From Terriglobia bacterium (GTDB lineage Bacteria; Acidobacteriota; Terriglobia; Bryobacterales; Bryobacteraceae): a stretch of 64,000 nt of DNA. Both the position numbers and the translations under genes were made by a program. Below the pieces are notes generated by a model, which searched no databases, was not told where the DNA came from, and saw only the letters and a list, made by a program, of their open reading frames with translations. Shown in pieces: positions 1 to 64,000 of this stretch (its first letter is position 1; each line of letters begins with the position of its first letter). The stretch spans positions 1-64,000 of the forward strand of contig JAIQFE010000026.1 in assembly GCA_020073445.1 (NCBI GenBank), read 5' to 3'.

Positions 1-2
1 AT

Positions 3-80
3 CTCTGGTGGTTGTTCACCTTCACTGCCGCGGCCTTCAACTTGTGGCGCATTCCAAAGCTCCGGGCCGCGGTGTGTTGA
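3..80 (+). pseudogene. C-terminal tail of an IS transposase, cut by the window edge
   Basis: An open frame enters from the left edge and stops at a TGA at 78-80. Its about 25 residues contain LFTFTAAAFNLWRIPKL, which closely resembles the C-terminal end of DDE transposases of the IS5/IS1182 type, where a T-A-A-A-x-N-L motif followed by R-x-x-x-L ends the catalytic domain. Whether the whole element is intact cannot be told because the rest lies outside the window. I did not find a terminal inverted repeat in the next 130 bases. The assignment rests on this one motif. Confidence 0.6.
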
Positions 81-211
81 GCGGCGCTTCCGGGGCCCAC
101 TGAGAGGCCCGGTTGCCGACTGCGGGGGCGCCTCGCGACGCCTCCTTCTGCCGGTAACAGTGCTCCCTACGAAGTGCCAGTGGTGTTCCCGGACGCTATT
201 TCAGCAAGCTC

Positions 212-490
212 CTAGTGCCCAGGAAGACAGTGAGGCCCAGGTAGCCGATTCGTAGAAATTGAAGGCGTCTCACACTTTACGCTTCGACCAAAGATGGCTC
301 AGTGTGAATTGAGGGCGCGGATCGCTACGGAGGGGGCGAACTGGCGACGGCGATTCTCACAGTGTTGCTGTTCATGGCGGTTCCGTCGTTAAGCGTAACT
401 CTCAAATAAAGCGAAATTGACGTACCCGTCTGAACGTCGCTAGTCCATTGCACGTTCACCACAAGCAGGCTGACCACACCTGGGGTTACA
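212..490. repeat. Degenerate direct repeat, copy A (partner 1630-1904)
   Basis: This stretch aligns by eye with 1630-1904 over its whole length in the same orientation, with shared blocks such as caggtagccgattcgtag and ggttccgtcgtt. It spans the 3' end of a minus-strand TIGR03437-type gene, the intergenic space, and the start of a signal-peptide reading frame of the next gene. In copy B the first of these belongs to an intact gene; in copy A both coding pieces are remnants. The two copies are about 1.4 kb apart and flank the gene at 677-1450. Confidence 0.8.
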
Positions 491-524
491 TCTACCTTAC
501 ACGCCTGCCACAGAGCGAAGTACT
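325..524 (-). pseudogene. Remnant of a TIGR03437-type C-terminus
   Basis: Read on the minus strand, the frame ending at a TAG at 325-327 encodes VTPGVVSLLVVNVQ, then SDVQTGTSISLYLRVTLNDG, then NSNTVRIAV. This matches the last about 50 residues of the intact 868-aa protein (TPGIVSLFVVNVQ, TLNDGTVVKSNTVRIAV). Upstream of about 490 the similarity ends, and an in-frame TGA lies near 525, so only the final part of the module survives. Beyond the stop, 285-212 keeps a signal-peptide-like stretch (LRIGYLGLTVFLG) that has lost its ATG and runs into a stop. This is a decayed paralogue, not a functional gene. Confidence 0.75.
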
Positions 525-676
525 CAGTTCAATAATCTCTCGCAGCCTTGGGTTGAGAACTTTTGAAGCTTCCTCGCACGTATTAGAAGTGCGCAATATT
601 GACCGATTCTCTCAATGGTGACGGACCGTCACGAACCGCTGCCGGAACGCGCAGAGATTTAAGATGAGGAGATTTT

Positions 677-1450
677 ATGCCCAAGTTTGTTCTGTATTTT
701 CTTGCGTTGAGCGTCTTGTGCGCTGGAGGCGCGTCCGGGCAATCGCAAGGCGCTTTCGGCCAAGTTGCATTCGGTGGCAGTTGGCGGACCACGTTCACTC
801 TGCTCAACCTGAGCTCGACAGATGTGGCCATCGTCACACTCTCTTTCTTCGGAGACAATGGCTCGCCACTAGATGTTCCGGTTGAGGGCTTCGGAGTCAC
901 TTCTGTCTACGCACTCACCCTGCCGGCAGGCGGAGCCCAGAACGTTTCGCTATCCAACGCGGATTCCGCCACAACCCAGGGTTGGGCCAGCATGAGCTCA
1001 ACGGGCCGTGTACGGGGGCAAGGCGCATTTGCTTTCCTAGTACCGAATAAGGCCGGGGTGATCTCCAATGCAGTAGTGCCACTTGCCCTAGCCGGGCTGG
1101 CGGGGTGCGTTGTGCCGTTTCCCCAAAGTGATCCCGTAATCCTGATGCCGTTCGATAACACAAACGGCGAATTCGTTACCTCCGTGGCGTTCGCCAATAT
1201 GAACGCAAAGATTCCCGCTCAGAGCTTTGTTCTCGAGTTCAACGATCAGTCCAATAATCAGTTGGCAACGGAAACTCTCAATATGGCGACGATGACACAC
1301 CTTGCGTTTGTTACCCCAGCACGTTATCCGGCGCTGAAGGGGAAAAAGGGGATTATTCGCATCCATGCGAGCGCGTCGGAGCTTGCTGCACTGGGACTGC
1401 TGTCCAACGCCGCGGGTGTGATTACAACGATCTTTCCAGTTTCGGAGTAA
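677..1450 (+). CDS. Exported protein of unknown function (257 aa)
   Basis: The protein begins with a clear signal peptide (MPKFVLYFLALSVLCAGGASG) and is otherwise a soluble, beta-rich sequence without transmembrane segments. I recognise the style (a GSWRTTFTLLNLSS stretch followed by hydrophobic strands separated by small polar loops) as a secreted type frequent in Acidobacteria, but I can name no domain or function. GAGGAG at 666-671, five bases before the ATG, supports this start. The gene stands alone on the plus strand between decayed pieces of minus-strand genes. The copies of the 280-bp repeat on either side suggest it was inserted into, or left behind by, a rearranged tandem array. Confidence 0.8.
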   Translation: MPKFVLYFLALSVLCAGGASGQSQGAFGQVAFGGSWRTTFTLLNLSSTDVAIVTLSFFGDNGSPLDVPVEGFGVTSVYALTLPAGGAQNVSLSNADSATTQGWASMSSTGRVRGQGAFAFLVPNKAGVISNAVVPLALAGLAGCVVPFPQSDPVILMPFDNTNGEFVTSVAFANMNAKIPAQSFVLEFNDQSNNQLATETLNMATMTHLAFVTPARYPALKGKKGIIRIHASASELAALGLLSNAAGVITTIFPVSE

Positions 1451-1454
1451 CGAA

Positions 1455-1700
1455 CTGGAAACTGTCCATCTACGTCCAGCCGGAGAAGGGCGAAAGGACC
1501 ATCCCACATGACTGCCTCGGCCCCACCGGAGGATGTCAGGGTGATTGGAATAACGACCATCCCGCACGCTATTTCCGAACCGGAACCCACGGAGAATATA
1601 ACGCTCTGCTCTGCCCTGCCCCGATTTGGCTAGCGCCCAGGAAAAGAGTGAGACCCAGGTAGCCGATTCGTAGAGGTGGAAGGCGTCTCACACCACGCAT
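1455..1700 (-). pseudogene. Frameshifted N-terminus of a cohesin-like secreted protein
   Basis: On the minus strand, ATG at 1698-1700 opens a signal peptide (MRGVRRLPPLRIGYLGLTLF, then LGASQIGAGQS). The mature part continues one frame over as VIFSVGSGSEIACGMVVIPI followed by TLTSSGGAEAV, matching the N-terminus of the intact 868-aa protein (SITLSLGSGSGPAG, VPITLTDLNGAQP). The frame break coincides with a 5-base tandem duplication, ctctgctctg at 1604-1613; removing one unit rejoins both frames exactly. Homology fades at about 1455, where the 3' end of the convergent gene 677-1450 begins. The remainder of this gene is missing. Confidence 0.75.
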
Positions 1701-1904
1701 CGACCAAAGACGGCTCAGTATGAATGGAGATCGCCGATGGCTTACGGAACGAGCGAGTTAGTCACGGCGATCCTCACGGTGTTGCTCTTGACGACGGTTC
1801 CGTCGTTGAGCGTCACCCCCAAATACAGCGGCACTGACGCGCCCGTCTGGACGTCGTTGGTCAACTGCACGTTCACCACGAATAGGCTTACGATCCCTGG
1901 CGTT
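1630..1904. repeat. Direct repeat, copy B (partner 212-490)
   Basis: This copy covers the last about 160 bases of the intact minus-strand gene 1742-4348, the 40-base spacer, and the signal-peptide region of the downstream frameshifted pseudogene. Comparing it with copy A dates the coding decay: the C-terminal frame is open in both copies, while the ATG of the downstream signal peptide survives only here. Confidence 0.8.
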
Positions 1905-4348
1905 AAACCAACGAAAGAGGGGGATAGTGGTAATTCGGAGTCACCGATGAAGACGGTGACAGGGGCGGTAGCCCGGATGAGTCGGTCGAGCGGCGCGGGC
2001 TGGCCGGGCAGGAGGGTTTCAGTAAGGGCGCCAAGGCCATCTGCGTAGATGGATATGTACTCGCCTTTAGTGGCTGGGCGACCGGGCCCGGCAATCGAAT
2101 TTGCGCTAGCAACGAGATCTGTTCCAGCGATCAGAACGGCCCCCTGGTGAGCTTCGTCCAATGTGTACACGCCGGGCGTAGCCTTTTGCATGATCGTTGA
2201 GATTGCGGGGGGCGGCTGGGCGGAGTCCGACCTGACGACGATCCTCAACTCTGTTCCTGGCGCCAATGCAGGGCACTGGAAGTGAATGAGAGTGTCGGAA
2301 GCGTAGACTAGCGCGGCTGGCTGATCATTGACGTCCAGCCGAACACCGGCCAACTGCAAGGGCCAAGATGGTTCCGTTGATGCCTGAGGTGACTGGTTCG
2401 TGAAGCCTGAACCAATCACCGTCGCGATCGCACCAGGGCTACATGCTTGACCTGCCTGATAAGTCGCTGGGTTGTACAGCCCCACTGCCGGAACAACGCC
2501 GATAGAGGTTGAAACGGTGCTGTTGAAAAGGCTGGCTGTCAGGATTACTGTTTGCGGAGAGACTACAACGTTGGCGCCGATTTGAAAGTTCGCACTCGTC
2601 TGGCCGGCGGCGACCACCACGGAGGCTGGTACCGTGACAGAGGAGTTATTAGCCGTGATTGCAAGGGTCCCAGGGCTGACACTGGCCGACGTCAAGTTTA
2701 CCGTGCACACGGCTGTACCGAGGGATGGAACGCTCGAAGGCGAACAGCTCATTGTGCTCAGCGAGACTCCGGTGCTGAGCTGGACCTGAGCGGTAAGGGT
2801 TTGCCCGTTGAGCGTGACTACTACATTCGCCACCGTGGCGGTGGTAATTGTGCCGGCAGTGGCGCTGAATGATGCGCTGGTTTGACCGGGTGTAATGGTG
2901 ACAGAGGAAGGTACTGTTAGCGTATTGAGGTTGCTCGACACGGCGACTACTGTCCCATTCACCGCGGGTTGGGTCAGGACTACTGTACAGACGGTGCTCC
3001 CGTTGCTCGTCAGCGATATCGGTGCGCATGTCAGCGAACTTAACTGGGAGGAGGCGGCCAGACTAAGATTCGTCGTGCGAGCTTGCCCGTTGAGCGTGGC
3101 TGTTACGGTTGCCTGATCGTTAGAAGTTATATTCGCCGTTATTGCCGAGAATATCGCTGTGCTCGACCCCGCCGGCACAGTCACGCTTGTGGGTAACTGG
3201 AGGGCCGTCTTGCTGCTGGCTAGCGTGACCAGGGTGGGTATTGCCACGTTTGCATCGAGGAATACCGTGCACGTCGCGGCCTGATTGCTGCCCAGCGTCG
3301 AAGGGCTGCAGACCAGTGCCGAAAGCGACGGAACCACCAGGGAAATCACGGCCGTTCGCGAGATTCCGTTGAGGCTTACCGTGAGGGTCGCAGTTTGATT
3401 CGCACCTGGTGCGGCAATCGTCGCCGTAAAGGTAGCGCTGCTCTGACCTGCGCTAAGCGTAACGGTTCCAGGCACCACCACACTGGCGATGTTGCTGCTC
3501 ACGGAGACGCTGGTAAGGGAGGATACTGTGCCAGTGAGGCTAATCGTACACGTAGACGTACCGGATGCACTGAAAGTTGTGAGGGAACAGCTCACCGAGC
3601 TCAATTGGACGGGCGCCGTCAGATTCAGCGTGAATGCTTGAGTGACTCCGTTCAAACTCCCCGTGATGGTCGCACTTTGGTTCTGCGTGACACTGCCGGA
3701 AGTTGCCGAAAATGTGGCGCTATTCTGCCCGGCGGCGACCATTACACTCGCGGGCACGGACAGGTTAGCATTGTTGCTTGAAAGCGACACCAGGAAGCCC
3801 CCGACCGGGGCCGCCGCGCTTAGGCTAACGGTACAGAGCGTACTTCCCGGGGTAGCCACCGAAGACGCGGCGCAGCCAACTGTAGTCAAGGAGGCAGGTG
3901 GCGGTGAAACCGATACAGCGATACTTCCAGACCCTCCGGTGGCTGGTATCAAGGAGGCGGCTGCCGAGGCTGCGGCGAGGCTCGTCAGGCTGATCGGAAT
4001 CGTGCCCGAAGCACTTGGAGAGAGCTGGAACGTTGCGGTGGCTACCAACCCATTACTTATTCCAGCTAGAGTCAGCCCGTAAACCACACAAGTGCTACCC
4101 GCACACGATATAAGCTTTTGCGCATTTGTAGCAGCCGTTCCTGCGACGACAGTTACGCCTGTGATTGCAGGCGGATAGCTGAACGACCAGCGAAGACCCG
4201 TGGGTTGTGCCCCGTTCAAATCGGTCAACGTGATCGGAACCGAGACTGCGCTGCCAGCGGGGCCTGAGCCGGATCCGAGTGACAGAGTTATGCTTTGAGC
4301 GAAAAGCGCCGGCGTAGCGAAGAAAACTAGAAGAGCGTAATTTCGCAC
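1742..4348 (-). CDS. Secreted cohesin-like / Ig-repeat / TIGR03437 protein (868 aa)
   Basis: The protein carries a signal peptide (residues 1-18, ending ALFAQ) and then a cohesin-like module at about 18-150 (SITLSLGSGSGPAGSAVSVP, GLRWSFSYPP). About five Ig-like repeats of 85-95 residues follow (155-610), each with the pattern LSSLxCSPxxL...STCTVxL...VPxSVTVxAGQ. A C-terminal module at about 623-868 (YNPATYQAGQACSPGAIATV, then IGSGF) matches the TIGR03437 family known from Solibacter. No catalytic motif is visible, so a structural or adhesive extracellular role is the reasonable inference. It shares this layout with the 1264-aa protein at 19809-23603, and fragments of further relatives lie just downstream. 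Confidence 0.85.
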   Translation of the reverse strand: MRNYALLVFFATPALFAQSITLSLGSGSGPAGSAVSVPITLTDLNGAQPTGLRWSFSYPPAITGVTVVAGTAATNAQKLISCAGSTCVVYGLTLAGISNGLVATATFQLSPSASGTIPISLTSLAAASAAASLIPATGGSGSIAVSVSPPPASLTTVGCAASSVATPGSTLCTVSLSAAAPVGGFLVSLSSNNANLSVPASVMVAAGQNSATFSATSGSVTQNQSATITGSLNGVTQAFTLNLTAPVQLSSVSCSLTTFSASGTSTCTISLTGTVSSLTSVSVSSNIASVVVPGTVTLSAGQSSATFTATIAAPGANQTATLTVSLNGISRTAVISLVVPSLSALVCSPSTLGSNQAATCTVFLDANVAIPTLVTLASSKTALQLPTSVTVPAGSSTAIFSAITANITSNDQATVTATLNGQARTTNLSLAASSQLSSLTCAPISLTSNGSTVCTVVLTQPAVNGTVVAVSSNLNTLTVPSSVTITPGQTSASFSATAGTITTATVANVVVTLNGQTLTAQVQLSTGVSLSTMSCSPSSVPSLGTAVCTVNLTSASVSPGTLAITANNSSVTVPASVVVAAGQTSANFQIGANVVVSPQTVILTASLFNSTVSTSIGVVPAVGLYNPATYQAGQACSPGAIATVIGSGFTNQSPQASTEPSWPLQLAGVRLDVNDQPAALVYASDTLIHFQCPALAPGTELRIVVRSDSAQPPPAISTIMQKATPGVYTLDEAHQGAVLIAGTDLVASANSIAGPGRPATKGEYISIYADGLGALTETLLPGQPAPLDRLIRATAPVTVFIGDSELPLSPSFVGLTPGIVSLFVVNVQLTNDVQTGASVPLYLGVTLNDGTVVKSNTVRIAVTNSLVP

Positions 4349-4494
4349 AAATTCCCCAATTTTCTTTCGACCAATAGACAGCCCAACCGTAGTTGGGACA
4401 TTACCCTAATAGGACGCTAAGGGTAAGGGCTTTGCAAGCATAGTACCAGAAAAGTCCAGGGTCTATTTATAGGTGGAAGAATGACATGGCTGCG

Positions 4495-7400
4495 CTATTT
4501 GAAGTTTAGAGGAACGTACGCATTGTTCGGACCGCCTATGGGTATCCAACTCGACCCATCCGAGTACACTGCACTGGTAACCGCTGCAATGCTGATCGTC
4601 GAAATTGAGCCCCAATCGTACCACTGATCCCCGCCGAATGATTCCTGACTGACGATGAAGTAGCGTCCGCCCACGGGCAGCGTGACCGGGCTCGATAGGT
4701 TCGCATATTGGAACTGGCCAGGGGAACACCCGGACATGTTCAACGCCAACGATCCCCCGGCAACATCGGCGCCGCTGTCGGCAGACACGAGCTTGACCGT
4801 GTGGGCGGCGGAATTCCCCGCCACGCAAATGCGCCCGAGTGAAGTGACGGTCAAGGGCGTGCCAGCTACGGTAAACGCCATCCCCACCCAGCCGCTGAAG
4901 TTGTTGCGTAAAGGCTGGCTGCTCAGGTTATAGCCCGTCACAAACGGCGCAGCCGGCACCGACGGGTCTGACGATCCCGCGGCATATTGGAAGTTTGGCG
5001 GACCATAGGACATGTTCGGTACGGCGAGCCCATTCCACGCCGATCCGTCATAGGAATAGATGGGATTGTTCACCGCGGCCACAGACGTCGTCGATACTGT
5101 TCCGGAATCGTACCATTGATCTCCTCCCGCTGACTCTTGACTGGCAAGGTAGTAACTCGCCCCGGCCTGAAGCGTGGGGGGATTGGACAGCCCGGCATAC
5201 TGGAACTGGCCGGGTGTACACCCCGACATATTCACTACGGCCGACCCGCTTGGAAGATTCATCCCTGTTCCGGCGTTCACAAGTTTTACGGTGTGACTCG
5301 AAGAATTGCCCGTAACGCAGACACGGCCCAGAGCGGTCACACTGAGGGAACCGCCACCGACGGTGAACTTGGTTCCGACCCAACCGCTGAAGTCGTTGCG
5401 TAAAGACGGTCCACCCTGCGCATAGCTCGTAATAAACGCGGGGTTTGAAGTTGGGGGTGCGGTTGAGCTCTGGCTGGAGTACTGGAAACTCGGCGGCACA
5501 TAGGAAGTATTCGCTCCGCTAGTGGCTACCCAGGACACGCCATCTTGCGAATAGGTCGCATTGTTGACCCCTGCGACTGATGTGGTGGACACGTCGCCGT
5601 GGTCGTACCACTGATCCCCTCCAACAAACTCCTGCGTTACGAGATAGTAGCTCGCGCCGGCCTGCAGTGTAACCGGGGTTGCCAGGAAGCTGTAGACAAA
5701 CTGGCCGCTATTGCATCCGGATAGATTTAACAAGACTGATCCGCCAGGTACATCTGCCGAGTTGCTGACGGCCACCAGCTTAGCCGTGTGGGTTTGATAG
5801 TTTCCAGCCACGCACGCCCGGCCAAGAGAAGACACAGTCAGCGCGTTTGAACCCACCGTTATTTTCATGCCCACCCAGCCGCCAAAGTCGCTGCGCAAAA
5901 TAGGGCTGCTCGAGGCATATCCCGTAACAAAAGTGCTGAGGTTCCCAGCGGGCGGCGTGAAGTTTGCGGCGACGGTGCGCGGCGCCGACATCTGCACGGT
6001 TTGTGGATTCGCGCTGCCACCCAAGTCTCCGCTCCAGTTTGCGAGATTCGAACCGCCGGCCGGGACCGCCGTCAGCTGTACAGCAGTTCCACTGTCGTAA
6101 TAGCCCGTTGCCGAGGGCGGATTTGCGGTAACGCTGCCACTGCCTGCCGGAGCGGCGTTGGTTGTCAGCAGGTATTGGGTGGTGAAGTTGGCAGTGATCG
6201 TAGTCGCAGTCGTGGGATTGACTGTGTGGGAAAGCGCTCCGCCATCCGTCCAACTGCTCCAGACATACCGCACCCCTGTTTGTCCGGCCTGCGGACTGCT
6301 TGTGGTTATAGTATGGCTAGAACCGGAGGCCCAGCTGAACGCTTGCAGGCTCGTGTATGCGGTCCCATCCACGTTGAAGGGCACACCCGGAGGATTGGTC
6401 GTCACGGTCACCGGAATCATGCTTCGCGAGGCTACGGTGTATCGAATATTCGACGGTCCGTAGGAGTTGTTCGGTGCGGCGACGTTATACCAGTACGAGC
6501 CGTCATAGGAATACGTGCGGCTATTCCCCGTGGCTGCAGTGGTTGTGAATATGGAGCCGAAATCGTACCATCGATCGCCACCGGACGACTCCTGACTAGC
6601 GAGGTCGTAACTAACGCCAGCCTGTAGTGTGAGGGGATTAGGCAAGACGGCATACTGGAACTGACCGGGCATGCAGCCTGACATGTTGACCATCACCGAC
6701 CCGCCTGGAACATCCGACCCGGTTCCAGCATTCACCAGTTTCACTGCGTGAACTAAAGAATTGCCTGTGAGGCAAAGACGACCTATCGACGCCACATTGA
6801 GGGAACTACTGCCTACCGTGAACTGCATTCCCACCCAACCACCAAAGTCGTTGCGCAACTGGTTGGCGGTCTGGCTGTAGCCGGTCACGAACGCGACATG
6901 TTGGGAGTCGAGGAGAGTGATAAACGTCGCACCAGTGCTGCCGCTGACCGAAGCCACAATATTCGCGGATTGGTCGCTCAGGATCGCGCCGGCGGTGACT
7001 GTGAATTGGACGGAGGTTGCTCCCGAAGAGACGGGCAGAGTGGAGGGAATCGTCAAGGCACTTGCATTGCTGCTGAGAGTCATTGTCGTTCCCGCAGGCG
7101 TCGCCTTGTTTAAGGTGGCGGTGCACGTGGACGAAGCCCCGGAAGCCAGACTGGTAGGCGTGCAGGCAACCGTGGACACCTGCGCCGGAGAGACGATGGA
7201 CAGCGTCTGAGTACTCGTCAACAACCCGGCTGTGACAGTCACGTTTGCCGTCTGGTCTGCAGAAGCCGAAGGCACGGTAACAGCAAAACCAGCGCTTGTC
7301 TGACCCGCTGGGACGGTCAGGCTCGAGGGAACCACGGCCGCTCCGCTGCTGCTGGAAAGCGACACCACCAGTCCCGGCATCAATGCCGGGGCTGTGAGGC

Positions 7401-7941
7401 TGACTACACATCCGGCGGATCCTGGAGCCAAGATGCTAGAAGGAGTGCAGACCAGACCGCTGAGGCTGGGAATAACCGCATGGATGATGCTTATTTGACT
7501 AACGCTGCCTACGGAACGGATCAGATCGCCGACTCCCGAGGCGGCCCAGACTTCGGAAATCTGCGTCGAGATCGAGGTTGCCACAGTCGTAGGAGCGATC
7601 AGGACTGAGGCGACGGCGACGACTCCATCGGGGATCATGTTCGCATTCAGACCATACAGAACACAGCTGTTTCCCGAACACGAGATCGATTTTGCGGCGG
7701 CCGCGCCAGCTGCTCCAATCGTCCAGGTGATGCCCGCGACATCCGCTGCGGAGTAGTCAAGAGTCCACCGGAGTGCGCTGGGCTGTGCCCCTGACGTGCT
7801 CGCGAGCGAAATGGCGACGTTTACGATCGACCCTGGCGAACCGGTGACCGCGCCCAAAGCTAGGGTGACCCCTTGACCCTTGGCCTGACCAAAGACCAGC
7901 CAGGTGAATACTGTAAGTACTAGGAATCTACGCCCACACAT
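4495..7941 (-). CDS. Secreted cohesin-like protein with four copies of a ~150-aa module (1148 aa)
   Basis: The order is: signal peptide (1-22), cohesin-like module (23-150), two Ig-like repeats (about 160-345), module copy 1 (349-503), a PEGA/InlB-like stretch (about 509-590), a Gly-rich 'bacterial repeat' (about 590-662, ending RTVAANFTP), then module copies 2, 3 and 4 at about 669, 835 and 999. Each module copy starts with FVTGY or FITSY, then LRxxFxGWVGxxFTVG, a Cys in GRxCVxGN, a second Cys in MSGCxPGQF, and ESxGGDQWYD near the end. The two conserved Cys per copy suggest an extracellular disulfide. Unlike its neighbour it has no TIGR03437 end and stops inside the fourth copy. I do not recognise the module family; a binding (lectin-like) role is a guess. 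Confidence 0.85.
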   Translation of the reverse strand: MCGRRFLVLTVFTWLVFGQAKGQGVTLALGAVTGSPGSIVNVAISLASTSGAQPSALRWTLDYSAADVAGITWTIGAAGAAAAKSISCSGNSCVLYGLNANMIPDGVVAVASVLIAPTTVATSISTQISEVWAASGVGDLIRSVGSVSQISIIHAVIPSLSGLVCTPSSILAPGSAGCVVSLTAPALMPGLVVSLSSSSGAAVVPSSLTVPAGQTSAGFAVTVPSASADQTANVTVTAGLLTSTQTLSIVSPAQVSTVACTPTSLASGASSTCTATLNKATPAGTTMTLSSNASALTIPSTLPVSSGATSVQFTVTAGAILSDQSANIVASVSGSTGATFITLLDSQHVAFVTGYSQTANQLRNDFGGWVGMQFTVGSSSLNVASIGRLCLTGNSLVHAVKLVNAGTGSDVPGGSVMVNMSGCMPGQFQYAVLPNPLTLQAGVSYDLASQESSGGDRWYDFGSIFTTTAATGNSRTYSYDGSYWYNVAAPNNSYGPSNIRYTVASRSMIPVTVTTNPPGVPFNVDGTAYTSLQAFSWASGSSHTITTSSPQAGQTGVRYVWSSWTDGGALSHTVNPTTATTITANFTTQYLLTTNAAPAGSGSVTANPPSATGYYDSGTAVQLTAVPAGGSNLANWSGDLGGSANPQTVQMSAPRTVAANFTPPAGNLSTFVTGYASSSPILRSDFGGWVGMKITVGSNALTVSSLGRACVAGNYQTHTAKLVAVSNSADVPGGSVLLNLSGCNSGQFVYSFLATPVTLQAGASYYLVTQEFVGGDQWYDHGDVSTTSVAGVNNATYSQDGVSWVATSGANTSYVPPSFQYSSQSSTAPPTSNPAFITSYAQGGPSLRNDFSGWVGTKFTVGGGSLSVTALGRVCVTGNSSSHTVKLVNAGTGMNLPSGSAVVNMSGCTPGQFQYAGLSNPPTLQAGASYYLASQESAGGDQWYDSGTVSTTSVAAVNNPIYSYDGSAWNGLAVPNMSYGPPNFQYAAGSSDPSVPAAPFVTGYNLSSQPLRNNFSGWVGMAFTVAGTPLTVTSLGRICVAGNSAAHTVKLVSADSGADVAGGSLALNMSGCSPGQFQYANLSSPVTLPVGGRYFIVSQESFGGDQWYDWGSISTISIAAVTSAVYSDGSSWIPIGGPNNAYVPLNFK

Positions 7942-8100
7942 CGCGCACTTTCACGCCTCGATGACTGCTATCAACCTAACGGAGCTGTCGGATTATAACG
8001 TGTAAAACGCAAGAAAGCGATAGTCCTTTTCTTAGGTCAAATCGCGCAGAATTGCGAAACGCTGGGCTTAGAATCGGAAGGAAGCAACTGAAGCGGGCAA

Positions 8101-9690
8101 CTATAGTGCCGAGGCGCGCACCGTCTTGTTCCCAATCCCACACTTCTTCATCTTGTACAACAGTGCTTTATAGTCCACGTTCAACAGTGTCGCTGCCTGC
8201 TTGCGGTTCCACAGGGTTGCGTTGAGCGCGCCTAGAATGGCATCTGTCTCCGCTTGCTTGCGAGCTTCGTCGACCTTGCGAAGAATCGAGGGATCGAGTG
8301 CGCTATCGACACATTCCTCTCCATTGGTCGCCGAAACCTGGGCAGAAGCGTGTTCAGGTGAGTGCCATTTCTCGGTTGAAAAGCGCCGCGCCCCATCTTC
8401 AAAGTTGAGCAACGGCGCGTCCAAGCGAGATTCCAGTCTGAGATTGGGCCCTTGCCGGGAGGAAGAACCTGCTGCAATGGCTCTTCGGCGGGAAGCGGCC
8501 TGTTTGAGCTCTTCAACGACGAGGTCCGACCGACGCAGCGCGATGAGTTTTCGGATCACGTTCTCCAGTTCACGGATATTTCCGGGCCAGTCATAAGCCG
8601 TAAGCGTCTGTCTCAAACTGGATGACATCTCGACCGGAGCTTCGCCCGGTGGGGTGTGCTTTTTGAGAAAGAATTGCGCAAGCGACAGGACCTCGTCATG
8701 ACGTTCGCGGAGAGGTGGAACCTCGATGCGGATGACATTCAGCCGATAATATAGATCTTCCCGAAACCGGCCGTCGCTGATCGCCTGGTCCAAGTCACAA
8801 TGCGTCGCGGCGATGACGCGAACGTCGACGCGACAGATCTCGTTGCTGCCCAGGCGCAGGAATTCGCCATCCTGAAGCACCTGAAGCAGCTTCGACTGCA
8901 GCTTGAAATCCATGTCTCCGATTTCGTCCAGCAGGAGCGTTCCGCCATCAGCCAATTCAAATTTTCCAGGATTGCTTCGAAACGCACCGGTGAAAGCCCC
9001 ACGCTCATAGCCGAACAGTTCACTTTCGACCAATTCGGAGGGAAGCGCAGCGCAGTTCAGTTTAAGAAACGGCTTCTTCGCACGCCGCGAACAGGCGTGA
9101 ATCTGCCGAGCCAGTACTTCTTTGCCCACCCCTGTCTCGCCTTGCAGCAAAACCGGGACTTCCGACGAGCCGACCGGCGCCAGAAAAAGATCCAACTTCT
9201 TGGTCCAGGAACTGGAGACGACGGGAGAAGTATCGGAGAGCGAAGGGTGTCCGGCAGAGCCTGACTCTGGTTCCACATGACGGAGGCGGAGTGCCTTTTG
9301 AATCGCCTTGCTTAAATCTTCGTGACTGACAGGCTGGACCAGAAAATCGCTGGAGCCGCTCTTCATAGCATCTGCCGCGGTCACCGGTGACGATCGGCTC
9401 GACAGCATGATGACGGGCAGCCCGGTATCGAATGTCCGGATTTCGCGCAAGGTTTCCAGCCCGTCCTTGCGCGGCATGATCACATCCAGGAGCAGCAGAC
9501 TATAGTCGGCGCCTTGTTCCCGTAGACGAGCAAGGGCTTCCTCGCCATCGCCGGTAAAATCAGCAGAGTAACCCAGCCATCGCAGAGCCACGTCAAGGTA
9601 GCTTCTAATCTCCGGCTCTTCTTCCGCGACCAGAATCCGAATCGCGCTGGGGATCTTGGAGACCGCTCCGTTACCGGGATCTTGAGTCAC
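8101..9690 (-). CDS. Sigma-54-dependent response regulator, NtrC family (529 aa)
   Basis: A receiver domain (about 17-130, phosphoacceptor Asp69 in LLLLDVIMP, Lys-type site replaced by VQP near 120) is followed by a AAA+ domain. That domain has Walker A GETGVGKE at 184-191, the sigma-54 contact loop GAFTGA at 231-236 and Walker B LLLDE at 252-256. A Fis-type helix-turn-helix is at the C-terminus (about 475-520). The protein would bind enhancer sites and drive open-complex formation by sigma-54 RNA polymerase. Its start codon overlaps the stop of the histidine kinase by four bases (ATGA), so the two form a translationally coupled pair. The acidic pocket reads EEE rather than the usual DD. NtrC-type regulators are typical partners of exosortase-linked EPS loci (PrsR), which fits the locus downstream, but the target genes are not shown by the sequence. 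Confidence 0.93.
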   Translation of the reverse strand: MTQDPGNGAVSKIPSAIRILVAEEEPEIRSYLDVALRWLGYSADFTGDGEEALARLREQGADYSLLLLDVIMPRKDGLETLREIRTFDTGLPVIMLSSRSSPVTAADAMKSGSSDFLVQPVSHEDLSKAIQKALRLRHVEPESGSAGHPSLSDTSPVVSSSWTKKLDLFLAPVGSSEVPVLLQGETGVGKEVLARQIHACSRRAKKPFLKLNCAALPSELVESELFGYERGAFTGAFRSNPGKFELADGGTLLLDEIGDMDFKLQSKLLQVLQDGEFLRLGSNEICRVDVRVIAATHCDLDQAISDGRFREDLYYRLNVIRIEVPPLRERHDEVLSLAQFFLKKHTPPGEAPVEMSSSLRQTLTAYDWPGNIRELENVIRKLIALRRSDLVVEELKQAASRRRAIAAGSSSRQGPNLRLESRLDAPLLNFEDGARRFSTEKWHSPEHASAQVSATNGEECVDSALDPSILRKVDEARKQAETDAILGALNATLWNRKQAATLLNVDYKALLYKMKKCGIGNKTVRASAL

Positions 9691-10949
9691 GCTGACTGGC
9701 TCCTGAATCGGGGGCCTGGGGTAGCCTGTCTGGTTGCCGGGCGATCCCGCCGGGAGGCATTCGGATACGGAAGAACAAAGGAGAATTGGGTTCCCTCGCC
9801 ATTGGATTCAGCCCAGATCCGCCCCCGATGTGCGTTGATCGCCATCCTGCAAATCGCGAGACCCAGCCCTCCTCCGGACCGGTCCCGGCCACCCGCATAA
9901 GTTGTGAATTCCTCAAAAATGGACTCCGCGTCGTCGCTCGAAACACCGCATCCGGAGTCGCGCACATCAATTCGATACGCGTTGGCGATAAGAACGCCAT
10001 CGTCGGCGACCTTACTCACATTTGTGGATTTATGGGTCGAACCGTCCCAAAACACTGAATACCCCGACAATTGGATCGTCCCTTGCCGCGGCGTGAACTT
10101 GCAGGAGTTCTCCAGGAGGTTGATCAGGACGCGCTCTATCTTGCCCGTGTCGAACGATAGTGGCTCACTGGGCCGCTCCACGGAAGTCTCAATTCGTATC
10201 TGTTTCTCCTGCGCATGAAGAGCAACTTCGTGAACTGCCTGGGCAATCGACCCCTCTACATCCGATCCTTCGATGATCAACTCGCTTGGGGTGAGCTGTC
10301 CCATGCTCAGCTCAAGCATGGCTTCGGCGAGTCGAGTCAGGCGCTTGACGCTGTGTTGCATCCGGCGGACAAGATCCATCTGGGCTGGACTCATAAGCCC
10401 CATGCCCTGCCCTAGGAGAAGGCCGCAATACCCGCTTACAGCAGTGACCGGCACGCGAAAATCGTGCATGGCCCTCGCCAGGGAATTCGTGCGCGCCTGT
10501 TCGTACTCTTGAAGTCTCAGATTTGCATGCAGCAATCGCTCGAGCAGTTCGTCGGCCTCACTTGCCTGAACCGCCAAGCCTGAATTGTTTTCGGATTCGT
10601 GAAAACGGCTACTTTTAGACCCGAGAATATGCTCTAGAAACGGAAGCAGAGCTGCTGACCGCACCGGTTTCAGGACAATGCTCGCATGTGACTCCCCCAG
10701 CATTCTTTGGAAAGAATCAAGCATACTGGGCTCAACCAGAAACAGGCTGCGAGCCACAACGTCCGGCTGAATACCGTCAGAGAAGTGCTCGGGCCGGAAA
10801 TCCCAGATATAGAAATCCGCTCCCTGGGGCCGGGTTCCGTGCGCAGACGGGGTGAATTCATACCCGCCTGGCGCCATCTCTTCCAATAACGCGCGACATT
10901 GCCCTTCAAGTTCGCGCTCGACCCCGATCGTGGATAGTCTCACCGACAT
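9687..10949 (-). CDS. Cytoplasmic sensor histidine kinase with receiver-like N-terminus (420 aa)
   Basis: Residues 1-112 look like a degenerate receiver domain: a beta-strand FYIWD with Asp50, and a VLKP strand with Lys94, but no N-terminal acidic pair. A helical linker (130-158) leads to the HisKA domain, with the phosphoacceptor His162 in MHDFR (the family usually has HELR). The HATPase_c domain shows NLLENSCKF (N box), DSGCGV (G1) and GGGLGLAICR (G2). No transmembrane segment is present, so the input signal must be cytoplasmic or arrive through a partner. It overlaps the response regulator gene by four bases and is its probable cognate kinase. Confidence 0.9.
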   Translation of the reverse strand: MSVRLSTIGVERELEGQCRALLEEMAPGGYEFTPSAHGTRPQGADFYIWDFRPEHFSDGIQPDVVARSLFLVEPSMLDSFQRMLGESHASIVLKPVRSAALLPFLEHILGSKSSRFHESENNSGLAVQASEADELLERLLHANLRLQEYEQARTNSLARAMHDFRVPVTAVSGYCGLLLGQGMGLMSPAQMDLVRRMQHSVKRLTRLAEAMLELSMGQLTPSELIIEGSDVEGSIAQAVHEVALHAQEKQIRIETSVERPSEPLSFDTGKIERVLINLLENSCKFTPRQGTIQLSGYSVFWDGSTHKSTNVSKVADDGVLIANAYRIDVRDSGCGVSSDDAESIFEEFTTYAGGRDRSGGGLGLAICRMAINAHRGRIWAESNGEGTQFSFVLPYPNASRRDRPATRQATPGPRFRSQSA

Positions 10950-11069
10950 CCTCTCTAGGACGATTAGTTACTACTTTGTTACGGGAATGCCTAAATCTCG
11001 GTGCGTTGAAGAAAGTTCAAAGCATTGAGACATGTTCCAAAATACCGGTGTTCGTTCCAAGCTCCAAGA

Positions 11070-11100
11070 GGGGACTTTGTCCCCCCCGGGGCCCCCCCCT
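11070..11100. other. Hairpin plus G/C homopolymer tract at the end of the LuxR-type gene
   Basis: On the plus strand a perfect 6-bp hairpin (ggggac-ttt-gtcccc, 11070-11084) runs into C7-G4-C8 (11081-11099). The stop codon of the minus-strand regulator gene at 11099 uses the last base of the C8 run. As a transcript end for that gene the hairpin lacks a good U-tract. The homopolymers are rare in this window and are prone to slippage or sequencing error. Confidence 0.5.
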
Positions 11101-11854
11101 ATTTCCCGGGAGATGGCATTTTGAGCATTTTCGGGGAAGAAATAGCCTTCTGAGCTGGCTTGGCGGGTGTAAAATCCTTCGCTGCGCGTGCGATGACGAT
11201 GGCGTGATCTCTGTCGCGAACGCCCAGTTTCTTGTACATGGTACGAACGTGCCAACGAACAGTTTCGTGACTAATGAACAGCAAGTCCGCAATTTGACGG
11301 TTATGATGCCCGTTGGCGATTAACTCGAGGATTTGCTTCTCGCGCACGGTCAATCGCCTGGGTTGGTCGACTAGGAGCAGCTCCCGCACCAACGCGGCCA
11401 TCGTTCCGCGGCTGGCCCATAATTCCCCACCGGCCAGTGCACATAGAGCGCGGCGGTACACCGTGGGCGGAGCGGTGCGATGGATAGCACCGGAAAAGCC
11501 CATCCTCAGCAGTTTTTTGCTTTGCTCGGGATCGTCTTGGTCCACAACCGCCAGGAGCTTGATCGAACCCTCAAATGTATCTGTACCGGTCAAGACTGGG
11601 AAGTTCAAAGTGTTGATAAGAGCAATCTCCGCGATCAGTACGCATGGGTTTAATTGCTTGCATATCGCAGCCAACTCGCCATTGGCGGAGCAGGAAACAA
11701 GGGGGATAGAGGTATCCGTCTGTAGGAGACTAGCGAGCCCGGGCGTGCTCTGAATCGTCTCGGCGATGGCAACCACGGTCAGCCGCACTGGTGGCGGGTC
11801 TGCGCGATTCTCCGGGTTTTGAGACGAAACGGTAGACAAGCAGTCCTCCGCCAT
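11099..11854 (-). CDS. LuxR/NarL-type response regulator (251 aa)
   Basis: The C-terminal about 65 residues form a LuxR-type helix-turn-helix (LTVREKQILELIANGHHNRQ, then a recognition helix in SHETVRWHVRTMYKKLGVRD). The N-terminal about 150 residues resemble a receiver domain in length and strand pattern (VCLIAEIAL in the beta3 position, LAVVDQDD and a late GFSGAIHR). The Asp normally phosphorylated is not in a convincing position, so this may be an atypical or phosphorylation-independent regulator. A short basic tail (KPAQKAISSPKML) follows the HTH. No kinase is adjacent in the same operon; the two-component pair at 8101-10949 is downstream on the same strand. Confidence 0.85.
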   Translation of the reverse strand: MAEDCLSTVSSQNPENRADPPPVRLTVVAIAETIQSTPGLASLLQTDTSIPLVSCSANGELAAICKQLNPCVLIAEIALINTLNFPVLTGTDTFEGSIKLLAVVDQDDPEQSKKLLRMGFSGAIHRTAPPTVYRRALCALAGGELWASRGTMAALVRELLLVDQPRRLTVREKQILELIANGHHNRQIADLLFISHETVRWHVRTMYKKLGVRDRDHAIVIARAAKDFTPAKPAQKAISSPKMLKMPSPGK

Positions 11855-12183
11855 TTTTCCAGTTTTTCGGATCTCTCCCGACTACTATCGTCGCAATTGC
11901 CAAAAATCCGTACTCATGGGAGTATACGCTAAACTACGTCCGGCAAACAAGGACAGCCGCCCCTCCGGTACAATTTCGCGGCCTCTTCCAAAGCCGAAAC
12001 GTGTGCCATACGCCACTAACGATTCCTAATCATGCCCCGAGTTAGGGCTGAAGAACCATCTGGGCGCTACTCCCTGGGCGCTGCTTCAGGCACATTCGTG
12101 GGCCGTACCAATAGTTACGGTACGAAGCCAATGCTTCCGGCTTTCGCGGTCCTCAAAGTGCATAGCCAAAAGGTTGTCTGGGA
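11855..12183. other. Intergenic region between divergent regulator and PilZ genes
   Basis: This 329-base gap separates the minus-strand LuxR-type gene from the plus-strand PilZ gene, so it should hold both promoters. Apart from the small inverted repeat at 11911-11924 I see no convincing -35/-10 pair, sigma-54 box, RNA gene or ORF of coding quality. Confidence 0.5.
11911..11924. promoter_or_regulatory. Inverted repeat TACTC-N4-GAGTA, possible operator
   Basis: A perfect 5-bp inverted repeat with a four-base spacer sits about 57 bases upstream of the start of the LuxR-type regulator gene. Short dyads of this size are typical of NarL/LuxR operator sites, so autoregulation is possible. At this length the match could also be chance. 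Confidence 0.25.
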
Positions 12184-12558
12184 ATGAATAGGCATCCGTT
12201 TCGGCCCAAAAATGTTCGATCCCGTGAATACGTGGCATTGATGAGTACCGACCGTAGACGGCGAGCTCGCGTTGAGCTGCACTATTCTGTCCGACTCAGC
12301 AGGCCGGATCAATGGACTTCTGTGAGAACTGAGACCGACAACCTCAGCAGCATGGGGTTTCTTTGTACGTGCGATCAGCCTTTCTGGCCAGGCGAACGAC
12401 TTAACTGCGAGGTCGTGATCCCTTCGAAAGAGATCGGTTACCATTCCGGCGACCTTGTCCTGCACCGCCGTGTCACAGTGGTTCGCGTAGAAATCAGGGG
12501 ACTTGAGCCGGGGTTTGGGGTTGCATGCGAATTCGAAGACCGCATACCGGTGGATTGA
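12184..12558 (+). CDS. PilZ-domain protein, likely c-di-GMP binding (124 aa)
   Basis: The sequence has the two PilZ signatures: an Arg cluster in DRRRRARVELHYSVRLS, corresponding to RxxxR, and DNLSSMGFLC, corresponding to (D/N)xSxxG. They are followed by the strand-rich end of a single PilZ barrel. Such proteins bind cyclic di-GMP and switch partner proteins; EPS production is a frequent output, which suits a gene placed between the regulators and the export operon. An alternative start at the ATG at 12241 (MSTDRRRR) would remove 19 residues that look poorly conserved; neither start has a strong ribosome binding site. Confidence 0.8.
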   Translation: MNRHPFRPKNVRSREYVALMSTDRRRRARVELHYSVRLSRPDQWTSVRTETDNLSSMGFLCTCDQPFWPGERLNCEVVIPSKEIGYHSGDLVLHRRVTVVRVEIRGLEPGFGVACEFEDRIPVD

Positions 12559-13051
12559 CCCTTGGCTGACACCTCGAAGACGTTTTGCGGACGTGTCTGT
12601 TTGTAGTCTAGGCCCGGGTCGCGTTCCCCCGGCATAGACGGCCTTAGCCCCTTTCCGGGTTCTGATATCAGCACGCATAACCAAGCCGCGAGCCATTGTT
12701 TGGGATTTTTTCCTAATGTCTCGGCACGTTTCCCCCGCTGGCGGATGGGCCCCAATCAACAGATCTGCAGGAGCGAGCTTTTGCTCTGATTCTGGGCTAG
12801 GGGTTCCGTGGTCCCATTCTTGCATATGCAGACTGTTCAAGAAGTGAGGGGCTCGGGTTCAGTTAGTACTGGCCATGCCCCTATTCCGAAGCAGCACATC
12901 CGCCAATCACTGATTTGTTGTCTCGGAATTATCTGCGAATTAGTTATTAACTTTTAAGAATTACCCGGGAGGCAGTTCCATTGACAAGTCTAAAAGGATC
13001 GGTCATGCTTGACGATCCAAATCTCAATGGGACACGGGAGTTAGTGAAGCA
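12559..13051. other. Leader region upstream of the export operon
   Basis: This 493-base gap has no ORF of coding quality. It contains an AT-rich block (about 12931-12960) in an otherwise GC-rich setting, as expected of a promoter region, and an isolated TTGACA at 12981-12986 whose -10 position (CATGCT) is poor. No JUMPstart or ops-like element is visible ahead of the antiterminator gene. Confidence 0.4.
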
Positions 13052-13636
13052 ATGATCTCTCCAGACGGCCAGGATTCGGGGAACGAGGCGTATCCGTGGT
13101 TTGCGCTTCGTGTCCGTTCAAACTATGAAAAAGTCGCGTCGCTGCACATAAGAGAACGAGGGTACGAGGAGTTCTCGCCCTCCTACATGGCCGAACGTCA
13201 GTGGTCAGATCGGAAGAAAACAATGGAGCGGCCTCTGTTCCCAGGCTATGTTTTCTGCCGCTTGGATGCATATAATCGTCTTCCCATTCTGACAATCCCT
13301 GGAGTCGTCGGCCTAGTCGGTTTTGGAAGCCGGCCGACGCCGGTACCGGACCAAGAAATTGAGGACGTCCGGACGATGATTGGCTCCGGGCTATTGGTCA
13401 CGCCCTGGCCCTTCCTCGATCCCGGGCAAACGGTATTGATTGAGCGCGGGCCGTTGAAGGGGATAGAAGGTGTTCTCCAATCCGTGAAGGGGCGGTTGCG
13501 CCTGGTTGTCTCGATCAATGTACTGCGAAGGTCTGTGGCCACGGAAATCGATCGATCCTGGGTCCGTCCCTTGAAAAAGTCGCCGGCCAGTGTCCGCCCG
13601 GTTCAGAGCGGCGACGCTTTCTTGAGTCAAATGTGA
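13052..13636 (+). CDS. NusG-like / UpxY-type transcription antiterminator (194 aa)
   Basis: The N-terminal NGN domain is clear (WFALRVRSNYEKV, then RPLFPGYVFCRL) and is followed by a KOW region with GQTVLIERGPLKGIEGVL. Length and pattern fit specialised NusG paralogues (RfaH, UpxY, LoaP) that bind elongating RNA polymerase and let it read through long polysaccharide operons. Being the first gene of the plus-strand export operon and 14 bases from a Wza-type gene agrees with that role. The start ATG at 13052 has a GGGAG 11 bases upstream. Whether it acts on its own operon or on the 34-kb EPS run is not visible from sequence. Confidence 0.9.
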   Translation: MISPDGQDSGNEAYPWFALRVRSNYEKVASLHIRERGYEEFSPSYMAERQWSDRKKTMERPLFPGYVFCRLDAYNRLPILTIPGVVGLVGFGSRPTPVPDQEIEDVRTMIGSGLLVTPWPFLDPGQTVLIERGPLKGIEGVLQSVKGRLRLVVSINVLRRSVATEIDRSWVRPLKKSPASVRPVQSGDAFLSQM

Positions 13637-13658
13637 TAGTTGTGATACCTTGGCAGCT

Positions 13659-14696
13659 ATGATTCACCGCGGTTTCATCGGCTGCCTGATCCTCGCAGCT
13701 ATGGGCGTTGCGGGGTTCGGCCAAGCGCCTCAAGCCGGGCAGCAGAACCCTCAAGGCGCAGTTCTCGCTGGCCAGCAGGCGCCGCAGACCGCCAATCCCG
13801 GACAATTTTCCAATTCGGTACGGCCAGACTATACCCTGGGGTCCAACGATCAGATTTTAATCCGTGTTCCGCAATCGGATGAGATTAATGAGCGGCCATT
13901 CCGTGTAGATTCGGACGGTTTTATCAACGTGCCAGTCGTAGGCCGGATTCGGGCCAGCGGCCTTACGGTTCAAGAGCTCGAAGCCGACCTTGCCATGCGT
14001 CTCCGCGAGTTCATCCGCGAGCCGCTGGTGAGCATCACCGTCACCCAGTTTCGAAGCGAACCTGTCTTCGTGACTGGGGCCTTCCGGGTTCCCGGAATTT
14101 ATACACTCCAGGGTCGCCGCACGCTGGTCGAAATTTTGACAGCGGCCGGAGGGTTGGGGCCCAACGCCAGCCACAGGATAAGAGTCTCCCGTCGCGCGGA
14201 GTACGGATCCATTGAGCTACCCAACGCCGTGGAGGATCCGGAAAAGAAGATGAGTACGGTCGAGATCAGCCTCGAAAGTTTGACGCAGAATATCAACCCC
14301 GAGGAAGATATCGTTCTGCAGCCATTCGATGTGGTGAACGTGGACCGTGCCGAGCGAGTGTACGTGGTCGGTGAGGTTGCAAAGGTCGCACCGATCGAAC
14401 TCGCCGAGAGGGCTTCCATTTCCGTGGCGCAAGCGTTGACCGAGGCGGGCGGATTCACTCAGTACGCGACGCGCGATAGGGTGCGAGTCTTGAGGCCGAT
14501 TCTGGGAACGAATCGGCGGGCCGAGATCGAGGTTGACCTAAAACGCGTATTTGAAGGAAAGGATATTGATTTTCCGCTGTTAGCTAACGATGTCCTGTTT
14601 GTGCCGCGGTCGTCTGGACGGGCAGTACTGGTACCGCTGGGGACTACCTTCCTTGGGTCCATACCATATATCATCGTTACGGCGCTTCTCCGCTGA
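13659..14696 (+). CDS. Polysaccharide export outer-membrane protein, Wza type
   Basis: After a signal peptide (MIHRGFIGCLILAAMGVAGFG) and a Gln/Pro-rich stretch comes the Poly_export domain (DYTLGSNDQILIRV, RPFRVDSDGFINVPVVGRI). Two SLBB domains follow (VFVTGAFRVPGIYTLQGRRT and VYVVGEVAKVAPIELAERAS). The family forms the periplasm-to-outside channel for capsule or EPS. The C-terminal stretch (VPLGTTFLGSIPYIIVTALL) is hydrophobic and may be the outer-membrane helix. A TTG nine bases upstream (13650) is in frame; the ATG at 13659 is preferred because it starts a normal signal peptide. Confidence 0.93.
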   Translation: MIHRGFIGCLILAAMGVAGFGQAPQAGQQNPQGAVLAGQQAPQTANPGQFSNSVRPDYTLGSNDQILIRVPQSDEINERPFRVDSDGFINVPVVGRIRASGLTVQELEADLAMRLREFIREPLVSITVTQFRSEPVFVTGAFRVPGIYTLQGRRTLVEILTAAGGLGPNASHRIRVSRRAEYGSIELPNAVEDPEKKMSTVEISLESLTQNINPEEDIVLQPFDVVNVDRAERVYVVGEVAKVAPIELAERASISVAQALTEAGGFTQYATRDRVRVLRPILGTNRRAEIEVDLKRVFEGKDIDFPLLANDVLFVPRSSGRAVLVPLGTTFLGSIPYIIVTALLR

Positions 14697-14717
14697 ACTC
14701 TGCCCGGTTAATAGCAC

Positions 14718-15377
14718 ATGAGATCGTTCTTAAGTAAGAGCCGGCAAAGCCGGTGGCTGGCCCCGGTCATGGCTGCGCTTCTGGTGATTTCACCGCAAGC
14801 CATTGCGCAGCAACCTGTGGCGACCCCGCAGCCGGCCCCCCCGGACACGGTACAAAGCCTCAGGGTTATTCCCCTCGCCGGAAATGGCGAAATGAATGAC
14901 CTGGAGCGCCATCTCATGGCCCCGCTTGTCGTCCAGGTTCTGGATCAGAATTCCCGGCCGGTGGAAGGCGCGGCCGTCGTATTCCGTTTTCCTGTAGCAG
15001 GGCCCACTGGCGCCTTTCCGAACCAGAAAAACTCCCAGACCACCCGCACGAACGCTGACGGCCAGGCAGCGGCGGTAGGCTGGAATGCGACCGGGGGGGT
15101 GGGGACGTTTCGGGTACAGGTCACGGCATCGCGAGGGAACGAGCAGGGTCAAGCCTCGCTGACTTTGACGAACGTCACCCGGATTACGAACGCAGGCAAG
15201 ACGAAGAACAAGCACTGGTGGTCCTCGAAGTGGGGCAAGATTGGCATTATCGCCGGCGCGGCTGCGGTGGTCGCGGTGGTCATTCTGACTACCCGAGATA
15301 GCGGCAATAGCACGAGCACGAACACGACCACGATTACCGCGATACCGGGCGTCCCCACGATAGGGGGAACCCAATAA
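14718..15377 (+). CDS. Exported Ig-like protein with a C-terminal membrane anchor (219 aa)
   Basis: A signal peptide (cleavage near SPQAIAQQ) is followed by a single Big_1/Ig-like domain at about 50-150 (VQVLDQNSRPVEGAAVVFRF, TNADGQAA, GTFRVQVTAS). One transmembrane helix (GIIAGAAAVVAVVILTT, about 177-193) and a short Ser/Thr/Asn-rich tail follow. It lies 21 bases after the Wza-type gene and 3 bases before the next, so it is within the same operon. A role as an envelope accessory of the export machinery is inference from position only. Confidence 0.8.
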   Translation: MRSFLSKSRQSRWLAPVMAALLVISPQAIAQQPVATPQPAPPDTVQSLRVIPLAGNGEMNDLERHLMAPLVVQVLDQNSRPVEGAAVVFRFPVAGPTGAFPNQKNSQTTRTNADGQAAAVGWNATGGVGTFRVQVTASRGNEQGQASLTLTNVTRITNAGKTKNKHWWSSKWGKIGIIAGAAAVVAVVILTTRDSGNSTSTNTTTITAIPGVPTIGGTQ

Positions 15378-15380
15378 TCC

Positions 15381-16358
15381 ATGTTTCGGGCATCGATCTG
15401 CCTTTCGGTTTGTTGTTCGATCGGCTTGCTTTCCGCTCAACACGCCCCCTTTGAAGGACCCACCGAGGGTGTGACGTTCGATCTGCCGACACGGAGCTTT
15501 CGGCCAATCACGGGATCTCTGGGTTCTGCTTTCCTTGGACCTGCCGTACTGGGCGATTTCGACCAGGGATCCGTAGCGCCGCACAAGAATTATGGGGTGG
15601 CGTTCCGCGATGGACGGTGTTTCCTGGTCTCGGTGTTGGATTCCCAGCAGGCTTCGACGACCATGCTGCCGGGCTGCCTTAACCTGCCAGAAGACGTAGC
15701 CTGGTCGGCTGATGGATCCACAGCCATCTTGTATTCCCGAACCGACGGCTGGGTGCAGGTCCTGACTGGTCTCCCTGACTCCCCAACTTCGGGCGCCGTG
15801 GTGAGCATTTCGCCTGGAAGCCGTATGTCAGCCGTGGCAGCCGATGATGACGGCAGCCACATTCTTATCGGGAAGACAGGCGACATGCCGGGTGTGTACC
15901 TGCTCGGAAAAGATCAGGCGCTAGCGCTAATTTTATCGCTCGCGAATCCGACTGCGCTCGCGGTGGCAGGCACAACGGCGTATGCCGTAGATGCTGGCAC
16001 CAGCCAGGTATTCGAACTAAGCCTGGCCGACTGGAGTTCCCAAAGCTGGCGCTTCGACGGGCTCACCGATCCCGTTGCCATCCAACCATCCCGGGACGCT
16101 GCCATGCGAAACGTGATCTATATCGCTGGTGGCAGCGATCGCACACTCTGGGTTTATGACGCCGGCAGTCACAATCCGATCGCTCCTCTACCGGTCGATT
16201 TTGTTCCCACCATGATGGTTCCACTCGGGAATCATAGCTTCCTCCTGCGGCCCCGTTTGAGCCAGGACGAACCGCTGTGGTCCTTTGCGAGTGACTCACC
16301 GCCAATGGCCTATTTCATCCCTGCGGCGCCCTTGACTGTCTCTGGAGGACTCCAGTAG
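15381..16358 (+). CDS. Exported protein, possible beta-propeller (325 aa)
   Basis: The signal peptide (MFRASICLSVCCSIGLLSAQ) is followed by repeated four-strand-like units (VAWSADGSTAILYSRTDGWV, MSAVAADDDGSHILIGKTG, NPTALAVAGTTAYAVDAGTS, NVIYIAGGSDRTLWVYDAGS). These units read as blades of a WD40/NHL-type propeller. There is no catalytic signature. The gene starts three bases after the previous stop and its own stop abuts the next ATG, so the three genes are translated as a unit. It probably serves as a periplasmic scaffold, but nothing in the sequence names a partner. Confidence 0.75.
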   Translation: MFRASICLSVCCSIGLLSAQHAPFEGPTEGVTFDLPTRSFRPITGSLGSAFLGPAVLGDFDQGSVAPHKNYGVAFRDGRCFLVSVLDSQQASTTMLPGCLNLPEDVAWSADGSTAILYSRTDGWVQVLTGLPDSPTSGAVVSISPGSRMSAVAADDDGSHILIGKTGDMPGVYLLGKDQALALILSLANPTALAVAGTTAYAVDAGTSQVFELSLADWSSQSWRFDGLTDPVAIQPSRDAAMRNVIYIAGGSDRTLWVYDAGSHNPIAPLPVDFVPTMMVPLGNHSFLLRPRLSQDEPLWSFASDSPPMAYFIPAAPLTVSGGLQ

Positions 16359-18185
16359 ATGAGGTCTCGCCGGTTCGGTTGGTGCGCTTTCCTATTGATA
16401 TTAGTCGCTGTTTCTGCTGCTGGCCAGCAGGCTCGATTCGCTCTGAGTTATGTTCTTCAATCCAACTCCACCGCAGTTCCCTTGAGCGACAACAATGGAG
16501 TTATCTCGTTCGGATTTACAACTGTCAACACCGCATCTCAGGCGGCCTTGAGTTTGACAAACGTGGGTACAGGACCGGGCATCATTAGCAGTATCACTGT
16601 AAACAACGGTTCGCACTTCCGATTGACTGCGGTTCCATTGTTGCCCGTGACCGTTCAGGCGGGCGGCAATGTTCAGGTACTCGTGATCTATCAGCCCACT
16701 GAAATTCAGTTCGATACCGGTCAAATAACCATCACCTTGGCAACAGGCTCCGCGATTACAATCGACCTCCAAGGTGTCGGAACCGGATCCAATCTGATTT
16801 ATCAGCTTCCTGCCTCAAATCCGCCGCCGATTGTCCCCCCAGGAGGCACGATCCAACTACCCGACACGAACGTAGGGGAGACTGGCAGCGTCGTTGTCCG
16901 GATCGTGAATGCGGGGAACTCGAGCGGTAGCGTGAACTCCGTCACCGTGGTTGGGCAAGGATTTCAACTAGGTACCGTCGTGGTGGTTCCGCAGGCGCTG
17001 GCGCCCAACAGCAGCTTAACGTTTACGATCAACTTCACGCCTTCGCAGCCGGGGACTCTCAATGGGATGTTAGTCATCAATTCGGACGTGATCAACCTCA
17101 GCGGAGTTGGTTTGGGACCGCGACTTCAGTTTTCCTACACGACAGCTGGTACGACAATCGCTCTGGGTTCTAGTAACACATCCGTGGTATTCAGCCCCGT
17201 GGTCGTTACTCAGTCCGCGCAACTGAGCTTTGACGTAAAGAACACTGGAACGACCTCGGCATTCATTTCGAACATTGGGATTGGGCAGACGAACAGCCCC
17301 TATTCGCTTTCGGGCGTTCCGTCGTTGCCAGTTAGTCTTGCTCCGGGCACCGATTTTCGATTTACGATCACGTTTAAACCGACAACTTTGGGATTTTCGA
17401 ACGGTACGATACAAATCGATACCACGACATTTTCCCTTACTGGTTCCGGAACGCAGCCGCCCGCCTTGCCGGCGTACACCATTGGAGGCGCCAGTGGGGC
17501 AATTGCTCCGAGGTCTCAACCGAAACTGACCCTAGCACTTGCGGCTCCCTATCCGGTCGCGATTTCAGGCACGCTTACTTTGACCGTGTCCGGGGACCTT
17601 CCCGCCGACCCCGCGGTTCAGTTCGCTTCGGGGGGGCGGACCGTCCCGTTTGTGATCCCGGCCAACAGTACCGGAGCGGTATTCGGCTCGTCCGGTGGGC
17701 AGATCGGATTCCAGTCGGGTACGGTGGCAGAGACCATTGTTCTAACGCCGTCCTTTGCTACTCAGGCTGGAGGAATTGATTTGACTCCCGCCACACCGAG
17801 TGTTTTGCAAGTCGCGGTTCAGCCCGCGGCCCCGACATTGGTAGCGGTTTCCGTTAGTGGGCAGACGGCAACCGGATTTTCGATCGTCGTGACCGGCTAC
17901 ACCACCAGCCGCACTCTCACCAACTGGACCGTCAAGTTTACGACCGCTACTGGCTTTACGATGCCCACCACTCAGTTCACAGTCAACGTTCAACCGGTGG
18001 CGAATCAATGGTTCTCGGGAAGTGCTTCGCAGGCGTTTGGAGGGCAGTTCACGATAACTGTGCCGTTCGCCTTCCAAGGGACGCCACCGAGCGGTCAGTC
18101 GTTGCTGAGCGGTATCGCCGCGGTTTCGGTTACCGTGAGTAACGAACTGGGCACGTCGAATTCGGTTCAGGCAACGTTACAATAG
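16359..18185 (+). CDS. Exported choice-of-anchor D / ASH-repeat protein (608 aa)
   Basis: A signal peptide (ending VSAAGQQ) precedes three ASPM-SPD-2-Hydin-like repeats (about 25-140, 150-245, 255-365). Each has the pattern G.V.F..V......L.L.N.G...G.I..I and ends T(L/F)....I(L/S)L.G.G. The C-terminal 240 residues are a different beta-rich region (TLTVSGDLPADPAVQFASGG and later VTGYTTSRTLTNWTVKFTTA). A GGAGG nine bases before the ATG and direct contact with the preceding stop codon support the start. These repeats are generally protein-binding scaffolds; here the function is unknown. Confidence 0.8.
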   Translation: MRSRRFGWCAFLLILVAVSAAGQQARFALSYVLQSNSTAVPLSDNNGVISFGFTTVNTASQAALSLTNVGTGPGIISSITVNNGSHFRLTAVPLLPVTVQAGGNVQVLVIYQPTEIQFDTGQITITLATGSAITIDLQGVGTGSNLIYQLPASNPPPIVPPGGTIQLPDTNVGETGSVVVRIVNAGNSSGSVNSVTVVGQGFQLGTVVVVPQALAPNSSLTFTINFTPSQPGTLNGMLVINSDVINLSGVGLGPRLQFSYTTAGTTIALGSSNTSVVFSPVVVTQSAQLSFDVKNTGTTSAFISNIGIGQTNSPYSLSGVPSLPVSLAPGTDFRFTITFKPTTLGFSNGTIQIDTTTFSLTGSGTQPPALPAYTIGGASGAIAPRSQPKLTLALAAPYPVAISGTLTLTVSGDLPADPAVQFASGGRTVPFVIPANSTGAVFGSSGGQIGFQSGTVAETIVLTPSFATQAGGIDLTPATPSVLQVAVQPAAPTLVAVSVSGQTATGFSIVVTGYTTSRTLTNWTVKFTTATGFTMPTTQFTVNVQPVANQWFSGSASQAFGGQFTITVPFAFQGTPPSGQSLLSGIAAVSVTVSNELGTSNSVQATLQ

Positions 18186-18279
18186 GGGTTTAGTTTAGAG
18201 AACACTCCCAGTTTTCGGATGATTGTAGTCGGTATTCTCGAAACTGGCGTGCTCGATTCCAACACGGGGACTGCCGCCA

Positions 18280-19647
18280 ATGACCATCAAGATTCGGGTC
18301 GGAGCGAGTTCCATTCACCAGGTCCAAAGTAAGGCCCCCAGCTATCCACTTCGGCCAACTTCGTTGCTTGCCTCCCTGGGTGTCCACGGAACCCTGATCG
18401 GAGTGCTTTGGCTGCTGCCGAGTAGTGGATCGAAAACGCCAATCTATGACGATTTGATTCGGCCGCAAGAACACAAAATCATTTATTACGATTTTCGCAA
18501 ACGGCTGCCGAGCGTGACTCCGCCAAAACAAATCGGACGCTCGCCACAGCCGCGCGGGGCTGAGGTTTCGACGCAGACCATCATTGCAAAATCTCCCCAG
18601 GCGAAGTCGGAAAAGCAGCTCATCTGGATGCCTGCCCCCCAACTCGAACTTCCCCAGGATCTGCCAACACCAAACCTTGTCATCAGGGCTGCCCCTGCGG
18701 TCCTTGCTTTGCCCGCTCCGCCCAAAGAACCACCGAAGCAGCCAAAGTCGTTTCAGCCTCCACCCAGAGCCGTTCCGGAATCCATGTTGCCACCTCAGAC
18801 AATGCTGCGCGAGCCGCCTCCGAGCATCGGTTCCACGGTAGGTCCGCGATTGGCGACGCGGAATGGGATAGCTATTCTGCCGCCGCCCCCGCCTGCAGAA
18901 CCTCCGTCGTTGGATTTGGGCGACGTCAACGTCGCCATTGCAAATCTCAATGTAGTCGAGAAATCACTGCCGGAGTTGCCCGCTGGCGCCCGTCCAGGGC
19001 AGTTTTCAAAAGCTCCCATAAAAGGTCCGGACGCGTCCGGAGACATAAGCGATTCATCGCTAAAGGTGCCAGATCTAGTGATTCGGCGGGACAAGGGCGC
19101 CTCCGCCAAGGGTCCCGAAGAGACACACACCATGCGGACAATCCTGTATTTGGACCGGGTGCGAGGCATTCCGATGACGGGCTTGTCGGTTCCCTTGCGG
19201 CCTGCGAATCGAACGATTCCTGCAGCGATTGATGCGCGCTTTCGCGGTCGCAACGTCTACACGATTGTTATTCCCATTGAGAACTTACCCCCTTATACAG
19301 GTGACTGGATCGTCTGGTTTGCCGAATTGGAGGCCAAGCCGGGCGAGACTCCGCTGGTGCGTGCCCCCATTCCATTCAGAAAAGTAGAACCTGTAAGGGA
19401 TCCGGCGCCTAAGAATCAGCCGACACGCCGCGTACAAGTCGCGGCAAAGCTGGATAAGAACGGCAAACTCAACGCCGTTTCGGTAGTTACGGCCGCCATC
19501 CCTGGACTCGCCGAAGCTGTGACCGAGGACGTAAGGTCATGGGAATTCAAGCCCGCGACCCGCAACGGCGTGCCGGTCGAGATAGAAGCCGTGATCGAAA
19601 TCCCCTTCAACGGCCCTCCAGTACTTGCAAACGCTTCTCAGCCTTAG
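18280..19647 (+). CDS. TonB-like protein with proline-rich middle (455 aa)
   Basis: A single N-terminal hydrophobic segment (LLASLGVHGTLIGVLWLLP, about 28-46) anchors the protein in the inner membrane. A long Pro/Lys-rich span (80-200) could cross the periplasm. The C-terminal about 85 residues match the TonB C-terminal fold (RRVQVAAKLDKNGKLNAVSV, EDVRSWEFKPATRNGVPVE). TonB-type proteins transmit membrane energy to outer-membrane transporters; no TonB-dependent receptor or ExbBD is next to it, so it may instead be a structural envelope link. It follows the scaffold operon by 94 bases. Confidence 0.8.
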   Translation: MTIKIRVGASSIHQVQSKAPSYPLRPTSLLASLGVHGTLIGVLWLLPSSGSKTPIYDDLIRPQEHKIIYYDFRKRLPSVTPPKQIGRSPQPRGAEVSTQTIIAKSPQAKSEKQLIWMPAPQLELPQDLPTPNLVIRAAPAVLALPAPPKEPPKQPKSFQPPPRAVPESMLPPQTMLREPPPSIGSTVGPRLATRNGIAILPPPPPAEPPSLDLGDVNVAIANLNVVEKSLPELPAGARPGQFSKAPIKGPDASGDISDSSLKVPDLVIRRDKGASAKGPEETHTMRTILYLDRVRGIPMTGLSVPLRPANRTIPAAIDARFRGRNVYTIVIPIENLPPYTGDWIVWFAELEAKPGETPLVRAPIPFRKVEPVRDPAPKNQPTRRVQVAAKLDKNGKLNAVSVVTAAIPGLAEAVTEDVRSWEFKPATRNGVPVEIEAVIEIPFNGPPVLANASQP

Positions 19648-19808
19648 AGTTTCGCCTGGGCGTCAGAAGCAACTCGTTCGTTTCGAACTCTGCCTTTCGA
19701 GTTATGACCTCATATTACCCGCAGTAGTACGTCATAGGAACAAGCTCTAAAACCAAATAAGCCGAAGTCCCAGCGCACAGTTCAGCGGATGTGGACGATT
19801 AGAGTGTC

Positions 19809-22800
19809 ATGGGTGGCACTGTTCCATATCGCAACTTTCGCCTAAGAACTGCACATTTGTTGGCTGTGCTCTTGTGTTCGGCGGCGATAAGTCCTGCCAT
19901 TGCACAACAAGTTACCCTGTCGGTCGGCTCCGGCAGCGGGACGCCTGGCTCGCAGGTGGGTTTGGCCATGTCGATCGCGTCCAGTGGTGGCGCTGCCGCG
20001 ACTGGTCTCCAGTGGAAGCTGAGTTATCCGGCGGATGTGACTAGCGTTACTGTGGTTCCGAGCGCAGCGGCGACGGCTGCGGGAAAGCTCGTCACCTGCA
20101 CAGGCAACAGTGGATCCACGACGTGCGTTCTGTTTGGCGCTACGGCTGTGATTCCGAACGGGACAGTCGCCACGGCAACATTCACGATCTCCCCAGCGAG
20201 TGTAAGCCCGAGTATATCCGTTGCACTCAGCGGGATGATAGCGACTGGAGCGACAGGCAGCGCAATTCCCATGTCGGGCACGGGTGGGACGATTGCGGTG
20301 ACCCAGGTTCCGCCGGTGCTCAGCGGGCTTTCCTGTTCCCCGACGAGCGTCAACGCACCGGGCTCCTCCGCATGCACCGTAACAATCAGCAAAGCAGCAC
20401 CGACGGGAGGCTTTGCGGTAGCGCTGTCAAGCAATAACGCAAACGCGACTGTGCCCGCGAGTGTCACTGTTTCTGCGGGAGCCACAACCGCCAGTTTCAC
20501 GACTACGGTGGCATCTATTACGACGAATCAGACGGCTGTTGTAACAGCAAGCGCGAATGGCGTATCGCAGACTGCTTCTTTAACACTGTCAGCTTCAGCG
20601 CAATTATCGAGTCTGACCTGTACACCGAGTACGCTCGGGACGGGGCAAGCTACCGTTTGTACGGTCACATTGACCAAGGCGGCAACCAACTCGGCGACGA
20701 TCAGCCTGGCTAACAGCTCAGCCGTGCTTCCGGCGCCAACCAGCATGACGATCAATGCCGGGGCCAGCAACGGGACGTTCACTGCAACCGCCGGAACCGT
20801 GAGCGCAGATTCTTCTGCAACCCTGACCGCTACTTACGGAGGACAAAGCAAGACCGCCACGGTTGCGTTGAGCGCTGCTGTACTCTTGAGCGGATTGAGT
20901 TGCACGCCCGAGAGCGTGAACGCTCCCGGCACTGCCTCCTGCACTGTGACGCTTAGCAAAACAGCAGCATCGGGAGGCTTTGCGGTAGCGCTGTCAAGCA
21001 ACAATGCAAACGCGACTGTGCCCGCCAGCATCACGGTTTCTTCGGGAGCCACAACCGCCAGTTTCACGACTACGGTGGCATCCGTTACGACGAATCAGAC
21101 GGCCGTTGTAACAGCCAGCGCAAATGGCGTTTCGCAGACTGCTTCCTTAACATTGACAGCCTCAGCGCAACTGTCGAGTCTGACCTGTACACCGAATACG
21201 TTGGGGAAGGGGCAAGCTACCGTTTGCACGGTCACGTTGAGCAAGGCAGTAACCGCTTCGGCAACGATCGGTCTGTCGAGCAGCTCCACCTTGCTTCCGG
21301 CGCCGGCCACCATGACCATCAGTGCCGGATCCACTAGCGGGACGTTTACCGCGACGGCTGGAACCATAAGCGCGAATTCTTCGGCGACCCTGACTGCCAC
21401 TTTCGGAGGACAGAGCAGCACCGCCATCGTGGCGCTGAGCGCACCAAGCAGCACGCAACCAGTGACTATGTCGGTCAGCTCCGGCAGCGCGGCACCTGGC
21501 TCCGCTGTGGCTTTGAATGTCTCGATGACAGCCAGCGGCGCATCCCCGACGGGTCTCCAGTGGAAGCTGAATTATCCGGCGGACGTAACCAGTGTCGCCG
21601 TCGTTCCAAGCTCGGCAGCAACCGCTGCGGGAAAGAGCGTGACCTGCATGGGAAGTGGTGGCTCGACAACCTGCCTTTTGTATGGCCTTACCGCGAGCGT
21701 GATCGCCAACGGGCCGATCGCCACCGCGACCTTCATGGTCTCCCCTACCACCGTGAGCACATCCATACCCATTGGCTTTGGCAGCTCGGTAGCAGCCGAT
21801 GCGACGGGCATCTCGATTCCCATATCCGGATCAGGAGGAACGATTGCCGTCACCCAGCCGAATGGCTGGAAGATTTCAGGAACCATCAGTCCGGCATCGC
21901 AAGGCAGCGGAATAACCGTATCCATGAGCGGCGGCGCCACCTCGACGGCGACAACGGATAGTTCCGGAAACTTCACGTTCAGCGGAGTCTCAAACGGAAC
22001 CTATCAGCTGACTCCGACTAAAACCGGATCTTCCTTCAGCCCCCTCAGCAGATCCATAACAGTGAATGGCGCTGACGTGACCGGAATCACTTTCACGGCA
22101 AACCAGAATCAAACGTTCGCTACGCCCATTGTCGACGCGCAGATATCGAAAGATCAGGCCACTGTAAGTACTACGGTGATCTCCCCCACCTTTTCCACGA
22201 TCACAGGGAACGAACTTCTCCTGGCATTTATCGCGACGGATGGGTCGGCGAGGGGCGGCAACACATTCGTAAACGGCGTAACAGGCGGAGGACTCAGCTG
22301 GGTTTTAGCCGCAAGAACACGAGTTCAGAACGGAACGGCGGAGATCTGGCGAGCCTTCGCATCGACCCCGCTTACAAACACATCTGTAACAGCCACGCTT
22401 TCCCGGAGCGTAACATCCTCCATGACGGTGATGAGCTTTTCTGGTGTGGACACATCGGGCACCAATGGATCGGGAGCGATCGGCGCCACTGGGACGGGAA
22501 ACGCTCTTTCGGGCGCACCTACGGCCACTTTAGTCACAACCCGGAACAATTCACTGGTGATCGGCGTGGGCGATGACCCCAACAGAGCCACCGCGCGGAC
22601 GCCGGGAACAGGCCAAAGCCTGGTGCACGAATACCTGGCCCCGAACGGCAACGCCTACTGGGTTCAAAGCTTGACCGCTGCCACGGCGCAGAGCGGAAGC
22701 AGAGCCAGGGTTAACGATTCAGCTCCGGTCAAGGACGCCTACAACCTGACGGTCGTGGAAGTCCTGGGAGCTCCCATCGCACAAGCGTCTCCGGTGCAGA

Positions 22801-23603
22801 CGACCGGGGTGTCCAAACTTAAGAGCGTCGCCCTAGTGAGCGGTGCGGCCGGGAGCGCATCCAGCGCGCCAACGCTTTCGAGCTTGCCCAGTGATGTGGC
22901 AGGCGAGGTGTGCAGCCCCGGTGGTCTGGTCACGTTGAAGGGATCGGGCTTCACGGATCAGGACGCGCAGCAAGCGACTTCCTACCCAGTACCGACGCAA
23001 TTAGCGGGGATCCGTGTAACCGTGAATGGCGACGCGATGCCTCTGCTGTTGGCCTCGAGCTCGCAAATCAATTTCCAGTGCCCTGCCCTGCCTGAGGGTT
23101 CGGCACTGCAAATCGCGATCGACGGCACGGCTGGATCCTTGGCGCCAATCAGCACGACCATGCAGGCGGCAGCGCCCGACTTGTTCAGCTTGGTTGGGAC
23201 GAACCGAGGAATCGTTCAGATAGACGGAACCAATGAGCTGGCCATGCCTACGACGGAAGGGATTCCGAGCAGGCCGGTCCATCCGGGAGAATCCCTTACG
23301 GTGTTCGCTAGTGGGCTTGGTGAAACCCAGGATCCCCCGCCCGTTGGATTTCCTGCTCCCTCGGATCATCCAGTCCTGTCACGAAACAAAGTCAATGTAG
23401 TGTTTGGGGATAACGAGGTGTTGCCTGGAGTTGCCAGTCTGGTGCCTGGAACCGTTGGAGTGTTCCAGATCGACGTGCAGACTCCGTTGGACGCTCCGGT
23501 CGGATCAGCTATTCCGCTGTCGGTTCGAGTGACCCTACCTGATGGGAGAGTGTTGGACAGCAACGTGGTGACGATAGCGATTGCTCCGGCGGCATCTCGT
23601 TGA
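19809..23603 (+). CDS. Secreted double cohesin-like / Ig / TIGR03437 protein (1264 aa)
   Basis: After the signal peptide (about 1-33, ending SPAIAQQ) comes a cohesin-like module (34-165) and a 189-residue pair of Ig-like repeats that is itself duplicated (about 171-359 and 360-548). A second cohesin-like module (about 552-690), a carboxypeptidase-regulatory-like domain (GWKISGTISPASQGS, GNFTFSGVSNGTYQLTPTKT) and a ~210-residue beta domain (about 775-985) follow. That beta domain resembles the modules at both ends of the FN3 array in the 2530-aa protein. The C-terminus is a TIGR03437 module from about 1025. No enzyme motif is visible. Two cohesin-like modules in one chain would allow multivalent binding if they do bind dockerins. 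Confidence 0.85.
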   Translation: MGGTVPYRNFRLRTAHLLAVLLCSAAISPAIAQQVTLSVGSGSGTPGSQVGLAMSIASSGGAAATGLQWKLSYPADVTSVTVVPSAAATAAGKLVTCTGNSGSTTCVLFGATAVIPNGTVATATFTISPASVSPSISVALSGMIATGATGSAIPMSGTGGTIAVTQVPPVLSGLSCSPTSVNAPGSSACTVTISKAAPTGGFAVALSSNNANATVPASVTVSAGATTASFTTTVASITTNQTAVVTASANGVSQTASLTLSASAQLSSLTCTPSTLGTGQATVCTVTLTKAATNSATISLANSSAVLPAPTSMTINAGASNGTFTATAGTVSADSSATLTATYGGQSKTATVALSAAVLLSGLSCTPESVNAPGTASCTVTLSKTAASGGFAVALSSNNANATVPASITVSSGATTASFTTTVASVTTNQTAVVTASANGVSQTASLTLTASAQLSSLTCTPNTLGKGQATVCTVTLSKAVTASATIGLSSSSTLLPAPATMTISAGSTSGTFTATAGTISANSSATLTATFGGQSSTAIVALSAPSSTQPVTMSVSSGSAAPGSAVALNVSMTASGASPTGLQWKLNYPADVTSVAVVPSSAATAAGKSVTCMGSGGSTTCLLYGLTASVIANGPIATATFMVSPTTVSTSIPIGFGSSVAADATGISIPISGSGGTIAVTQPNGWKISGTISPASQGSGITVSMSGGATSTATTDSSGNFTFSGVSNGTYQLTPTKTGSSFSPLSRSITVNGADVTGITFTANQNQTFATPIVDAQISKDQATVSTTVISPTFSTITGNELLLAFIATDGSARGGNTFVNGVTGGGLSWVLAARTRVQNGTAEIWRAFASTPLTNTSVTATLSRSVTSSMTVMSFSGVDTSGTNGSGAIGATGTGNALSGAPTATLVTTRNNSLVIGVGDDPNRATARTPGTGQSLVHEYLAPNGNAYWVQSLTAATAQSGSRARVNDSAPVKDAYNLTVVEVLGAPIAQASPVQTTGVSKLKSVALVSGAAGSASSAPTLSSLPSDVAGEVCSPGGLVTLKGSGFTDQDAQQATSYPVPTQLAGIRVTVNGDAMPLLLASSSQINFQCPALPEGSALQIAIDGTAGSLAPISTTMQAAAPDLFSLVGTNRGIVQIDGTNELAMPTTEGIPSRPVHPGESLTVFASGLGETQDPPPVGFPAPSDHPVLSRNKVNVVFGDNEVLPGVASLVPGTVGVFQIDVQTPLDAPVGSAIPLSVRVTLPDGRVLDSNVVTIAIAPAASR
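20321..20887 (+). repeat. 567-bp in-frame tandem repeat, unit 1
   Basis: This unit (189 codons) is followed directly by unit 2 at 20888-21454. Long stretches agree almost base for base, for example the segments encoding GGFAVALSSNNANATVPAS and TNQTAVVTASANGVSQTASL. The low third-position divergence indicates recent duplication or ongoing conversion. Confidence 0.85.
20888..21454 (+). repeat. 567-bp in-frame tandem repeat, unit 2
   Basis: This is the second copy of the double Ig-like unit. It differs from unit 1 mainly at its ends (LLSGLSCTPESVNAPGTASC instead of VLSGLSCSPTSVNAPGSSAC) and in the half encoding TTSGTFTATAG-like sequence, and it keeps the reading frame throughout. Confidence 0.85.
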
Positions 23604-23821
23604 TGCTGGGAACTGCGGGACGAGTTATGTATGTCCGAGAACTTGCTGGGTTGATGGCTCCGGTTGCTTTGGTCCCTGCCTTGCAGCCGATTTGCAGGAG
23701 TACTGAGATCCCGCTATCAAGTTCGAGGGCACAAAGGTCGATAAGTAGTTTAGGCAGAGTGTGTCTCGGCTTGGCGAGAAGCAGGCTGAGGGCGTGCTTT
23801 TAGGCTGGGTGGAGCGATTGA

Positions 23822-23827
23822 AGGAGG
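23822..23827 (+). promoter_or_regulatory. Ribosome binding site that fixes a GTG start at 23836
   Basis: AGGAGG stands eight bases before the GTG at 23836. The open frame extends 75 bases further upstream, but only this GTG begins a normal signal peptide, so the shorter product is preferred. Confidence 0.7.
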
Positions 23828-23835
23828 GAATCTCG

Positions 23836-25332
23836 GTGTCATTTATTTCTAAATTTTGGGCGAGAGTCCTCAGGGGTGGAGTCGCCCGCGTGGCTACCAG
23901 CGGCCTGTTCTTCCTCTCGGCTCCGGCCTGGGGCGCGCAACTCAATCCTTGCGACCTCAATAGCGATGGAGTCGTCGATGTTCTCGACGTCAACCTCGGC
24001 GTCAGTATGGTGTTGGGCACACAAAACTGCACCTCGAATATTAACGGCGCCGGAGTCTGTACGATCGTCACCGTTCAGCGGATAGTTAACGCGGCGCTCG
24101 GACAATCCTGTGTCGTCGACTCCACCGTGCCGGCGGGGCTCGTTGCAGCGTATTCCTTCAGCGAAGGTAGCGGGACCACAGTGGCGGACCTTTCAGGGAA
24201 CGGCAATACTGGAACGATCGTAAATGCGGCGTGGACCAGCGGCGGCAAGTACGGCAACGCGCTTCAATTCAACGGATCGACGAGCTACGTGGATGTTGGC
24301 AATGGGGCGTCCCTTCAACTGACAGGAAGCATGACGATTGAAGCTTGGATTAACGCGGCAGCAAACCCAGCAGACGATGGCCAAATCGTCGCCAAATCGG
24401 ACGGTTCTGCGGGATGGCAATTCAAGACGAGCCCGGATACTGGGCCCCACACGTTCGGCGTGGCTGTGTCCGCCGATGGAAGTTCGCGAACGCAACGCTA
24501 TAGCTCCACGACACGGTCGCTGAACACCTGGTACCACGTTGCGGGTGTCTACGACGCTACCGCAGGTATTCTAAATATCTACGTTAATGGTGTCTTGAAC
24601 AACGGTTCATTGGTCGGGACGATCCCCACTTCGCAGTTCAACCAAACGGTCAATGTCAATATTGGACGGCGTACAGGTGGGTTCTATTTCAACGGAACCC
24701 TTGATGAGATCCGCGTATACAATCGAGCTTTGTCCGTATCTGAGATACAAGCGGACATGAACACTCCCGTCGGACCCGTGACGCCGGACACGCAACCTCC
24801 GACAACTCCCGGGAGTTTGACCGGGTCAGCGATTAGCGGGACTCAAGTCAACCTGAGCTGGACAGCATCGACCGACAACATTGCTGTGACCGGATACGTA
24901 CTAGAGCGGTGCCAAGGTGCAGGGTGCAGCAATTTCGCGCAGATCGCCACGCCCTCCGGGACTGCCTACAACGATTCGAATCTGCTTCCGAGCACAACAT
25001 ACAGCTATCGAATAAGAGCTACGGATGCCGCCGGGAATTTGAGTTCCTATTCCAACGTGGCGACCAACACCACGACCGCGTTGATCTCTCACTTCGTGAC
25101 ACTGACCTGGATTGCAAGCGTTTCTCCAGGTGTGAGCTATAACGTGTATCGGGGCACGACTTCAGGTGGACCGTATACAAAGCTCAACACTTCTCTCATT
25201 GGTGCGCTTCTGTACGTGGACAATACCGTCCAGGCCGGTCAGACCTATTACTATGTGGTAACGGCAGCAGATGGAAGTGGCAATGAGAGCGGGTTTTCCG
25301 CGCAGGCCACAGCGGCTATACCGACACCGTAA
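23836..25332 (+). CDS. Secreted dockerin-like / LamG / FN3 protein (498 aa)
   Basis: From the GTG start the chain opens with a signal peptide (SFISKFWARVLRGGVARVAT, then LFFLSAPAWGA). A dockerin type I-like segment follows: the calcium loop DLNSDGVVDVLDVNL, a spacer, and a degenerate second half NINGAGVCTIVTVQRIVNAA. Next are a LamG/concanavalin-like domain (about 105-310: AYSFSEGSGTTVADLSGNGN, MTIEAWINAA, DEIRVYNRALS) and two FN3 domains (about 325-415 and 420-498). LamG domains bind carbohydrate or protein. A dockerin near two genes for cohesin-like proteins invites the idea that it docks on them. The FN3 sequence closely resembles the array in the 2530-aa protein. Confidence 0.85.
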   Translation: MSFISKFWARVLRGGVARVATSGLFFLSAPAWGAQLNPCDLNSDGVVDVLDVNLGVSMVLGTQNCTSNINGAGVCTIVTVQRIVNAALGQSCVVDSTVPAGLVAAYSFSEGSGTTVADLSGNGNTGTIVNAAWTSGGKYGNALQFNGSTSYVDVGNGASLQLTGSMTIEAWINAAANPADDGQIVAKSDGSAGWQFKTSPDTGPHTFGVAVSADGSSRTQRYSSTTRSLNTWYHVAGVYDATAGILNIYVNGVLNNGSLVGTIPTSQFNQTVNVNIGRRTGGFYFNGTLDEIRVYNRALSVSEIQADMNTPVGPVTPDTQPPTTPGSLTGSAISGTQVNLSWTASTDNIAVTGYVLERCQGAGCSNFAQIATPSGTAYNDSNLLPSTTYSYRIRATDAAGNLSSYSNVATNTTTALISHFVTLTWIASVSPGVSYNVYRGTTSGGPYTKLNTSLIGALLYVDNTVQAGQTYYYVVTAADGSGNESGFSAQATAAIPTP

Positions 25333-25498
25333 AGGTTGAGTTCTTGCTGTCCCAAAATACGGAGGCAGCGTAAGAATCGCCGTGGCTCCTAGATCTGGGT
25401 CCGAGATGGCTCTTCAGCGAGAACTTATCGCTTGGCGCCGTTCACAAGCGTTCGGGGCAACCCGGAAGCAACAGAGTGTGGAAAACGCCAGAAAACGC

Positions 25499-27286
25499 TC
25501 AGAGTCCAGACTTCCGCAGAAGGAGCGCCCAGTCATCACCTACCGGAGCTGGGGGCGAAATCCACAATGCGGTCGCCTTGATTGAAGGTAGGGGAGTCTT
25601 CTTGCCAGTAACCGCGTTCATCCATGTACCAGCATACCGGCCTGGCTGAAGCTTCAGCTCGACTTTGCCTCCATGTGGGAGATAAACCGCGTAGAGCTCC
25701 CCGGGTTTGGCCATGCAGTAGTTGCCGTTATTCACTAATTCATCATGAGGCTCAGTCTTCCACCAATCGAAGCTCGTGAAGAAGTCGACCATGTGCGCGT
25801 ACCCTTCGAACATAGTCATAGTCTCATCCCCTCTACCGTTCATCCATCCGCCACCTGTGTCCGGCCAGATGTTGGTTCCGCGCCGCGCCGTCTCGCCCGC
25901 GGTCTGGTAACCCCCGGCCATCACGATCTCCCAAGCGGTCCGGCGAAGCGTATCGGCTGAGTCGGACCCTGGTCCTTTGGCCCACATGGGGTAGTGGTCC
26001 TCATAGCCGTATTCTTCGTTGGTCTGCGGTATGATTCTGCCGAGACGCTCTTGCTCCTTTCGCTGGGACAGCATGAAGCTGTGCTGATCTCGCGACCATT
26101 CCTGAAAGGAGGTGAAGTCAAACCAGTCCGACCGACGGTCTTGGTGCACGTTATCAACCGGATGACTGGTAGCCAGGTGATGGTATGGATCCCACGCTTT
26201 GATGAGAGTTCCTGTGGTGTGCGTCCATTCGTCGTCCCTGTAGCTATCGAGATCATCGCCGAGATCCCAAGTGATGTTTGAGAAAGCGCCGAGCCGCGCA
26301 ACGGCGTAACGGATAAAGCGCCGCTCATCAGCACTGCCGGGCGCAGGATGGACACGGCTGTCATTCATGTCCAGGACTAGCGAGAAAATCACGTCCCGAT
26401 CTCGGGCGAACTTAAGTGCTCGCTCGAGTTTCTGCCAATAGGAGACGCGGAAGCGACTATAGTCGAATCCGGGATGATAGATATCCTCAACTTGGCCAAG
26501 CTCGCCAAGCGAGTCGAAGAAATCTCGGCCAATCCCAATGCCGAAGCGCTGTCCGGCTCGCCCCAGATAATGGAGAAGGCGTGCGTCCCTGCGGGACGGC
26601 CACGGAGTTGAGATTGGCGTCCAGCTATCCCCCGCCATGACCGGCTCACCAAAGTATCGGTTCGTCCTTCCGGCAATCGTGACCCGGATTCGGTTGACCT
26701 TAAGACGATGGAGGCGCTCGATGCTCGATCGGATAACATCTTCATCCCGCCAGCCCATCAGCCAATACGCCGTCGTACCGTTGAAGAAGTAGTGCTCACC
26801 AGTGCCTTTCCATACGAAGTGCCAGCGGTTTTCAGGATCGATGCGAATGGGACCGCGGCGGTGGCCTTCTGTTACACGGAACTTGCCAGTAGACGTTGCT
26901 GTCGACCATCCTTGGTGATACTCAACAGAGTAGGTGTACTCGCCAGCGGCCGGTGGCATGAACCGAACGTGGTATACGCTCCCGTCCTCCGAATCAGAGA
27001 ACCCTTCCACCTGCCAGCGCCTTTCTGCTCCTTCAAACTTGCCGCGAATGGCCGCGTCGGTGAAAGGATTGGATGCATGGGGGCTCGAGACCTGGGCTGT
27101 AACCTCCAAAAAATCATAGGCTTCCAAATCCATGGCGGACTGCTGAAAAACGACCGCTCGGGGAGGGGAAGCGCGAGAAATGAAGAGTATTGCCGCACCC
27201 GCTACGAGCAGCAGAAAAAGGCGAGTCGGCGAAAGAATCCGGCCGCGCCGATTCTCATTGCCTTGAGTAACAGGAACGCGGCGCAC
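25499..27286 (-). CDS. Apiosidase-like glycoside hydrolase, DUF5060/DUF4038 type (595 aa)
   Basis: An N-terminal hydrophobic helix (LFLLLVAGAAILFIS, about 23-37) exports or anchors the protein. A DUF5060-like beta domain (about 50-145: FLEVTAQVSSP, GEYTYSVEY) precedes a DUF4038-type TIM barrel (about 150-490: GEHYFFNGTTAYWLMGW, NRIRVTIAGR, ITWDLGDDLDSY, TNEEYGYEDHYP). A C-terminal 'putative collagen-binding' style beta domain ends it (about 505-585: VYLPHGGKVELKLQPGRYAG). Glu in the NEEYG motif is a candidate catalytic residue. Families with this layout cleave plant-type or EPS side chains; the substrate here is unknown. It is alone on the minus strand among plus-strand genes. Confidence 0.85.
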   Translation of the reverse strand: MRRVPVTQGNENRRGRILSPTRLFLLLVAGAAILFISRASPPRAVVFQQSAMDLEAYDFLEVTAQVSSPHASNPFTDAAIRGKFEGAERRWQVEGFSDSEDGSVYHVRFMPPAAGEYTYSVEYHQGWSTATSTGKFRVTEGHRRGPIRIDPENRWHFVWKGTGEHYFFNGTTAYWLMGWRDEDVIRSSIERLHRLKVNRIRVTIAGRTNRYFGEPVMAGDSWTPISTPWPSRRDARLLHYLGRAGQRFGIGIGRDFFDSLGELGQVEDIYHPGFDYSRFRVSYWQKLERALKFARDRDVIFSLVLDMNDSRVHPAPGSADERRFIRYAVARLGAFSNITWDLGDDLDSYRDDEWTHTTGTLIKAWDPYHHLATSHPVDNVHQDRRSDWFDFTSFQEWSRDQHSFMLSQRKEQERLGRIIPQTNEEYGYEDHYPMWAKGPGSDSADTLRRTAWEIVMAGGYQTAGETARRGTNIWPDTGGGWMNGRGDETMTMFEGYAHMVDFFTSFDWWKTEPHDELVNNGNYCMAKPGELYAVYLPHGGKVELKLQPGRYAGTWMNAVTGKKTPLPSIKATALWISPPAPVGDDWALLLRKSGL

Positions 27287-27814
27287 CAGAGCTTTTAGTA
27301 CCGTCCAGGCAGGGTCAGCGAGCAGAAATAAGTGCCCGCTTTCAACCGATGATGCCCTAGATGATCCCGCAGGCGGTACAACCCTTCGACGCTTTTTCGG
27401 ATGTCCGCCACGTGAGGCCGACTCAGACTTTGGTCCAGGCCCAACCCGAACATCTCTACCTCATCACCTAACCATAAACCGGGTTTGCAAGTTGGATGCA
27501 ATCGCTTAGTCCCAGGAAACTATTCCCCCAAATCGATCCATCCTAATGACGGAAAGAACCACTGGACTTTGCTCCGATCAAGCATTACAATTTAATAATA
27601 CTTGGACTTGACGCTTTGACTCTGGGGTGAGCCGGACCGTCAATCTTGCAAGACGGGGCGAAACGCCTGGGTACTTCCAGATAGAGAGAACGCTCGAACT
27701 CTCTTCTACTTGTGCGCCGGGGTTGACTCAGTTCTGGAACTCTTTACCCGCGAGAATTCGCGGGGCTTATGAAGACGGGGAGTCTCGTCGATTCGCGTAC
27801 ATGAATAACGCTTA
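27287..27814. other. Intergenic region of 528 bases
   Basis: This gap separates the minus-strand hydrolase from the plus-strand membrane protein gene, so it should contain divergent promoters. An AT-rich patch (27587-27600, acaatttaataata) is the best promoter-like spot. A possible small minus-strand ORF at 27295-27501 is listed separately; otherwise I see nothing of coding quality. Confidence 0.4.
27295..27501 (-). CDS. Small ORF of doubtful status upstream of the hydrolase (68 aa)
   Basis: The frame ends eight bases before the start of the glycoside hydrolase gene, which would suit translational coupling. Its sequence (VADIRKSVEGLYRLRDHLGH, LKAGTYFCSLTLPGRY) looks more protein-like than most shadows here. 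I recognise no family, the ATG has no clear ribosome binding site, and the first 20 residues look random. It may be a gene remnant. Confidence 0.25.
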   Translation of the reverse strand: MHPTCKPGLWLGDEVEMFGLGLDQSLSRPHVADIRKSVEGLYRLRDHLGHHRLKAGTYFCSLTLPGRY

Positions 27815-28297
27815 ATGAAAAAGAGAAAAGCCAGCCTTCTCGACAGGTTCCTTGTTGGCATGGATACATCTCCATGGGACGCCGTTTGTCGCATGGCGAT
27901 TGGCTTCGTCACCCCCTCTTTAACTTCAGTGGTGTGGGGCGAGGATCCTTCGGATTGGGCTCTGCCTGGGTCACTCGTCGGCACCCTTCTGATGCTTCGG
28001 GTAGTCCCGGCTGTTGTCCGGAAGGTTGTGCCGTTTTCCGCGCACGTCCGAGCGGTGTGGGCGGGCCGCCGTCAAATCGCCAAGCGTTACGATTCTTACC
28101 AATGGAGGAAGCTGTTTTGGATCGGTTTTGGCCTAGTACTATACACTGCTTTTTCAGGGCAGGTCTCGACTTCCAGGGCCGCGACCTCCTCCCTGTGCCT
28201 CCTGGCTGGAGGACTCGGACTAGCGCGGTGGCGTGTCGTAGCCTCGCAATGGACGCTTCGGCAATTCCTCCGAATCGGCAATGCGATACCAGAGTGA
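27815..28297 (+). CDS. Small inner-membrane protein of unknown function (160 aa)
   Basis: The protein has a charged N-terminus, two or three hydrophobic stretches (LPGSLVGTLLMLRVVPAVV, KLFWIGFGLVLYTAFSG, SSLCLLAGGLGLARW) and an amphipathic middle with WRKLFWIG. No family is recognised. Composition and codon use look coding, and no competing frame is better. Downstream, after 120 bases, is the duplicated-domain protein on the same strand. Confidence 0.6.
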   Translation: MKKRKASLLDRFLVGMDTSPWDAVCRMAIGFVTPSLTSVVWGEDPSDWALPGSLVGTLLMLRVVPAVVRKVVPFSAHVRAVWAGRRQIAKRYDSYQWRKLFWIGFGLVLYTAFSGQVSTSRAATSSLCLLAGGLGLARWRVVASQWTLRQFLRIGNAIPE

Positions 28298-28417
28298 CAA
28301 TCGATTGAGTGAGCTGATTGAACTCAGGAAACAGTCGGCTAGCATCGGCAAGGTTCCAATACAGACGCCAGATCTTCCATCTGCGCGTTGACCTCTAGAG
28401 ATTTGTGAGGAGGTCTC

Positions 28418-29623
28418 TTGCCGCGGGTTCTGGCAGGACAAGAACGTGTTCAGGGAGATGGACGATTCGACGACTTCCTGAGCCGGAGGGGATTTGAGGG
28501 TCGAGAAAATTTGACATCATTTTCTATGAAAGCCAGTTCAGTATTTCGTGCAGGCGAATGGGTTGAAGTTCGCAGCAAAGAGGATATTTTAAGGACCCTG
28601 GACAACAGAGGTCAGCTGGAAGAGCTGCCCTTCATGCCGGAGATGTTTGAATTTTGCGGCCAACGGTTCCGCGTTTTCAAACGGGCACACAAGACGTGCG
28701 ATCCGCCCAACGGCTTTGGTGGCCGGCGAATGCTCCACGCAGTTCATCTGGAAGGGGTTCGCTGCGATGGGAAAGCTCACGGTGGATGCGAAGCCCGTTG
28801 TTTGGTCTTTTGGAAAGAGGCATGGCTCAAGAAGGTAGATGACGAGACTGAGTCCGGAGCGAAGCCGCAGCAAGCCTCCATACCTGACGCTCGATTTGAG
28901 GGCCGCCGCGGGTGTACGGAGTCGGATGTTGTCGCGGGAACGCGCAGCCGCGATGATCGCGAGAATTCAGGCGAACAAATCTTCATTTGCCAATCCAGTC
29001 AGTTGTCTCAAGCGACGCAACCCATACAGAAGTGGGATCTGTACCAGTACGCGGAAGATTATCTATCTGGGAACGTACCGCTGTTGTCTTTGCTGACCAC
29101 GTTTCTGCTTTTCGTGTACCGTGAGATCGAGTCTGCCGGCCTTGGTCTGGGATCAGCCCTAAGGTGGGTCTATGACATCATCCAGAGACTGTATGGAGGT
29201 ACCCCATACCCTTGGCGTATTGGGAAGATTGCCGCAGGAGCCACAACTCCATCTGCGAAACTTGATCTCCAACCGGGAGAGCTGGTCAGGATCCGGAATT
29301 ACAACGAGATTCTGCCAACAGTCAATGAGAATGGTTACAATCGAGGCATGTCATTTGACCCAGAAATGGTCCCCTATTGCGGCCGAACATATCGCGTATT
29401 AGCTCGCATAAACCAGATAATCAACGAAAAGACAGGTAAGATGCAGCGCTTTAAGAACGAATGTATTGTGCTCGATGGAGTAGTCTGCATGGCCTGTTAT
29501 GCGAGATACCGTCGATTTTGTCCGAGAAGCATTTATCCCTACTGGAGAGAGATTTGGCTCGAGCGTGTTGGCCCGAATACCTCGAGTTCCAATGGGGCGG
29601 ACTTAGCCGCCGCTCGTCGCTGA
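28418..29623 (+). CDS. Protein with two copies of a Cys-rich SH3-like domain (401 aa)
   Basis: The two halves are homologous. Copy 1 (about 40-140) has FRAGEWVEVRSKEDILRTLD, then MPEMFEFCGQRFRVFKRAHK and VRCDGKAHGGCEARCLVFWK. Copy 2 (about 285-390) has LQPGELVRIRNYNEILPTVN, then DPEMVPYCGRTYRVLARINQ and VVCMACYARYRRFCPRSIYP. Each ends W(K/R)E(A/I)WLE/KxV. Four spaced Cys per copy suggest a metal site, and the first strand resembles a KOW/SH3 barrel. A linker of ~145 residues includes one possible membrane segment (LLSLLTTFLLFVYREIES). Function is unknown; I associate such domains with EPS loci, as here. The TTG start at 28418 has AGGAGG four bases upstream; the ATG at 28526 is the alternative. 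Confidence 0.75.
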   Translation: MPRVLAGQERVQGDGRFDDFLSRRGFEGRENLTSFSMKASSVFRAGEWVEVRSKEDILRTLDNRGQLEELPFMPEMFEFCGQRFRVFKRAHKTCDPPNGFGGRRMLHAVHLEGVRCDGKAHGGCEARCLVFWKEAWLKKVDDETESGAKPQQASIPDARFEGRRGCTESDVVAGTRSRDDRENSGEQIFICQSSQLSQATQPIQKWDLYQYAEDYLSGNVPLLSLLTTFLLFVYREIESAGLGLGSALRWVYDIIQRLYGGTPYPWRIGKIAAGATTPSAKLDLQPGELVRIRNYNEILPTVNENGYNRGMSFDPEMVPYCGRTYRVLARINQIINEKTGKMQRFKNECIVLDGVVCMACYARYRRFCPRSIYPYWREIWLERVGPNTSSSNGADLAAARR

Positions 29624-29671
29624 GAAGCTGGCGTTCCCTATTTCGTGTGGATCGAGGGTTAACCGTACTTC

Positions 29672-29702
29672 TTGCCTGGATTCGATAATTTAAGCCAGGC
29701 AA
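29672..29702. repeat. Inverted repeat between convergent genes
   Basis: TTGCCTGG and CCAGGCAA form an 8-bp perfect stem with a 15-base loop between the stop codons of the plus-strand duplicated-domain gene and the minus-strand TPR lipoprotein gene. Position fits a shared terminator, but the run of six A after it is on the wrong strand for an intrinsic terminator of the plus-strand gene. Confidence 0.4.
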
Positions 29703-29777
29703 AAAAGTGAAGGTTATCAGATCGGCAGGGGAGAAGAAGCGACGAGGCGGGGCGGCTTGACGGGTAGGAGAGACTTT

Positions 29778-31958
29778 TTAGGGGGTCACGCGGGAGATCC
29801 GATCGAGGGCAGCCTTAGCATCCGCGGCATAGGCGAAGCTTGGCTCCCGCTGCATTGCCTGTTGCAGTGATCGTTGGGCGGACCGAGGCTGACCTGCGGC
29901 GATGTAAGCCATTCCGAGGTGGTAATGATACACGGCATAGTTCGGAGCTTTTTGCACACTCTGCTCTAAGTGCGTGACGGCGGCCCGGGCCAACCCTAAC
30001 TTGTAATAGGACCATCCGAGTATGTCAATGGCTGCGGGATCATTGGGAAGTTTCTGCTTGGCTGTTTGGGCCAGGGACAGGGCAACATTGACGTCACCGC
30101 CGTGCTCGAGGTAGAGAAAGGCGAGCTCCATCGCCACCTGTGGCGAGGCCGGATCGATTTGGTGAGCCTTCTCGAACAGTTTCTTAGCTTCGTCCCAGTT
30201 ACCTTCCTTCTTGTACCATGCCTCGAGCACAAGGTAATTCGCTAACATGTGTGGATTCATTTCAATCGCAGTGCGCAGATCCGTCTTCGCCTTGTCGATC
30301 GAGCCTCTGGCATAGTCGATGTTGGCGAGCAGAGTGTACCCATCCGGTGTTTTCGGATCGAGCGTCATGGCTTGCTTGAGACTCGCGTCTGCTTTATCCA
30401 AATCCTTCAGATCGTAGTAGCTCGCCGCCAAAAGGAAGTGCAATCCGGCGTTCTGAGGATGTTGTGACAGCAACTGTGAAATTCGCTGTGCGACGTCCTT
30501 GGTTTTGCCCTGTTGGGAGTAAAGTCTCACGAGCAGCGCCAGGGCGGGTAGAGACGTCGGATCACGTTCTAACGCTGCCTGCAGCATCGCCTCTCCCGGG
30601 CGTAGTTCGCCTTTTGCAAGCAAGGCCTGCGCGCTCGCATAGTATCCGAGCGGCGATTTCTGATTCTTCGTTGCCAGGTCCGCCAGACGGAGAGACTCGT
30701 CATAATTCCCACGCTTGGCTTGGAGGTCGGACAAAGCCGCCGCGGCTTCCGTCATTCCGGGATTCAACTCAAGCGCACGGGAGAAAGATAGTTTCGCGGA
30801 GTCGGAAAGCCCCATCGACCTCTGCGCAACACCGAGAAAATAATAGGTGCGGCCGGATCTCGGGTCCACTTTGGCTGCTCCTTCCAGGGCGGCTGCGGCC
30901 TGCTGGTACCTGCCCTGTGCAATGTTGATCCTGCCGCTAACCACCAACGCCCGCGCATCCTCAGAATTGACCTTCAAGACCTCTTGATTGACAGCCTCCG
31001 CTTCCTGCACACGGTGCAGGTCGATGAGGGTCTCGGCGAGATACAACTTGGCCGAGCCGTCTTTTGGTTTTGAAGTGGCGAGCGACTGGAATTCTTTGGC
31101 GGCTTTCTCCTTCTGGCCGGTGGATGCATAGAAGAGACCTAGAGCTTGGTAGGCCTGTGGATCCTCGGGTGCAATCGCCTTCACATGCTCATAGAGTCCT
31201 TCCGCTTCTGACAATCTGTCCGTGGTTACGAGCACGCTTCCCAGCAGAAGTTGCGGCAGGACAGAATTAGGCTCGAGTGATGAGGCGCCCCTGAGTGCGG
31301 CTTCTGCCTCCGCCGTTTTACGCTGCGAGAGATAGAAGAGACCTAGCGTCACACGAGCTTGGGCAGATTTCGGGTTGACTTCGACCGCTCTCTTGTAGCT
31401 TGCCTCGGCGGCGTCAGGCCTGGCCGAAGCGAGGTTCACGGCTCCAAGACTGGCGTAGTACTCAACCTTCTGAGGATCCAAATCGATGGCCTTCTGAAAA
31501 TCCAGTGCGGCCTTCGAGTAGTCATTCGCTAGGGCATGTCTTTGCCCAAAGATTACGTGGGCCTGGGCATTCTTGGGGTCCTTGTCGAGGACTTGCTCGG
31601 CCATCGTTTGCGCGCGGTCGTATTCCTTACGATCGATAAGCAGCGCCGCCAATTGAAGCTGCGCATCCACATTGCCGGCATCGAGCGAAACCGACTCCTC
31701 GAAGTCACGATACGCTGCCGCGCGGTTTCCGAGGCTCATGTAAGCCCGAGCAAGTTGATAGTGGGCTGTAGCAGACTTCGGATCGATCTGCACCGCGTTA
31801 CGAAACTCGATTACGGCCTCCTGGTACTTGCCTGCTTTGATGTAGGTCTCTCCGCTCGCCAGGAAAGTGAGCATCCGTGCGTGGGGGGCCGTCGAACAGG
31901 AGGCCAAGAGCAGAATGCCTAGCGTAACGTTGCACTTCCCAATCGTGAGCCGTTTCAT
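29778..31958 (-). CDS. TPR-repeat lipoprotein, PrsT-like (726 aa)
   Basis: The N-terminus is a lipoprotein signal with lipobox LASC (Cys21). The rest is about 19-20 tandem tetratricopeptide repeats with regular A-x-x-x-Y/L-G and P-x-x-A/P signatures (AHYQLARAYMSLGNRAAAYR, VEYYASLGAVNLASARPDAA). The protein would sit on the periplasmic face of a membrane and organise a complex. A long TPR protein beside an exosortase corresponds to PrsT in the PEP-CTERM/EPS loci. It is the last gene of the 34-kb minus-strand run. Confidence 0.9.
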   Translation of the reverse strand: MKRLTIGKCNVTLGILLLASCSTAPHARMLTFLASGETYIKAGKYQEAVIEFRNAVQIDPKSATAHYQLARAYMSLGNRAAAYRDFEESVSLDAGNVDAQLQLAALLIDRKEYDRAQTMAEQVLDKDPKNAQAHVIFGQRHALANDYSKAALDFQKAIDLDPQKVEYYASLGAVNLASARPDAAEASYKRAVEVNPKSAQARVTLGLFYLSQRKTAEAEAALRGASSLEPNSVLPQLLLGSVLVTTDRLSEAEGLYEHVKAIAPEDPQAYQALGLFYASTGQKEKAAKEFQSLATSKPKDGSAKLYLAETLIDLHRVQEAEAVNQEVLKVNSEDARALVVSGRINIAQGRYQQAAAALEGAAKVDPRSGRTYYFLGVAQRSMGLSDSAKLSFSRALELNPGMTEAAAALSDLQAKRGNYDESLRLADLATKNQKSPLGYYASAQALLAKGELRPGEAMLQAALERDPTSLPALALLVRLYSQQGKTKDVAQRISQLLSQHPQNAGLHFLLAASYYDLKDLDKADASLKQAMTLDPKTPDGYTLLANIDYARGSIDKAKTDLRTAIEMNPHMLANYLVLEAWYKKEGNWDEAKKLFEKAHQIDPASPQVAMELAFLYLEHGGDVNVALSLAQTAKQKLPNDPAAIDILGWSYYKLGLARAAVTHLEQSVQKAPNYAVYHYHLGMAYIAAGQPRSAQRSLQQAMQREPSFAYAADAKAALDRISRVTP

Positions 31959-32116
31959 AAAAGTGCTGTTGAAAAATTGAGGCCTAGCTTATCAGTTGTA
32001 GTATCATCAGTCCAATGGGCTGCGGTACCAGGAGCCTATATTTTGGCGCTACAACCCAATGCAGAACTTTCGAGTGCGACTTCCCCGCCACGGACAGGAT
32101 CTACGCTTACCACAGG

Positions 32117-33058
32117 CTAACCGTTCGTGCCCCTATCGTTTTCCAACGTCACCGAGGCTTGTTCATCGGGAATCGCTTCCGATCTGCGTAACACCCAGAG
32201 CGTCAATCCCATCATTCCGATTGCCGGTAGTGTAAATGCCAGTCCACCGCGATGGTGAAGGGAACCGTACAAGAAACCGGGGTCCACATGTATTGCAAGC
32301 CATGAAAGAGTAACAATCCTTATCGCGTTCTTTAATATCGAAACGGGGACGATAATAAGCACAAAGCACGCCCTACGCCAGCTCGTACGAACGAACAAGT
32401 ATCCCACTAGTAGACTACACACAAGTAGTGAGGCACTCGACCGTATGCCACTGCATTCCTGGGCGATTTCGATATCGACACCTGGCAGGGAGAATTGAAA
32501 TCCCGTTCTCAAAAACGGGACGCCGATTATGCGAAACAGGCGAGCGGTTGCATCCGCAGATGCCTGCTGCAAGAAGAAGACGATGTCATGCATCGCTCTT
32601 CCGGGAAGCGGAATCATCAGAAGAAGAAATGCTGCGGGAAAGGCCGCTGCCTTGAGGGATTCCGCGCCGTAACACGAAGCGAACACCGCAACCCACGACA
32701 ATAACAAGGCCAACAGGTCCAGGGAAAGGCCAGCGCTCCGGCCGAGGAGAGACGCCGCCCCAATTAAGGACGCAAGAGATGCTGCGATTGTCAACAGCGA
32801 CAATTCGAAGGTGCCAAAATATCTGGTTTTTTGTGAAAATATGCTTTCCTTCTTCAACCACACAAGGAAGAAGCTAATAAGGGGTACTGCGAGGGTGTAA
32901 GAGTATTGTTCATCGCTAACTGCAAGGCTTACAAAACTCCTCAAGGGAACAAAAAAGATGGCAAGCGAGACAAACCACCAGAGCAAGAAACGCAGGTGCT
33001 GGCTGCTGGGATGAGCTGGCGCGCGTCCCAGAACTCTGCGGCTAAAGTAGTTTGCCAT
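32117..33058 (-). CDS. Exosortase (EpsH family), inner-membrane cysteine transpeptidase (313 aa)
   Basis: The multi-pass protein has the three catalytic positions of the exosortase/archaeosortase family in order: Cys in QECSGIRSS, Arg in LKNAIRIVTLSW, and His in YGSLHHRGGLAF. The last two are in transmembrane or flanking segments. The family cleaves short C-terminal signals (PEP-CTERM and variants) and transfers the protein, often onto an EPS-related target. No EpsI domain is fused. The frame runs further upstream to 33118, but the ATG at 33058 (MANYFSRRVLG) overlaps the VanZ gene by only 17 bases and is preferred. I saw no PEP-CTERM-like substrate in this window. Confidence 0.88.
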   Translation of the reverse strand: MANYFSRRVLGRAPAHPSSQHLRFLLWWFVSLAIFFVPLRSFVSLAVSDEQYSYTLAVPLISFFLVWLKKESIFSQKTRYFGTFELSLLTIAASLASLIGAASLLGRSAGLSLDLLALLLSWVAVFASCYGAESLKAAAFPAAFLLLMIPLPGRAMHDIVFFLQQASADATARLFRIIGVPFLRTGFQFSLPGVDIEIAQECSGIRSSASLLVCSLLVGYLFVRTSWRRACFVLIIVPVSILKNAIRIVTLSWLAIHVDPGFLYGSLHHRGGLAFTLPAIGMMGLTLWVLRRSEAIPDEQASVTLENDRGTNG

Positions 33059-33530
33059 CGGGACAATCTGCCGGAGAGAGCGTTTCGTCCCTATCGCTTG
33101 ACCGACCGGGTAATGCATAGAGTAGAATCATCGCGAGAACGGCGCCCGAAACATCGATCGCACAGTCGATCAACGAAGGTCCACGACCTGGCACGAAGGA
33201 TTGGTGAAACTCGTCTGTAAACGAGTAGACGGCAGCCGCCGCGATACACAACGCAGCTATGTACACCTGCGATCGTGAACGACTGGGACTTCCGAGAGAA
33301 CGAGAAAGCAAGAACCCGAATATCGCGTACTCGGTCACGTGAGCCAGTTTACGCAAGACAGCGTTCAGAATCCAGAGGGTGTGGCTGGATACACTAACGT
33401 GGAGCAAGCTTAGCACGGTACTAAGCGCAAATCTCGTGTGGTCGATTCCGAAGGATTCGGTCGACAACCAGAACATATGCACAGCCCACAAAACCGTCGA
33501 CAGGCGCCAGGCTATAATCCGCGGGGGCAT
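33042..33530 (-). CDS. VanZ-family membrane protein (162 aa)
   Basis: Four hydrophobic segments and the VanZ-type signatures (LRKLAHVTEYAIFGFLLSR, TDEFHQSFVPGRGPSLIDCA) identify the family. VanZ itself gives weak teicoplanin resistance by an unclear mechanism, and relatives are common in exosortase EPS loci, where their role is unknown. The gene overlaps the following exosortase gene, so the two are co-translated. Confidence 0.88.
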   Translation of the reverse strand: MPPRIIAWRLSTVLWAVHMFWLSTESFGIDHTRFALSTVLSLLHVSVSSHTLWILNAVLRKLAHVTEYAIFGFLLSRSLGSPSRSRSQVYIAALCIAAAAVYSFTDEFHQSFVPGRGPSLIDCAIDVSGAVLAMILLYALPGRSSDRDETLSPADCPDGKLL

Positions 33531-33555
33531 GGGCAGAGCTAATAGGACTTACCAG

Positions 33556-34422
33556 TTATTTCTTGTCGTAATGTCCGTATCCGTAATATTTCGAATAGAC
33601 CTTATTGAGTCGATCCGAGGCATTCAACACGATCCCCAAAACGTGTTTTGGGCCTAGAAGCGAAACGGCTTGATCGATCGCATCCCGCGGTGTGCGGTCC
33701 GCTCGCACTACCAACAAGCTGCCGTCCACTCGTCGCGAAAGTGAGACAGCGTCAGTGAGGGGAATCACAGGCGGCGTGTCGATCAGAATCCAGTCGAAGT
33801 GGGGAGATAGGCTCCGCATGACACTCGAAAACGATTCCGATTCCAACAACTCGGTGGGATTGCTTACGGGCTTTCCAGCTGGCAGTAAGTAGCACCCGAG
33901 CGGCTCGAGGCATCGAAGCAGCGACATCGGATCGTGCTGATTTTCAAGGCATTCCGCGAGTCCCCCTCGCTCCTCAAGCCCTAAACCTTCGGCTAGACTT
34001 GGATGATAAAGATCGGCTTCGATTAGCAGAACGCTACGTTTTCCCCGCTCGGCCAAAGCCGTAGCAAGATTGAGAGCGATTGTTGACTTCCCATCACCAG
34101 GCATCGGGCTCGTGATAAGAAGGCTCTGGAGTTTTGTTAGGTCCTTGAGTTCTCGAAGGCGCATCCGCAGGAGCCTAAGCCTGTCGGCGCCGGACCCCTT
34201 GGGATCGGTCAAAAGAACGAGCCGGCTGCGAGGCTTCACGTGCACGTGCTCGACAGATATCTGTCGGAGCGAGGGGGCGTTGTCGGTGCTAGAGGCCGCT
34301 TCGGTGGATGGCAACCGAGGTCGTTCACGGGTCATATGCCTCGGTTTCAATAGAAGCTGAGCGAAGTTAATCATTTGGATCTTCTCATCGAATGAGAGAG
34401 CACTCTTCCATTCAATCGGCAT
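33556..34422 (-). CDS. Bacterial tyrosine autokinase, CpsD/CapB type (288 aa)
   Basis: A disordered N-terminus (1-75) leads to a P-loop ATPase with Walker A SPMPGDGKST (Lys112), Walker A' LLIEADLYHPS and Walker B ILIDTPPV. The C-terminus has a Tyr cluster (Tyr276, 279, 280, 282, 285), the usual autophosphorylation region. In this type the membrane activator is a separate Wzz-type protein, encoded 207 bases upstream at 34629-36152. Together the two control EPS chain length and export. Walker A' usually reads DADLRRP; here the first Asp is Glu. Confidence 0.93.
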   Translation of the reverse strand: MPIEWKSALSFDEKIQMINFAQLLLKPRHMTRERPRLPSTEAASSTDNAPSLRQISVEHVHVKPRSRLVLLTDPKGSGADRLRLLRMRLRELKDLTKLQSLLITSPMPGDGKSTIALNLATALAERGKRSVLLIEADLYHPSLAEGLGLEERGGLAECLENQHDPMSLLRCLEPLGCYLLPAGKPVSNPTELLESESFSSVMRSLSPHFDWILIDTPPVIPLTDAVSLSRRVDGSLLVVRADRTPRDAIDQAVSLLGPKHVLGIVLNASDRLNKVYSKYYGYGHYDKK

Positions 34423-34628
34423 CTCGACATACTGATATTCGCGCCAGCGATGGCCGATAGTTCAGGTAACCCCTTATCGGTGTCGTCGCGCGTACAGCTA
34501 GTTCTGATCGTGGCCCGCTCCGCCGCACAATAGGGGTTAGCGAGCTTCGCTCCACCGGATTCGCAAGCAACGCGTGGACCGCCGGGCCGTGCTTCTGGTG
34601 GCAGCTAGCTAGATGGAATCTTAGTTCA

Positions 34629-36152
34629 CTAGCCGTGGCGATAGACATACAACTCAGAGGCAAGTACCACGAGGGTCACCAGAGCACCGGCTAAACACTC
34701 GAATGCCCTTTTCCATTTGCGTGCGCGCCCCTCGGCTGGAGTAAGCAGCAAAGGAATACTCAATACAAGCGGCACAGCAAAGGCTTGCCTCAAGGCTTTC
34801 TCAGCATGAAACGACTGATCCCTGCTGTCAATCACAAACGCGAAAACGAGCCCCATCAAAATTCCGGCCGCAGTGCCGCCCAGGCTCATTTTCAGACGCT
34901 GAGGGCTGGCGGGCTTAACCGGAAGCGTAGGTGGATCCAAAAGGCGGAACTGCTGGCCCTCCTGGTTCTCCTCCAATTTGGTTGACAAATCCGACTGGAG
35001 CTGTTTATTCAACAAATCCGTATAATTCTGTTTGTAGAGATCGTAGTCGCGTTGGATAGCGGCTAGCTGGTCTTGGACGATCGGAGTTTGATTCAAACGC
35101 GCCTGGACTTGCGAGATCTCGGTTCGCAGTCGCGCTTCCTCTTTGGAAAGATTCTCGATCTCGTCTACGTTGGCCTCTACCTGTCTCTTAAGCTGGCCAA
35201 CAGCCAGTTCATCGGGAGTACCAAAGTCTTGCCATTTGAGTGTCCCTAAGGTTCCCGCTCTCAGACCGTCCAGTAATGCCTGGGTTTTGGCAAGTTCTTG
35301 ATCCTTCTTGACTACCTCCGGATACTTGGGTGTAAACCGCTTGAGCAAAGCCGTTCGCTCGGACTGTATGCGAGCCAAACGGTCGCCGATCGACGCTTCC
35401 AGGGACGTGCGGTCATGCTGTGCGCGTCTTGTGCTCGACAGCGTAGTTTGGAGCTGCATCCTTAATTCAGCAAGTGACGTCAAGTTCATTCCCTGCTGCT
35501 CCGGAAGATCACCTCCGTTACGCGTCTTAACGTCTCGCAGGCGCTTCTCTTGCTCCGCCAGATTCTGCTTCGCTGCTTCAAGCCGTTCGATCAAAAAACT
35601 GGATGTGCTCGTCGCTTGCTCTCCCCGCCTTTTAACGTTTTCTTGGATGAAAAGAGAGGTCAGCCGGCTAGCTACCTCCCGTGCCAGATAGGGGTCATTC
35701 GCCGTGAAGCTGATCTTAAAAGCGCTGAAGTCACTGCGTCCCGGGATAGGATCCAGAAACTCAATATCGATGTCCTTACGCATCAATTCGACTAGCGCAT
35801 CCGGAGTTAGATGTTGCTTTTCTTTCGTATAAAGACTGAACTCGTCGATAATTGCGCTCAACCGGGCTCTCGACAGGACGTTCCGAGTCATTGCCTGGAT
35901 CGCCTCCGCGAGAGTCGTTGCACTATCCGGAACATAGCGCTGCGAGACCTGTTGTTGCACGACGACAAGTAGAGCTTCCGATATATACCGACTGGGCAGC
36001 GACAATACTGCACCAATGGTTGCCAGCGTAATGCCACAAGCAATTGCGAACGCCCACCATCGTCGCCTGGCAATTACATCTAAAAAGTCCTCAACGGTTT
36101 CCCGCAGACTCAGCTCGGCTTCAGACACAACATTACCTCCGCCTATTCGCAC
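34629..36152 (-). CDS. Wzz/GNVR-type polysaccharide chain-length determinant (507 aa)
   Basis: Two transmembrane helices bracket the protein (AFAIACGITLATIGAVLSL near 35-53, and MSLGGTAAGILMGLVFAFVI near 430). Between them is a Wzz domain and long coiled coils (about 170-250 and 310-390; e.g. LKRQVEANVDEIENLSKEEA). The sequence QRLKMSLGGTAAG near the second helix is the conserved Pro/Gly region of the family (PVKPASPQ). A third hydrophobic segment lies near the C-terminus (FECLAGALVTLVVLASELYV). The protein sets chain length and activates the tyrosine kinase encoded next. Confidence 0.92.
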   Translation of the reverse strand: MRIGGGNVVSEAELSLRETVEDFLDVIARRRWWAFAIACGITLATIGAVLSLPSRYISEALLVVVQQQVSQRYVPDSATTLAEAIQAMTRNVLSRARLSAIIDEFSLYTKEKQHLTPDALVELMRKDIDIEFLDPIPGRSDFSAFKISFTANDPYLAREVASRLTSLFIQENVKRRGEQATSTSSFLIERLEAAKQNLAEQEKRLRDVKTRNGGDLPEQQGMNLTSLAELRMQLQTTLSSTRRAQHDRTSLEASIGDRLARIQSERTALLKRFTPKYPEVVKKDQELAKTQALLDGLRAGTLGTLKWQDFGTPDELAVGQLKRQVEANVDEIENLSKEEARLRTEISQVQARLNQTPIVQDQLAAIQRDYDLYKQNYTDLLNKQLQSDLSTKLEENQEGQQFRLLDPPTLPVKPASPQRLKMSLGGTAAGILMGLVFAFVIDSRDQSFHAEKALRQAFAVPLVLSIPLLLTPAEGRARKWKRAFECLAGALVTLVVLASELYVYRHG

Positions 36153-36167
36153 CGACAGAACTGGTGG

Positions 36168-37514
36168 TCAGCAAGCAAGCACCTCGCAACCCTGTGCTAC
36201 CACGTACTCGACCCGGCCGTCCTTAACGGAAGCGAACGCTATGCGTGCGTGTTCTCGGCCTTGCCCGGAGATGCGCCACGTACCCCTTTCCAATGTCAGC
36301 TTCATTGCACTGCGTTCTCGCCACCAACGGTTAACTTCCCCTGGCCGCGCGAACCAGATGTTTTTCTCGCATCTCAGTCGTGACAGGTGTGCCAATAGGG
36401 CCCGGTATACGGTCATCGCTCGCTCCTCCAATAGGTAGTCAGGATGAACGATGAAGCTGATAAGGCCGTGCTTCGCGGTGATCAGCTGGATTTGCCTCTT
36501 CCAAAGCGTTATCGAATAGTCTCTAAGGATGTGAAGCAAAGAATAGTCCTGAACGGTTGTTAGCGGCAGCTCCAGTATCCGGCCTACAAAGTACGGAAAG
36601 ACGGTGCAACAACCCCCACGCTGAGGCTCCAGATGTGCAATATTAGGCACAGACATATCGTAGGAAATGTCAAGCTCCTCGAACCAACTGACATTTCGAT
36701 ACATGCAGGCCGACCTAAAACCTTCTGCTCCAAAAGTGCGAACATATTGATTTATCAACCTGGCCTGTTTTAAAAAGGTTCTCCGGTCTCTGAAGAGGTT
36801 TCCGTCGTGGTTAAGCCCGTGGACATTCACCTCACATCTACGCCGACGAATGTCGTCGAGCAAGTCTCTCGGCACCGCGTATCGCCGCTCCGGTACGATT
36901 TGAAAAGACGTCTGAATGCCAAATTCATCGTCCACGTCGATGAGGCGAGGAATGAATTTAGCACCTGCGCCAGTCTCCACATCATGCGTAATAATAGCAG
37001 CAGCAGAAGCTCCTCCCGGCCAGAACCAGATGAAGGGAAAGCGGTCTAGCTTCCCGATCTTCATCGAGTGAAGAAGACGTTTCTCTAATATTTGCTCGAC
37101 GCTCGTGTCCACCGGCCATTGGGGGAAAGGCAACTTATCCCAGTTTCGGAGAGAAAAGCGTTGCAGAGTCTTCCGGAGCGAATCAGGCAGCACTGGTCTT
37201 GCACAATAATACGCGCGTCGGAGTGTTTCGCTCGACAACAAGGAGCGTCCGGCGTCCTCTTTGGAGAGGTAGCGCTCGAACCGGAGGTCATCGACAGCTC
37301 TTAGGTCATTCACTGACGATGGCAATACGTCTCGGTCGGAATCCGTAAGGTCTATGCTTTCAAGTGTATGTAGCGGACTGAATGCGGACTGCTCGTTATG
37401 ACTGGCATCGAAACCGAAGGCGAAATTACCGGGTTGCTTATGCAACGAAGGCCCGGCAGTCATTCGTTCTGGACATCGGTAGAAATCGACCAGAGCACTC
37501 ATTCGGAGTATCAA
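36168..37514 (-). CDS. Polysaccharide deacetylase-family protein (448 aa)
   Basis: The central domain has the NodB first motif as ITHDVETGAG (metal Asp in HDVE), a later histidine motif CEVNVHGLNHDGN and a C-terminal block LISFIVHPDYLLE. These are characteristic of the polysaccharide deacetylases found in exosortase EPS loci. The N-terminal 160 residues have no recognised fold. It would remove acetyl groups from the EPS or from a lipid-linked intermediate. It begins the cluster Wzz, BY-kinase, VanZ, exosortase and follows the giant FN3 gene by 82 bases. Confidence 0.82.
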   Translation of the reverse strand: MILRMSALVDFYRCPERMTAGPSLHKQPGNFAFGFDASHNEQSAFSPLHTLESIDLTDSDRDVLPSSVNDLRAVDDLRFERYLSKEDAGRSLLSSETLRRAYYCARPVLPDSLRKTLQRFSLRNWDKLPFPQWPVDTSVEQILEKRLLHSMKIGKLDRFPFIWFWPGGASAAAIITHDVETGAGAKFIPRLIDVDDEFGIQTSFQIVPERRYAVPRDLLDDIRRRRCEVNVHGLNHDGNLFRDRRTFLKQARLINQYVRTFGAEGFRSACMYRNVSWFEELDISYDMSVPNIAHLEPQRGGCCTVFPYFVGRILELPLTTVQDYSLLHILRDYSITLWKRQIQLITAKHGLISFIVHPDYLLEERAMTVYRALLAHLSRLRCEKNIWFARPGEVNRWWRERSAMKLTLERGTWRISGQGREHARIAFASVKDGRVEYVVAQGCEVLAC

Positions 37515-37596
37515 GCGCCGATAAGGATTTCAGAATAGCCCAGGAAGTATATCGGAGTCGTCGCTCTGCCGAACGCGCACAAGCAGTTGGTGGGCC

Positions 37597-40500
37597 CTAC
37601 GGCAGCAACCCGAAGGTCGTGAGGAATCCATTGGATGCAACGAAGACCTTACCGTTGGCAACGAGCGGAATGTTGAACTTGGACGCGATATCTAGAGCGT
37701 CCCGCGCGCCAGCCTGGCTACTATTGTACAATTCGCTGGCCAGATTGCTGGCATCATAGGCGTGAAGAACTCCCCCCGACGGACTATTATCCTGGAGGGC
37801 CCATAGTATCCCGTTGTTGCTACCGTTAGCCGAAATTGCGAATGATCCTCCACGATTCGGGTAGGTCACGGTGGACTGTGAGGTGGGTGCACCTGACAAA
37901 AGACCACTGGTTAGTCGGAAAGCTTTGAGGTTATCGTTCACGGCAGCGAAGTAGACGTAATTGTTGAAAAATACCGGGGCGCTGTAGTTACCCTCTTCCC
38001 CTCCCCCGTGGGGAAGAACGCCAACCAGAGCTTGAACAATCTGGTTGTCGCTACTCGAATTGAAGTGACCCATATTATCCCTGTTCAGAACATAGATCGT
38101 TCCAGTCTTGGCTGCGGTGATCATCAGGTGCGGGGTAGGACCAGGTTGATCTACCAACAAGACCGGGCCGGCGGACGAAAGATCAAAGTTCTGGGCCTCC
38201 ATATTCGCCTGATCGTGCGGCGTGAAGTAATCCACCACGCTTCCCGTGGGCGCAATCTTCACGACACTATCTCCATAGTCTCTGCCCCCAGTGTTCACGG
38301 TGAAATCACCATTTCCGGTCGTAAAGTAAATATTAGCGCTGGCGTCGGCGCCTAGTCCTCCACCACTTTGCCACACGCCTCCACCGTAGCCGTCGGGACT
38401 AACGCAATATATCATCACCTGCTGAAGAGTAGTCGCAGAGTATCCTAATACCCAGCCGTGCCACGGGTTGTTATCACCGTGAGATGCAAATCCGATGTAC
38501 ACGACCCCGTTGTTAAGAAGAAGCCCTGGCCGCTGGTTTTCTCTAAGAGAAATGAAGGGTAGGCTTCCCCCTATCGCCCCGTCACCCGTCCCTCCTAGAA
38601 TGCTGCCCTGAAGCACAACCGGACCGCCAAACTTCTCTGCGCCTGTAGTGATGTCGAGAGCATGCAGACGATAGAAGTAGCTTCCACTCTCCTTCGTCTT
38701 GGCCACTACATATATCGTTCCAGTCGACTGATCAATGGCGGGCGTGCCCGTGATTCCTATTTCGACGGGAATGTCGCCACACTCGCCCACATCAGCACAC
38801 GGAACCGTGGTGACTCCGGATTTGAGAAAGCTCGTCTGCCAAAGGGGAGTAGTGCTCAATCCATCGGCGTCGAAGGCGTAGACACTGTCATGTTCAGTTG
38901 CGACATACACAACGTTGTGAAGGCCTTTGCTGGGAATGTTCACATTGGCCACATACAGGGGCGACGCGAACGCCATGCCGTCTAACCCGTACGAGAAAAG
39001 CTTTCCGAATTGGCTTTGGTTGACGTTGGAAGGGGTCAAGACCGACTCGCCAAGGTTCTGCCCAGTCCGGAGGTTGTCATTATGATAAGTGAAAGTACCC
39101 GGATAGTTGCTGATATAAACAGTTGCGCTTCCAGACTGTGACTGGTCGGATGTAGTTGCCGTTACAGTGTGAGTGCCGGTGCTATTCGGCGGTGTGTATA
39201 GACCGGTGCTGGTGATTGTACCAGCAGACGGAGAACCGCCCACGGAGCCGTCGACCGACCAAGTCACGCCTCCCGTACTCGCATTGAACTGCTGTGTGCC
39301 GGTGAACGTCAGAACCGTGACTCGTGGGGTAACTGTGACTCCGGCCCCGGTACCAGTGCCGGAAAGGGTAATTGTGTGGGGGCTGCCCGAAGCATTATCG
39401 TTGATCACCACCGACGAGTTGCGCGAGCCAGTTGTGGTCGGTGCAAACGTGACATTAATGGTGCAGAAGTTGGTCGCTGCCAGGGTCGCTGGGCAATTGT
39501 TGGTTTGGGAGAAATCAGCCGTATTGCCACCTGAAAGGCCGATGGAGTTAATCGCTAGGTTCGCGCCTCCCACATTCGTTAAAGTTACTGGTTGGGCGCC
39601 ACTGGAAGTCCCCACGCCCTGATTGCCAAAACTGAGACTTGAAGTACTCAAATTCACGATCGGCAACGACCCAGTTCCACCCAGAGCTGTATTCATGTCC
39701 GACAGGATTTGGGCCTGAGTCAGCGCCACACGGTAGAGGCGGACCTCGTCAATCACTCCCGAAAAGAACTGCCCAAGGTTTGTATCTCCGCCGATTTGCA
39801 GCGGGTTCGTGGACGTCGCGATGGTACCGCTCTGCGCTAACGTTGCAACCTGAAGACCGTTCACATACAGGGACAGGGCGGCTCCGTCGTAGGTGATTGC
39901 CAAATGCGTCCAGGAATTCACCGCTAAAGGCGCGGTTCCATATGCCGCCACATCAGTGGCGCCGAAGGTTCCGCCACCACCTGGCAGGCCGGTGTGGTTG
40001 GTGGTAGCCTCCAAGTAGTAATTGTCATTGCTCTTGTAAATCACATCACGCATCGCACTACTTACGGTAGATGGATTTACCCACGCCTCCAGCGTCATTC
40101 CAGTCGTGAGATGCAAGCTCGCAGAGTCGTTAATTGTCACAAGCGAATTGGTCCCATTGAAAACCAGCCCGTTGCCGTACTTGCCTGAAGCAGTCCATGC
40201 CGTATTAGTAAGGGTTCCGGTATTTCCATTGCCGGACAAGTCCGTGACCGTGGTGCCTGCACCTTCATTGAACGAGTACGCGGCGAGGAGCCCTGAAATT
40301 GTGGTCAGCGTCGTCGTGGTTACCTGATTTGAATAACTGCTGAAGTTCCCCGCAGCGTCTTGGGCTTTTACCTGGTAGGTATAACTTGTGTTAGGCACCA
40401 AAGTTGTGTCGCTATAGGTGGTACCCGCCACGGTTAGGAGACGACCAAAGTTCGTGCATCCGACGCCTTGACAGCGTTCGATCAAGTAGCCTGTAACACC

Positions 40501-43500
40501 GACATTATCTGTAGACGCAGTCCAGCTCAGATTGATCTGGCTTCCGCTGACCGCGGTCGCGGACAGATTGGTCGGTGTTGTAGGCGGAATGCTGTCCGTC
40601 GAAGGAGTACGGAAGGCCACCATCTGAATGACCCACCCTCCGGAAGAACCGAGAGGCGCGCTGGCAGTATAGCTGCCGATGGCGGCCACCATCTGGTCCT
40701 CGGCGATGTCGCCGTTCGGGTTTGTGTTCATCCGGATGGTGTATCCAGCGCCAGCATTACTGGTATAGCTCGACACAACATTGGCGCCGAATAACAGATC
40801 CGTCGGGTTGGTCGTTGTGACGGCCCCGGTGGTGCTGGTGGCGCTATTGCCGGAGCCCGCTGCTGTTACATCGACTGGATTGTTCGGATCCGCTCCTCGA
40901 TACTCAAGGATTCGGACGTCGGGGTACACTGCAGCGACCGAGAAGGTGACTGTGACGATATTTGCTCCGGCGGCCGCCGATACGATGTTCTTGGCATAGT
41001 AGATCGAGTGTGAGAGCGAACCGCTCAGAACGGTCGGTCCGACCGCGCGCGTGTATACGTTGCCGCGGCTGTCTGTGACCGTGTTGATAACGGCCGTCGT
41101 GTCGTTCCACCCGACCGCCACCACGTTGAGGTTACCGGCCGTCTGCGCGGCTGTGAAGGTGACGTTCACCGTGACCGTGGGTGATTGCGGCGTGGCGTAA
41201 TTGCTCTGTACATAGGTGATCGTTGAGTTCGGGGCAGGAGTGGTTGCAGTGGCAACGGTCGAATATTGGCTTAGATTCCCGACCGCGTCCGTCGCGCGCA
41301 CGCGATAGTTGTAACTGGTGGAGGCAGCAAGACCGGTGTCGCTATAGGTCGTGCCAGCAGGTGTCGCGACCTGTGTGAAGGTCCCGCATCCGACTCCCTG
41401 GCAGCGTTCCACCAGATACCCAGTCACCCCGGTGTTGTCTGTCGATGCTGTCCACGTCAGACTGATCTGGCTGGACGAGGTCGGCGTAGCAACCGGATTG
41501 CTCGGTGCCGTCGGGGGTTGCGTGTCGCCAATCGCCCCGTTGGCCAGATTGGAATAGGGGCTCAAGTTCCCAGCGTTGTCCCTGGCCCGAACCCTATAGT
41601 TGTAACTACCCGAGCCCACACTCGTATCGCTGTACGTCGTAGATGTTGGCGTCGCGATTTGTGCAAAATTAGAACAGGTTGCCCCTTGGCAGCGCTCCAC
41701 TAGATAAGTGCTGATCGCCCCACCCGTTTCCAAGGATGCCGTCCATGAGAGATTGATCTGTGTGCCGGATATCGGTGTCGCCGTTAGATTTCCTGGCGCC
41801 GAGGGGATCGTCGGAGGCGTTACGAACGTAATGGCGCTTGAGTAGGGTCCAACCGTGCCGACTGCATCCTGTGCTCGGACCCGATAGCTGTAACTAGTCG
41901 ATGCAGTCAGGCCCGCGTCGGTGAAGCTAGCGCCTGTCGGGGTGCCGATCTGGGCGAAGCTGTTGCAACCCGCACCCTGGCAGCGTTCTACCAGGTACTT
42001 GCTGATCGTTCCGCCACTCTCCGTCGATGCTGTCCACGATAGACTGACTTGGTTGGTATTGTTGGCTGCAGCCACTACTGCGGACTGCCAATTGACGAAG
42101 TTACTCAGAGTGAATGTGGCGCTGTAGGTCCCTGGGGCGGCTGCCAGGCCAGTCTCAGCGTCGAGGAAGTCTGAAGACGCCCCTGGTTGCTGCGTAAAGC
42201 CGGCACCGGACGTGTAAGCAACACCACCAGAAACCTTCACCCATCCGATGAGAAGATCGTTCGCCCCAGTGATGGTGATGTTCGGGCTCACTACGTTCTC
42301 TGTGTCCGTTCCATTGTCGCTGCCGAGAAGGGATACAGTTTCAATCGGCGAGGAAGAATTTGAGCCTTTCACAACAATGACGGATATGACTAGAGCCTCC
42401 GGGGCGGAAAGACTGATGGTGACGGTATGACCAGGACCGACGTTGGGAGTCCGTGCATACCAAATTTGCGTTCGCAGATCGTTTCCAAGAGTAGTACTGG
42501 TCGGCCCGGCTATCGAGATCCAGGTGTTGCCAAGGCTATCGCTCGGAGAAAGGGTGACGCCGCTATGGGAAGACGCGCACATCACTATCAGGTCTCCGCC
42601 AGTGCTGTCGAACGGTAGAGTGGTGTGGGACGCTAAGGAGTTTGAATTGATGTAGCCTTGGACGGCTGCCACGATCGGGCCAGGTCCCGCGGAAGTGGAC
42701 AGATTCGTCGGAGCCGTGGGTGTCGACACGCTAGTGGTCGAGGCCGTCACAATGATGGAATACGGACTGAGATTGTTCGCCGCGTCTGCCGCCCGAACGC
42801 GATAGCTGTAACTGGTGGCGGCCGTTAGACCGGTGTCGTTGTACGTCGTGCCGGACGGAGTCGCGATCTGGGCAAAGGTCGCGCAACCCGCGCCCAGGCA
42901 GCGTTCCACCAGGTAGCCGGTCACCGCAACGTTGTCCGTTGAGGCGGTCCAACTCAGATTGATCTGGCTTCCGCTCGCCGTGGCTGTCAAATTGGTCGGG
43001 GTGGTTGGTGCCTGCGTATCAGGAATCACTCCGTTGGCTACGTTCGAATACGAACTCAGATTCCCCGCCGCATCCGTTGCCCGGACCCGGTAATTGTAAT
43101 TGCCGGCGCCCAGTCCTGGGTCGCTGTACGATGTCGTGGTCGGCGTTGCGATCTGGGTGTAGGTTGTACAACCTGCACCCAGGCAGCGTTCCACCAAGTA
43201 GCCGGTCACCGCAACGTTGTCCGTCGATGCAGTCCAATTCAGATTGATCTGCGTTCCGCTCACCGTGGCTGTCAGGTTGGTGGGTGCAGTCGGCGGAGTG
43301 GTGTCGGTGATCGCGCTGCTGGCCACATTGGAATACGGGCTCAGGTTCGCAGCTGCGTCCGTTGCTCTCACGCGATAACTGTAATTACCTACCGCCAAGC
43401 CGGGATCGCTGTAGGATGTCGTGGCCGGTGTCCCGATCTGGGCGAAGGTGGTGCACCCGGCGCCCAGGCAGCGTTCCACCAAGTAGCCGGCTACCGCAAC

Positions 43501-45189
43501 GTTGTCCGTTGAGGCAGTCCAACTCAGATTGATCTGGCTTCCACTCGCCGTGGCCGTCAAATTGGTCGGGGTGGTTGGTGCCTGCGTATCAGGAATCACT
43601 CCGTTGGCTACGTTCGAATACGGACTCAGATTCCCCGCCGCATCCGTTGCCCGGACCCGGTAATTGTAATTGCCGGCGCCCAGACTCGGGTCGCTGTACG
43701 ATGTCGTAGTCGGCGTTGCGATCTGCACAACAGTTGTGCAGCCGGCTCCCAGGCAGCGTTCCACGCGATACCCGGTAACCCCGACGTTGTCGGTCGACGC
43801 TGTCCAACTCAGATTGATCTGCGTTCCGCTTACCGTGGCTGTCAGGTTGGTGGGTGCAGTCGGCGGAGTGGTGTCGGTGATCGTGCCACTGGCCACGTTG
43901 GAATAACCGCTCAGGTTTCCAGGTGCGTCCGTTGCTCTCACGCGATAACTGTAACTGCCGATCGCCAAGCCGGGATCGCTGTAGGACGTCGTGGCCGATG
44001 TCCCGATCTGAGCGAAGGTGGTGCAACCTGCGCCCAGGCAGCGTTCCACCAAGTAGCCGGTCACCGCAACGTTGTCCGTTGAGGCGGTCCAACTCAGATT
44101 GATCTGGCTTCCGCTCGCCGTGGCTGTCAAATTGGTCGGCGTGGTCGGTGGCTGCGTATCCGGAATCACTCCGTTGGCTACGTTCGAATACGGACTCAGG
44201 TTCCCCGCCGCATCCTTCGCCCGAACCCGATAATTATAAATACCGGCACCCAGTCCTGGGTCACTGTAGGATGTCGTGGCCGGCGTTGCGATCTGCGCAA
44301 ACGTCGTGCAGCCGGCACCCAGGCAGCGTTCCACCAAATAGCCGGTCACGGCAACGTTATCCGTTGACGCGGTCCAGCTCAAATTGATCTGCGTTCCGAC
44401 GGGCGTAGCCGTCAAATTGGTCGGCGTGGTGGGAGGGGTTGTGTCCCCAGAAGCTGTCCGGAAAGCGACCAACTGAATGACCCACGCCCCGGATGAACCA
44501 AGAGGCGCATTCGCGGTATAGCTCCCAGTGGCGGCAACCATCTCGTCCTCAGTGATGTCTCCATCCGGTACTGTGTTCATCCGAATGGTGAAGCCAGTGC
44601 CGGCCTTGCTGGTATAGGTCGACACCATATTGGCGCCGAAAAGCAGATCCGTTGCGTTGGTTGTGGTCACGGCCGCGGTGGCGCTGGTAGCACTATTGCC
44701 GCTGCCCGCGGCTGTCACATCCACCGGGTTGTTCGGATCCGCTCCGCTGTACTCGTGAATGCGGACATCGGGGTATACCGCGGCAACTGAGAACGTAACT
44801 GTGACGATATTTGATCCAGCGGTGGCCGCCACGATGTTCTTGGCATAGTAAATCGATTGTGAGAGCGAACCGCTCAGGACGGTCGGTCCGACCGCGCGAG
44901 TGTAGATGTTGCCGTGATTGTCGGTGACCGTGTTGACGACAGCCGTACTGTCGTTCCACCCAACCGCGACGACATTGAGGTCGCCAGCGACCTGCGCAGC
45001 TGTGTAGGTGACACTCACCGTGGCCGTAGGCGATTGCGGCACTGCGTAATTGCTTTGTACGTACGTGATCGTGCCCGCAGCCAACAAGTGAGCCGGATTC
45101 ACACCGCAAGCGAACACGACAAGGGCGGCCGATGCGATGCGGGCGGCCTTGCCAGCTGACAGACGCTTATGGCAGAACGGCAATCTCAC
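37597..45189 (-). CDS. Giant secreted FN3 / LamG / propeller protein (2530 aa)
   Basis: After a signal peptide (ending AHLLAAG) comes a ~210-residue beta domain (about 41-245, ITYVQSNYAVPQSP). Six FN3 domains follow in tandem (about 250-820), then FN3 7, split by an inserted domain (about 830-1045). FN3 8 and 9, a second ITYVQ domain (about 1320-1530), FN3 10, a LamG domain (about 1625-1840), an ASH domain (about 1845-1955), an Ig-like stretch and a C-terminal PQQ-like beta-propeller (about 2025-2530) complete it. FN3 copies share the motif GYLVERCLGAGCTTFAQI with two Cys. No enzyme motif is visible. It lies inside the EPS operon and is likely an EPS-associated adhesin or matrix protein. Confidence 0.88.
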   Translation of the reverse strand: MRLPFCHKRLSAGKAARIASAALVVFACGVNPAHLLAAGTITYVQSNYAVPQSPTATVSVTYTAAQVAGDLNVVAVGWNDSTAVVNTVTDNHGNIYTRAVGPTVLSGSLSQSIYYAKNIVAATAGSNIVTVTFSVAAVYPDVRIHEYSGADPNNPVDVTAAGSGNSATSATAAVTTTNATDLLFGANMVSTYTSKAGTGFTIRMNTVPDGDITEDEMVAATGSYTANAPLGSSGAWVIQLVAFRTASGDTTPPTTPTNLTATPVGTQINLSWTASTDNVAVTGYLVERCLGAGCTTFAQIATPATTSYSDPGLGAGIYNYRVRAKDAAGNLSPYSNVANGVIPDTQPPTTPTNLTATASGSQINLSWTASTDNVAVTGYLVERCLGAGCTTFAQIGTSATTSYSDPGLAIGSYSYRVRATDAPGNLSGYSNVASGTITDTTPPTAPTNLTATVSGTQINLSWTASTDNVGVTGYRVERCLGAGCTTVVQIATPTTTSYSDPSLGAGNYNYRVRATDAAGNLSPYSNVANGVIPDTQAPTTPTNLTATASGSQINLSWTASTDNVAVAGYLVERCLGAGCTTFAQIGTPATTSYSDPGLAVGNYSYRVRATDAAANLSPYSNVASSAITDTTPPTAPTNLTATVSGTQINLNWTASTDNVAVTGYLVERCLGAGCTTYTQIATPTTTSYSDPGLGAGNYNYRVRATDAAGNLSSYSNVANGVIPDTQAPTTPTNLTATASGSQINLSWTASTDNVAVTGYLVERCLGAGCATFAQIATPSGTTYNDTGLTAATSYSYRVRAADAANNLSPYSIIVTASTTSVSTPTAPTNLSTSAGPGPIVAAVQGYINSNSLASHTTLPFDSTGGDLIVMCASSHSGVTLSPSDSLGNTWISIAGPTSTTLGNDLRTQIWYARTPNVGPGHTVTISLSAPEALVISVIVVKGSNSSSPIETVSLLGSDNGTDTENVVSPNITITGANDLLIGWVKVSGGVAYTSGAGFTQQPGASSDFLDAETGLAAAPGTYSATFTLSNFVNWQSAVVAAANNTNQVSLSWTASTESGGTISKYLVERCQGAGCNSFAQIGTPTGASFTDAGLTASTSYSYRVRAQDAVGTVGPYSSAITFVTPPTIPSAPGNLTATPISGTQINLSWTASLETGGAISTYLVERCQGATCSNFAQIATPTSTTYSDTSVGSGSYNYRVRARDNAGNLSPYSNLANGAIGDTQPPTAPSNPVATPTSSSQISLTWTASTDNTGVTGYLVERCQGVGCGTFTQVATPAGTTYSDTGLAASTSYNYRVRATDAVGNLSQYSTVATATTPAPNSTITYVQSNYATPQSPTVTVNVTFTAAQTAGNLNVVAVGWNDTTAVINTVTDSRGNVYTRAVGPTVLSGSLSHSIYYAKNIVSAAAGANIVTVTFSVAAVYPDVRILEYRGADPNNPVDVTAAGSGNSATSTTGAVTTTNPTDLLFGANVVSSYTSNAGAGYTIRMNTNPNGDIAEDQMVAAIGSYTASAPLGSSGGWVIQMVAFRTPSTDSIPPTTPTNLSATAVSGSQINLSWTASTDNVGVTGYLIERCQGVGCTNFGRLLTVAGTTYSDTTLVPNTSYTYQVKAQDAAGNFSSYSNQVTTTTLTTISGLLAAYSFNEGAGTTVTDLSGNGNTGTLTNTAWTASGKYGNGLVFNGTNSLVTINDSASLHLTTGMTLEAWVNPSTVSSAMRDVIYKSNDNYYLEATTNHTGLPGGGGTFGATDVAAYGTAPLAVNSWTHLAITYDGAALSLYVNGLQVATLAQSGTIATSTNPLQIGGDTNLGQFFSGVIDEVRLYRVALTQAQILSDMNTALGGTGSLPIVNLSTSSLSFGNQGVGTSSGAQPVTLTNVGGANLAINSIGLSGGNTADFSQTNNCPATLAATNFCTINVTFAPTTTGSRNSSVVINDNASGSPHTITLSGTGTGAGVTVTPRVTVLTFTGTQQFNASTGGVTWSVDGSVGGSPSAGTITSTGLYTPPNSTGTHTVTATTSDQSQSGSATVYISNYPGTFTYHNDNLRTGQNLGESVLTPSNVNQSQFGKLFSYGLDGMAFASPLYVANVNIPSKGLHNVVYVATEHDSVYAFDADGLSTTPLWQTSFLKSGVTTVPCADVGECGDIPVEIGITGTPAIDQSTGTIYVVAKTKESGSYFYRLHALDITTGAEKFGGPVVLQGSILGGTGDGAIGGSLPFISLRENQRPGLLLNNGVVYIGFASHGDNNPWHGWVLGYSATTLQQVMIYCVSPDGYGGGVWQSGGGLGADASANIYFTTGNGDFTVNTGGRDYGDSVVKIAPTGSVVDYFTPHDQANMEAQNFDLSSAGPVLLVDQPGPTPHLMITAAKTGTIYVLNRDNMGHFNSSSDNQIVQALVGVLPHGGGEEGNYSAPVFFNNYVYFAAVNDNLKAFRLTSGLLSGAPTSQSTVTYPNRGGSFAISANGSNNGILWALQDNSPSGGVLHAYDASNLASELYNSSQAGARDALDIASKFNIPLVANGKVFVASNGFLTTFGLLP
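40610..41215 (-). repeat. Duplicated ITYVQ module, downstream copy
   Basis: This segment and 44455-45065 encode the same ~200-residue module in one protein and still match closely at the DNA level, for example over the bases encoding SGSLSxSIYYAKNIV and YTIRMNT. The two copies enclose the nine N-terminal FN3 domains, so the block may have moved or expanded as a unit. Confidence 0.8.
42735..44440 (-). repeat. Six tandem FN3 units of ~285 bases
   Basis: The six FN3 units repeat with a period of about 282-288 bases. A block beginning gcgttccaccaagtagccgg recurs near 42901, 43189, 43471, 44041 and 44329, and units 2, 4 and 6 resemble one another more than their neighbours (ATASGSQ), as do 3 and 5 (ATVSGTQ). 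The array therefore seems to have grown by copying two units at a time. Confidence 0.85.
44455..45065 (-). repeat. Duplicated ITYVQ module, upstream copy
   Basis: This is the N-terminal copy of the module repeated at 40610-41215, directly after the signal peptide. The two differ mainly in the third codon position and in the last 15 residues. Confidence 0.8.
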
Positions 45190-45341
45190 GATATGTTTCC
45201 CTTTAGGACAACGCTCATTAGCAGTATTTGTGGATCGCGGTGGGAGCTGATTTTGTCGACTTGAGCATGGCCTGAGGCCGATAGTCTGTCACAAATCCAA
45301 CACCAATGACAAGTATCGAGTTTTTTACGGTTCGGCTGAAA

Positions 45342-45989
45342 TCACAGAACCAGCTTGCGACAGTAGAAAGCTTCGGCATAACCACTGGGGGCATTACATT
45401 CCATCCCTCTCAGCCGCATAAGAGAAAGAAAGGTCTCCTCCTCAAACCAGCGCTTGCCATGCTGGGACTGGAACGCCTCCATGAGGTAGCGAGCCTTCTT
45501 CTGGCACACCTCCGTCGAGAGCGGCACGAACAAGCTCGGTCGTCCCAGGTCACCGTCATACTTGGGAATTTCGTATTCCAGAATCAAATGATCACGAAAC
45601 GTATTCCAGGTCAATTCCGCCAACTGGCGGTGATCCTGATGGGCGTCCTTGCGATTATGAGTGAAGACAAGGTCTGGGGAGATCGTTTGCTTCAATTCCT
45701 CGAAAACTCTCTTCAAATCAGCTCCTACAAACGGCAGGAAGCCGTCCGGAAAGTTCTTCAACAATGGACCTCTCAGGTGATCGGCCGCGAAGAGCGTTGC
45801 CGCGCGCTGTGCCTCGGCCTCACGTACCCCGTTCGCACTGAACACTACCCAGTGCAACACGCAGCCCGGATACTCTTCGGCCAGGCGCAGGATGGTACCG
45901 CCACAACCAATCTCTATATCGTCGGAGTGCGCGCCGAGGCAGAGAATCTGCGGCGCATGAGCCCCTCCGTCCATGTGCAAGTGCATCAT
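45342..45989 (-). CDS. PIG-L family sugar de-N-acetylase (215 aa)
   Basis: The zinc-binding motif AHSDDIEIGCGG (AHxDDxE) is near the N-terminus and the second histidine motif HQDH in THNRKDAHQDHRQL lies mid-protein, both as in LmbE/PIG-L deacetylases. Such enzymes remove acetyl groups from N-acetylated sugars or sugar conjugates. Its start overlaps the stop of the upstream cytidylyltransferase by four bases, so it belongs to the CDP-sugar set and may act on the nucleotide sugar or its product. Confidence 0.88.
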   Translation of the reverse strand: MMHLHMDGGAHAPQILCLGAHSDDIEIGCGGTILRLAEEYPGCVLHWVVFSANGVREAEAQRAATLFAADHLRGPLLKNFPDGFLPFVGADLKRVFEELKQTISPDLVFTHNRKDAHQDHRQLAELTWNTFRDHLILEYEIPKYDGDLGRPSLFVPLSTEVCQKKARYLMEAFQSQHGKRWFEEETFLSLMRLRGMECNAPSGYAEAFYCRKLVL

Positions 45990-46807
45990 GTGCCGGTGGA
46001 AATCCTTTCCGATTCGTTTGAGACTGCGGCTGGGCCTTTACGCCAGACTTTCCACGGCGCCGTGCCTTGATTGAGTTCCTCGAGACTTTGCTTGTCCTTA
46101 AAGGTATCCATACACTGCCAAAAGCCGGTGCACTTGTGAGCCACCAGTCTTCCACTCTCAATCAGGCGCTGAAACGGCTGTCGTACAAGTTCTTCACCTG
46201 GACGGATGTAGCGGAAAATCTCGTTGCGAAGCACAAAGAAGCCGCCGTTGATCCAGATGTCAGACTGAGTCAGAGCGGAGATTCCGCCGACGGTGCCCCC
46301 CCGGGCCACCCGCACGATGTCGAAGCTCGCTGTCGGCTGCACCAGCAGCAGGGAAGCAAAGGCGCTACTTTGGCGGAATTCATCGATCATTACCGGGAGC
46401 TCGAGGTCGCTCAGTCCATCACCGTAGTTCGCCAGGAAGGTCTCTTCGCCCTTCAGGTGGGGCTCGACCGCTTTAAGTCGCTCGCCGATCGTGGCGTTTG
46501 CTCCGGTTTCGGCGAAAGTAATCGTCCAGTCGTCAATATCGCGGTTCAGAAAGTGGATCTTCTTACCGCCTTGCGACCAAATAAAGTCGTTGGAGACGGA
46601 TTCATCGTAATTCAGAAAATAGTCTTTGATCACGCTACCTTTGTATCCCAGACAGAGGATGAAATCCTTGTGCCCGAAATGGGCATAGTACTTCATGAGG
46701 TGCCATAGAATCGGCCTGGTCCCGATCTGCACCATCGGTTTGGGGACGTCGTCAGCATATCCTCTGAGCCGCATGCCGGCTCCCCCGCAGAAAAGAACTA
46801 CTTTCAT
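45986..46807 (-). CDS. rfbF: Glucose-1-phosphate cytidylyltransferase-like, RfbF family (273 aa)
   Basis: The N-terminus carries the nucleotidyltransferase signature LFCGGAGMRLRGYADDVPKP with M(V/I)QIGTRPILWHLMKYY. The conserved middle (FLANYGDGLSDLEL) and the end (GFWQCMDTFKDKQSLEEL) match RfbF. The reaction is glucose 1-phosphate plus CTP to CDP-glucose and diphosphate. The usual next enzyme, CDP-glucose 4,6-dehydratase, is not recognised among the neighbours. The genes around it (PIG-L, SAF oxidoreductase, RfbC-like, SDR) would modify the product. Confidence 0.9.
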   Translation of the reverse strand: MKVVLFCGGAGMRLRGYADDVPKPMVQIGTRPILWHLMKYYAHFGHKDFILCLGYKGSVIKDYFLNYDESVSNDFIWSQGGKKIHFLNRDIDDWTITFAETGANATIGERLKAVEPHLKGEETFLANYGDGLSDLELPVMIDEFRQSSAFASLLLVQPTASFDIVRVARGGTVGGISALTQSDIWINGGFFVLRNEIFRYIRPGEELVRQPFQRLIESGRLVAHKCTGFWQCMDTFKDKQSLEELNQGTAPWKVWRKGPAAVSNESERISTGT

Positions 46808-46845
46808 AACTTCCTCCCGTTCAATAACCCATCACTTGCGATGGT

Positions 46846-48171
46846 TCAGGCCCGAACGCTCACCAATTCCTCAAGCCATGTTGCGCTGCGGAAAACACGG
46901 TATTGCTCTGCGCGAAGTTGATCACCGAGACGATCCGGCGGAAGGGTCACATCATCGTAGGTAACGACGGAATCCTTGGGGATATCCCGCAAAAGGATAC
47001 AGCCTTCGACGAGCCCTTCCGGCAGGTAACGGCGGTCGCACATCTCTTCAGCATTGACAGCCTCGCCGTAGGTCATGTACATGCCGTAGTCATCGAGAAT
47101 CTCACCTGCCTTTAGATTGCGCTTGGCCACAGCGCAGACTTCGACGACGGGACCCGCCAGGGGCTTGGCAACAGAGTCTCGAAATAGAACCACACGGGCG
47201 ATCGAATTGGGTACCTCAAAGTGCACCAAATGGTATGGAGTAAAGAACGAATACAGGGGCCCCTCGCCCATTTTGTAGAGGTTCAGATAATGCTGCTGTT
47301 TGGGGTCAGGATGTTCAGCCAGGCAATACACTTTGGTGAGCGGCGTACCTACGACGTAATCGATGATGCCACCACCGCTACGCAATTCGTCGATATTGTA
47401 AAGCGACCCGATTTTCATCACGTCATCGCGATACTCGAGGCCTCTCGACATCCCTCGCGACTTCACCTTGAATCCAGTCGCGTTGGCCACAACGGTTTGC
47501 TCGAAACTGATCTTCGAGCCATCGGCAAAACTGGTCACCATGGCGGCATTCTGCCCCCAGCGCTCCGCAAATCCTTGCTGTGTGGTTGGGTTACGGTAGG
47601 GGTCTTGGAGCCCCTTGATGTTACCCATAACGCGCGGGGTGAGACCGAGGCCTTTCACCCAACGGTACAGATCCATCTGCAGGCCAGGTTCGTCACCGTT
47701 GCATGCGGACAGGATCACTCCGTGTTTGTCAGCGTAGACCTGCAGGATCGGACCGATGGTCGCGTCGACTTCGGCATTCATCAAAACAACGTCTTTTCCA
47801 TGCCGGAACGCGTCAAGGATGAGACGGGCCCCGAATTCGACGGAGCCCGTGCAATCAACCAGCACGTCTACGCTTTCTGAGCGCGATAACAGGAAAGCAT
47901 CTTCGGTAACCACTGGCTTCCCCGCCCGGATGGCATCTTCCACCTGGTCTTGGGTGGTTGCCATAACCGCGTCGTTGCGGCCCGCATAGGCGAACATGTC
48001 CAATGCTCTTTGGCCTCGGCGATTATACGCCGCTACCATGCGCATCCCCGGGACGCTATTCATAATCTGGTTGGTGAGCCCCTGCCCCATGAATCCGGCG
48101 CCAATACATGCAACTTGAATCGGCCGGCCCTCCGCTTCCCTAGCTTTCAGCGCATTGTCAACGATGATCAT
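46846..48171 (-). CDS. NAD(P)-dependent oxidoreductase with C-terminal SAF domain (441 aa)
   Basis: The Rossmann motif VACIGAGFMGQGL (GxGxxG) is near residue 20, with a homoserine dehydrogenase-like middle (LVDCTGSVEFGARLILDAFR, VILSACNGDEPGL). The C-terminal 110 residues form a SAF-type domain (NLKAGEILDDYGMYMTYGEA, GCILLRDIPKDSVVTYDDV) as in NeuB and antifreeze proteins. The enzyme probably reduces or oxidises a nucleotide-linked keto sugar. Its substrate is inferred from its place between rfbF and the RfbC-like epimerase gene. Confidence 0.85.
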   Translation of the reverse strand: MIIVDNALKAREAEGRPIQVACIGAGFMGQGLTNQIMNSVPGMRMVAAYNRRGQRALDMFAYAGRNDAVMATTQDQVEDAIRAGKPVVTEDAFLLSRSESVDVLVDCTGSVEFGARLILDAFRHGKDVVLMNAEVDATIGPILQVYADKHGVILSACNGDEPGLQMDLYRWVKGLGLTPRVMGNIKGLQDPYRNPTTQQGFAERWGQNAAMVTSFADGSKISFEQTVVANATGFKVKSRGMSRGLEYRDDVMKIGSLYNIDELRSGGGIIDYVVGTPLTKVYCLAEHPDPKQQHYLNLYKMGEGPLYSFFTPYHLVHFEVPNSIARVVLFRDSVAKPLAGPVVEVCAVAKRNLKAGEILDDYGMYMTYGEAVNAEEMCDRRYLPEGLVEGCILLRDIPKDSVVTYDDVTLPPDRLGDQLRAEQYRVFRSATWLEELVSVRA

Positions 48172-48184
48172 GGCACCCTCCGAA

Positions 48185-48757
48185 TTACACCAATTGCAGG
48201 CTCATGCGATTTTTCAAGTCGCCTTCCTGCGCGTCTAGTATGGGCCACACAGCGTCTTTTTCCGAGATGACGGTGACCGGAAGCGGCCAGGAGAGCTTCA
48301 GGCGAGGGTCATTGTATAACAGGCCGCCTTCCGAGCCAGGTGTGTAAAACTCGCCCACCTGATAGCTGGTTTCGGTCCTGTCTCGGAGCACCTGATATCC
48401 GTGCGCAAAGCGCTCGGGAACGTACAACGCACGATGGTTGTCCTCAGTCAACTCGACTGCAATGTGCTGGAGGTAAGTGGGACTTTCCGGGCGAAGATCG
48501 ACGATGATATCAAGAATCGCACCACGGGAGCATCGTACGACTTTCGTCTCGGCCGCCGGAGGGAATTGAAAGTGCATTCCACGTAGCGTGCCTTTTTGGT
48601 GATTGAACGCCACGTTGGCTTGGGCAATTGTGGGTTTCAGTCCATGTGCCTCGAACTCCTTCTGGCAGAAGGCGCGAGCGAAAAAGCCGCGAGGATCAGT
48701 CCGGAGTTCCAGATCGATAATGTACGCACCTGGGAGTGTTGTCTCTGTAAAAATCAT
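48185..48757 (-). CDS. dTDP-4-dehydrorhamnose 3,5-epimerase family protein (190 aa)
   Basis: The family pattern is clear: DPRGFFARAFCQKEFE, TLRGMHFQ (with the catalytic His), RGAILDIIVDLR, and the Tyr-bearing GYQVLRDRTETSYQVGEFYT. The enzyme would epimerise C3 and/or C5 of a 4-keto-6-deoxy nucleotide sugar. In this locus the substrate may be CDP-linked rather than dTDP-linked because no RmlA, B or D is seen. It follows the SDR gene by 26 bases and precedes the SAF-domain oxidoreductase by 13, so the three are co-transcribed. Confidence 0.9.
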   Translation of the reverse strand: MIFTETTLPGAYIIDLELRTDPRGFFARAFCQKEFEAHGLKPTIAQANVAFNHQKGTLRGMHFQFPPAAETKVVRCSRGAILDIIVDLRPESPTYLQHIAVELTEDNHRALYVPERFAHGYQVLRDRTETSYQVGEFYTPGSEGGLLYNDPRLKLSWPLPVTVISEKDAVWPILDAQEGDLKNRMSLQLV

Positions 48758-48783
48758 AACTTTAATTGTCTCCTTTATCGCAC

Positions 48784-49836
48784 TTAAACGACGGTTTCCG
48801 CAAACTCAAGCTTATGTTTCCAGCGCAACGAATCATCTAGCCGGCCCGCTTTCAAGAGCCTTTGTATGTTGCTGATCCGGATATAACGGCCACTCTCGAG
48901 ATCGCCAATGTTCAGCCCCGCTGCCCGATACGCTGCATACAACTCCTGCGCTCCTTCGCGGGCGTTCCACTGTGGACGGAAGCTCGGCAGTACGCCCCGG
49001 ATCTTGTTGCAGGTAACGCGGTAGCAACGTTTGTCAGGCCCACCGCCAGCGGCGTATTCGACCCGGCAGCCGGGAACGGTTTCAGCCACGATGTCAGCGA
49101 GTTGGCTAATTCGATAGTTCTCCTCAGTTTGGCCAACGTTAAACGTCTCGTTATGGATGACGTCCTCCGGAGCTTCCAGCACGCTCAGCATCGCCGCGGT
49201 TATATCCCGGATGTGAACGATCGGACGCCAGGGCGTGCCGTCGCTCTTGATATAAACTCTTCCCGTGACGCAAGCCGCTGCGACCAGGTCGTTCAAAACC
49301 ACATCCAGCCGCAGCCGAGAAGACGCACCGTATGCGGTCGCATTTCTCATGAAGGTTGGGCTGAAATTCTCGTCCGCCAGTTGCGCCACATCGCGCTCGA
49401 CCAATACCTTGGACTCCGCGTAGGCCGTCACCGGGCTGAGCTGAGCGGTCTCATCCAGGAACTCGTCCCCGGCCGCACCGTACGTGCTACAGGATGATGA
49501 GAAAACAAAGCGGCGCACTCCCGCGTCCTTAGCCAACTCCGCAAGACGAACCGATGCTCTATGGTTGATGCCGTACGTCAGGTCAGCATTGAGATTGCCA
49601 AGCGGGTCGTTCGACAGTGCGGCCAGATGCACCACGCCATCGAAGCCATTGAGATCCTCCCGGGTCAAATCCCGAACATCTTTGCGGATCTCGGGGATCT
49701 CTGAGGTCATCTCGCCAAAGTCGCAACCCGCGAACAGATCTGTGTCCAGACCGACGACTTCATGACCCGCCGACAATAACATGGGCCCCGCGACAGCGCC
49801 GATGTAGCCCTTATGACCGGTTAATAGTATTCTCAT
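48784..49836 (-). CDS. NAD-dependent epimerase/dehydratase, extended SDR (350 aa)
   Basis: The N-terminal Rossmann motif is [12 protein letters not shown] (TGxxGxxG). The catalytic elements [11 protein letters not shown] and YAESK (Tyr and Lys) are in the usual places, with HLAALSNDP between. The C-terminus has the sugar-binding [15 protein letters not shown]. Candidates are a 4-keto-6-deoxy reductase or an epimerase of the CDP-sugar branch; the sequence alone does not separate them. It opens the set SDR, RfbC-like, SAF oxidoreductase, RfbF, PIG-L, which runs with gaps of 38 bases or fewer. Confidence 0.88.
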
Positions 49837-49986
49837 GCAAACCCTCCTCTATCGGAATTGGACACTCCACCCTAATCTAATTTCGTAACTTCGACAAAAC
49901 TCTCGCATTAAGCAGCGTGAAACGCGACATCACTTTGTGGGGCCGGGCGACATCGAAAGTGACGCAAAGTTAACTTTCTCGATTCA

Positions 49987-51090
49987 TCAGCCGATGTGCT
50001 TGTAGATCAATTCGCCGGCTGAGCGGAGAATGCGATCCGGCATATGGCCAAGCACCGTTCTTGCGGCCCGTGCTTTCCAGTCGGTGCCAGGAGACATCCT
50101 ACCCCTCTTGGAAAGCGAAGATGAGAATCTCATGTAGGTAAGCGTCGAGCGTTGGGCGCCCCAGCGATCCTTGAATGTTATAAGTCCCTCATCGTCCCAA
50201 TCCGAGCGGCCGAGGTCAAACGTGCACAACCGATCCTGTTTCGCTTCCTGGATGGATCTCCAGAACAAGAAATGCGTTCCTCCGAGGTGATGGAACGTTG
50301 CGTCGGAACAACCGTACTTGTAAACCAAAGTGTCTTTGTACCGCAGCGTTAGCATCCCCGCGATAGGCATTTTGTCCTTCACGGCGACTCGGATCTTAAG
50401 CGCTTCTCCGAAGCAATCAATCAGATTCTGGAACCATCTCCTGGGTTGAGGAGGGATCCGGTGTCGGCGCCGGGTGAGAAGCATCAGACCATAGAAGCTA
50501 TCGAGAAGGCTTTCCGATCGACCCTCCTCGCAGATCAGGCCTTCCCGCGCCGCTCGGCGGATCTTTCTCTGCGTCGAGTCTTTGTGACAGTCGTTGAAAA
50601 GCGTATCGAGATCAGGCCGAAGATCAAGCTGATGTAGACAATAGCTAAACGTCGAGTGCGAACCGACGCTAGCACCCTCAAGTGAATGTCTCGGACGAAT
50701 CTCGACGTAGCGCACGGTCTGCTGCCGCGGCTCCAAGGCCCGTACGATAGCGGCCAAGTCGGCCGGCGCGTCGACTAAGAGGTCGCAGTGATCCGAGAAT
50801 GGCACTGAAACGAGCCGCCGCCCCGTCATCCAACTCTCAACGCGACAAAACAATGCGGCGTTCTGAAGATCGGCTCCAGGCAGACAGGTAGTAATCGCAA
50901 TCGGCTCGTATCCGTAGGTTCGACGAAGCGCTTCGAGCCACTCGACCGTATGAAACACGGACGAGCGCGCATGACGCTTCAAAAAGTCGTCCCATCGAGC
51001 ATCCTTCAGCGGTTCCAGTTGATGGAGAAGTTTTGATTGCAACAAGGTATTGTTCTTGTCCTGGCCGGAGAAGAGTACGCTGGCATCCAC
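49987..51090 (-). CDS. FemAB/GNAT-type acyltransferase of the EPS locus (367 aa)
   Basis: The C-terminal two thirds have the FemAB/GNAT layout: STQRKIRRAAREGLICEEG, then AGMLTLRYKDTLVYKYGCSD and HLGGTHFLFWRSIQEAKQDR, CTFDLGRSDWDDEGLITFKD. These motifs match the FemAB-like proteins listed as associated with exosortase systems. The family transfers an acyl or aminoacyl group, here likely to an EPS sugar. It lies 15 bases downstream of the pyruvyl transferase gene. Confidence 0.82.
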   Translation of the reverse strand: MDASVLFSGQDKNNTLLQSKLLHQLEPLKDARWDDFLKRHARSSVFHTVEWLEALRRTYGYEPIAITTCLPGADLQNAALFCRVESWMTGRRLVSVPFSDHCDLLVDAPADLAAIVRALEPRQQTVRYVEIRPRHSLEGASVGSHSTFSYCLHQLDLRPDLDTLFNDCHKDSTQRKIRRAAREGLICEEGRSESLLDSFYGLMLLTRRRHRIPPQPRRWFQNLIDCFGEALKIRVAVKDKMPIAGMLTLRYKDTLVYKYGCSDATFHHLGGTHFLFWRSIQEAKQDRLCTFDLGRSDWDDEGLITFKDRWGAQRSTLTYMRFSSSLSKRGRMSPGTDWKARAARTVLGHMPDRILRSAGELIYKHIG

Positions 51091-51105
51091 CCAAGTACCT
51101 CCGAG

Positions 51106-52368
51106 TCATCCCGCGCAGGCTGGAACCGCGGCCTTCGCGATACCGCCACCAAAGATACGATCGTACTGCTCATCTAACGCCTTGCGATACTCCTCTATCC
51201 TTTGGTCAATCTCCGACCTAATATTCTCACTGTGTTCTTCGAGCCTCGTTATCTGTCCGACCAATCCTTCGATATCAATGTGCTCGATATCCTGGCAGAA
51301 TTCTCCCAAGCCGATCTCCGTAATCAGCGCTTCAACCTTCTCATGATACGAGACCGCCACCACTAACTTAGTGACCATCAAGCCCAATAAGACGTTGTGA
51401 AACCGACTCGCAACCACGATATCGGTTGTGGATAACTGGGACAACACATCCTCGAACGAAGAGGCCGGCTCATCGATGATCTTGCCCGGATACTGGACTC
51501 CGCGGCCCTCCAGTAAACGCCTCAGGTCCTCTCTCACACGCCTGTCATACGTAACGTCCCCGATCAGCAACCGGATCGTGTATTTTCGATCAAGCAACCG
51601 ACTCATAAAGCTGGCGACTTTCTCGACATAAACGTTGTAAAGGCGTTCATCGTCCTCCAATGTGCCGCGCTTGCTGTAATACGTCATCACACCTAGTCCG
51701 ATCACGCCTCCTTGGCCACCACGGCAGCGGCGGACTGGTATCATCGCTCTTGGCAGGCTGAAGGCCAAATCGGGATAGACGTTGTCTCCCGTTGTATCGA
51801 AACCAATGCTTTCCAGGTACTTCCTGGAGAATGTATCACGGTAGGAGCGGTAATCTGCCAACGCCAAGGCAGCCTTCACGAAACGCCTGCTCAGCGGGTG
51901 ACGTATCGGGCCCGCCCCCACACTTAGAAACAGGACCTTGCACCCACACAATTTCGCCGCAACGGACCATCTAAGTATGTCATAGTGCAGGTCAAATGGG
52001 CTTATGCCGAAATCTCCCAGCATTCCAGTCCCTGTCATGACGAGCATATCTACGCCCCTTAGCCTGCCGACCGTCTTAACCCATCGAGATATCTCGATCG
52101 GAATTCCAATAGCGATCCGTCTTACTATTCTCATTGCCCGGCTGCTCAGGGGCGGCAGGGAGCTTTCTCGGATCGCAACTGCAGAGACGTGATATCTTGA
52201 CGCCGTTTCTTCAGGGCCCGTGCAAATACCGACAACCTCGGCGGTTGGCATGAACTTTCGGAGGTTATATAACAGTGCCTCAAGTGTGCACTCATTGCCT
52301 AGGTTACCGGCACCAAAGACGCCGAAAAAGCCTATCTTTGGTCGTCTCGGATTTTTACTCACGTGCAA
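51106..52368 (-). CDS. Polysaccharide pyruvyl transferase family protein (420 aa)
   Basis: The start is typical (KIGFFGVFGAGNLGNECTLE, with the GNxGN loop). MLVMTGTGMLGDFG and GCKVLFLSVGAGPI continue the N-terminal domain, and the C-terminal domain shows TDIVVASRFHNVLLGLM with a conserved Arg-His. Such enzymes add ketal pyruvate from phosphoenolpyruvate to a sugar of an EPS, giving it negative charge. It lies within the modification block, between the methyltransferase and FemAB genes. Confidence 0.9.
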   Translation of the reverse strand: MHVSKNPRRPKIGFFGVFGAGNLGNECTLEALLYNLRKFMPTAEVVGICTGPEETASRYHVSAVAIRESSLPPLSSRAMRIVRRIAIGIPIEISRWVKTVGRLRGVDMLVMTGTGMLGDFGISPFDLHYDILRWSVAAKLCGCKVLFLSVGAGPIRHPLSRRFVKAALALADYRSYRDTFSRKYLESIGFDTTGDNVYPDLAFSLPRAMIPVRRCRGGQGGVIGLGVMTYYSKRGTLEDDERLYNVYVEKVASFMSRLLDRKYTIRLLIGDVTYDRRVREDLRRLLEGRGVQYPGKIIDEPASSFEDVLSQLSTTDIVVASRFHNVLLGLMVTKLVVAVSYHEKVEALITEIGLGEFCQDIEHIDIEGLVGQITRLEEHSENIRSEIDQRIEEYRKALDEQYDRIFGGGIAKAAVPACAG

Positions 52369-52399
52369 TCACGCTCCGCTAACATAAGATTACTGGTCC

Positions 52400-53056
52400 C
52401 TATCGATTCTTCGAGGAACAAATGAAGAAGTATTCGATAGCAAACCGGCGACTGAACAACGGAATGGTTAGATTAATTCGCATTTGGAGGTTCTTGGTAC
52501 GTTCCGTGAATGGCTCCTCGTGATGCCAATGGTGGGAAGTTGGCAGAACTCTATCAACACGGAAGAAACGCCGCAAGCTTTTATGAAACTCGTCGAATGA
52601 TTGAACGTTGTTGTAGAGCTCGTAAATCTTCCTGCGGATATGATTAAAGTTTACGTACGAGAGAATGAAGGTCCCATCGTTTTTCAATAACCGTGCTATC
52701 TCTGAGAATTTCTGGTCCTGAACAGTGCCAATATATTCGAACACCCCTTGGGCTATAATGATGTCGAATCGTTTATCTCTAAAGGATATTGGAGTTTCAA
52801 CAAAGTCGGTCTGAATTACATTTGGCCCCGGATCGTGTATGGCAATATCAATGCCATGATAGTCTATGTTCCCGGCAAGCAGGCGTTTCAGGGTTGCGGG
52901 CCCGCAACCCACGTCCAGAAGGTCGCATTGCTTGCCTCGTGCGATCTCATTAATGAGTCGAGCCGCTTTCTCGAGGCGAAAATGGGGCTGAGCATAGTTC
53001 AAGTTCTCTTTTGCCCATAGATCTCGTTTGTGGTATGTTTCGCTCACTTGCCGCAT
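52400..53056 (-). CDS. Class I SAM-dependent methyltransferase (218 aa)
   Basis: Motif I (DLLDVGCGPATLKRLL) and motif II/III (FDIIIAQGVFEYIG, LLKNDGTFILSYVNFNH) identify a Rossmann methyltransferase. The substrate is unknown; a sugar or lipid-linked intermediate is likely from context. Base composition is unlike its neighbours: the sampled 60 bases 52681-52740 have 23 G+C, and the protein is rich in Ile, Asn and Lys. This suggests recent acquisition from a lower-GC donor. Confidence 0.88.
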   Translation of the reverse strand: MRQVSETYHKRDLWAKENLNYAQPHFRLEKAARLINEIARGKQCDLLDVGCGPATLKRLLAGNIDYHGIDIAIHDPGPNVIQTDFVETPISFRDKRFDIIIAQGVFEYIGTVQDQKFSEIARLLKNDGTFILSYVNFNHIRRKIYELYNNVQSFDEFHKSLRRFFRVDRVLPTSHHWHHEEPFTERTKNLQMRINLTIPLFSRRFAIEYFFICSSKNR

Positions 53057-53179
53057 AAGATGCGCTCCTCTGTGCCAAAACTTTCAAGTAGTTGGCGCTG
53101 TAGCTCGGTCGTAGTCACGGTAGACGCGGGATCGGAAGAACAGATTTACAAGAAAGTTGCCTTGCGAGGGGCCCAAGGG

Positions 53180-55399
53180 CTAATCCCGCAAACTCTCGCT
53201 TTTTTGCGTTTGAGACCGTCGTCTGCCAAGGGGCCAATTGATGCCGGTGTCCCTAAACAGGCCCACGTACACGGCCTTCTGTTTCATGAGGAAAAGAAGA
53301 GACAGGAGATAGACGCCGAACAAGATCGCACATTCCGCAACCAGTTGCACTAACGGCGGTTCCACGAGATTAATCTGCGTGTAGACAGCCAGCGTTGCAC
53401 CGGCAGCGATGGTAACGGAGATGACGGAAGGGGCCACCGCTCTGTAGATGTCTCGCGCAGTAATGAGAGTGCCCTGCTTCGCCCATAGCTGAAAGGGAAC
53501 GATGCAAACAACTATGCCGATGGAAAATCCCAGCGCCACTCCCTGGGGGCCATGTGTCAGTCCAAGCGCATAGCTCAGAATCAGCACGGGCGTCATCGAC
53601 ATTGCGATTCTGAGAAACCGACCGGCTCGGCCTCCAGCCAACATCAACCAGGCAAATGGGTTGATCAAGGCAAAGCCCAGAACCGTTGGTGTCAAAAGAC
53701 GAAAGATCAGTACCGCCTCATGCCATTTTGGTCCAAGAAAAATCGCAATGATATCGTCGGCGAACAGCGCACACGCCATCGTAATTGGCATGACTAGGGA
53801 CAGAAAGACACTGTAACTCTTCAAGAAAGCCGTTCTGAGGCGCGAGGGATCGTTCTGGAGGCGCGACAAAACCGGAAATGCCACCCACCCAATCGTTGAA
53901 TATAGATTGTCGGTTGGCAAGTTGATCAGTTGGTAAGCGCGGCCATAGATCCCTAATGCGGCGGCGCCCCACCATCGACCGATCAGCACTTTGTCGACAT
54001 TATAGCCAATGTAGATAATGAGATTGTTCAACGTAACCGCGCCGCCAAACATCAGCATCGATCGGACGCCTGACTGGCGTTGTGGCATACCGGGAATCCA
54101 TCGAGTGGTCATCCAGACTCCTGGAAGACTTAACGCTGGTTGGGCGATCGTCATCACGACCAGTGCCCAATATCCATAGCCCGACAGGGCCATTCCAATA
54201 GCCAGCGCGATGCTCAATGCCATGGAAACAATATCGACAAGCGCTAGCGCCGAAAAGCGCATGCTCCGCTGCAACATCGCGCGATGCTGTGCGGCCGCGC
54301 CAATGAAAAGAAAGCTTGTCCCCAAAGCCACAGTCACCCAGAACAGTCGAGGCTCTTGATAAAAAACGGCGATAACCGGCGCCGCCGCCACCGCCAGCAA
54401 CGCGAGCAACCCGCCTACCAAGAGATTGGCCCAAAAGAGTGTAGAGACTTGCGCCGTTGTCAGCGAACCATGCTGAATCGTGGCCATCGACAGACCAGCA
54501 TCGCGGAACAACGCGAGGAAGCCCGTGAATGCCGTCACCATGTTCACCAGCCCGAAGTCTTCCTTAAGTAAAAGTCTGGCCAGCACCATCAACGACCCAG
54601 TGCGCAAGACTAGGACGCCAGCCTGGCCGACGGTGGAAACGAGTGCTCCGCGGGCCGCCTTCCGAGGCAGATCCGCCAGCGCGACATCGCCCCCAAAACT
54701 TTCCTTTGCCTGACCTACAGGGATCGCCTCAGTGACAGCACAAGGCCCATTTGCTGTGGGAGCGGCGACACTATGCCGGTTATCAATAGCCTCGGCAGAC
54801 TTCGAAGAAATACAGCCGCCGGCCTCTTGGTTATCGTGGTCGGAAGGCACCATCCTATCTCGCTGGCTCTCCTCGCACTCGAGTATTTTATGGATCGCCT
54901 CAAGCAAAGATGGCGCGACAACATCCGCGCTGCCAGCCGCAGCCTCCTGACCGTCCAGCAGTCGAGCTGTCTTGCATCCTGCGTTTCTGCCAGCCTCCAC
55001 GTCGATTTCGGAATCACCAATCATCCAGGATGCAGTTAAGTCTATTTGGTGTTTGCGCGCTGCATCCAGCAGCAACCCGGGCGCCGGCTTGCGGCAACTG
55101 CAAGGGGGTTGTTTTTCATGCGGGCAGTAATACACTCCGTCGATGGTCGCTCCGCGGCCCGCCAATGAATCGCACATTTGTCGGTGTAGCGAATCCAAGT
55201 CGGCGACTGTGATCAGTTCCTTGGCGATACAGCGCTGGTTGCTCACTACAATGACGCGGAATCCGGATCCGTTCAGCAGGGCGATGGCTCGCGCCACACC
55301 GGGAAGAAACTGCATTTCGTCCCAGTTGGTGACGTACTGCCCCTCCGCAGGCTTTCGGTTGATGACCCCGTCACGATCCAGGAATGCAGCCTTACTCAT
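53180..55399 (-). CDS. GmhB-type heptose phosphatase fused to a Wzx/MOP flippase (739 aa)
   Basis: Residues 1-172 are a HAD-IIIA phosphatase: motif I DRDGVIN (Asp8, Asp10), motif II VVSNQ, a zinc site CPH with CSC (Cys92, His94, Cys100, Cys102), Lys104 and motif IV GDSEID (Asp129). This is the layout of D-glycero-D-manno-heptose 1,7-bisphosphate phosphatase. A hydrophilic linker (about 173-245) leads to a multi-pass MOP flippase (about 246-725: LARLLLKEDFGLVNMVTAFT, MFGGAVTLNNLIIYIGYNVD), WzxC-like. The ATG at 55399 overlaps the gmhA stop by eight bases; the frame is open further upstream to 55525 but that part lies inside gmhA. No stop or frameshift separates the parts. An internal ATG at 54853 could also start a free flippase. 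Confidence 0.85.
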   Translation of the reverse strand: MSKAAFLDRDGVINRKPAEGQYVTNWDEMQFLPGVARAIALLNGSGFRVIVVSNQRCIAKELITVADLDSLHRQMCDSLAGRGATIDGVYYCPHEKQPPCSCRKPAPGLLLDAARKHQIDLTASWMIGDSEIDVEAGRNAGCKTARLLDGQEAAAGSADVVAPSLLEAIHKILECEESQRDRMVPSDHDNQEAGGCISSKSAEAIDNRHSVAAPTANGPCAVTEAIPVGQAKESFGGDVALADLPRKAARGALVSTVGQAGVLVLRTGSLMVLARLLLKEDFGLVNMVTAFTGFLALFRDAGLSMATIQHGSLTTAQVSTLFWANLLVGGLLALLAVAAAPVIAVFYQEPRLFWVTVALGTSFLFIGAAAQHRAMLQRSMRFSALALVDIVSMALSIALAIGMALSGYGYWALVVMTIAQPALSLPGVWMTTRWIPGMPQRQSGVRSMLMFGGAVTLNNLIIYIGYNVDKVLIGRWWGAAALGIYGRAYQLINLPTDNLYSTIGWVAFPVLSRLQNDPSRLRTAFLKSYSVFLSLVMPITMACALFADDIIAIFLGPKWHEAVLIFRLLTPTVLGFALINPFAWLMLAGGRAGRFLRIAMSMTPVLILSYALGLTHGPQGVALGFSIGIVVCIVPFQLWAKQGTLITARDIYRAVAPSVISVTIAAGATLAVYTQINLVEPPLVQLVAECAILFGVYLLSLLFLMKQKAVYVGLFRDTGINWPLGRRRSQTQKSESLRD

Positions 55400-55988
55400 G
55401 GAATATCGTTTGTTCAACAATTTCTGCGACGATGTGGCCCACCAGGATATGACACTCCTGAATTCGGGGAGTCTCGCTGGATGGTACACAGATGCAATGG
55501 TCCACGGCGTTCTTGAGCTTCCCACCAGTGCAACCGGTCAATGCGACCGTGCGCAGGCCGGCCTTCTTCGCCACAGACACAGCATGGACCACATTCGGCG
55601 AATTACCGCTGGTCGAAATACCGATAGCGACGTCTCCGGGGCGCCCCAAAGCTTCAATCTGCCGGGAAAACACGACATCGAACGCGTAATCATTCCCGAT
55701 CGCCGTCAGACATGAAGTATTCACAGAAAGAGCCAACGCGGGCAAAGCGGGCCGATCAAATGCGAATCGTCCGACAAATTCAGCGGCAATGTGCTGAGCG
55801 TCTGCTGCGCTTCCGCCATTCCCGAAGAGAAACACTTTGTTTCCCTGCTTGATTGAATCCACCAGGAGTTGGCTGACTCTAACTACAGTCGAAACTACTT
55901 CAGTGCTGCTCAAAAGGGATTGCTTCGTAGTAATCGACGCTTGTATCGACCTGCTAACGCGTTGTTCAAAATCATCTGAGTTCGTCAT
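55392..55988 (-). CDS. gmhA: Sedoheptulose 7-phosphate isomerase (SIS domain)
   Basis: The SIS domain motifs of GmhA are all present: FLFGNGGSAADAQHIAAEFV, GRFAFDRPALPALALSVNTS, ISTSGNSPNV and the C-terminal ECHILVGHIVAEIVE. The enzyme converts sedoheptulose 7-phosphate to D-glycero-D-manno-heptose 7-phosphate, the first step of both heptose routes. The frame can be extended to a TTG at 56012 directly abutting the hddC stop; the ATG at 55988 is preferred. It overlaps the GmhB-Wzx fusion gene by eight bases. Confidence 0.95.
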   Translation of the reverse strand: MTNSDDFEQRVSRSIQASITTKQSLLSSTEVVSTVVRVSQLLVDSIKQGNKVFLFGNGGSAADAQHIAAEFVGRFAFDRPALPALALSVNTSCLTAIGNDYAFDVVFSRQIEALGRPGDVAIGISTSGNSPNVVHAVSVAKKAGLRTVALTGCTGGKLKNAVDHCICVPSSETPRIQECHILVGHIVAEIVEQTIFHE

Positions 55989-56012
55989 TTGCTCTGGGTT
56001 CTTGCCCGTCAA

Positions 56013-56777
56013 CTAGTGTCCTTCGTGTTTTGGCGCAACAGTCGGATTGCTCTCAGTCAAGGCAACAGCATAAAGCCGATCACAAATCGCCTGAGCACGA
56101 GCGTAATCTTCGGGGGTGCCTATGTCAATGAACATTCCATCCTCCTCGAGCGCGTACACTCCGTGAGTGAGTAACCGGGGAAGCACGTCCCTTTCCAGGC
56201 TGGCCGGCCCTTCGGGTATGTGGTCAAGAACAGAACGGCTGAAGACGTAGACACCGCCATTCACGAGTCCAGGAGCATCGCCGTCGGATTTTTCCGCAAA
56301 CCCGGTCACTCGATCGCCCGGACCCACATGGACTGTTCCGTACCGGCGCGCATTCGGCACTTTGAGCACCGCCATGCTCATTAACCCACCGTGTTCACGA
56401 TGAAACCGAATGAGTCGACCGAAATCCATTTCCAGGAACGAATCCCCATTCATGACCAAGAATTCAGCCGTGTCTTCCAAGTGGTGCCGGGCAAACTTCA
56501 CTGCGCCCGCAGTTCCCAATGGATGCGGCTCCGTCGAATAACAGATGGCCATGCCCAGATCTCGGCCATCGCCAAATCTGCTTTCGATCTGGCCGGCTAG
56601 ATATCCGGTGCACATTACCAGACGGCAGACTTCCTGGTGCCTCAGTTGCCCAATCAACAAATCGAGAAACGACCGGTCCCCCAACGACGCTAGCGGCTTT
56701 GGTGTCGACGGGACCACCGAGGCTAGGCGAGTCCCCATGCCACCGACGAGTAGAACAGCGGTAGTGGTACCAAGCAT
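56013..56777 (-). CDS. hddC: Heptose 1-phosphate guanylyltransferase-like nucleotidyltransferase
   Basis: The nucleotidyltransferase signature TTTAVLLVGGMGTRL followed by PKPLASLGDRSFLD, the nucleotide-binding LVMNGDSF and the end GMFIDIGTPEDYARA match HddC/RfbA-like enzymes. With GmhA, HddA and GmhB nearby, D-glycero-alpha-D-manno-heptose 1-phosphate guanylyltransferase is the best call; specificity is from context. The frame extends upstream to 56852 over the end of the Gmd-like gene; the ATG at 56777 (MLGTTTAVL) starts the domain cleanly. Confidence 0.85.
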   Translation of the reverse strand: MLGTTTAVLLVGGMGTRLASVVPSTPKPLASLGDRSFLDLLIGQLRHQEVCRLVMCTGYLAGQIESRFGDGRDLGMAICYSTEPHPLGTAGAVKFARHHLEDTAEFLVMNGDSFLEMDFGRLIRFHREHGGLMSMAVLKVPNARRYGTVHVGPGDRVTGFAEKSDGDAPGLVNGGVYVFSRSVLDHIPEGPASLERDVLPRLLTHGVYALEEDGMFIDIGTPEDYARAQAICDRLYAVALTESNPTVAPKHEGH

Positions 56778-56782
56778 CCTAG

Positions 56783-57727
56783 CTAGATTACTCGGTCCCA
56801 GTGCTCGAGCATGGACAGGAGAGTCTGCTCGATTGTACGCCGCGGTACCCAACCGGTATCTTTGCGAAATTTTTCCGAGCTGCCGAAAATGATCTTCTCA
56901 TCCGAAGGCCTCATCAGGTGCGGAGCCTGCCGAATCTCGACATTCAAACCCGACAGGCGAATCGCCGTCCGCAAGACCTCACTCATCTGATGCGTGGTGG
57001 ACGCGCAGAGATTGTATGCTTCGCCCCGCTTCCCTTTCACTGCAAGGTAAAAGCCACGTACGGTATCGTTCACGTCTAGGAGTGCGCGGTGGGGTTTCAA
57101 GTTCCCGACTTCGATCACCGGCCGCTGGAGTCCCTTCTTTATCTTAATCAGTTGGCGCACAAAATCCGATGGCGCGTCATCGGTCTTTCCTGGCCCCGTG
57201 GTGTTGAAAAGCCGAAGGTTGACTGCCGGGATGCCATAATCCAAGAAATATTCTCGCGCCAGCAAGTCCAGGCAGACTTTGCTGATACCGTAGGGGTGCA
57301 AAGGGCGAAGTGGCTGCTCCTCGGTGACCGGGATCGCTGACGCCGGCACATGCCCGTACTCCGCACTCGAGCAGGCCGAAACTACGATTGGCGAGCGCTT
57401 CATGTGACGCACCGCCTCGAACAGATATAGCGAGCCCATGATGTTTGATTCAAAGGTCCAAACAGGGTCTGCCCACGATACGGTTGGCAAACTTTGGGCG
57501 CCAAGGTGAAAAACGTGCGTAGGCTCGTATTCTTTCAAGAGTTGCAATACTCTCTGGCCATTGCGCAGATCGCATTGGACAAAGCTTAAGTTAGGCATCT
57601 TCGGCAACGAGACGGCCTGACGCGACAGGTATCCGCCGATGACGTTCCACCCCTTTGCTTGAAGGAACTTAACCAGATGGGACCCGATAAAACCTTCAGC
57701 GCCTGTCACGAACGCAGTCTTGGTCAT
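56783..57727 (-). CDS. GDP-sugar 4,6-dehydratase / reductase-like SDR (314 aa)
   Basis: An extended SDR with TGAEGFIGSHL, HLGAQSLPTVSWADPVWTFE, SACSSAEYGHV and YGISK (Tyr and Lys). The sequence FNTTGPGKTDDAPSDFVRQL followed by VIEVGNLKPHRALLDVNDTV is the signature of the GMD/RMD group acting on GDP-mannose derivatives. Beside a GDP-heptose pathway, the likely substrate is GDP-D-glycero-D-manno-heptose or its 4-keto-6-deoxy form. It is six bases from hddC. Confidence 0.87.
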   Translation of the reverse strand: MTKTAFVTGAEGFIGSHLVKFLQAKGWNVIGGYLSRQAVSLPKMPNLSFVQCDLRNGQRVLQLLKEYEPTHVFHLGAQSLPTVSWADPVWTFESNIMGSLYLFEAVRHMKRSPIVVSACSSAEYGHVPASAIPVTEEQPLRPLHPYGISKVCLDLLAREYFLDYGIPAVNLRLFNTTGPGKTDDAPSDFVRQLIKIKKGLQRPVIEVGNLKPHRALLDVNDTVRGFYLAVKGKRGEAYNLCASTTHQMSEVLRTAIRLSGLNVEIRQAPHLMRPSDEKIIFGSSEKFRKDTGWVPRRTIEQTLLSMLEHWDRVI

Positions 57728-57915
57728 TTTGATAGTTAGGCGGCCTAGGTTTCGCGCCTAATTAGCCGAGGCGAACCGGCCGATCAGATTGTCCAGCAGG
57801 TATGCAACCTTGATTCTGGCGATACAAGGCTCACGAACGGAGATCGATCAGCATGTCCCCAGCGCGCCCTCACCGGGAGAGCGAAGAGTGGGGCCGTGCA
57901 AGTCCCACAGGGAAG

Positions 57916-59925
57916 CTAATCAACAGCGGCGACGATACCCGTCGGCGGCGCTACATAAGAAGAGCCCGTGCTGGCTGCATAGCAGCCATCGGCGTCGAAG
58001 GCCAGCGCCCCGCTCGAACCCACAACGCCCTTCATCACGTTATACCAGCAGCTTTCAGCCGGAATGTAATAGGAATGACCTGCGGGGCCGTTTCCCCCAG
58101 TGACATCCGGCCCGACGGCCGGATAGGGAGTGGTGCCGAAGAAGGATGGCTTTGAGCTGAGATAGAAAGATGCCGGGAGATTCTGATTTCCTGGCACAGG
58201 ATTAGCAAAATTGGTGATGCCGCTTGGAACCTCTGAAGCATTCCATCTCGTCGCTGCCGTGACCGTGTCGTAATTCCCCCAGAACATACCCGTAGCCTTT
58301 ACGCGGGCGTCTTTGGTGGGTGAATTATCAGGGTCTCCCGTCGTGATGATGGCCTTGTCGTTGGTATTCTGGTCAACCGAGTAGGTTGTGTAATAGCCAC
58401 TCCGACCCAACACGTTACCGAGGATGTTGGAGAACCTGGTCCAAGCTTCGAGGTGGATCAAAGTAGTATTAGAGGCCTTGACCGGATTATTCCAAATGTC
58501 TCCGTACCAATGGTTTCGAAACTCCGTTATGAAGTGATGGCTTCCGTGCACGTCATCGGCGTTCATCCCCAGACCGGAATTCCCTTCTACGAGCAGCATG
58601 GCGATCCCGGCTTGGTGCAGCGTCACGGTAGGCTGCATCCAGTCATTCCCCGCGCCACCTGCCGTATAGTTATCATCGATGGAAAAGTTATGGGCGATGA
58701 CGCTTCCTACGTCCGATCCGTTCACGTTAATGGGCAGAGTCTCGTGCTGGAAGATGTTGTTCTCAACTTTACAGCCATCGGTCTGGGCGAATTCGATTCC
58801 ATAACTGGTCGAGCCCGCTCCGTTCGCGCTGCCATAGAAGTATGAGTCCCGAACTTCGCAATGGTTGCACTGATAGAGCCAGACATGATTTCGGCTACTG
58901 GCATTGAGTACGCGTACACCTTTGGCCCAGCACTGGATACATCCCGACATCATAATGTTGCTATTGATTCCGCCCAGCTGGTTGTTGAGTGACATGCTTT
59001 CAATGCCGTTCAGCGTCGCGAAGCTCTTGCCAGTGAATGCGGCCGGGCTCTGTGATGACCGCCAGTTTGGGAGCCGGATGCCGGGAGAGATGTTGATGTG
59101 AGTGCCGTCTACGATCTGAGTGATGATTTGTTGTTCCTGCTGACCCCGGTTGCCAGCGTTGCCGACACTCGTGCGGCTGAAGAATTCATCACCGTTGGTG
59201 GTTAGGCAGAAGCTTGGAGAAGTCCCGCAAATGGCGATGTCCCCTTTGGCAGGATAACCATCCGAGGTGTCATCCAGTTGATCTAGAAATAGCAGCGAGC
59301 TGGTTGACATTCCCGCCGTGCTGCCAACAGTCAATTGCGTCGTACCAATGGCATAGCCGCCCGTCCAGGTGGTCATTGCCCCAGCGCAAGGGGGCGCGCC
59401 GCCGCAGGGCGGGGCCAGATTCTGAAGGGAAGGGGTCGATATACAAACAGCCGTGCTGAATCCGCAACTTCCACTGTTCACGCTGCTGAATGTTATGAAA
59501 GTGGAGTTTGAGCCCGCGCCACGCAGCGTTACATTGCTCCTGCCACCAAAGTCGATCGTGCCAGAAATGGCGTACGTGCCCGCCGGAACACGGACCACCG
59601 TATTGTTGGGTGCGGAGGTGATTGCGCTATTGATGCTTGCCGCAGTAACGGTTCCGCCGAAGAGTGTGTTGCACTGGCTTGTCACGCAATTGGTTTGCCG
59701 ATTGGGAATTCCACCCGATACACCCGCCCCAGACCAATCAACTGCCCGGTTCGGGCTGAGAATTCCAGACCAGTTCTGGGCATTCGCAGAAGTGCTGAGA
59801 AGCAGCAAAAGGCCTGCAACCAGGACTGTCGGGATTGCTCTGGCTCTTGCCAAGCTTCTGACTTCAAACCGGAAAGGAGTATTGAGTAACATTGGGTTTG
59901 CCACCTCGGGTTCAGTGTAATCCAT
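57916..59925 (-). CDS. Secreted right-handed beta-helix protein (669 aa)
   Basis: A signal peptide (about 1-50: TVLVAGLLLLLSTSANAQ) is followed by a pectate lyase-like parallel beta-helix. An N-terminal cap holds TNCVTSQCNTLFGG, and rungs run from NNTVVRVPAGTYAISGTIDF through CIQCWAKGVRVLNASSRNHV, NHCEVRDSYFY and CKVENNIFQHETL. A C-terminal region (about 480-669) is different. Such folds occur in polysaccharide lyases, epimerases and tailspikes. No catalytic residues can be assigned. It lies inside the heptose gene set, between the Gmd-like and hddA genes. The ATG at 59892 (MLLNTPFRF) is an alternative start that still leaves the signal peptide. Confidence 0.82.
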   Translation of the reverse strand: MDYTEPEVANPMLLNTPFRFEVRSLARARAIPTVLVAGLLLLLSTSANAQNWSGILSPNRAVDWSGAGVSGGIPNRQTNCVTSQCNTLFGGTVTAASINSAITSAPNNTVVRVPAGTYAISGTIDFGGRSNVTLRGAGSNSTFITFSSVNSGSCGFSTAVCISTPSLQNLAPPCGGAPPCAGAMTTWTGGYAIGTTQLTVGSTAGMSTSSLLFLDQLDDTSDGYPAKGDIAICGTSPSFCLTTNGDEFFSRTSVGNAGNRGQQEQQIITQIVDGTHINISPGIRLPNWRSSQSPAAFTGKSFATLNGIESMSLNNQLGGINSNIMMSGCIQCWAKGVRVLNASSRNHVWLYQCNHCEVRDSYFYGSANGAGSTSYGIEFAQTDGCKVENNIFQHETLPINVNGSDVGSVIAHNFSIDDNYTAGGAGNDWMQPTVTLHQAGIAMLLVEGNSGLGMNADDVHGSHHFITEFRNHWYGDIWNNPVKASNTTLIHLEAWTRFSNILGNVLGRSGYYTTYSVDQNTNDKAIITTGDPDNSPTKDARVKATGMFWGNYDTVTAATRWNASEVPSGITNFANPVPGNQNLPASFYLSSKPSFFGTTPYPAVGPDVTGGNGPAGHSYYIPAESCWYNVMKGVVGSSGALAFDADGCYAASTGSSYVAPPTGIVAAVD

Positions 59926-60188
59926 GCCGTCCCTGCGTTCTGGGCAAGCATCTCATTATGTCTTATCGGCAACAACATCTTCCCTCTTTAGACCCGATCG
60001 ACTGAAAGTACCATTGCGGTTCCAAATTGACGGTAGCTAGTTCACTTCTCAAGTTGTTGAAACCACGGGTAAGAACACGCGGCTCGGGACACAAAGGCTC
60101 AAAAAGGATGTCTTTACGGAAGCTGGGAGGGGCGATCTCCTCCGAATCTAAGCTTCAAAATGCGCGGGAGAACTCCCCGTCGACGCAC

Positions 60189-61286
60189 TCATACAAAAGA
60201 GGGTCCAACCGCAACTCCGTGAGGTTCGCCAGAATCACCAGAGCTGTGCTGGGCATATATGAACGAGCGCTCTTCGACGAGTGACTTGTCGTATTGTTCT
60301 TCCGGCTCATAAACAATGGTCTGACTGCCGCGCTGTGAGAAGTTGAACGGAATGCACAGCAGGTTTCTCAAGCGTTTTCTCAGAGCCTCCCGCCGTTCAG
60401 GTGGCACGTAGAAAAGCATAAAACCACCGCCACCCGCTCCTAGGAGCTTACCACCCAAAGCTCCCGCGCTCAGTCCTGCTTCGTAAATCTCATCAATGTC
60501 CGAGTTGGTGATGCGCTGTGTGAGCGTTCTCTTAATCTTCCAGCCTTCGTGAAGCAGGCGCCCAAAGTCGTCCAGGGAACGGCTGGGATTTGCGACGATG
60601 GACTCAGCCTCGTCGACCATCTGAAGCATTGCTTCCAGTTCGTTTTTCCTCTGGGGTGTCAGTCTGACCTGCTCCGTTGCGATTTCCGAAGCCGTTCTGG
60701 AAAACCCGGTGAAGAAAAGCGCCAGATGCTGCTCTAGCGCTGCTAAGCGACTTGGAGCGGTGAGAACCGCCTTCACCTCGACGTCGCCATCCCGATGAAA
60801 GTTGATGCGGTTGAAGCCTCCGTAAGCCGCGGTGACCTGGTCCTGAGACCCGACCGCCTCTTGAATTAGGTCCTGCTCAACCCGAATCGCATCCGACGCG
60901 AGGGCATGCTTATCTCGCATTTGATTCTTCAGTGCGTAAAGACCCAACAGGAGCCCCACCGTAAATGCCGAGCTTGTTCCCAAGCCAGTCCTTGCGGGAA
61001 GGTCCGCAACGTGATGAATTTCGACGCCCTCGTCGACTCCGAGAAACTGTAGACAAGCACGGACGGACGGATGCTTGATTCCACTGTTGTGGTTGACGTT
61101 CTCCACCCGGGAATAGGAAATGCGACTATGGTAGTCGAAAAAGGGTGGACACCGCCGACAAGTAATGTAGCAGTTCTTGTCAATCGCAGTTGCCAAGACA
61201 GCGCCCCCGTGTTCACGGAACCAAACTGGATAGTCGGTACCGCCGCCAAAAAAAGAGATTCGAAGTGGAGTTCTGGTGATTACCAT
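60189..61286 (-). CDS. hddA: D-glycero-D-manno-heptose 7-phosphate kinase (GHMP family)
   Basis: GHMP kinase motifs are present: the N-terminal TPLRISFFGGGTDYP, the ATP loop LPARTGLGTSSAFTVGLLLG (PxxxGLGSSA), and the C-terminal LLGAGGGGFMLFYVP. The sequence as a whole matches HddA, which phosphorylates heptose 7-phosphate at C1 in the alpha configuration used for the GDP-heptose route rather than the ADP route. The other three enzymes of that route are encoded at 53180-56777. Confidence 0.92.
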   Translation of the reverse strand: MVITRTPLRISFFGGGTDYPVWFREHGGAVLATAIDKNCYITCRRCPPFFDYHSRISYSRVENVNHNSGIKHPSVRACLQFLGVDEGVEIHHVADLPARTGLGTSSAFTVGLLLGLYALKNQMRDKHALASDAIRVEQDLIQEAVGSQDQVTAAYGGFNRINFHRDGDVEVKAVLTAPSRLAALEQHLALFFTGFSRTASEIATEQVRLTPQRKNELEAMLQMVDEAESIVANPSRSLDDFGRLLHEGWKIKRTLTQRITNSDIDEIYEAGLSAGALGGKLLGAGGGGFMLFYVPPERREALRKRLRNLLCIPFNFSQRGSQTIVYEPEEQYDKSLVEERSFIYAQHSSGDSGEPHGVAVGPSFV

Positions 61287-61381
61287 CTGGGCTTAGCCTT
61301 TCGCGGGATCGAACAGGACAACGGGCGCGCGTCTGTGAGAACGCAGGATTTGCACATCCCGCATTAGGGACTACTTCCGAA

Positions 61382-62641
61382 TCAAAATACGGGCTCCGTG
61401 GGAGCTAGTTGTTCTCGTCCAAAGCCATCTCCAGCAGCTTCTCTGGCTAGCTCCGCCACGTTTTTCAACTGTTGCTCACGCGCCACCATACCGCGCGAGG
61501 GCTCAAGGCCTGCAACCTGAAAAACGTCCTTCCATCGATAGACCCAATCGTGCCGCAGCAATGCTTCTGAAGTGTTTCTTCGACTGATCGCAGATACCCG
61601 CTCCGGCTCCGAGTCTAAGCTGGCAAGAACGTCCATCACGTCGGCCCCATCGGGCCGAATTGGTATCACAACATCTGGCCACGGGAACGTCTCTGTGAAC
61701 GCATCACAGGAGGGTGGCTGTCCAATCATCACTGTCCCCGCAGCAGCCCCTTCGTAATAACGGAAGCCGATTTCGACTTGGCCTTGAGTCTCTTCCGGAC
61801 TATCCATCTTCCCAGGTGCGACTATGAAATATCGGCTGCGCTTGGCCAAATTCGCAAAGAGATCTCGGTGTTGTTGATGGTCGTGGACGTGCATTTCGGC
61901 AATACGTGGGAATGTGTCGTAAACATAGAAGATCTCCTTGCGCCCAGCCGCTGCAAGCAGCTTACGGTGTATGCCATCCCACCTTCGGCCAATGCTGTAC
62001 ACGTCAACGGCGCGCGGTGTTGGATTCGGATATGGACTGAATCGGAGAGCGTCGACTGCGCCCGGGACCCAATGGCAAGGCCGGTCAATAGCCTTTGATA
62101 ACGCGCTGACACTACCGTGGTATCCCACACAGACGTGATCAAACTTCCGAAGGGCGTGAAGCCAGTATTTGTGTCGTGGTATCTCAGAAGCCCACATTTC
62201 GTCGAGCCAACACACGCTAGTTTTGCAGCGGTCTTTCCATCCGTCGATTGCATTAATGTGAAGAAGGTCCCAGTATGTCTGACAGAAAGCAACAAATAAG
62301 TCATACTCCCGGGTGAGGCGCACTCTATGAAGTCCAGGGTTCAGGGAGATCAGTTTTTTGGACACATCGCGAAACAGAAGTCTTCGCTGCCAATGCTCTA
62401 TAAACCAAAATCTCGGGCCGGATTCGAGGTGGATCAGATCGACGGCATCTACGTTCGAAAGAACGTCCTGGGCTTCGTAATGGCCGCACTGAAAGGCTCT
62501 TTTCGTGAAGTTTCTGCCAGTCGCCATACAGATGCGGGGAGGCACCTGTTTCGAAACCTCGGGGCCTTGGCGCCGAGGGGTATTTTCGCTAAATCTCATG
62601 GATACGAACGTGACTGCTGGGCTTCGACGACCTTGAAACAA
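61382..62641 (-). CDS. CgeB-like glycosyltransferase (419 aa)
   Basis: The C-terminal half has the CgeB/GT1-like pattern: VDVYSIGRRWDGIHRKLLAA, KRSRYFIVAPGKMDS, and QVEIGFRYYEGAAAGTVMIG with the acidic donor-binding Glu. The N-terminal half has LIHLESGPRFWF and VCWLDEMWASEIP. The frame starts at 62641, but the conserved part begins near MATGRNFTKR. It would add one sugar to the EPS repeat on the cytoplasmic face. Donor and linkage cannot be read from sequence. Confidence 0.78.
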   Translation of the reverse strand: MFQGRRSPAVTFVSMRFSENTPRRQGPEVSKQVPPRICMATGRNFTKRAFQCGHYEAQDVLSNVDAVDLIHLESGPRFWFIEHWQRRLLFRDVSKKLISLNPGLHRVRLTREYDLFVAFCQTYWDLLHINAIDGWKDRCKTSVCWLDEMWASEIPRHKYWLHALRKFDHVCVGYHGSVSALSKAIDRPCHWVPGAVDALRFSPYPNPTPRAVDVYSIGRRWDGIHRKLLAAAGRKEIFYVYDTFPRIAEMHVHDHQQHRDLFANLAKRSRYFIVAPGKMDSPEETQGQVEIGFRYYEGAAAGTVMIGQPPSCDAFTETFPWPDVVIPIRPDGADVMDVLASLDSEPERVSAISRRNTSEALLRHDWVYRWKDVFQVAGLEPSRGMVAREQQLKNVAELAREAAGDGFGREQLAPTEPVF

Positions 62642-62656
62642 GCCCGGGTCAAGCGG

Positions 62657-63982
62657 CTATCGTTCAAGTAAGTCCGCGTATATATTCCACGTCATCCCGC
62701 CAATTACATCCCACGAATTGCTGCTATTGGCCAGGTCACGTATTTCCTGGCGTCGCTGATCCAGGCACCGGTACAGGTCGCTTTCGAAATATGTCTCTAT
62801 CGCTCCCGCCAGAGCCGCGGGATCGCAGGGCTTGCATAAGAGTCCCGTCCTTCCGTCAATCACCGCTTCTCTGAGGCTCCCTACATCGGATGCGATTACC
62901 GGAAGGCCGAAGCTATATCCTAAAAAAACGACGCCGCTCTGAAAGATTTCTGTGTAGGGGATGACCAAGACGTCCGCCGCCTTGAAATACAGTTCCGTTT
63001 CGTCATCCGGAATGTATTCGATCCTCTGAAGCACCCGTCCGGCCGCGGTCCCAGCGTTGATTTGTTTCTGGATTTCACCTAGGTATATCTCTGCCCCCGC
63101 CTTTGGCTCACCGGCAATGATCAGCCGATAGTCTTCATCCCCGGCTGCAACTTTCTGAAAGGCGGCGACCAGATATTCAAGGCCCTTATAGGGTCCGATT
63201 CTGCCAAAGAACAGAATTGTCTTTTCCCAGTCGCTGATACCCAAGCGCCGCTTTGCTTCGGCAGAAGTTAGATCCGTAAGCGGAACAGAATTGTTGATCC
63301 CAAAGGGAATGACCGTAACCACTGGGTCGCGAACACCAAAATCCTTCAAGAGCTCGTTCTTCATCTTTTCCGTGTGCACGAAGATGTGATCGGCCAGCTG
63401 ATATTGAATTCGCAAAGTGGAGCGATTCAGGAACGAGTCGTTCGAGTCCCTCTTGGCCGCATTCACGTTATGCGCTGTGAGAACGATCTTCTTCCCGAGC
63501 ATCTTGTAATAAAGCATCAGTAGCGTTCGGTCGAATGTTTGGAATCTGTTATTCCAGAGAATATGAAAGACCTTCGGCTTGGCGGTAGACACGTATCGGA
63601 TAAGTCGTGCGTAGTAGCGCAGTATTCTGGATGTTTTTGTGGCAAGACTGGCGGCTCTCTGCTGATCGCCTCTCAGATTAAGAAATGTCAGATTCGGGCT
63701 TGTGTGGAGTTCCGGACTGTCCACCTCATCGCTGCCAATGAACTCCAGGCGCACGCCTTTCGATACCAGCTCCATAGCCAGGCCGAATGCGTACGGCTTA
63801 TCAATGCCTCCTGTAAGCAGAGCAACTTCGAGTCCCGCTGCCGCGCGCGAATTCATGGGAGTACACTCAGATGTGTCCGCCGTAAGAACGTTGGCCACTC
63901 GAGTTTCAGATAGCACTCGCATCATTGGTGTGTTCTTACAGCTCTGTTTTGTGTGAAGTGCGTGGGTCAATCGACCAAACAT
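62657..63982 (-). CDS. GT4-family glycosyltransferase (441 aa or shorter)
   Basis: The GT-B fold is clear in the second half: ILFFGRIGPYKGLEYLVAAF (acceptor-domain link with the Lys of the donor site), RLIIAGEPKAGAEIYLGEIQ and SGVVFLGYSFGLPVIASDVG (the E(x)7E-like region appears as EIFQSGVVFLGYS). The first half has VFHILWNNRFQTFDRTLLML and KIVLTAHNVNAAKRD. The N-terminal 40 residues upstream of MNSRAAAGLEVAL (ATG at 63856) look poorly conserved, so the true start may be there or at 63925. The gene is near the right edge; more of the operon probably lies beyond it. Confidence 0.85.
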   Translation of the reverse strand: MFGRLTHALHTKQSCKNTPMMRVLSETRVANVLTADTSECTPMNSRAAAGLEVALLTGGIDKPYAFGLAMELVSKGVRLEFIGSDEVDSPELHTSPNLTFLNLRGDQQRAASLATKTSRILRYYARLIRYVSTAKPKVFHILWNNRFQTFDRTLLMLYYKMLGKKIVLTAHNVNAAKRDSNDSFLNRSTLRIQYQLADHIFVHTEKMKNELLKDFGVRDPVVTVIPFGINNSVPLTDLTSAEAKRRLGISDWEKTILFFGRIGPYKGLEYLVAAFQKVAAGDEDYRLIIAGEPKAGAEIYLGEIQKQINAGTAAGRVLQRIEYIPDDETELYFKAADVLVIPYTEIFQSGVVFLGYSFGLPVIASDVGSLREAVIDGRTGLLCKPCDPAALAGAIETYFESDLYRCLDQRRQEIRDLANSSNSWDVIGGMTWNIYADLLER

Positions 63983-64000
63983 ACCGGAGTTGACTTGTAT

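What the first reader, a model, noticed from the sequence alone, without database searches (positions are those of the whole stretch)
53180..55399. Single reading frame joins a GmhB-type phosphatase to a Wzx/MOP flippase
One uninterrupted frame encodes a complete HAD phosphatase (Asp8/Asp10, zinc Cys92/His94/Cys100/Cys102, Lys104, Asp129), a ~70-residue hydrophilic linker and a multi-pass flippase. GmhB and Wzx are normally separate; GmhB is soluble, Wzx integral. I know of no described protein with this layout. A fusion could put the heptose-phosphate step at the membrane beside the repeat-unit flippase, or may only reflect loss of a stop between neighbouring genes. SNQRCIAKEL in place of the usual TNQSGIARG shows some drift in the phosphatase part.
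Basis: partly seen in the sequence, partly recalled or inferred. Interest (0 to 1): 0.75.

Follow-up and report, generated by a model that had tools for sequence, protein, structure and literature searches.

The report
Lone heptose phosphatase–sugar flippase gene fusion
In one bacterial genome two neighbouring sugar-polymer genes, a heptose phosphatase and a membrane flippase, read as a single gene; both halves look intact, but the relatives found keep them apart, so it is most likely a one-off gene fusion of modest interest and not a new machine.

Summary
The open frame is real, on the minus strand: 53180-55399, 739 aa, no internal stop. The linker is about 60 residues. 'SNQRC' is mostly not drift: the two nearest GmhBs read TNQRCVAKG. 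No second HAD+flippase frame was found among the listed matches (lists are cut) in about 650 genomes of the phylum, among 72,556 plasmid records or among ORFs of 102 fetched loci. The nearest flippases (49-53% identical) and GmhBs (69%, 55%) are stand-alone. So this looks like a private fusion, without decay of either half. The HAD domain should lie in the cytoplasm. An internal ATG (54853) with GAGGAG 15 nt upstream may also give a free flippase. Fusions of heptose or polysaccharide genes recur here: HddC-GmhB, RfaE2-type-GmhB, GmhB-GmhA, flippase-glycosyltransferase. GmhB-flippase is a new combination of that kind; a special coupling function is unsupported, and a sequence error cannot be excluded without reads.

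The parts
53180..55399 (-). fused open reading frame, 739 aa plus stop
54860..55399 (-). residues 1-180: HAD-IIIA / GmhB-type phosphatase domain (D8, D10, C92, H94, C100, C102, K104, D129)
   Evidence: Pfam, NCBIfam, PDB GmhB matches, residues checked
54680..54859 (-). residues 181-240: hydrophilic linker; about 181-198 resembles the GmhB tail of L060 by eye, about 199-240 is without counterpart in the nearest homologues
54851..54853 (-). in-frame ATG (Met183) followed by an in-frame GTG: candidate start for a free flippase
54869..54874 (-). GAGGAG, Shine-Dalgarno-like, 15 nt before ATG 54853 (strong pairing, long spacing)
54677..54679 (-). CTG (Leu241) at the place of the start Met of stand-alone flippases; G-rich stretch upstream
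53183..54679 (-). residues 241-739: MOP/Wzx-type flippase domain
55392..56012 (-). GmhA-type sedoheptulose-7-phosphate isomerase (SIS); its stop overlaps the start of the fusion
56013..56852 (-). sugar-1-phosphate nucleotidyltransferase, HddC-like (below the curated HddC cut-off)
56783..57727 (-). GDP-mannose 4,6-dehydratase-like SDR protein (GDP-heptose dehydratase by context)
60189..61286 (-). GHMP kinase, HddA-like heptose-7-phosphate kinase (below the curated HddA cut-off)
52400..53056 (-). methyltransferase, next gene downstream

Best explanation
A private gene fusion. A GmhB-type heptose-1,7-bisphosphate phosphatase gene at the end of a GDP-heptose-type run (HddA-, dehydratase-, HddC-, GmhA-like genes, then GmhB) lost its stop in front of the cluster's Wzx-type flippase gene, at whose usual start there is now a CTG. 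Shown: one frame, both domains complete, nearest relatives unfused. Inferred: the product is one 739-aa inner-membrane protein whose N-terminal phosphatase sits in the cytoplasm on a flexible tether of about 60 residues. There it still makes heptose-1-phosphate for GDP-heptose synthesis, while the C-terminal part flips the lipid-linked repeat unit. The two activities share a polypeptide but no substrate; the benefit, if any, is co-expression and location at the membrane.
For: One frame and complete domains. Nearest flippases L061-L065 (49-53%) are stand-alone, 492-494 aa, and begin opposite residue 241; nearest GmhBs L060 (68.9%) and L066 (54.9%) end by themselves. No decay: the flippase half is 46.8% identical to the more distant L096, the five stand-alone ones 45.9-47.9%; the phosphatase half is 47.0% identical to L081, L060 and L066 46.2% and 45.7%. 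Linker codons 199-240 score at the 25th percentile of coding samples and above 96.3% of 3000 random open stretches. Only two PF13440 flippases and two TIGR01656 phosphatases over cut-off were found in the 95.8%-complete genome, so this copy is probably needed. Fusions of neighbouring heptose or polysaccharide genes recur in the phylum. Reporter mapping and a functional C-terminal GFP fusion put the C-terminus of a Wzx in the cytoplasm (PMC3412221, passages).
Against: Against four other comparison sequences (L066, L068, L070, L079) the phosphatase half is a little less alike than L060 is (54.9 vs 58.8, 35.9 vs 39.0, 40.5 vs 43.8, 36.6 vs 37.7), so a slight acceleration is possible. GC3 of codons 206-237 is 0.44 against 0.64 in both domains, of 199-240 0.48 against 0.63 in the 25 training ORFs, and codons 181-198 score at the 7th percentile of coding samples, so the linker may be young read-through spacer; against off-frame open stretches 199-240 ranks above 92.4% and 97.7% only. 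ATG 54853 with GAGGAG could make a separate flippase. No second genome confirms the sequence. The structure model is too poor to use (mean pLDDT 38.6). GmhB equivalog cut-offs are not reached. The cytoplasmic place of the N-terminus rests on general knowledge of the MOP fold.
Confidence: 0.6

Rival explanations
1. One frame, two products: besides (or instead of) the full-length chain, ribosomes start at Met183 (ATG 54853), or less likely at the CTG of residue 241, and make a free flippase, so that the join is mostly a matter of overlapping genes.
For: GAGGAG upstream of ATG 54853 gives a duplex energy of -8.9 with the anti-SD, in the range of the seven downstream gene starts tested (-7.0 to -12.5); the CTG at 241 has a G-rich stretch at -8.4; the ATG at 55399 has none (0.3). 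The flippases L067 (40%) and L004 (35%) carry hydrophilic N-terminal extensions.
Against: Spacing of 15 nt to ATG 54853 is long, and CTG is a rare start. The five nearest flippases have no such extension. Nothing stops ribosomes coming from 55399 from reading on.
Confidence: 0.22
2. Sequence or assembly error: a missing or extra base, or a miscalled stop, joins two truly separate genes.
For: A single genome, draft in 102 contigs. Another frame has a TAG one base before ATG 54853, and AAAA, TTTT and GGGGG runs lie at 54889, 54698 and 54694. The two nearest GmhBs both end in a stop at about this place.
Against: The reading frame is clean over 739 codons, and in-frame likeness to the tail of L060 (VPSDHD / VPDDQD, by eye) goes on to about residue 190. 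Linker 199-240 looks coding in this frame. The runs are short.
Confidence: 0.12
3. A selected bifunctional protein that docks heptose-phosphate processing on the flippase so as to couple GDP-heptose supply to repeat-unit export.
For: Both domains conserved; flippase-glycosyltransferase fusions exist in the phylum, and MprF joins lipid synthesis and flipping (PMC8131360, listing and start of abstract).
Against: Not seen in any other genome among the listed matches; the two reactions are not consecutive: HddC and later steps intervene (pathway order in PMC10680097, passages).
Confidence: 0.06

Closest known systems
GmhB, D,D-heptose-1,7-bisphosphate 7-phosphatase (HAD-IIIA; PDB 4pnh, 3l8e, 2gmw)
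   Same: all catalytic and zinc residues, length of domain, operon with GmhA-, HddA- and HddC-like genes
   Different: NQRC loop subfamily; scores under the GmhB equivalog cut-offs; joined to a membrane protein
MOP-superfamily Wzx/WzxC/TuaB-type flippase (PF13440, PF01943, PRK10459)
   Same: profile matches over most of the length, hydropathy, stand-alone homologues at 49-53%
   Different: preceded in frame by a phosphatase and linker; CTG where the others have their start codon
GmhB fusions with pathway neighbours: HddC-type-GmhB (L101 and, outside the phylum, L034; L070 and L081 by reading the translation), nucleotidyltransferase-GmhB-epimerase (L071), cytidylyltransferase-GmhB (L079, own genome), GmhB-GmhA (L102)
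   Same: GmhB joined to another heptose or sugar-nucleotide enzyme (Pfam for L101, L034, L071, L079, L102; L070, L081)
   Different: the partners are soluble enzymes, not a flippase
Flippase-glycosyltransferase fusions (L074, L075, L090, L091)
   Same: MOP flippase joined to a polysaccharide enzyme in one frame
   Different: the enzyme is C-terminal and a glycosyltransferase
MprF synthase-flippase
   Same: catalytic domain plus lipid flippase in one chain (PMC8131360, listing and start of abstract)
   Different: unrelated families, and there the domain makes the very lipid that is flipped

Membership tests
HAD-IIIA / histidinol-phosphatase-like domain | profile score over curated cut-off | tested here: met
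   TIGR01656 140.8 vs 84.15; TIGR01662 109.6 vs 44.6
GmhB | catalytic Asp pair, Lys, Asp and Cys/His zinc site | tested here: met
   D8, D10, K104, D129, C92, H94, C100, C102; aligned to PDB GmhB
GmhB | equivalog/subfamily profile cut-off | tested here: not met
   PRK08942 158.3 vs 178; TIGR00213 123.6 vs 149.6; NF050049 95.1 vs 250
GmhB | heptose pathway genes beside it | tested here: met
   GmhA-, HddC-, HddA-like and dehydratase genes by Pfam and best NCBIfam matches; but GmhA (209.0 vs 209.45), HddC (125.8 vs 300) and HddA (135.6 vs 600) stay below cut-off
GmhB | hydrolyses heptose-1,7-bisphosphate | not testable with these tools
   needs an assay
MOP flippase (Wzx type) | Pfam family scores over cut-off | tested here: met
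   PF13440 268.6 vs 23; PF01943 124.3 vs 28.2
MOP flippase (Wzx type) | 12-14 transmembrane helices (number recalled) | tested here: inconclusive
   11 hydropathy peaks over 1.4 in residues 260-704; long loops between some of them may hide more
WzxC (PRK10459) equivalog | curated cut-off | tested here: not met
   216 vs 273 bits
Conserved GmhB-flippase fusion family | same architecture in more than one genome | tested here: not met
   none but the window among listed matches; the lists are cut at the best rows

The most novel reading that the evidence does not exclude
A true bifunctional protein in which a heptose-pathway phosphatase is tethered to the exopolysaccharide flippase of its own cluster, putting sugar-nucleotide supply at the export site; the first MOP flippase with a sugar-phosphate phosphatase domain.
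Probability: 0.08. Interest if true: 0.5.

Novelty: new variant of a known kind. Interest (0 to 1): 0.25.

Why it matters
If it is one protein in the cell, it shows that a Wzx-type flippase tolerates a large N-terminal enzyme, and it adds one more partner to the repeated fusing of heptose and polysaccharide genes in this phylum. It offers a natural test of whether polysaccharide precursor enzymes gain anything from sitting on the export machinery. As a lone case it does not change the picture of either family.

Tried and rejected
Drift or decay of the phosphatase: not borne out. NQRC is shared with L060 and L066; against L081 the window is as alike as they are, against L066, L068, L070 and L079 slightly less alike than L060 is.

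A conserved fusion family: looked for by full-length search in 61 relatives, 237 family, 257 order and 396 phylum genomes (overlapping sets; the highest handle printed is G652, so about 650 genomes), by the HAD domain alone in the 237, in GTDB genome contigs by peptide pattern (24 stretches matched, 3 encode a relative, none fused to the other half), in viral contigs (1 stretch matched, no relative) and in plasmids (659 of 72,556 records match, 0 cover 80% of the query; best 40 listed). print only the best rows and score only some candidates per genome, so a weakly matching fusion could be missed. I fetched 29 further places, most of them matches in long open frames, and compared ORFs of 100 aa or more of all 102 loci held with both halves: of 1655 ORFs (some loci overlap, so a few are counted twice) 38 match HAD, 66 the flippase, and only the window's ORF both. 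G057:C5 (695-aa frame, weak match) was not fetched.

Linker as a copy of something else in the genome: no match beyond pieces of 15-32 bases. Structure prediction from the single sequence: pLDDT 38.6, not used; no fold search was made. Solved structures: GmhB found; for the flippase half one hit, an aminopeptidase at E 0.0029, taken as chance. One search translated several minus-strand loci in the wrong direction; those rows were dropped and not used. Papers: GmhB + flippase + fusion (3 listed, none opened), heptose + HddC + GmhB + bifunctional (2 listed, one read in passages), Wzx/flippase fusion terms (26 found, 15 listed, one read in passages), MprF (11 found, 5 listed), heptose/phosphatase/guanylyltransferase/fused/Acidobacteri (0). 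None of the titles or abstract starts that I saw describes this architecture.

Full report
OBSERVATION. The stretch 53180-55399 read on the minus strand is one frame of 739 codons plus stop, starting at ATG 55399. The start overlaps the end of a GmhA-type gene (ATGAGTAA). Pfam gives HAD-type matches at the N-terminus and PF13440/PF01943 in the C-terminal part; five of the six families are over their curated cut-offs, PF12710 is not. NCBIfam places about residues 2-170 among HAD-IIIA/GmhB models and 245-715 among MOP flippase models (numbers higher by one than with M=1). Solved structures of D,D-heptose-1,7-bisphosphate phosphatase are among the best matches of the first part (4pnh, E 2.6e-28).

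SURROUNDINGS. Upstream on the same strand lie, in order, a GHMP kinase (HddA-like), a 669-aa protein without Pfam match at E 1e-5, a GDP-mannose dehydratase-like protein, a nucleotidyltransferase (HddC-like) and a GmhA-like isomerase; downstream a methyltransferase, a pyruvyl transferase and a FemAB-like protein. The HddA, HddC and GmhA models stay under their strict cut-offs, so the pathway name rests on best match plus gene order. The order of reactions HddA, GmhB, HddC to GDP-heptose is that of PMC10680097 (passages read). The window also holds an EpsH exosortase and a GNVR protein, so the cluster looks like an exosortase-linked exopolysaccharide cluster (inference). The genome (95.8% complete) has one further PF13440 flippase (contig C51) and one further TIGR01656 phosphatase over cut-off, the latter fused to a cytidylyltransferase-like (RfaE2-type) domain.

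RELATIVES. The nearest flippases, L061-L065, are 49-53% identical, 492-494 aa long and alone; their start methionine falls on L241 of the fusion, codon CTG. The nearest GmhBs are L060 (68.9%) and L066 (54.9%), also alone; both have TNQRCVAKG, so the unusual loop belongs to this subfamily. L060 begins at its contig's end and is followed by an rmlC-like gene; L066 is followed by a GHMP-kinase-type gene (by the look of the translations). The flippase half is as far from L096 as the stand-alone ones are; the phosphatase half is as far from L081 as L060 and L066 are, but slightly further than L060 from L066, L068, L070 and L079. So neither half is decaying, and at most the phosphatase runs a little fast. 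Among listed matches in 61, 237, 257 and 396 genomes (overlapping, about 650), no other match has both halves; in the HAD-only search of the family the listed rows with frames of 640 aa or more were read (G173, G071, G075, G139) and none holds a flippase; ORFs of all 102 loci held gave only the window. Listings were truncated, and other phyla were reached only through a peptide-pattern scan and plasmids.

LINKER. Residues 181 to about 198 resemble the GmhB tail of L060 (VPSDHD / VPDDQD, by eye); about 199-240 have no counterpart. Codon usage of 199-240 lies at the 25th percentile of coding samples from 25 window ORFs that I chose, above 96.3% of random open stretches and above 92.4% and 97.7% of open stretches in the two wrong frames; GC3 is lowish, 0.48 against 0.63, and codons 181-198 score low, 7th percentile. 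An open frame of 42 codons by chance has P = 0.19. So the linker is probably translated, but a young origin from spacer cannot be told from an old one. ATG 54853 (Met183) has GAGGAG 15 nt upstream; pairing is good, spacing long. The CTG at 241 also has a G-rich stretch before it. In another frame a TAG stands one base before ATG 54853, which is the one pattern that hints at two neighbouring genes joined by an indel, natural or in the data.

HOW IT WORKS. Most likely as two independent activities on one chain: a cytoplasmic phosphatase making heptose-1-phosphate, and a flippase. The cytoplasmic side for the N-terminus follows from the MOP fold (general knowledge); for the C-terminus of a Wzx there is experimental support (PMC3412221, passages read). 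No substrate passes from one domain to the other, since nucleotide activation and glycosyl transfer lie between (inference from the pathway).

WHAT IS KNOWN. Fusions of this general sort recur: by Pfam, nucleotidyltransferase-GmhB (L101; outside the phylum L034), nucleotidyltransferase-GmhB-epimerase (L071), cytidylyltransferase-GmhB (L079), GmhB-GmhA (L102), flippase-GT2 (L074, L091) and flippase with GT4-type domains (L075, L090); by reading the translation also L070 and L081. MprF is the known case of synthesis plus flipping in one chain (PMC8131360, listing and start of abstract only). The particular pair GmhB-flippase was not found in the paper searches (listings, abstract starts, and passages of two papers). 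I file it as a new combination of a known kind, of low to moderate interest, pending read-level proof.

Noticed in passing
L074:1164-3902, L075:1028-3964, L090:2785-5511, L091:2953-5358: MOP flippases fused in frame to a C-terminal glycosyltransferase (GT2 in L074 and L091, GT4 type in L075 and L090), in four different genomes of the phylum; a recurring architecture that may deserve more attention than the finding itself.
   Followed up: partly
L079:2926-4200 (own genome, contig C96): Cytidylyltransferase-like (RfaE2-type) domain fused to a second GmhB-type phosphatase.
   Followed up: partly
L071:1708-4032: Triple fusion nucleotidyltransferase - GmhB - NAD-dependent epimerase in one 774-aa frame.
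   Followed up: partly
L102:1622-3397: GmhB-type phosphatase fused to a GmhA-type isomerase; the translation holds some X residues.
   Followed up: partly
window 57916-59925 (-): 669-aa protein with a signal-like start (by eye) and no Pfam match at E 1e-5, placed between the HddA-like kinase and the rest of the heptose genes.
   Followed up: no
window 37597-45189 (-): A 2530-codon open frame whose start looks like that of a secreted protein; a frame with a similar start, 1704 aa and cut by the end of the locus, lies near the flippase in L065 (by eye).
   Followed up: no
window 32117-36152 (-): EpsH-type exosortase, ParA-like ATPase and GNVR chain-length-type protein: the window looks like an exosortase-linked exopolysaccharide cluster.
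   Followed up: no
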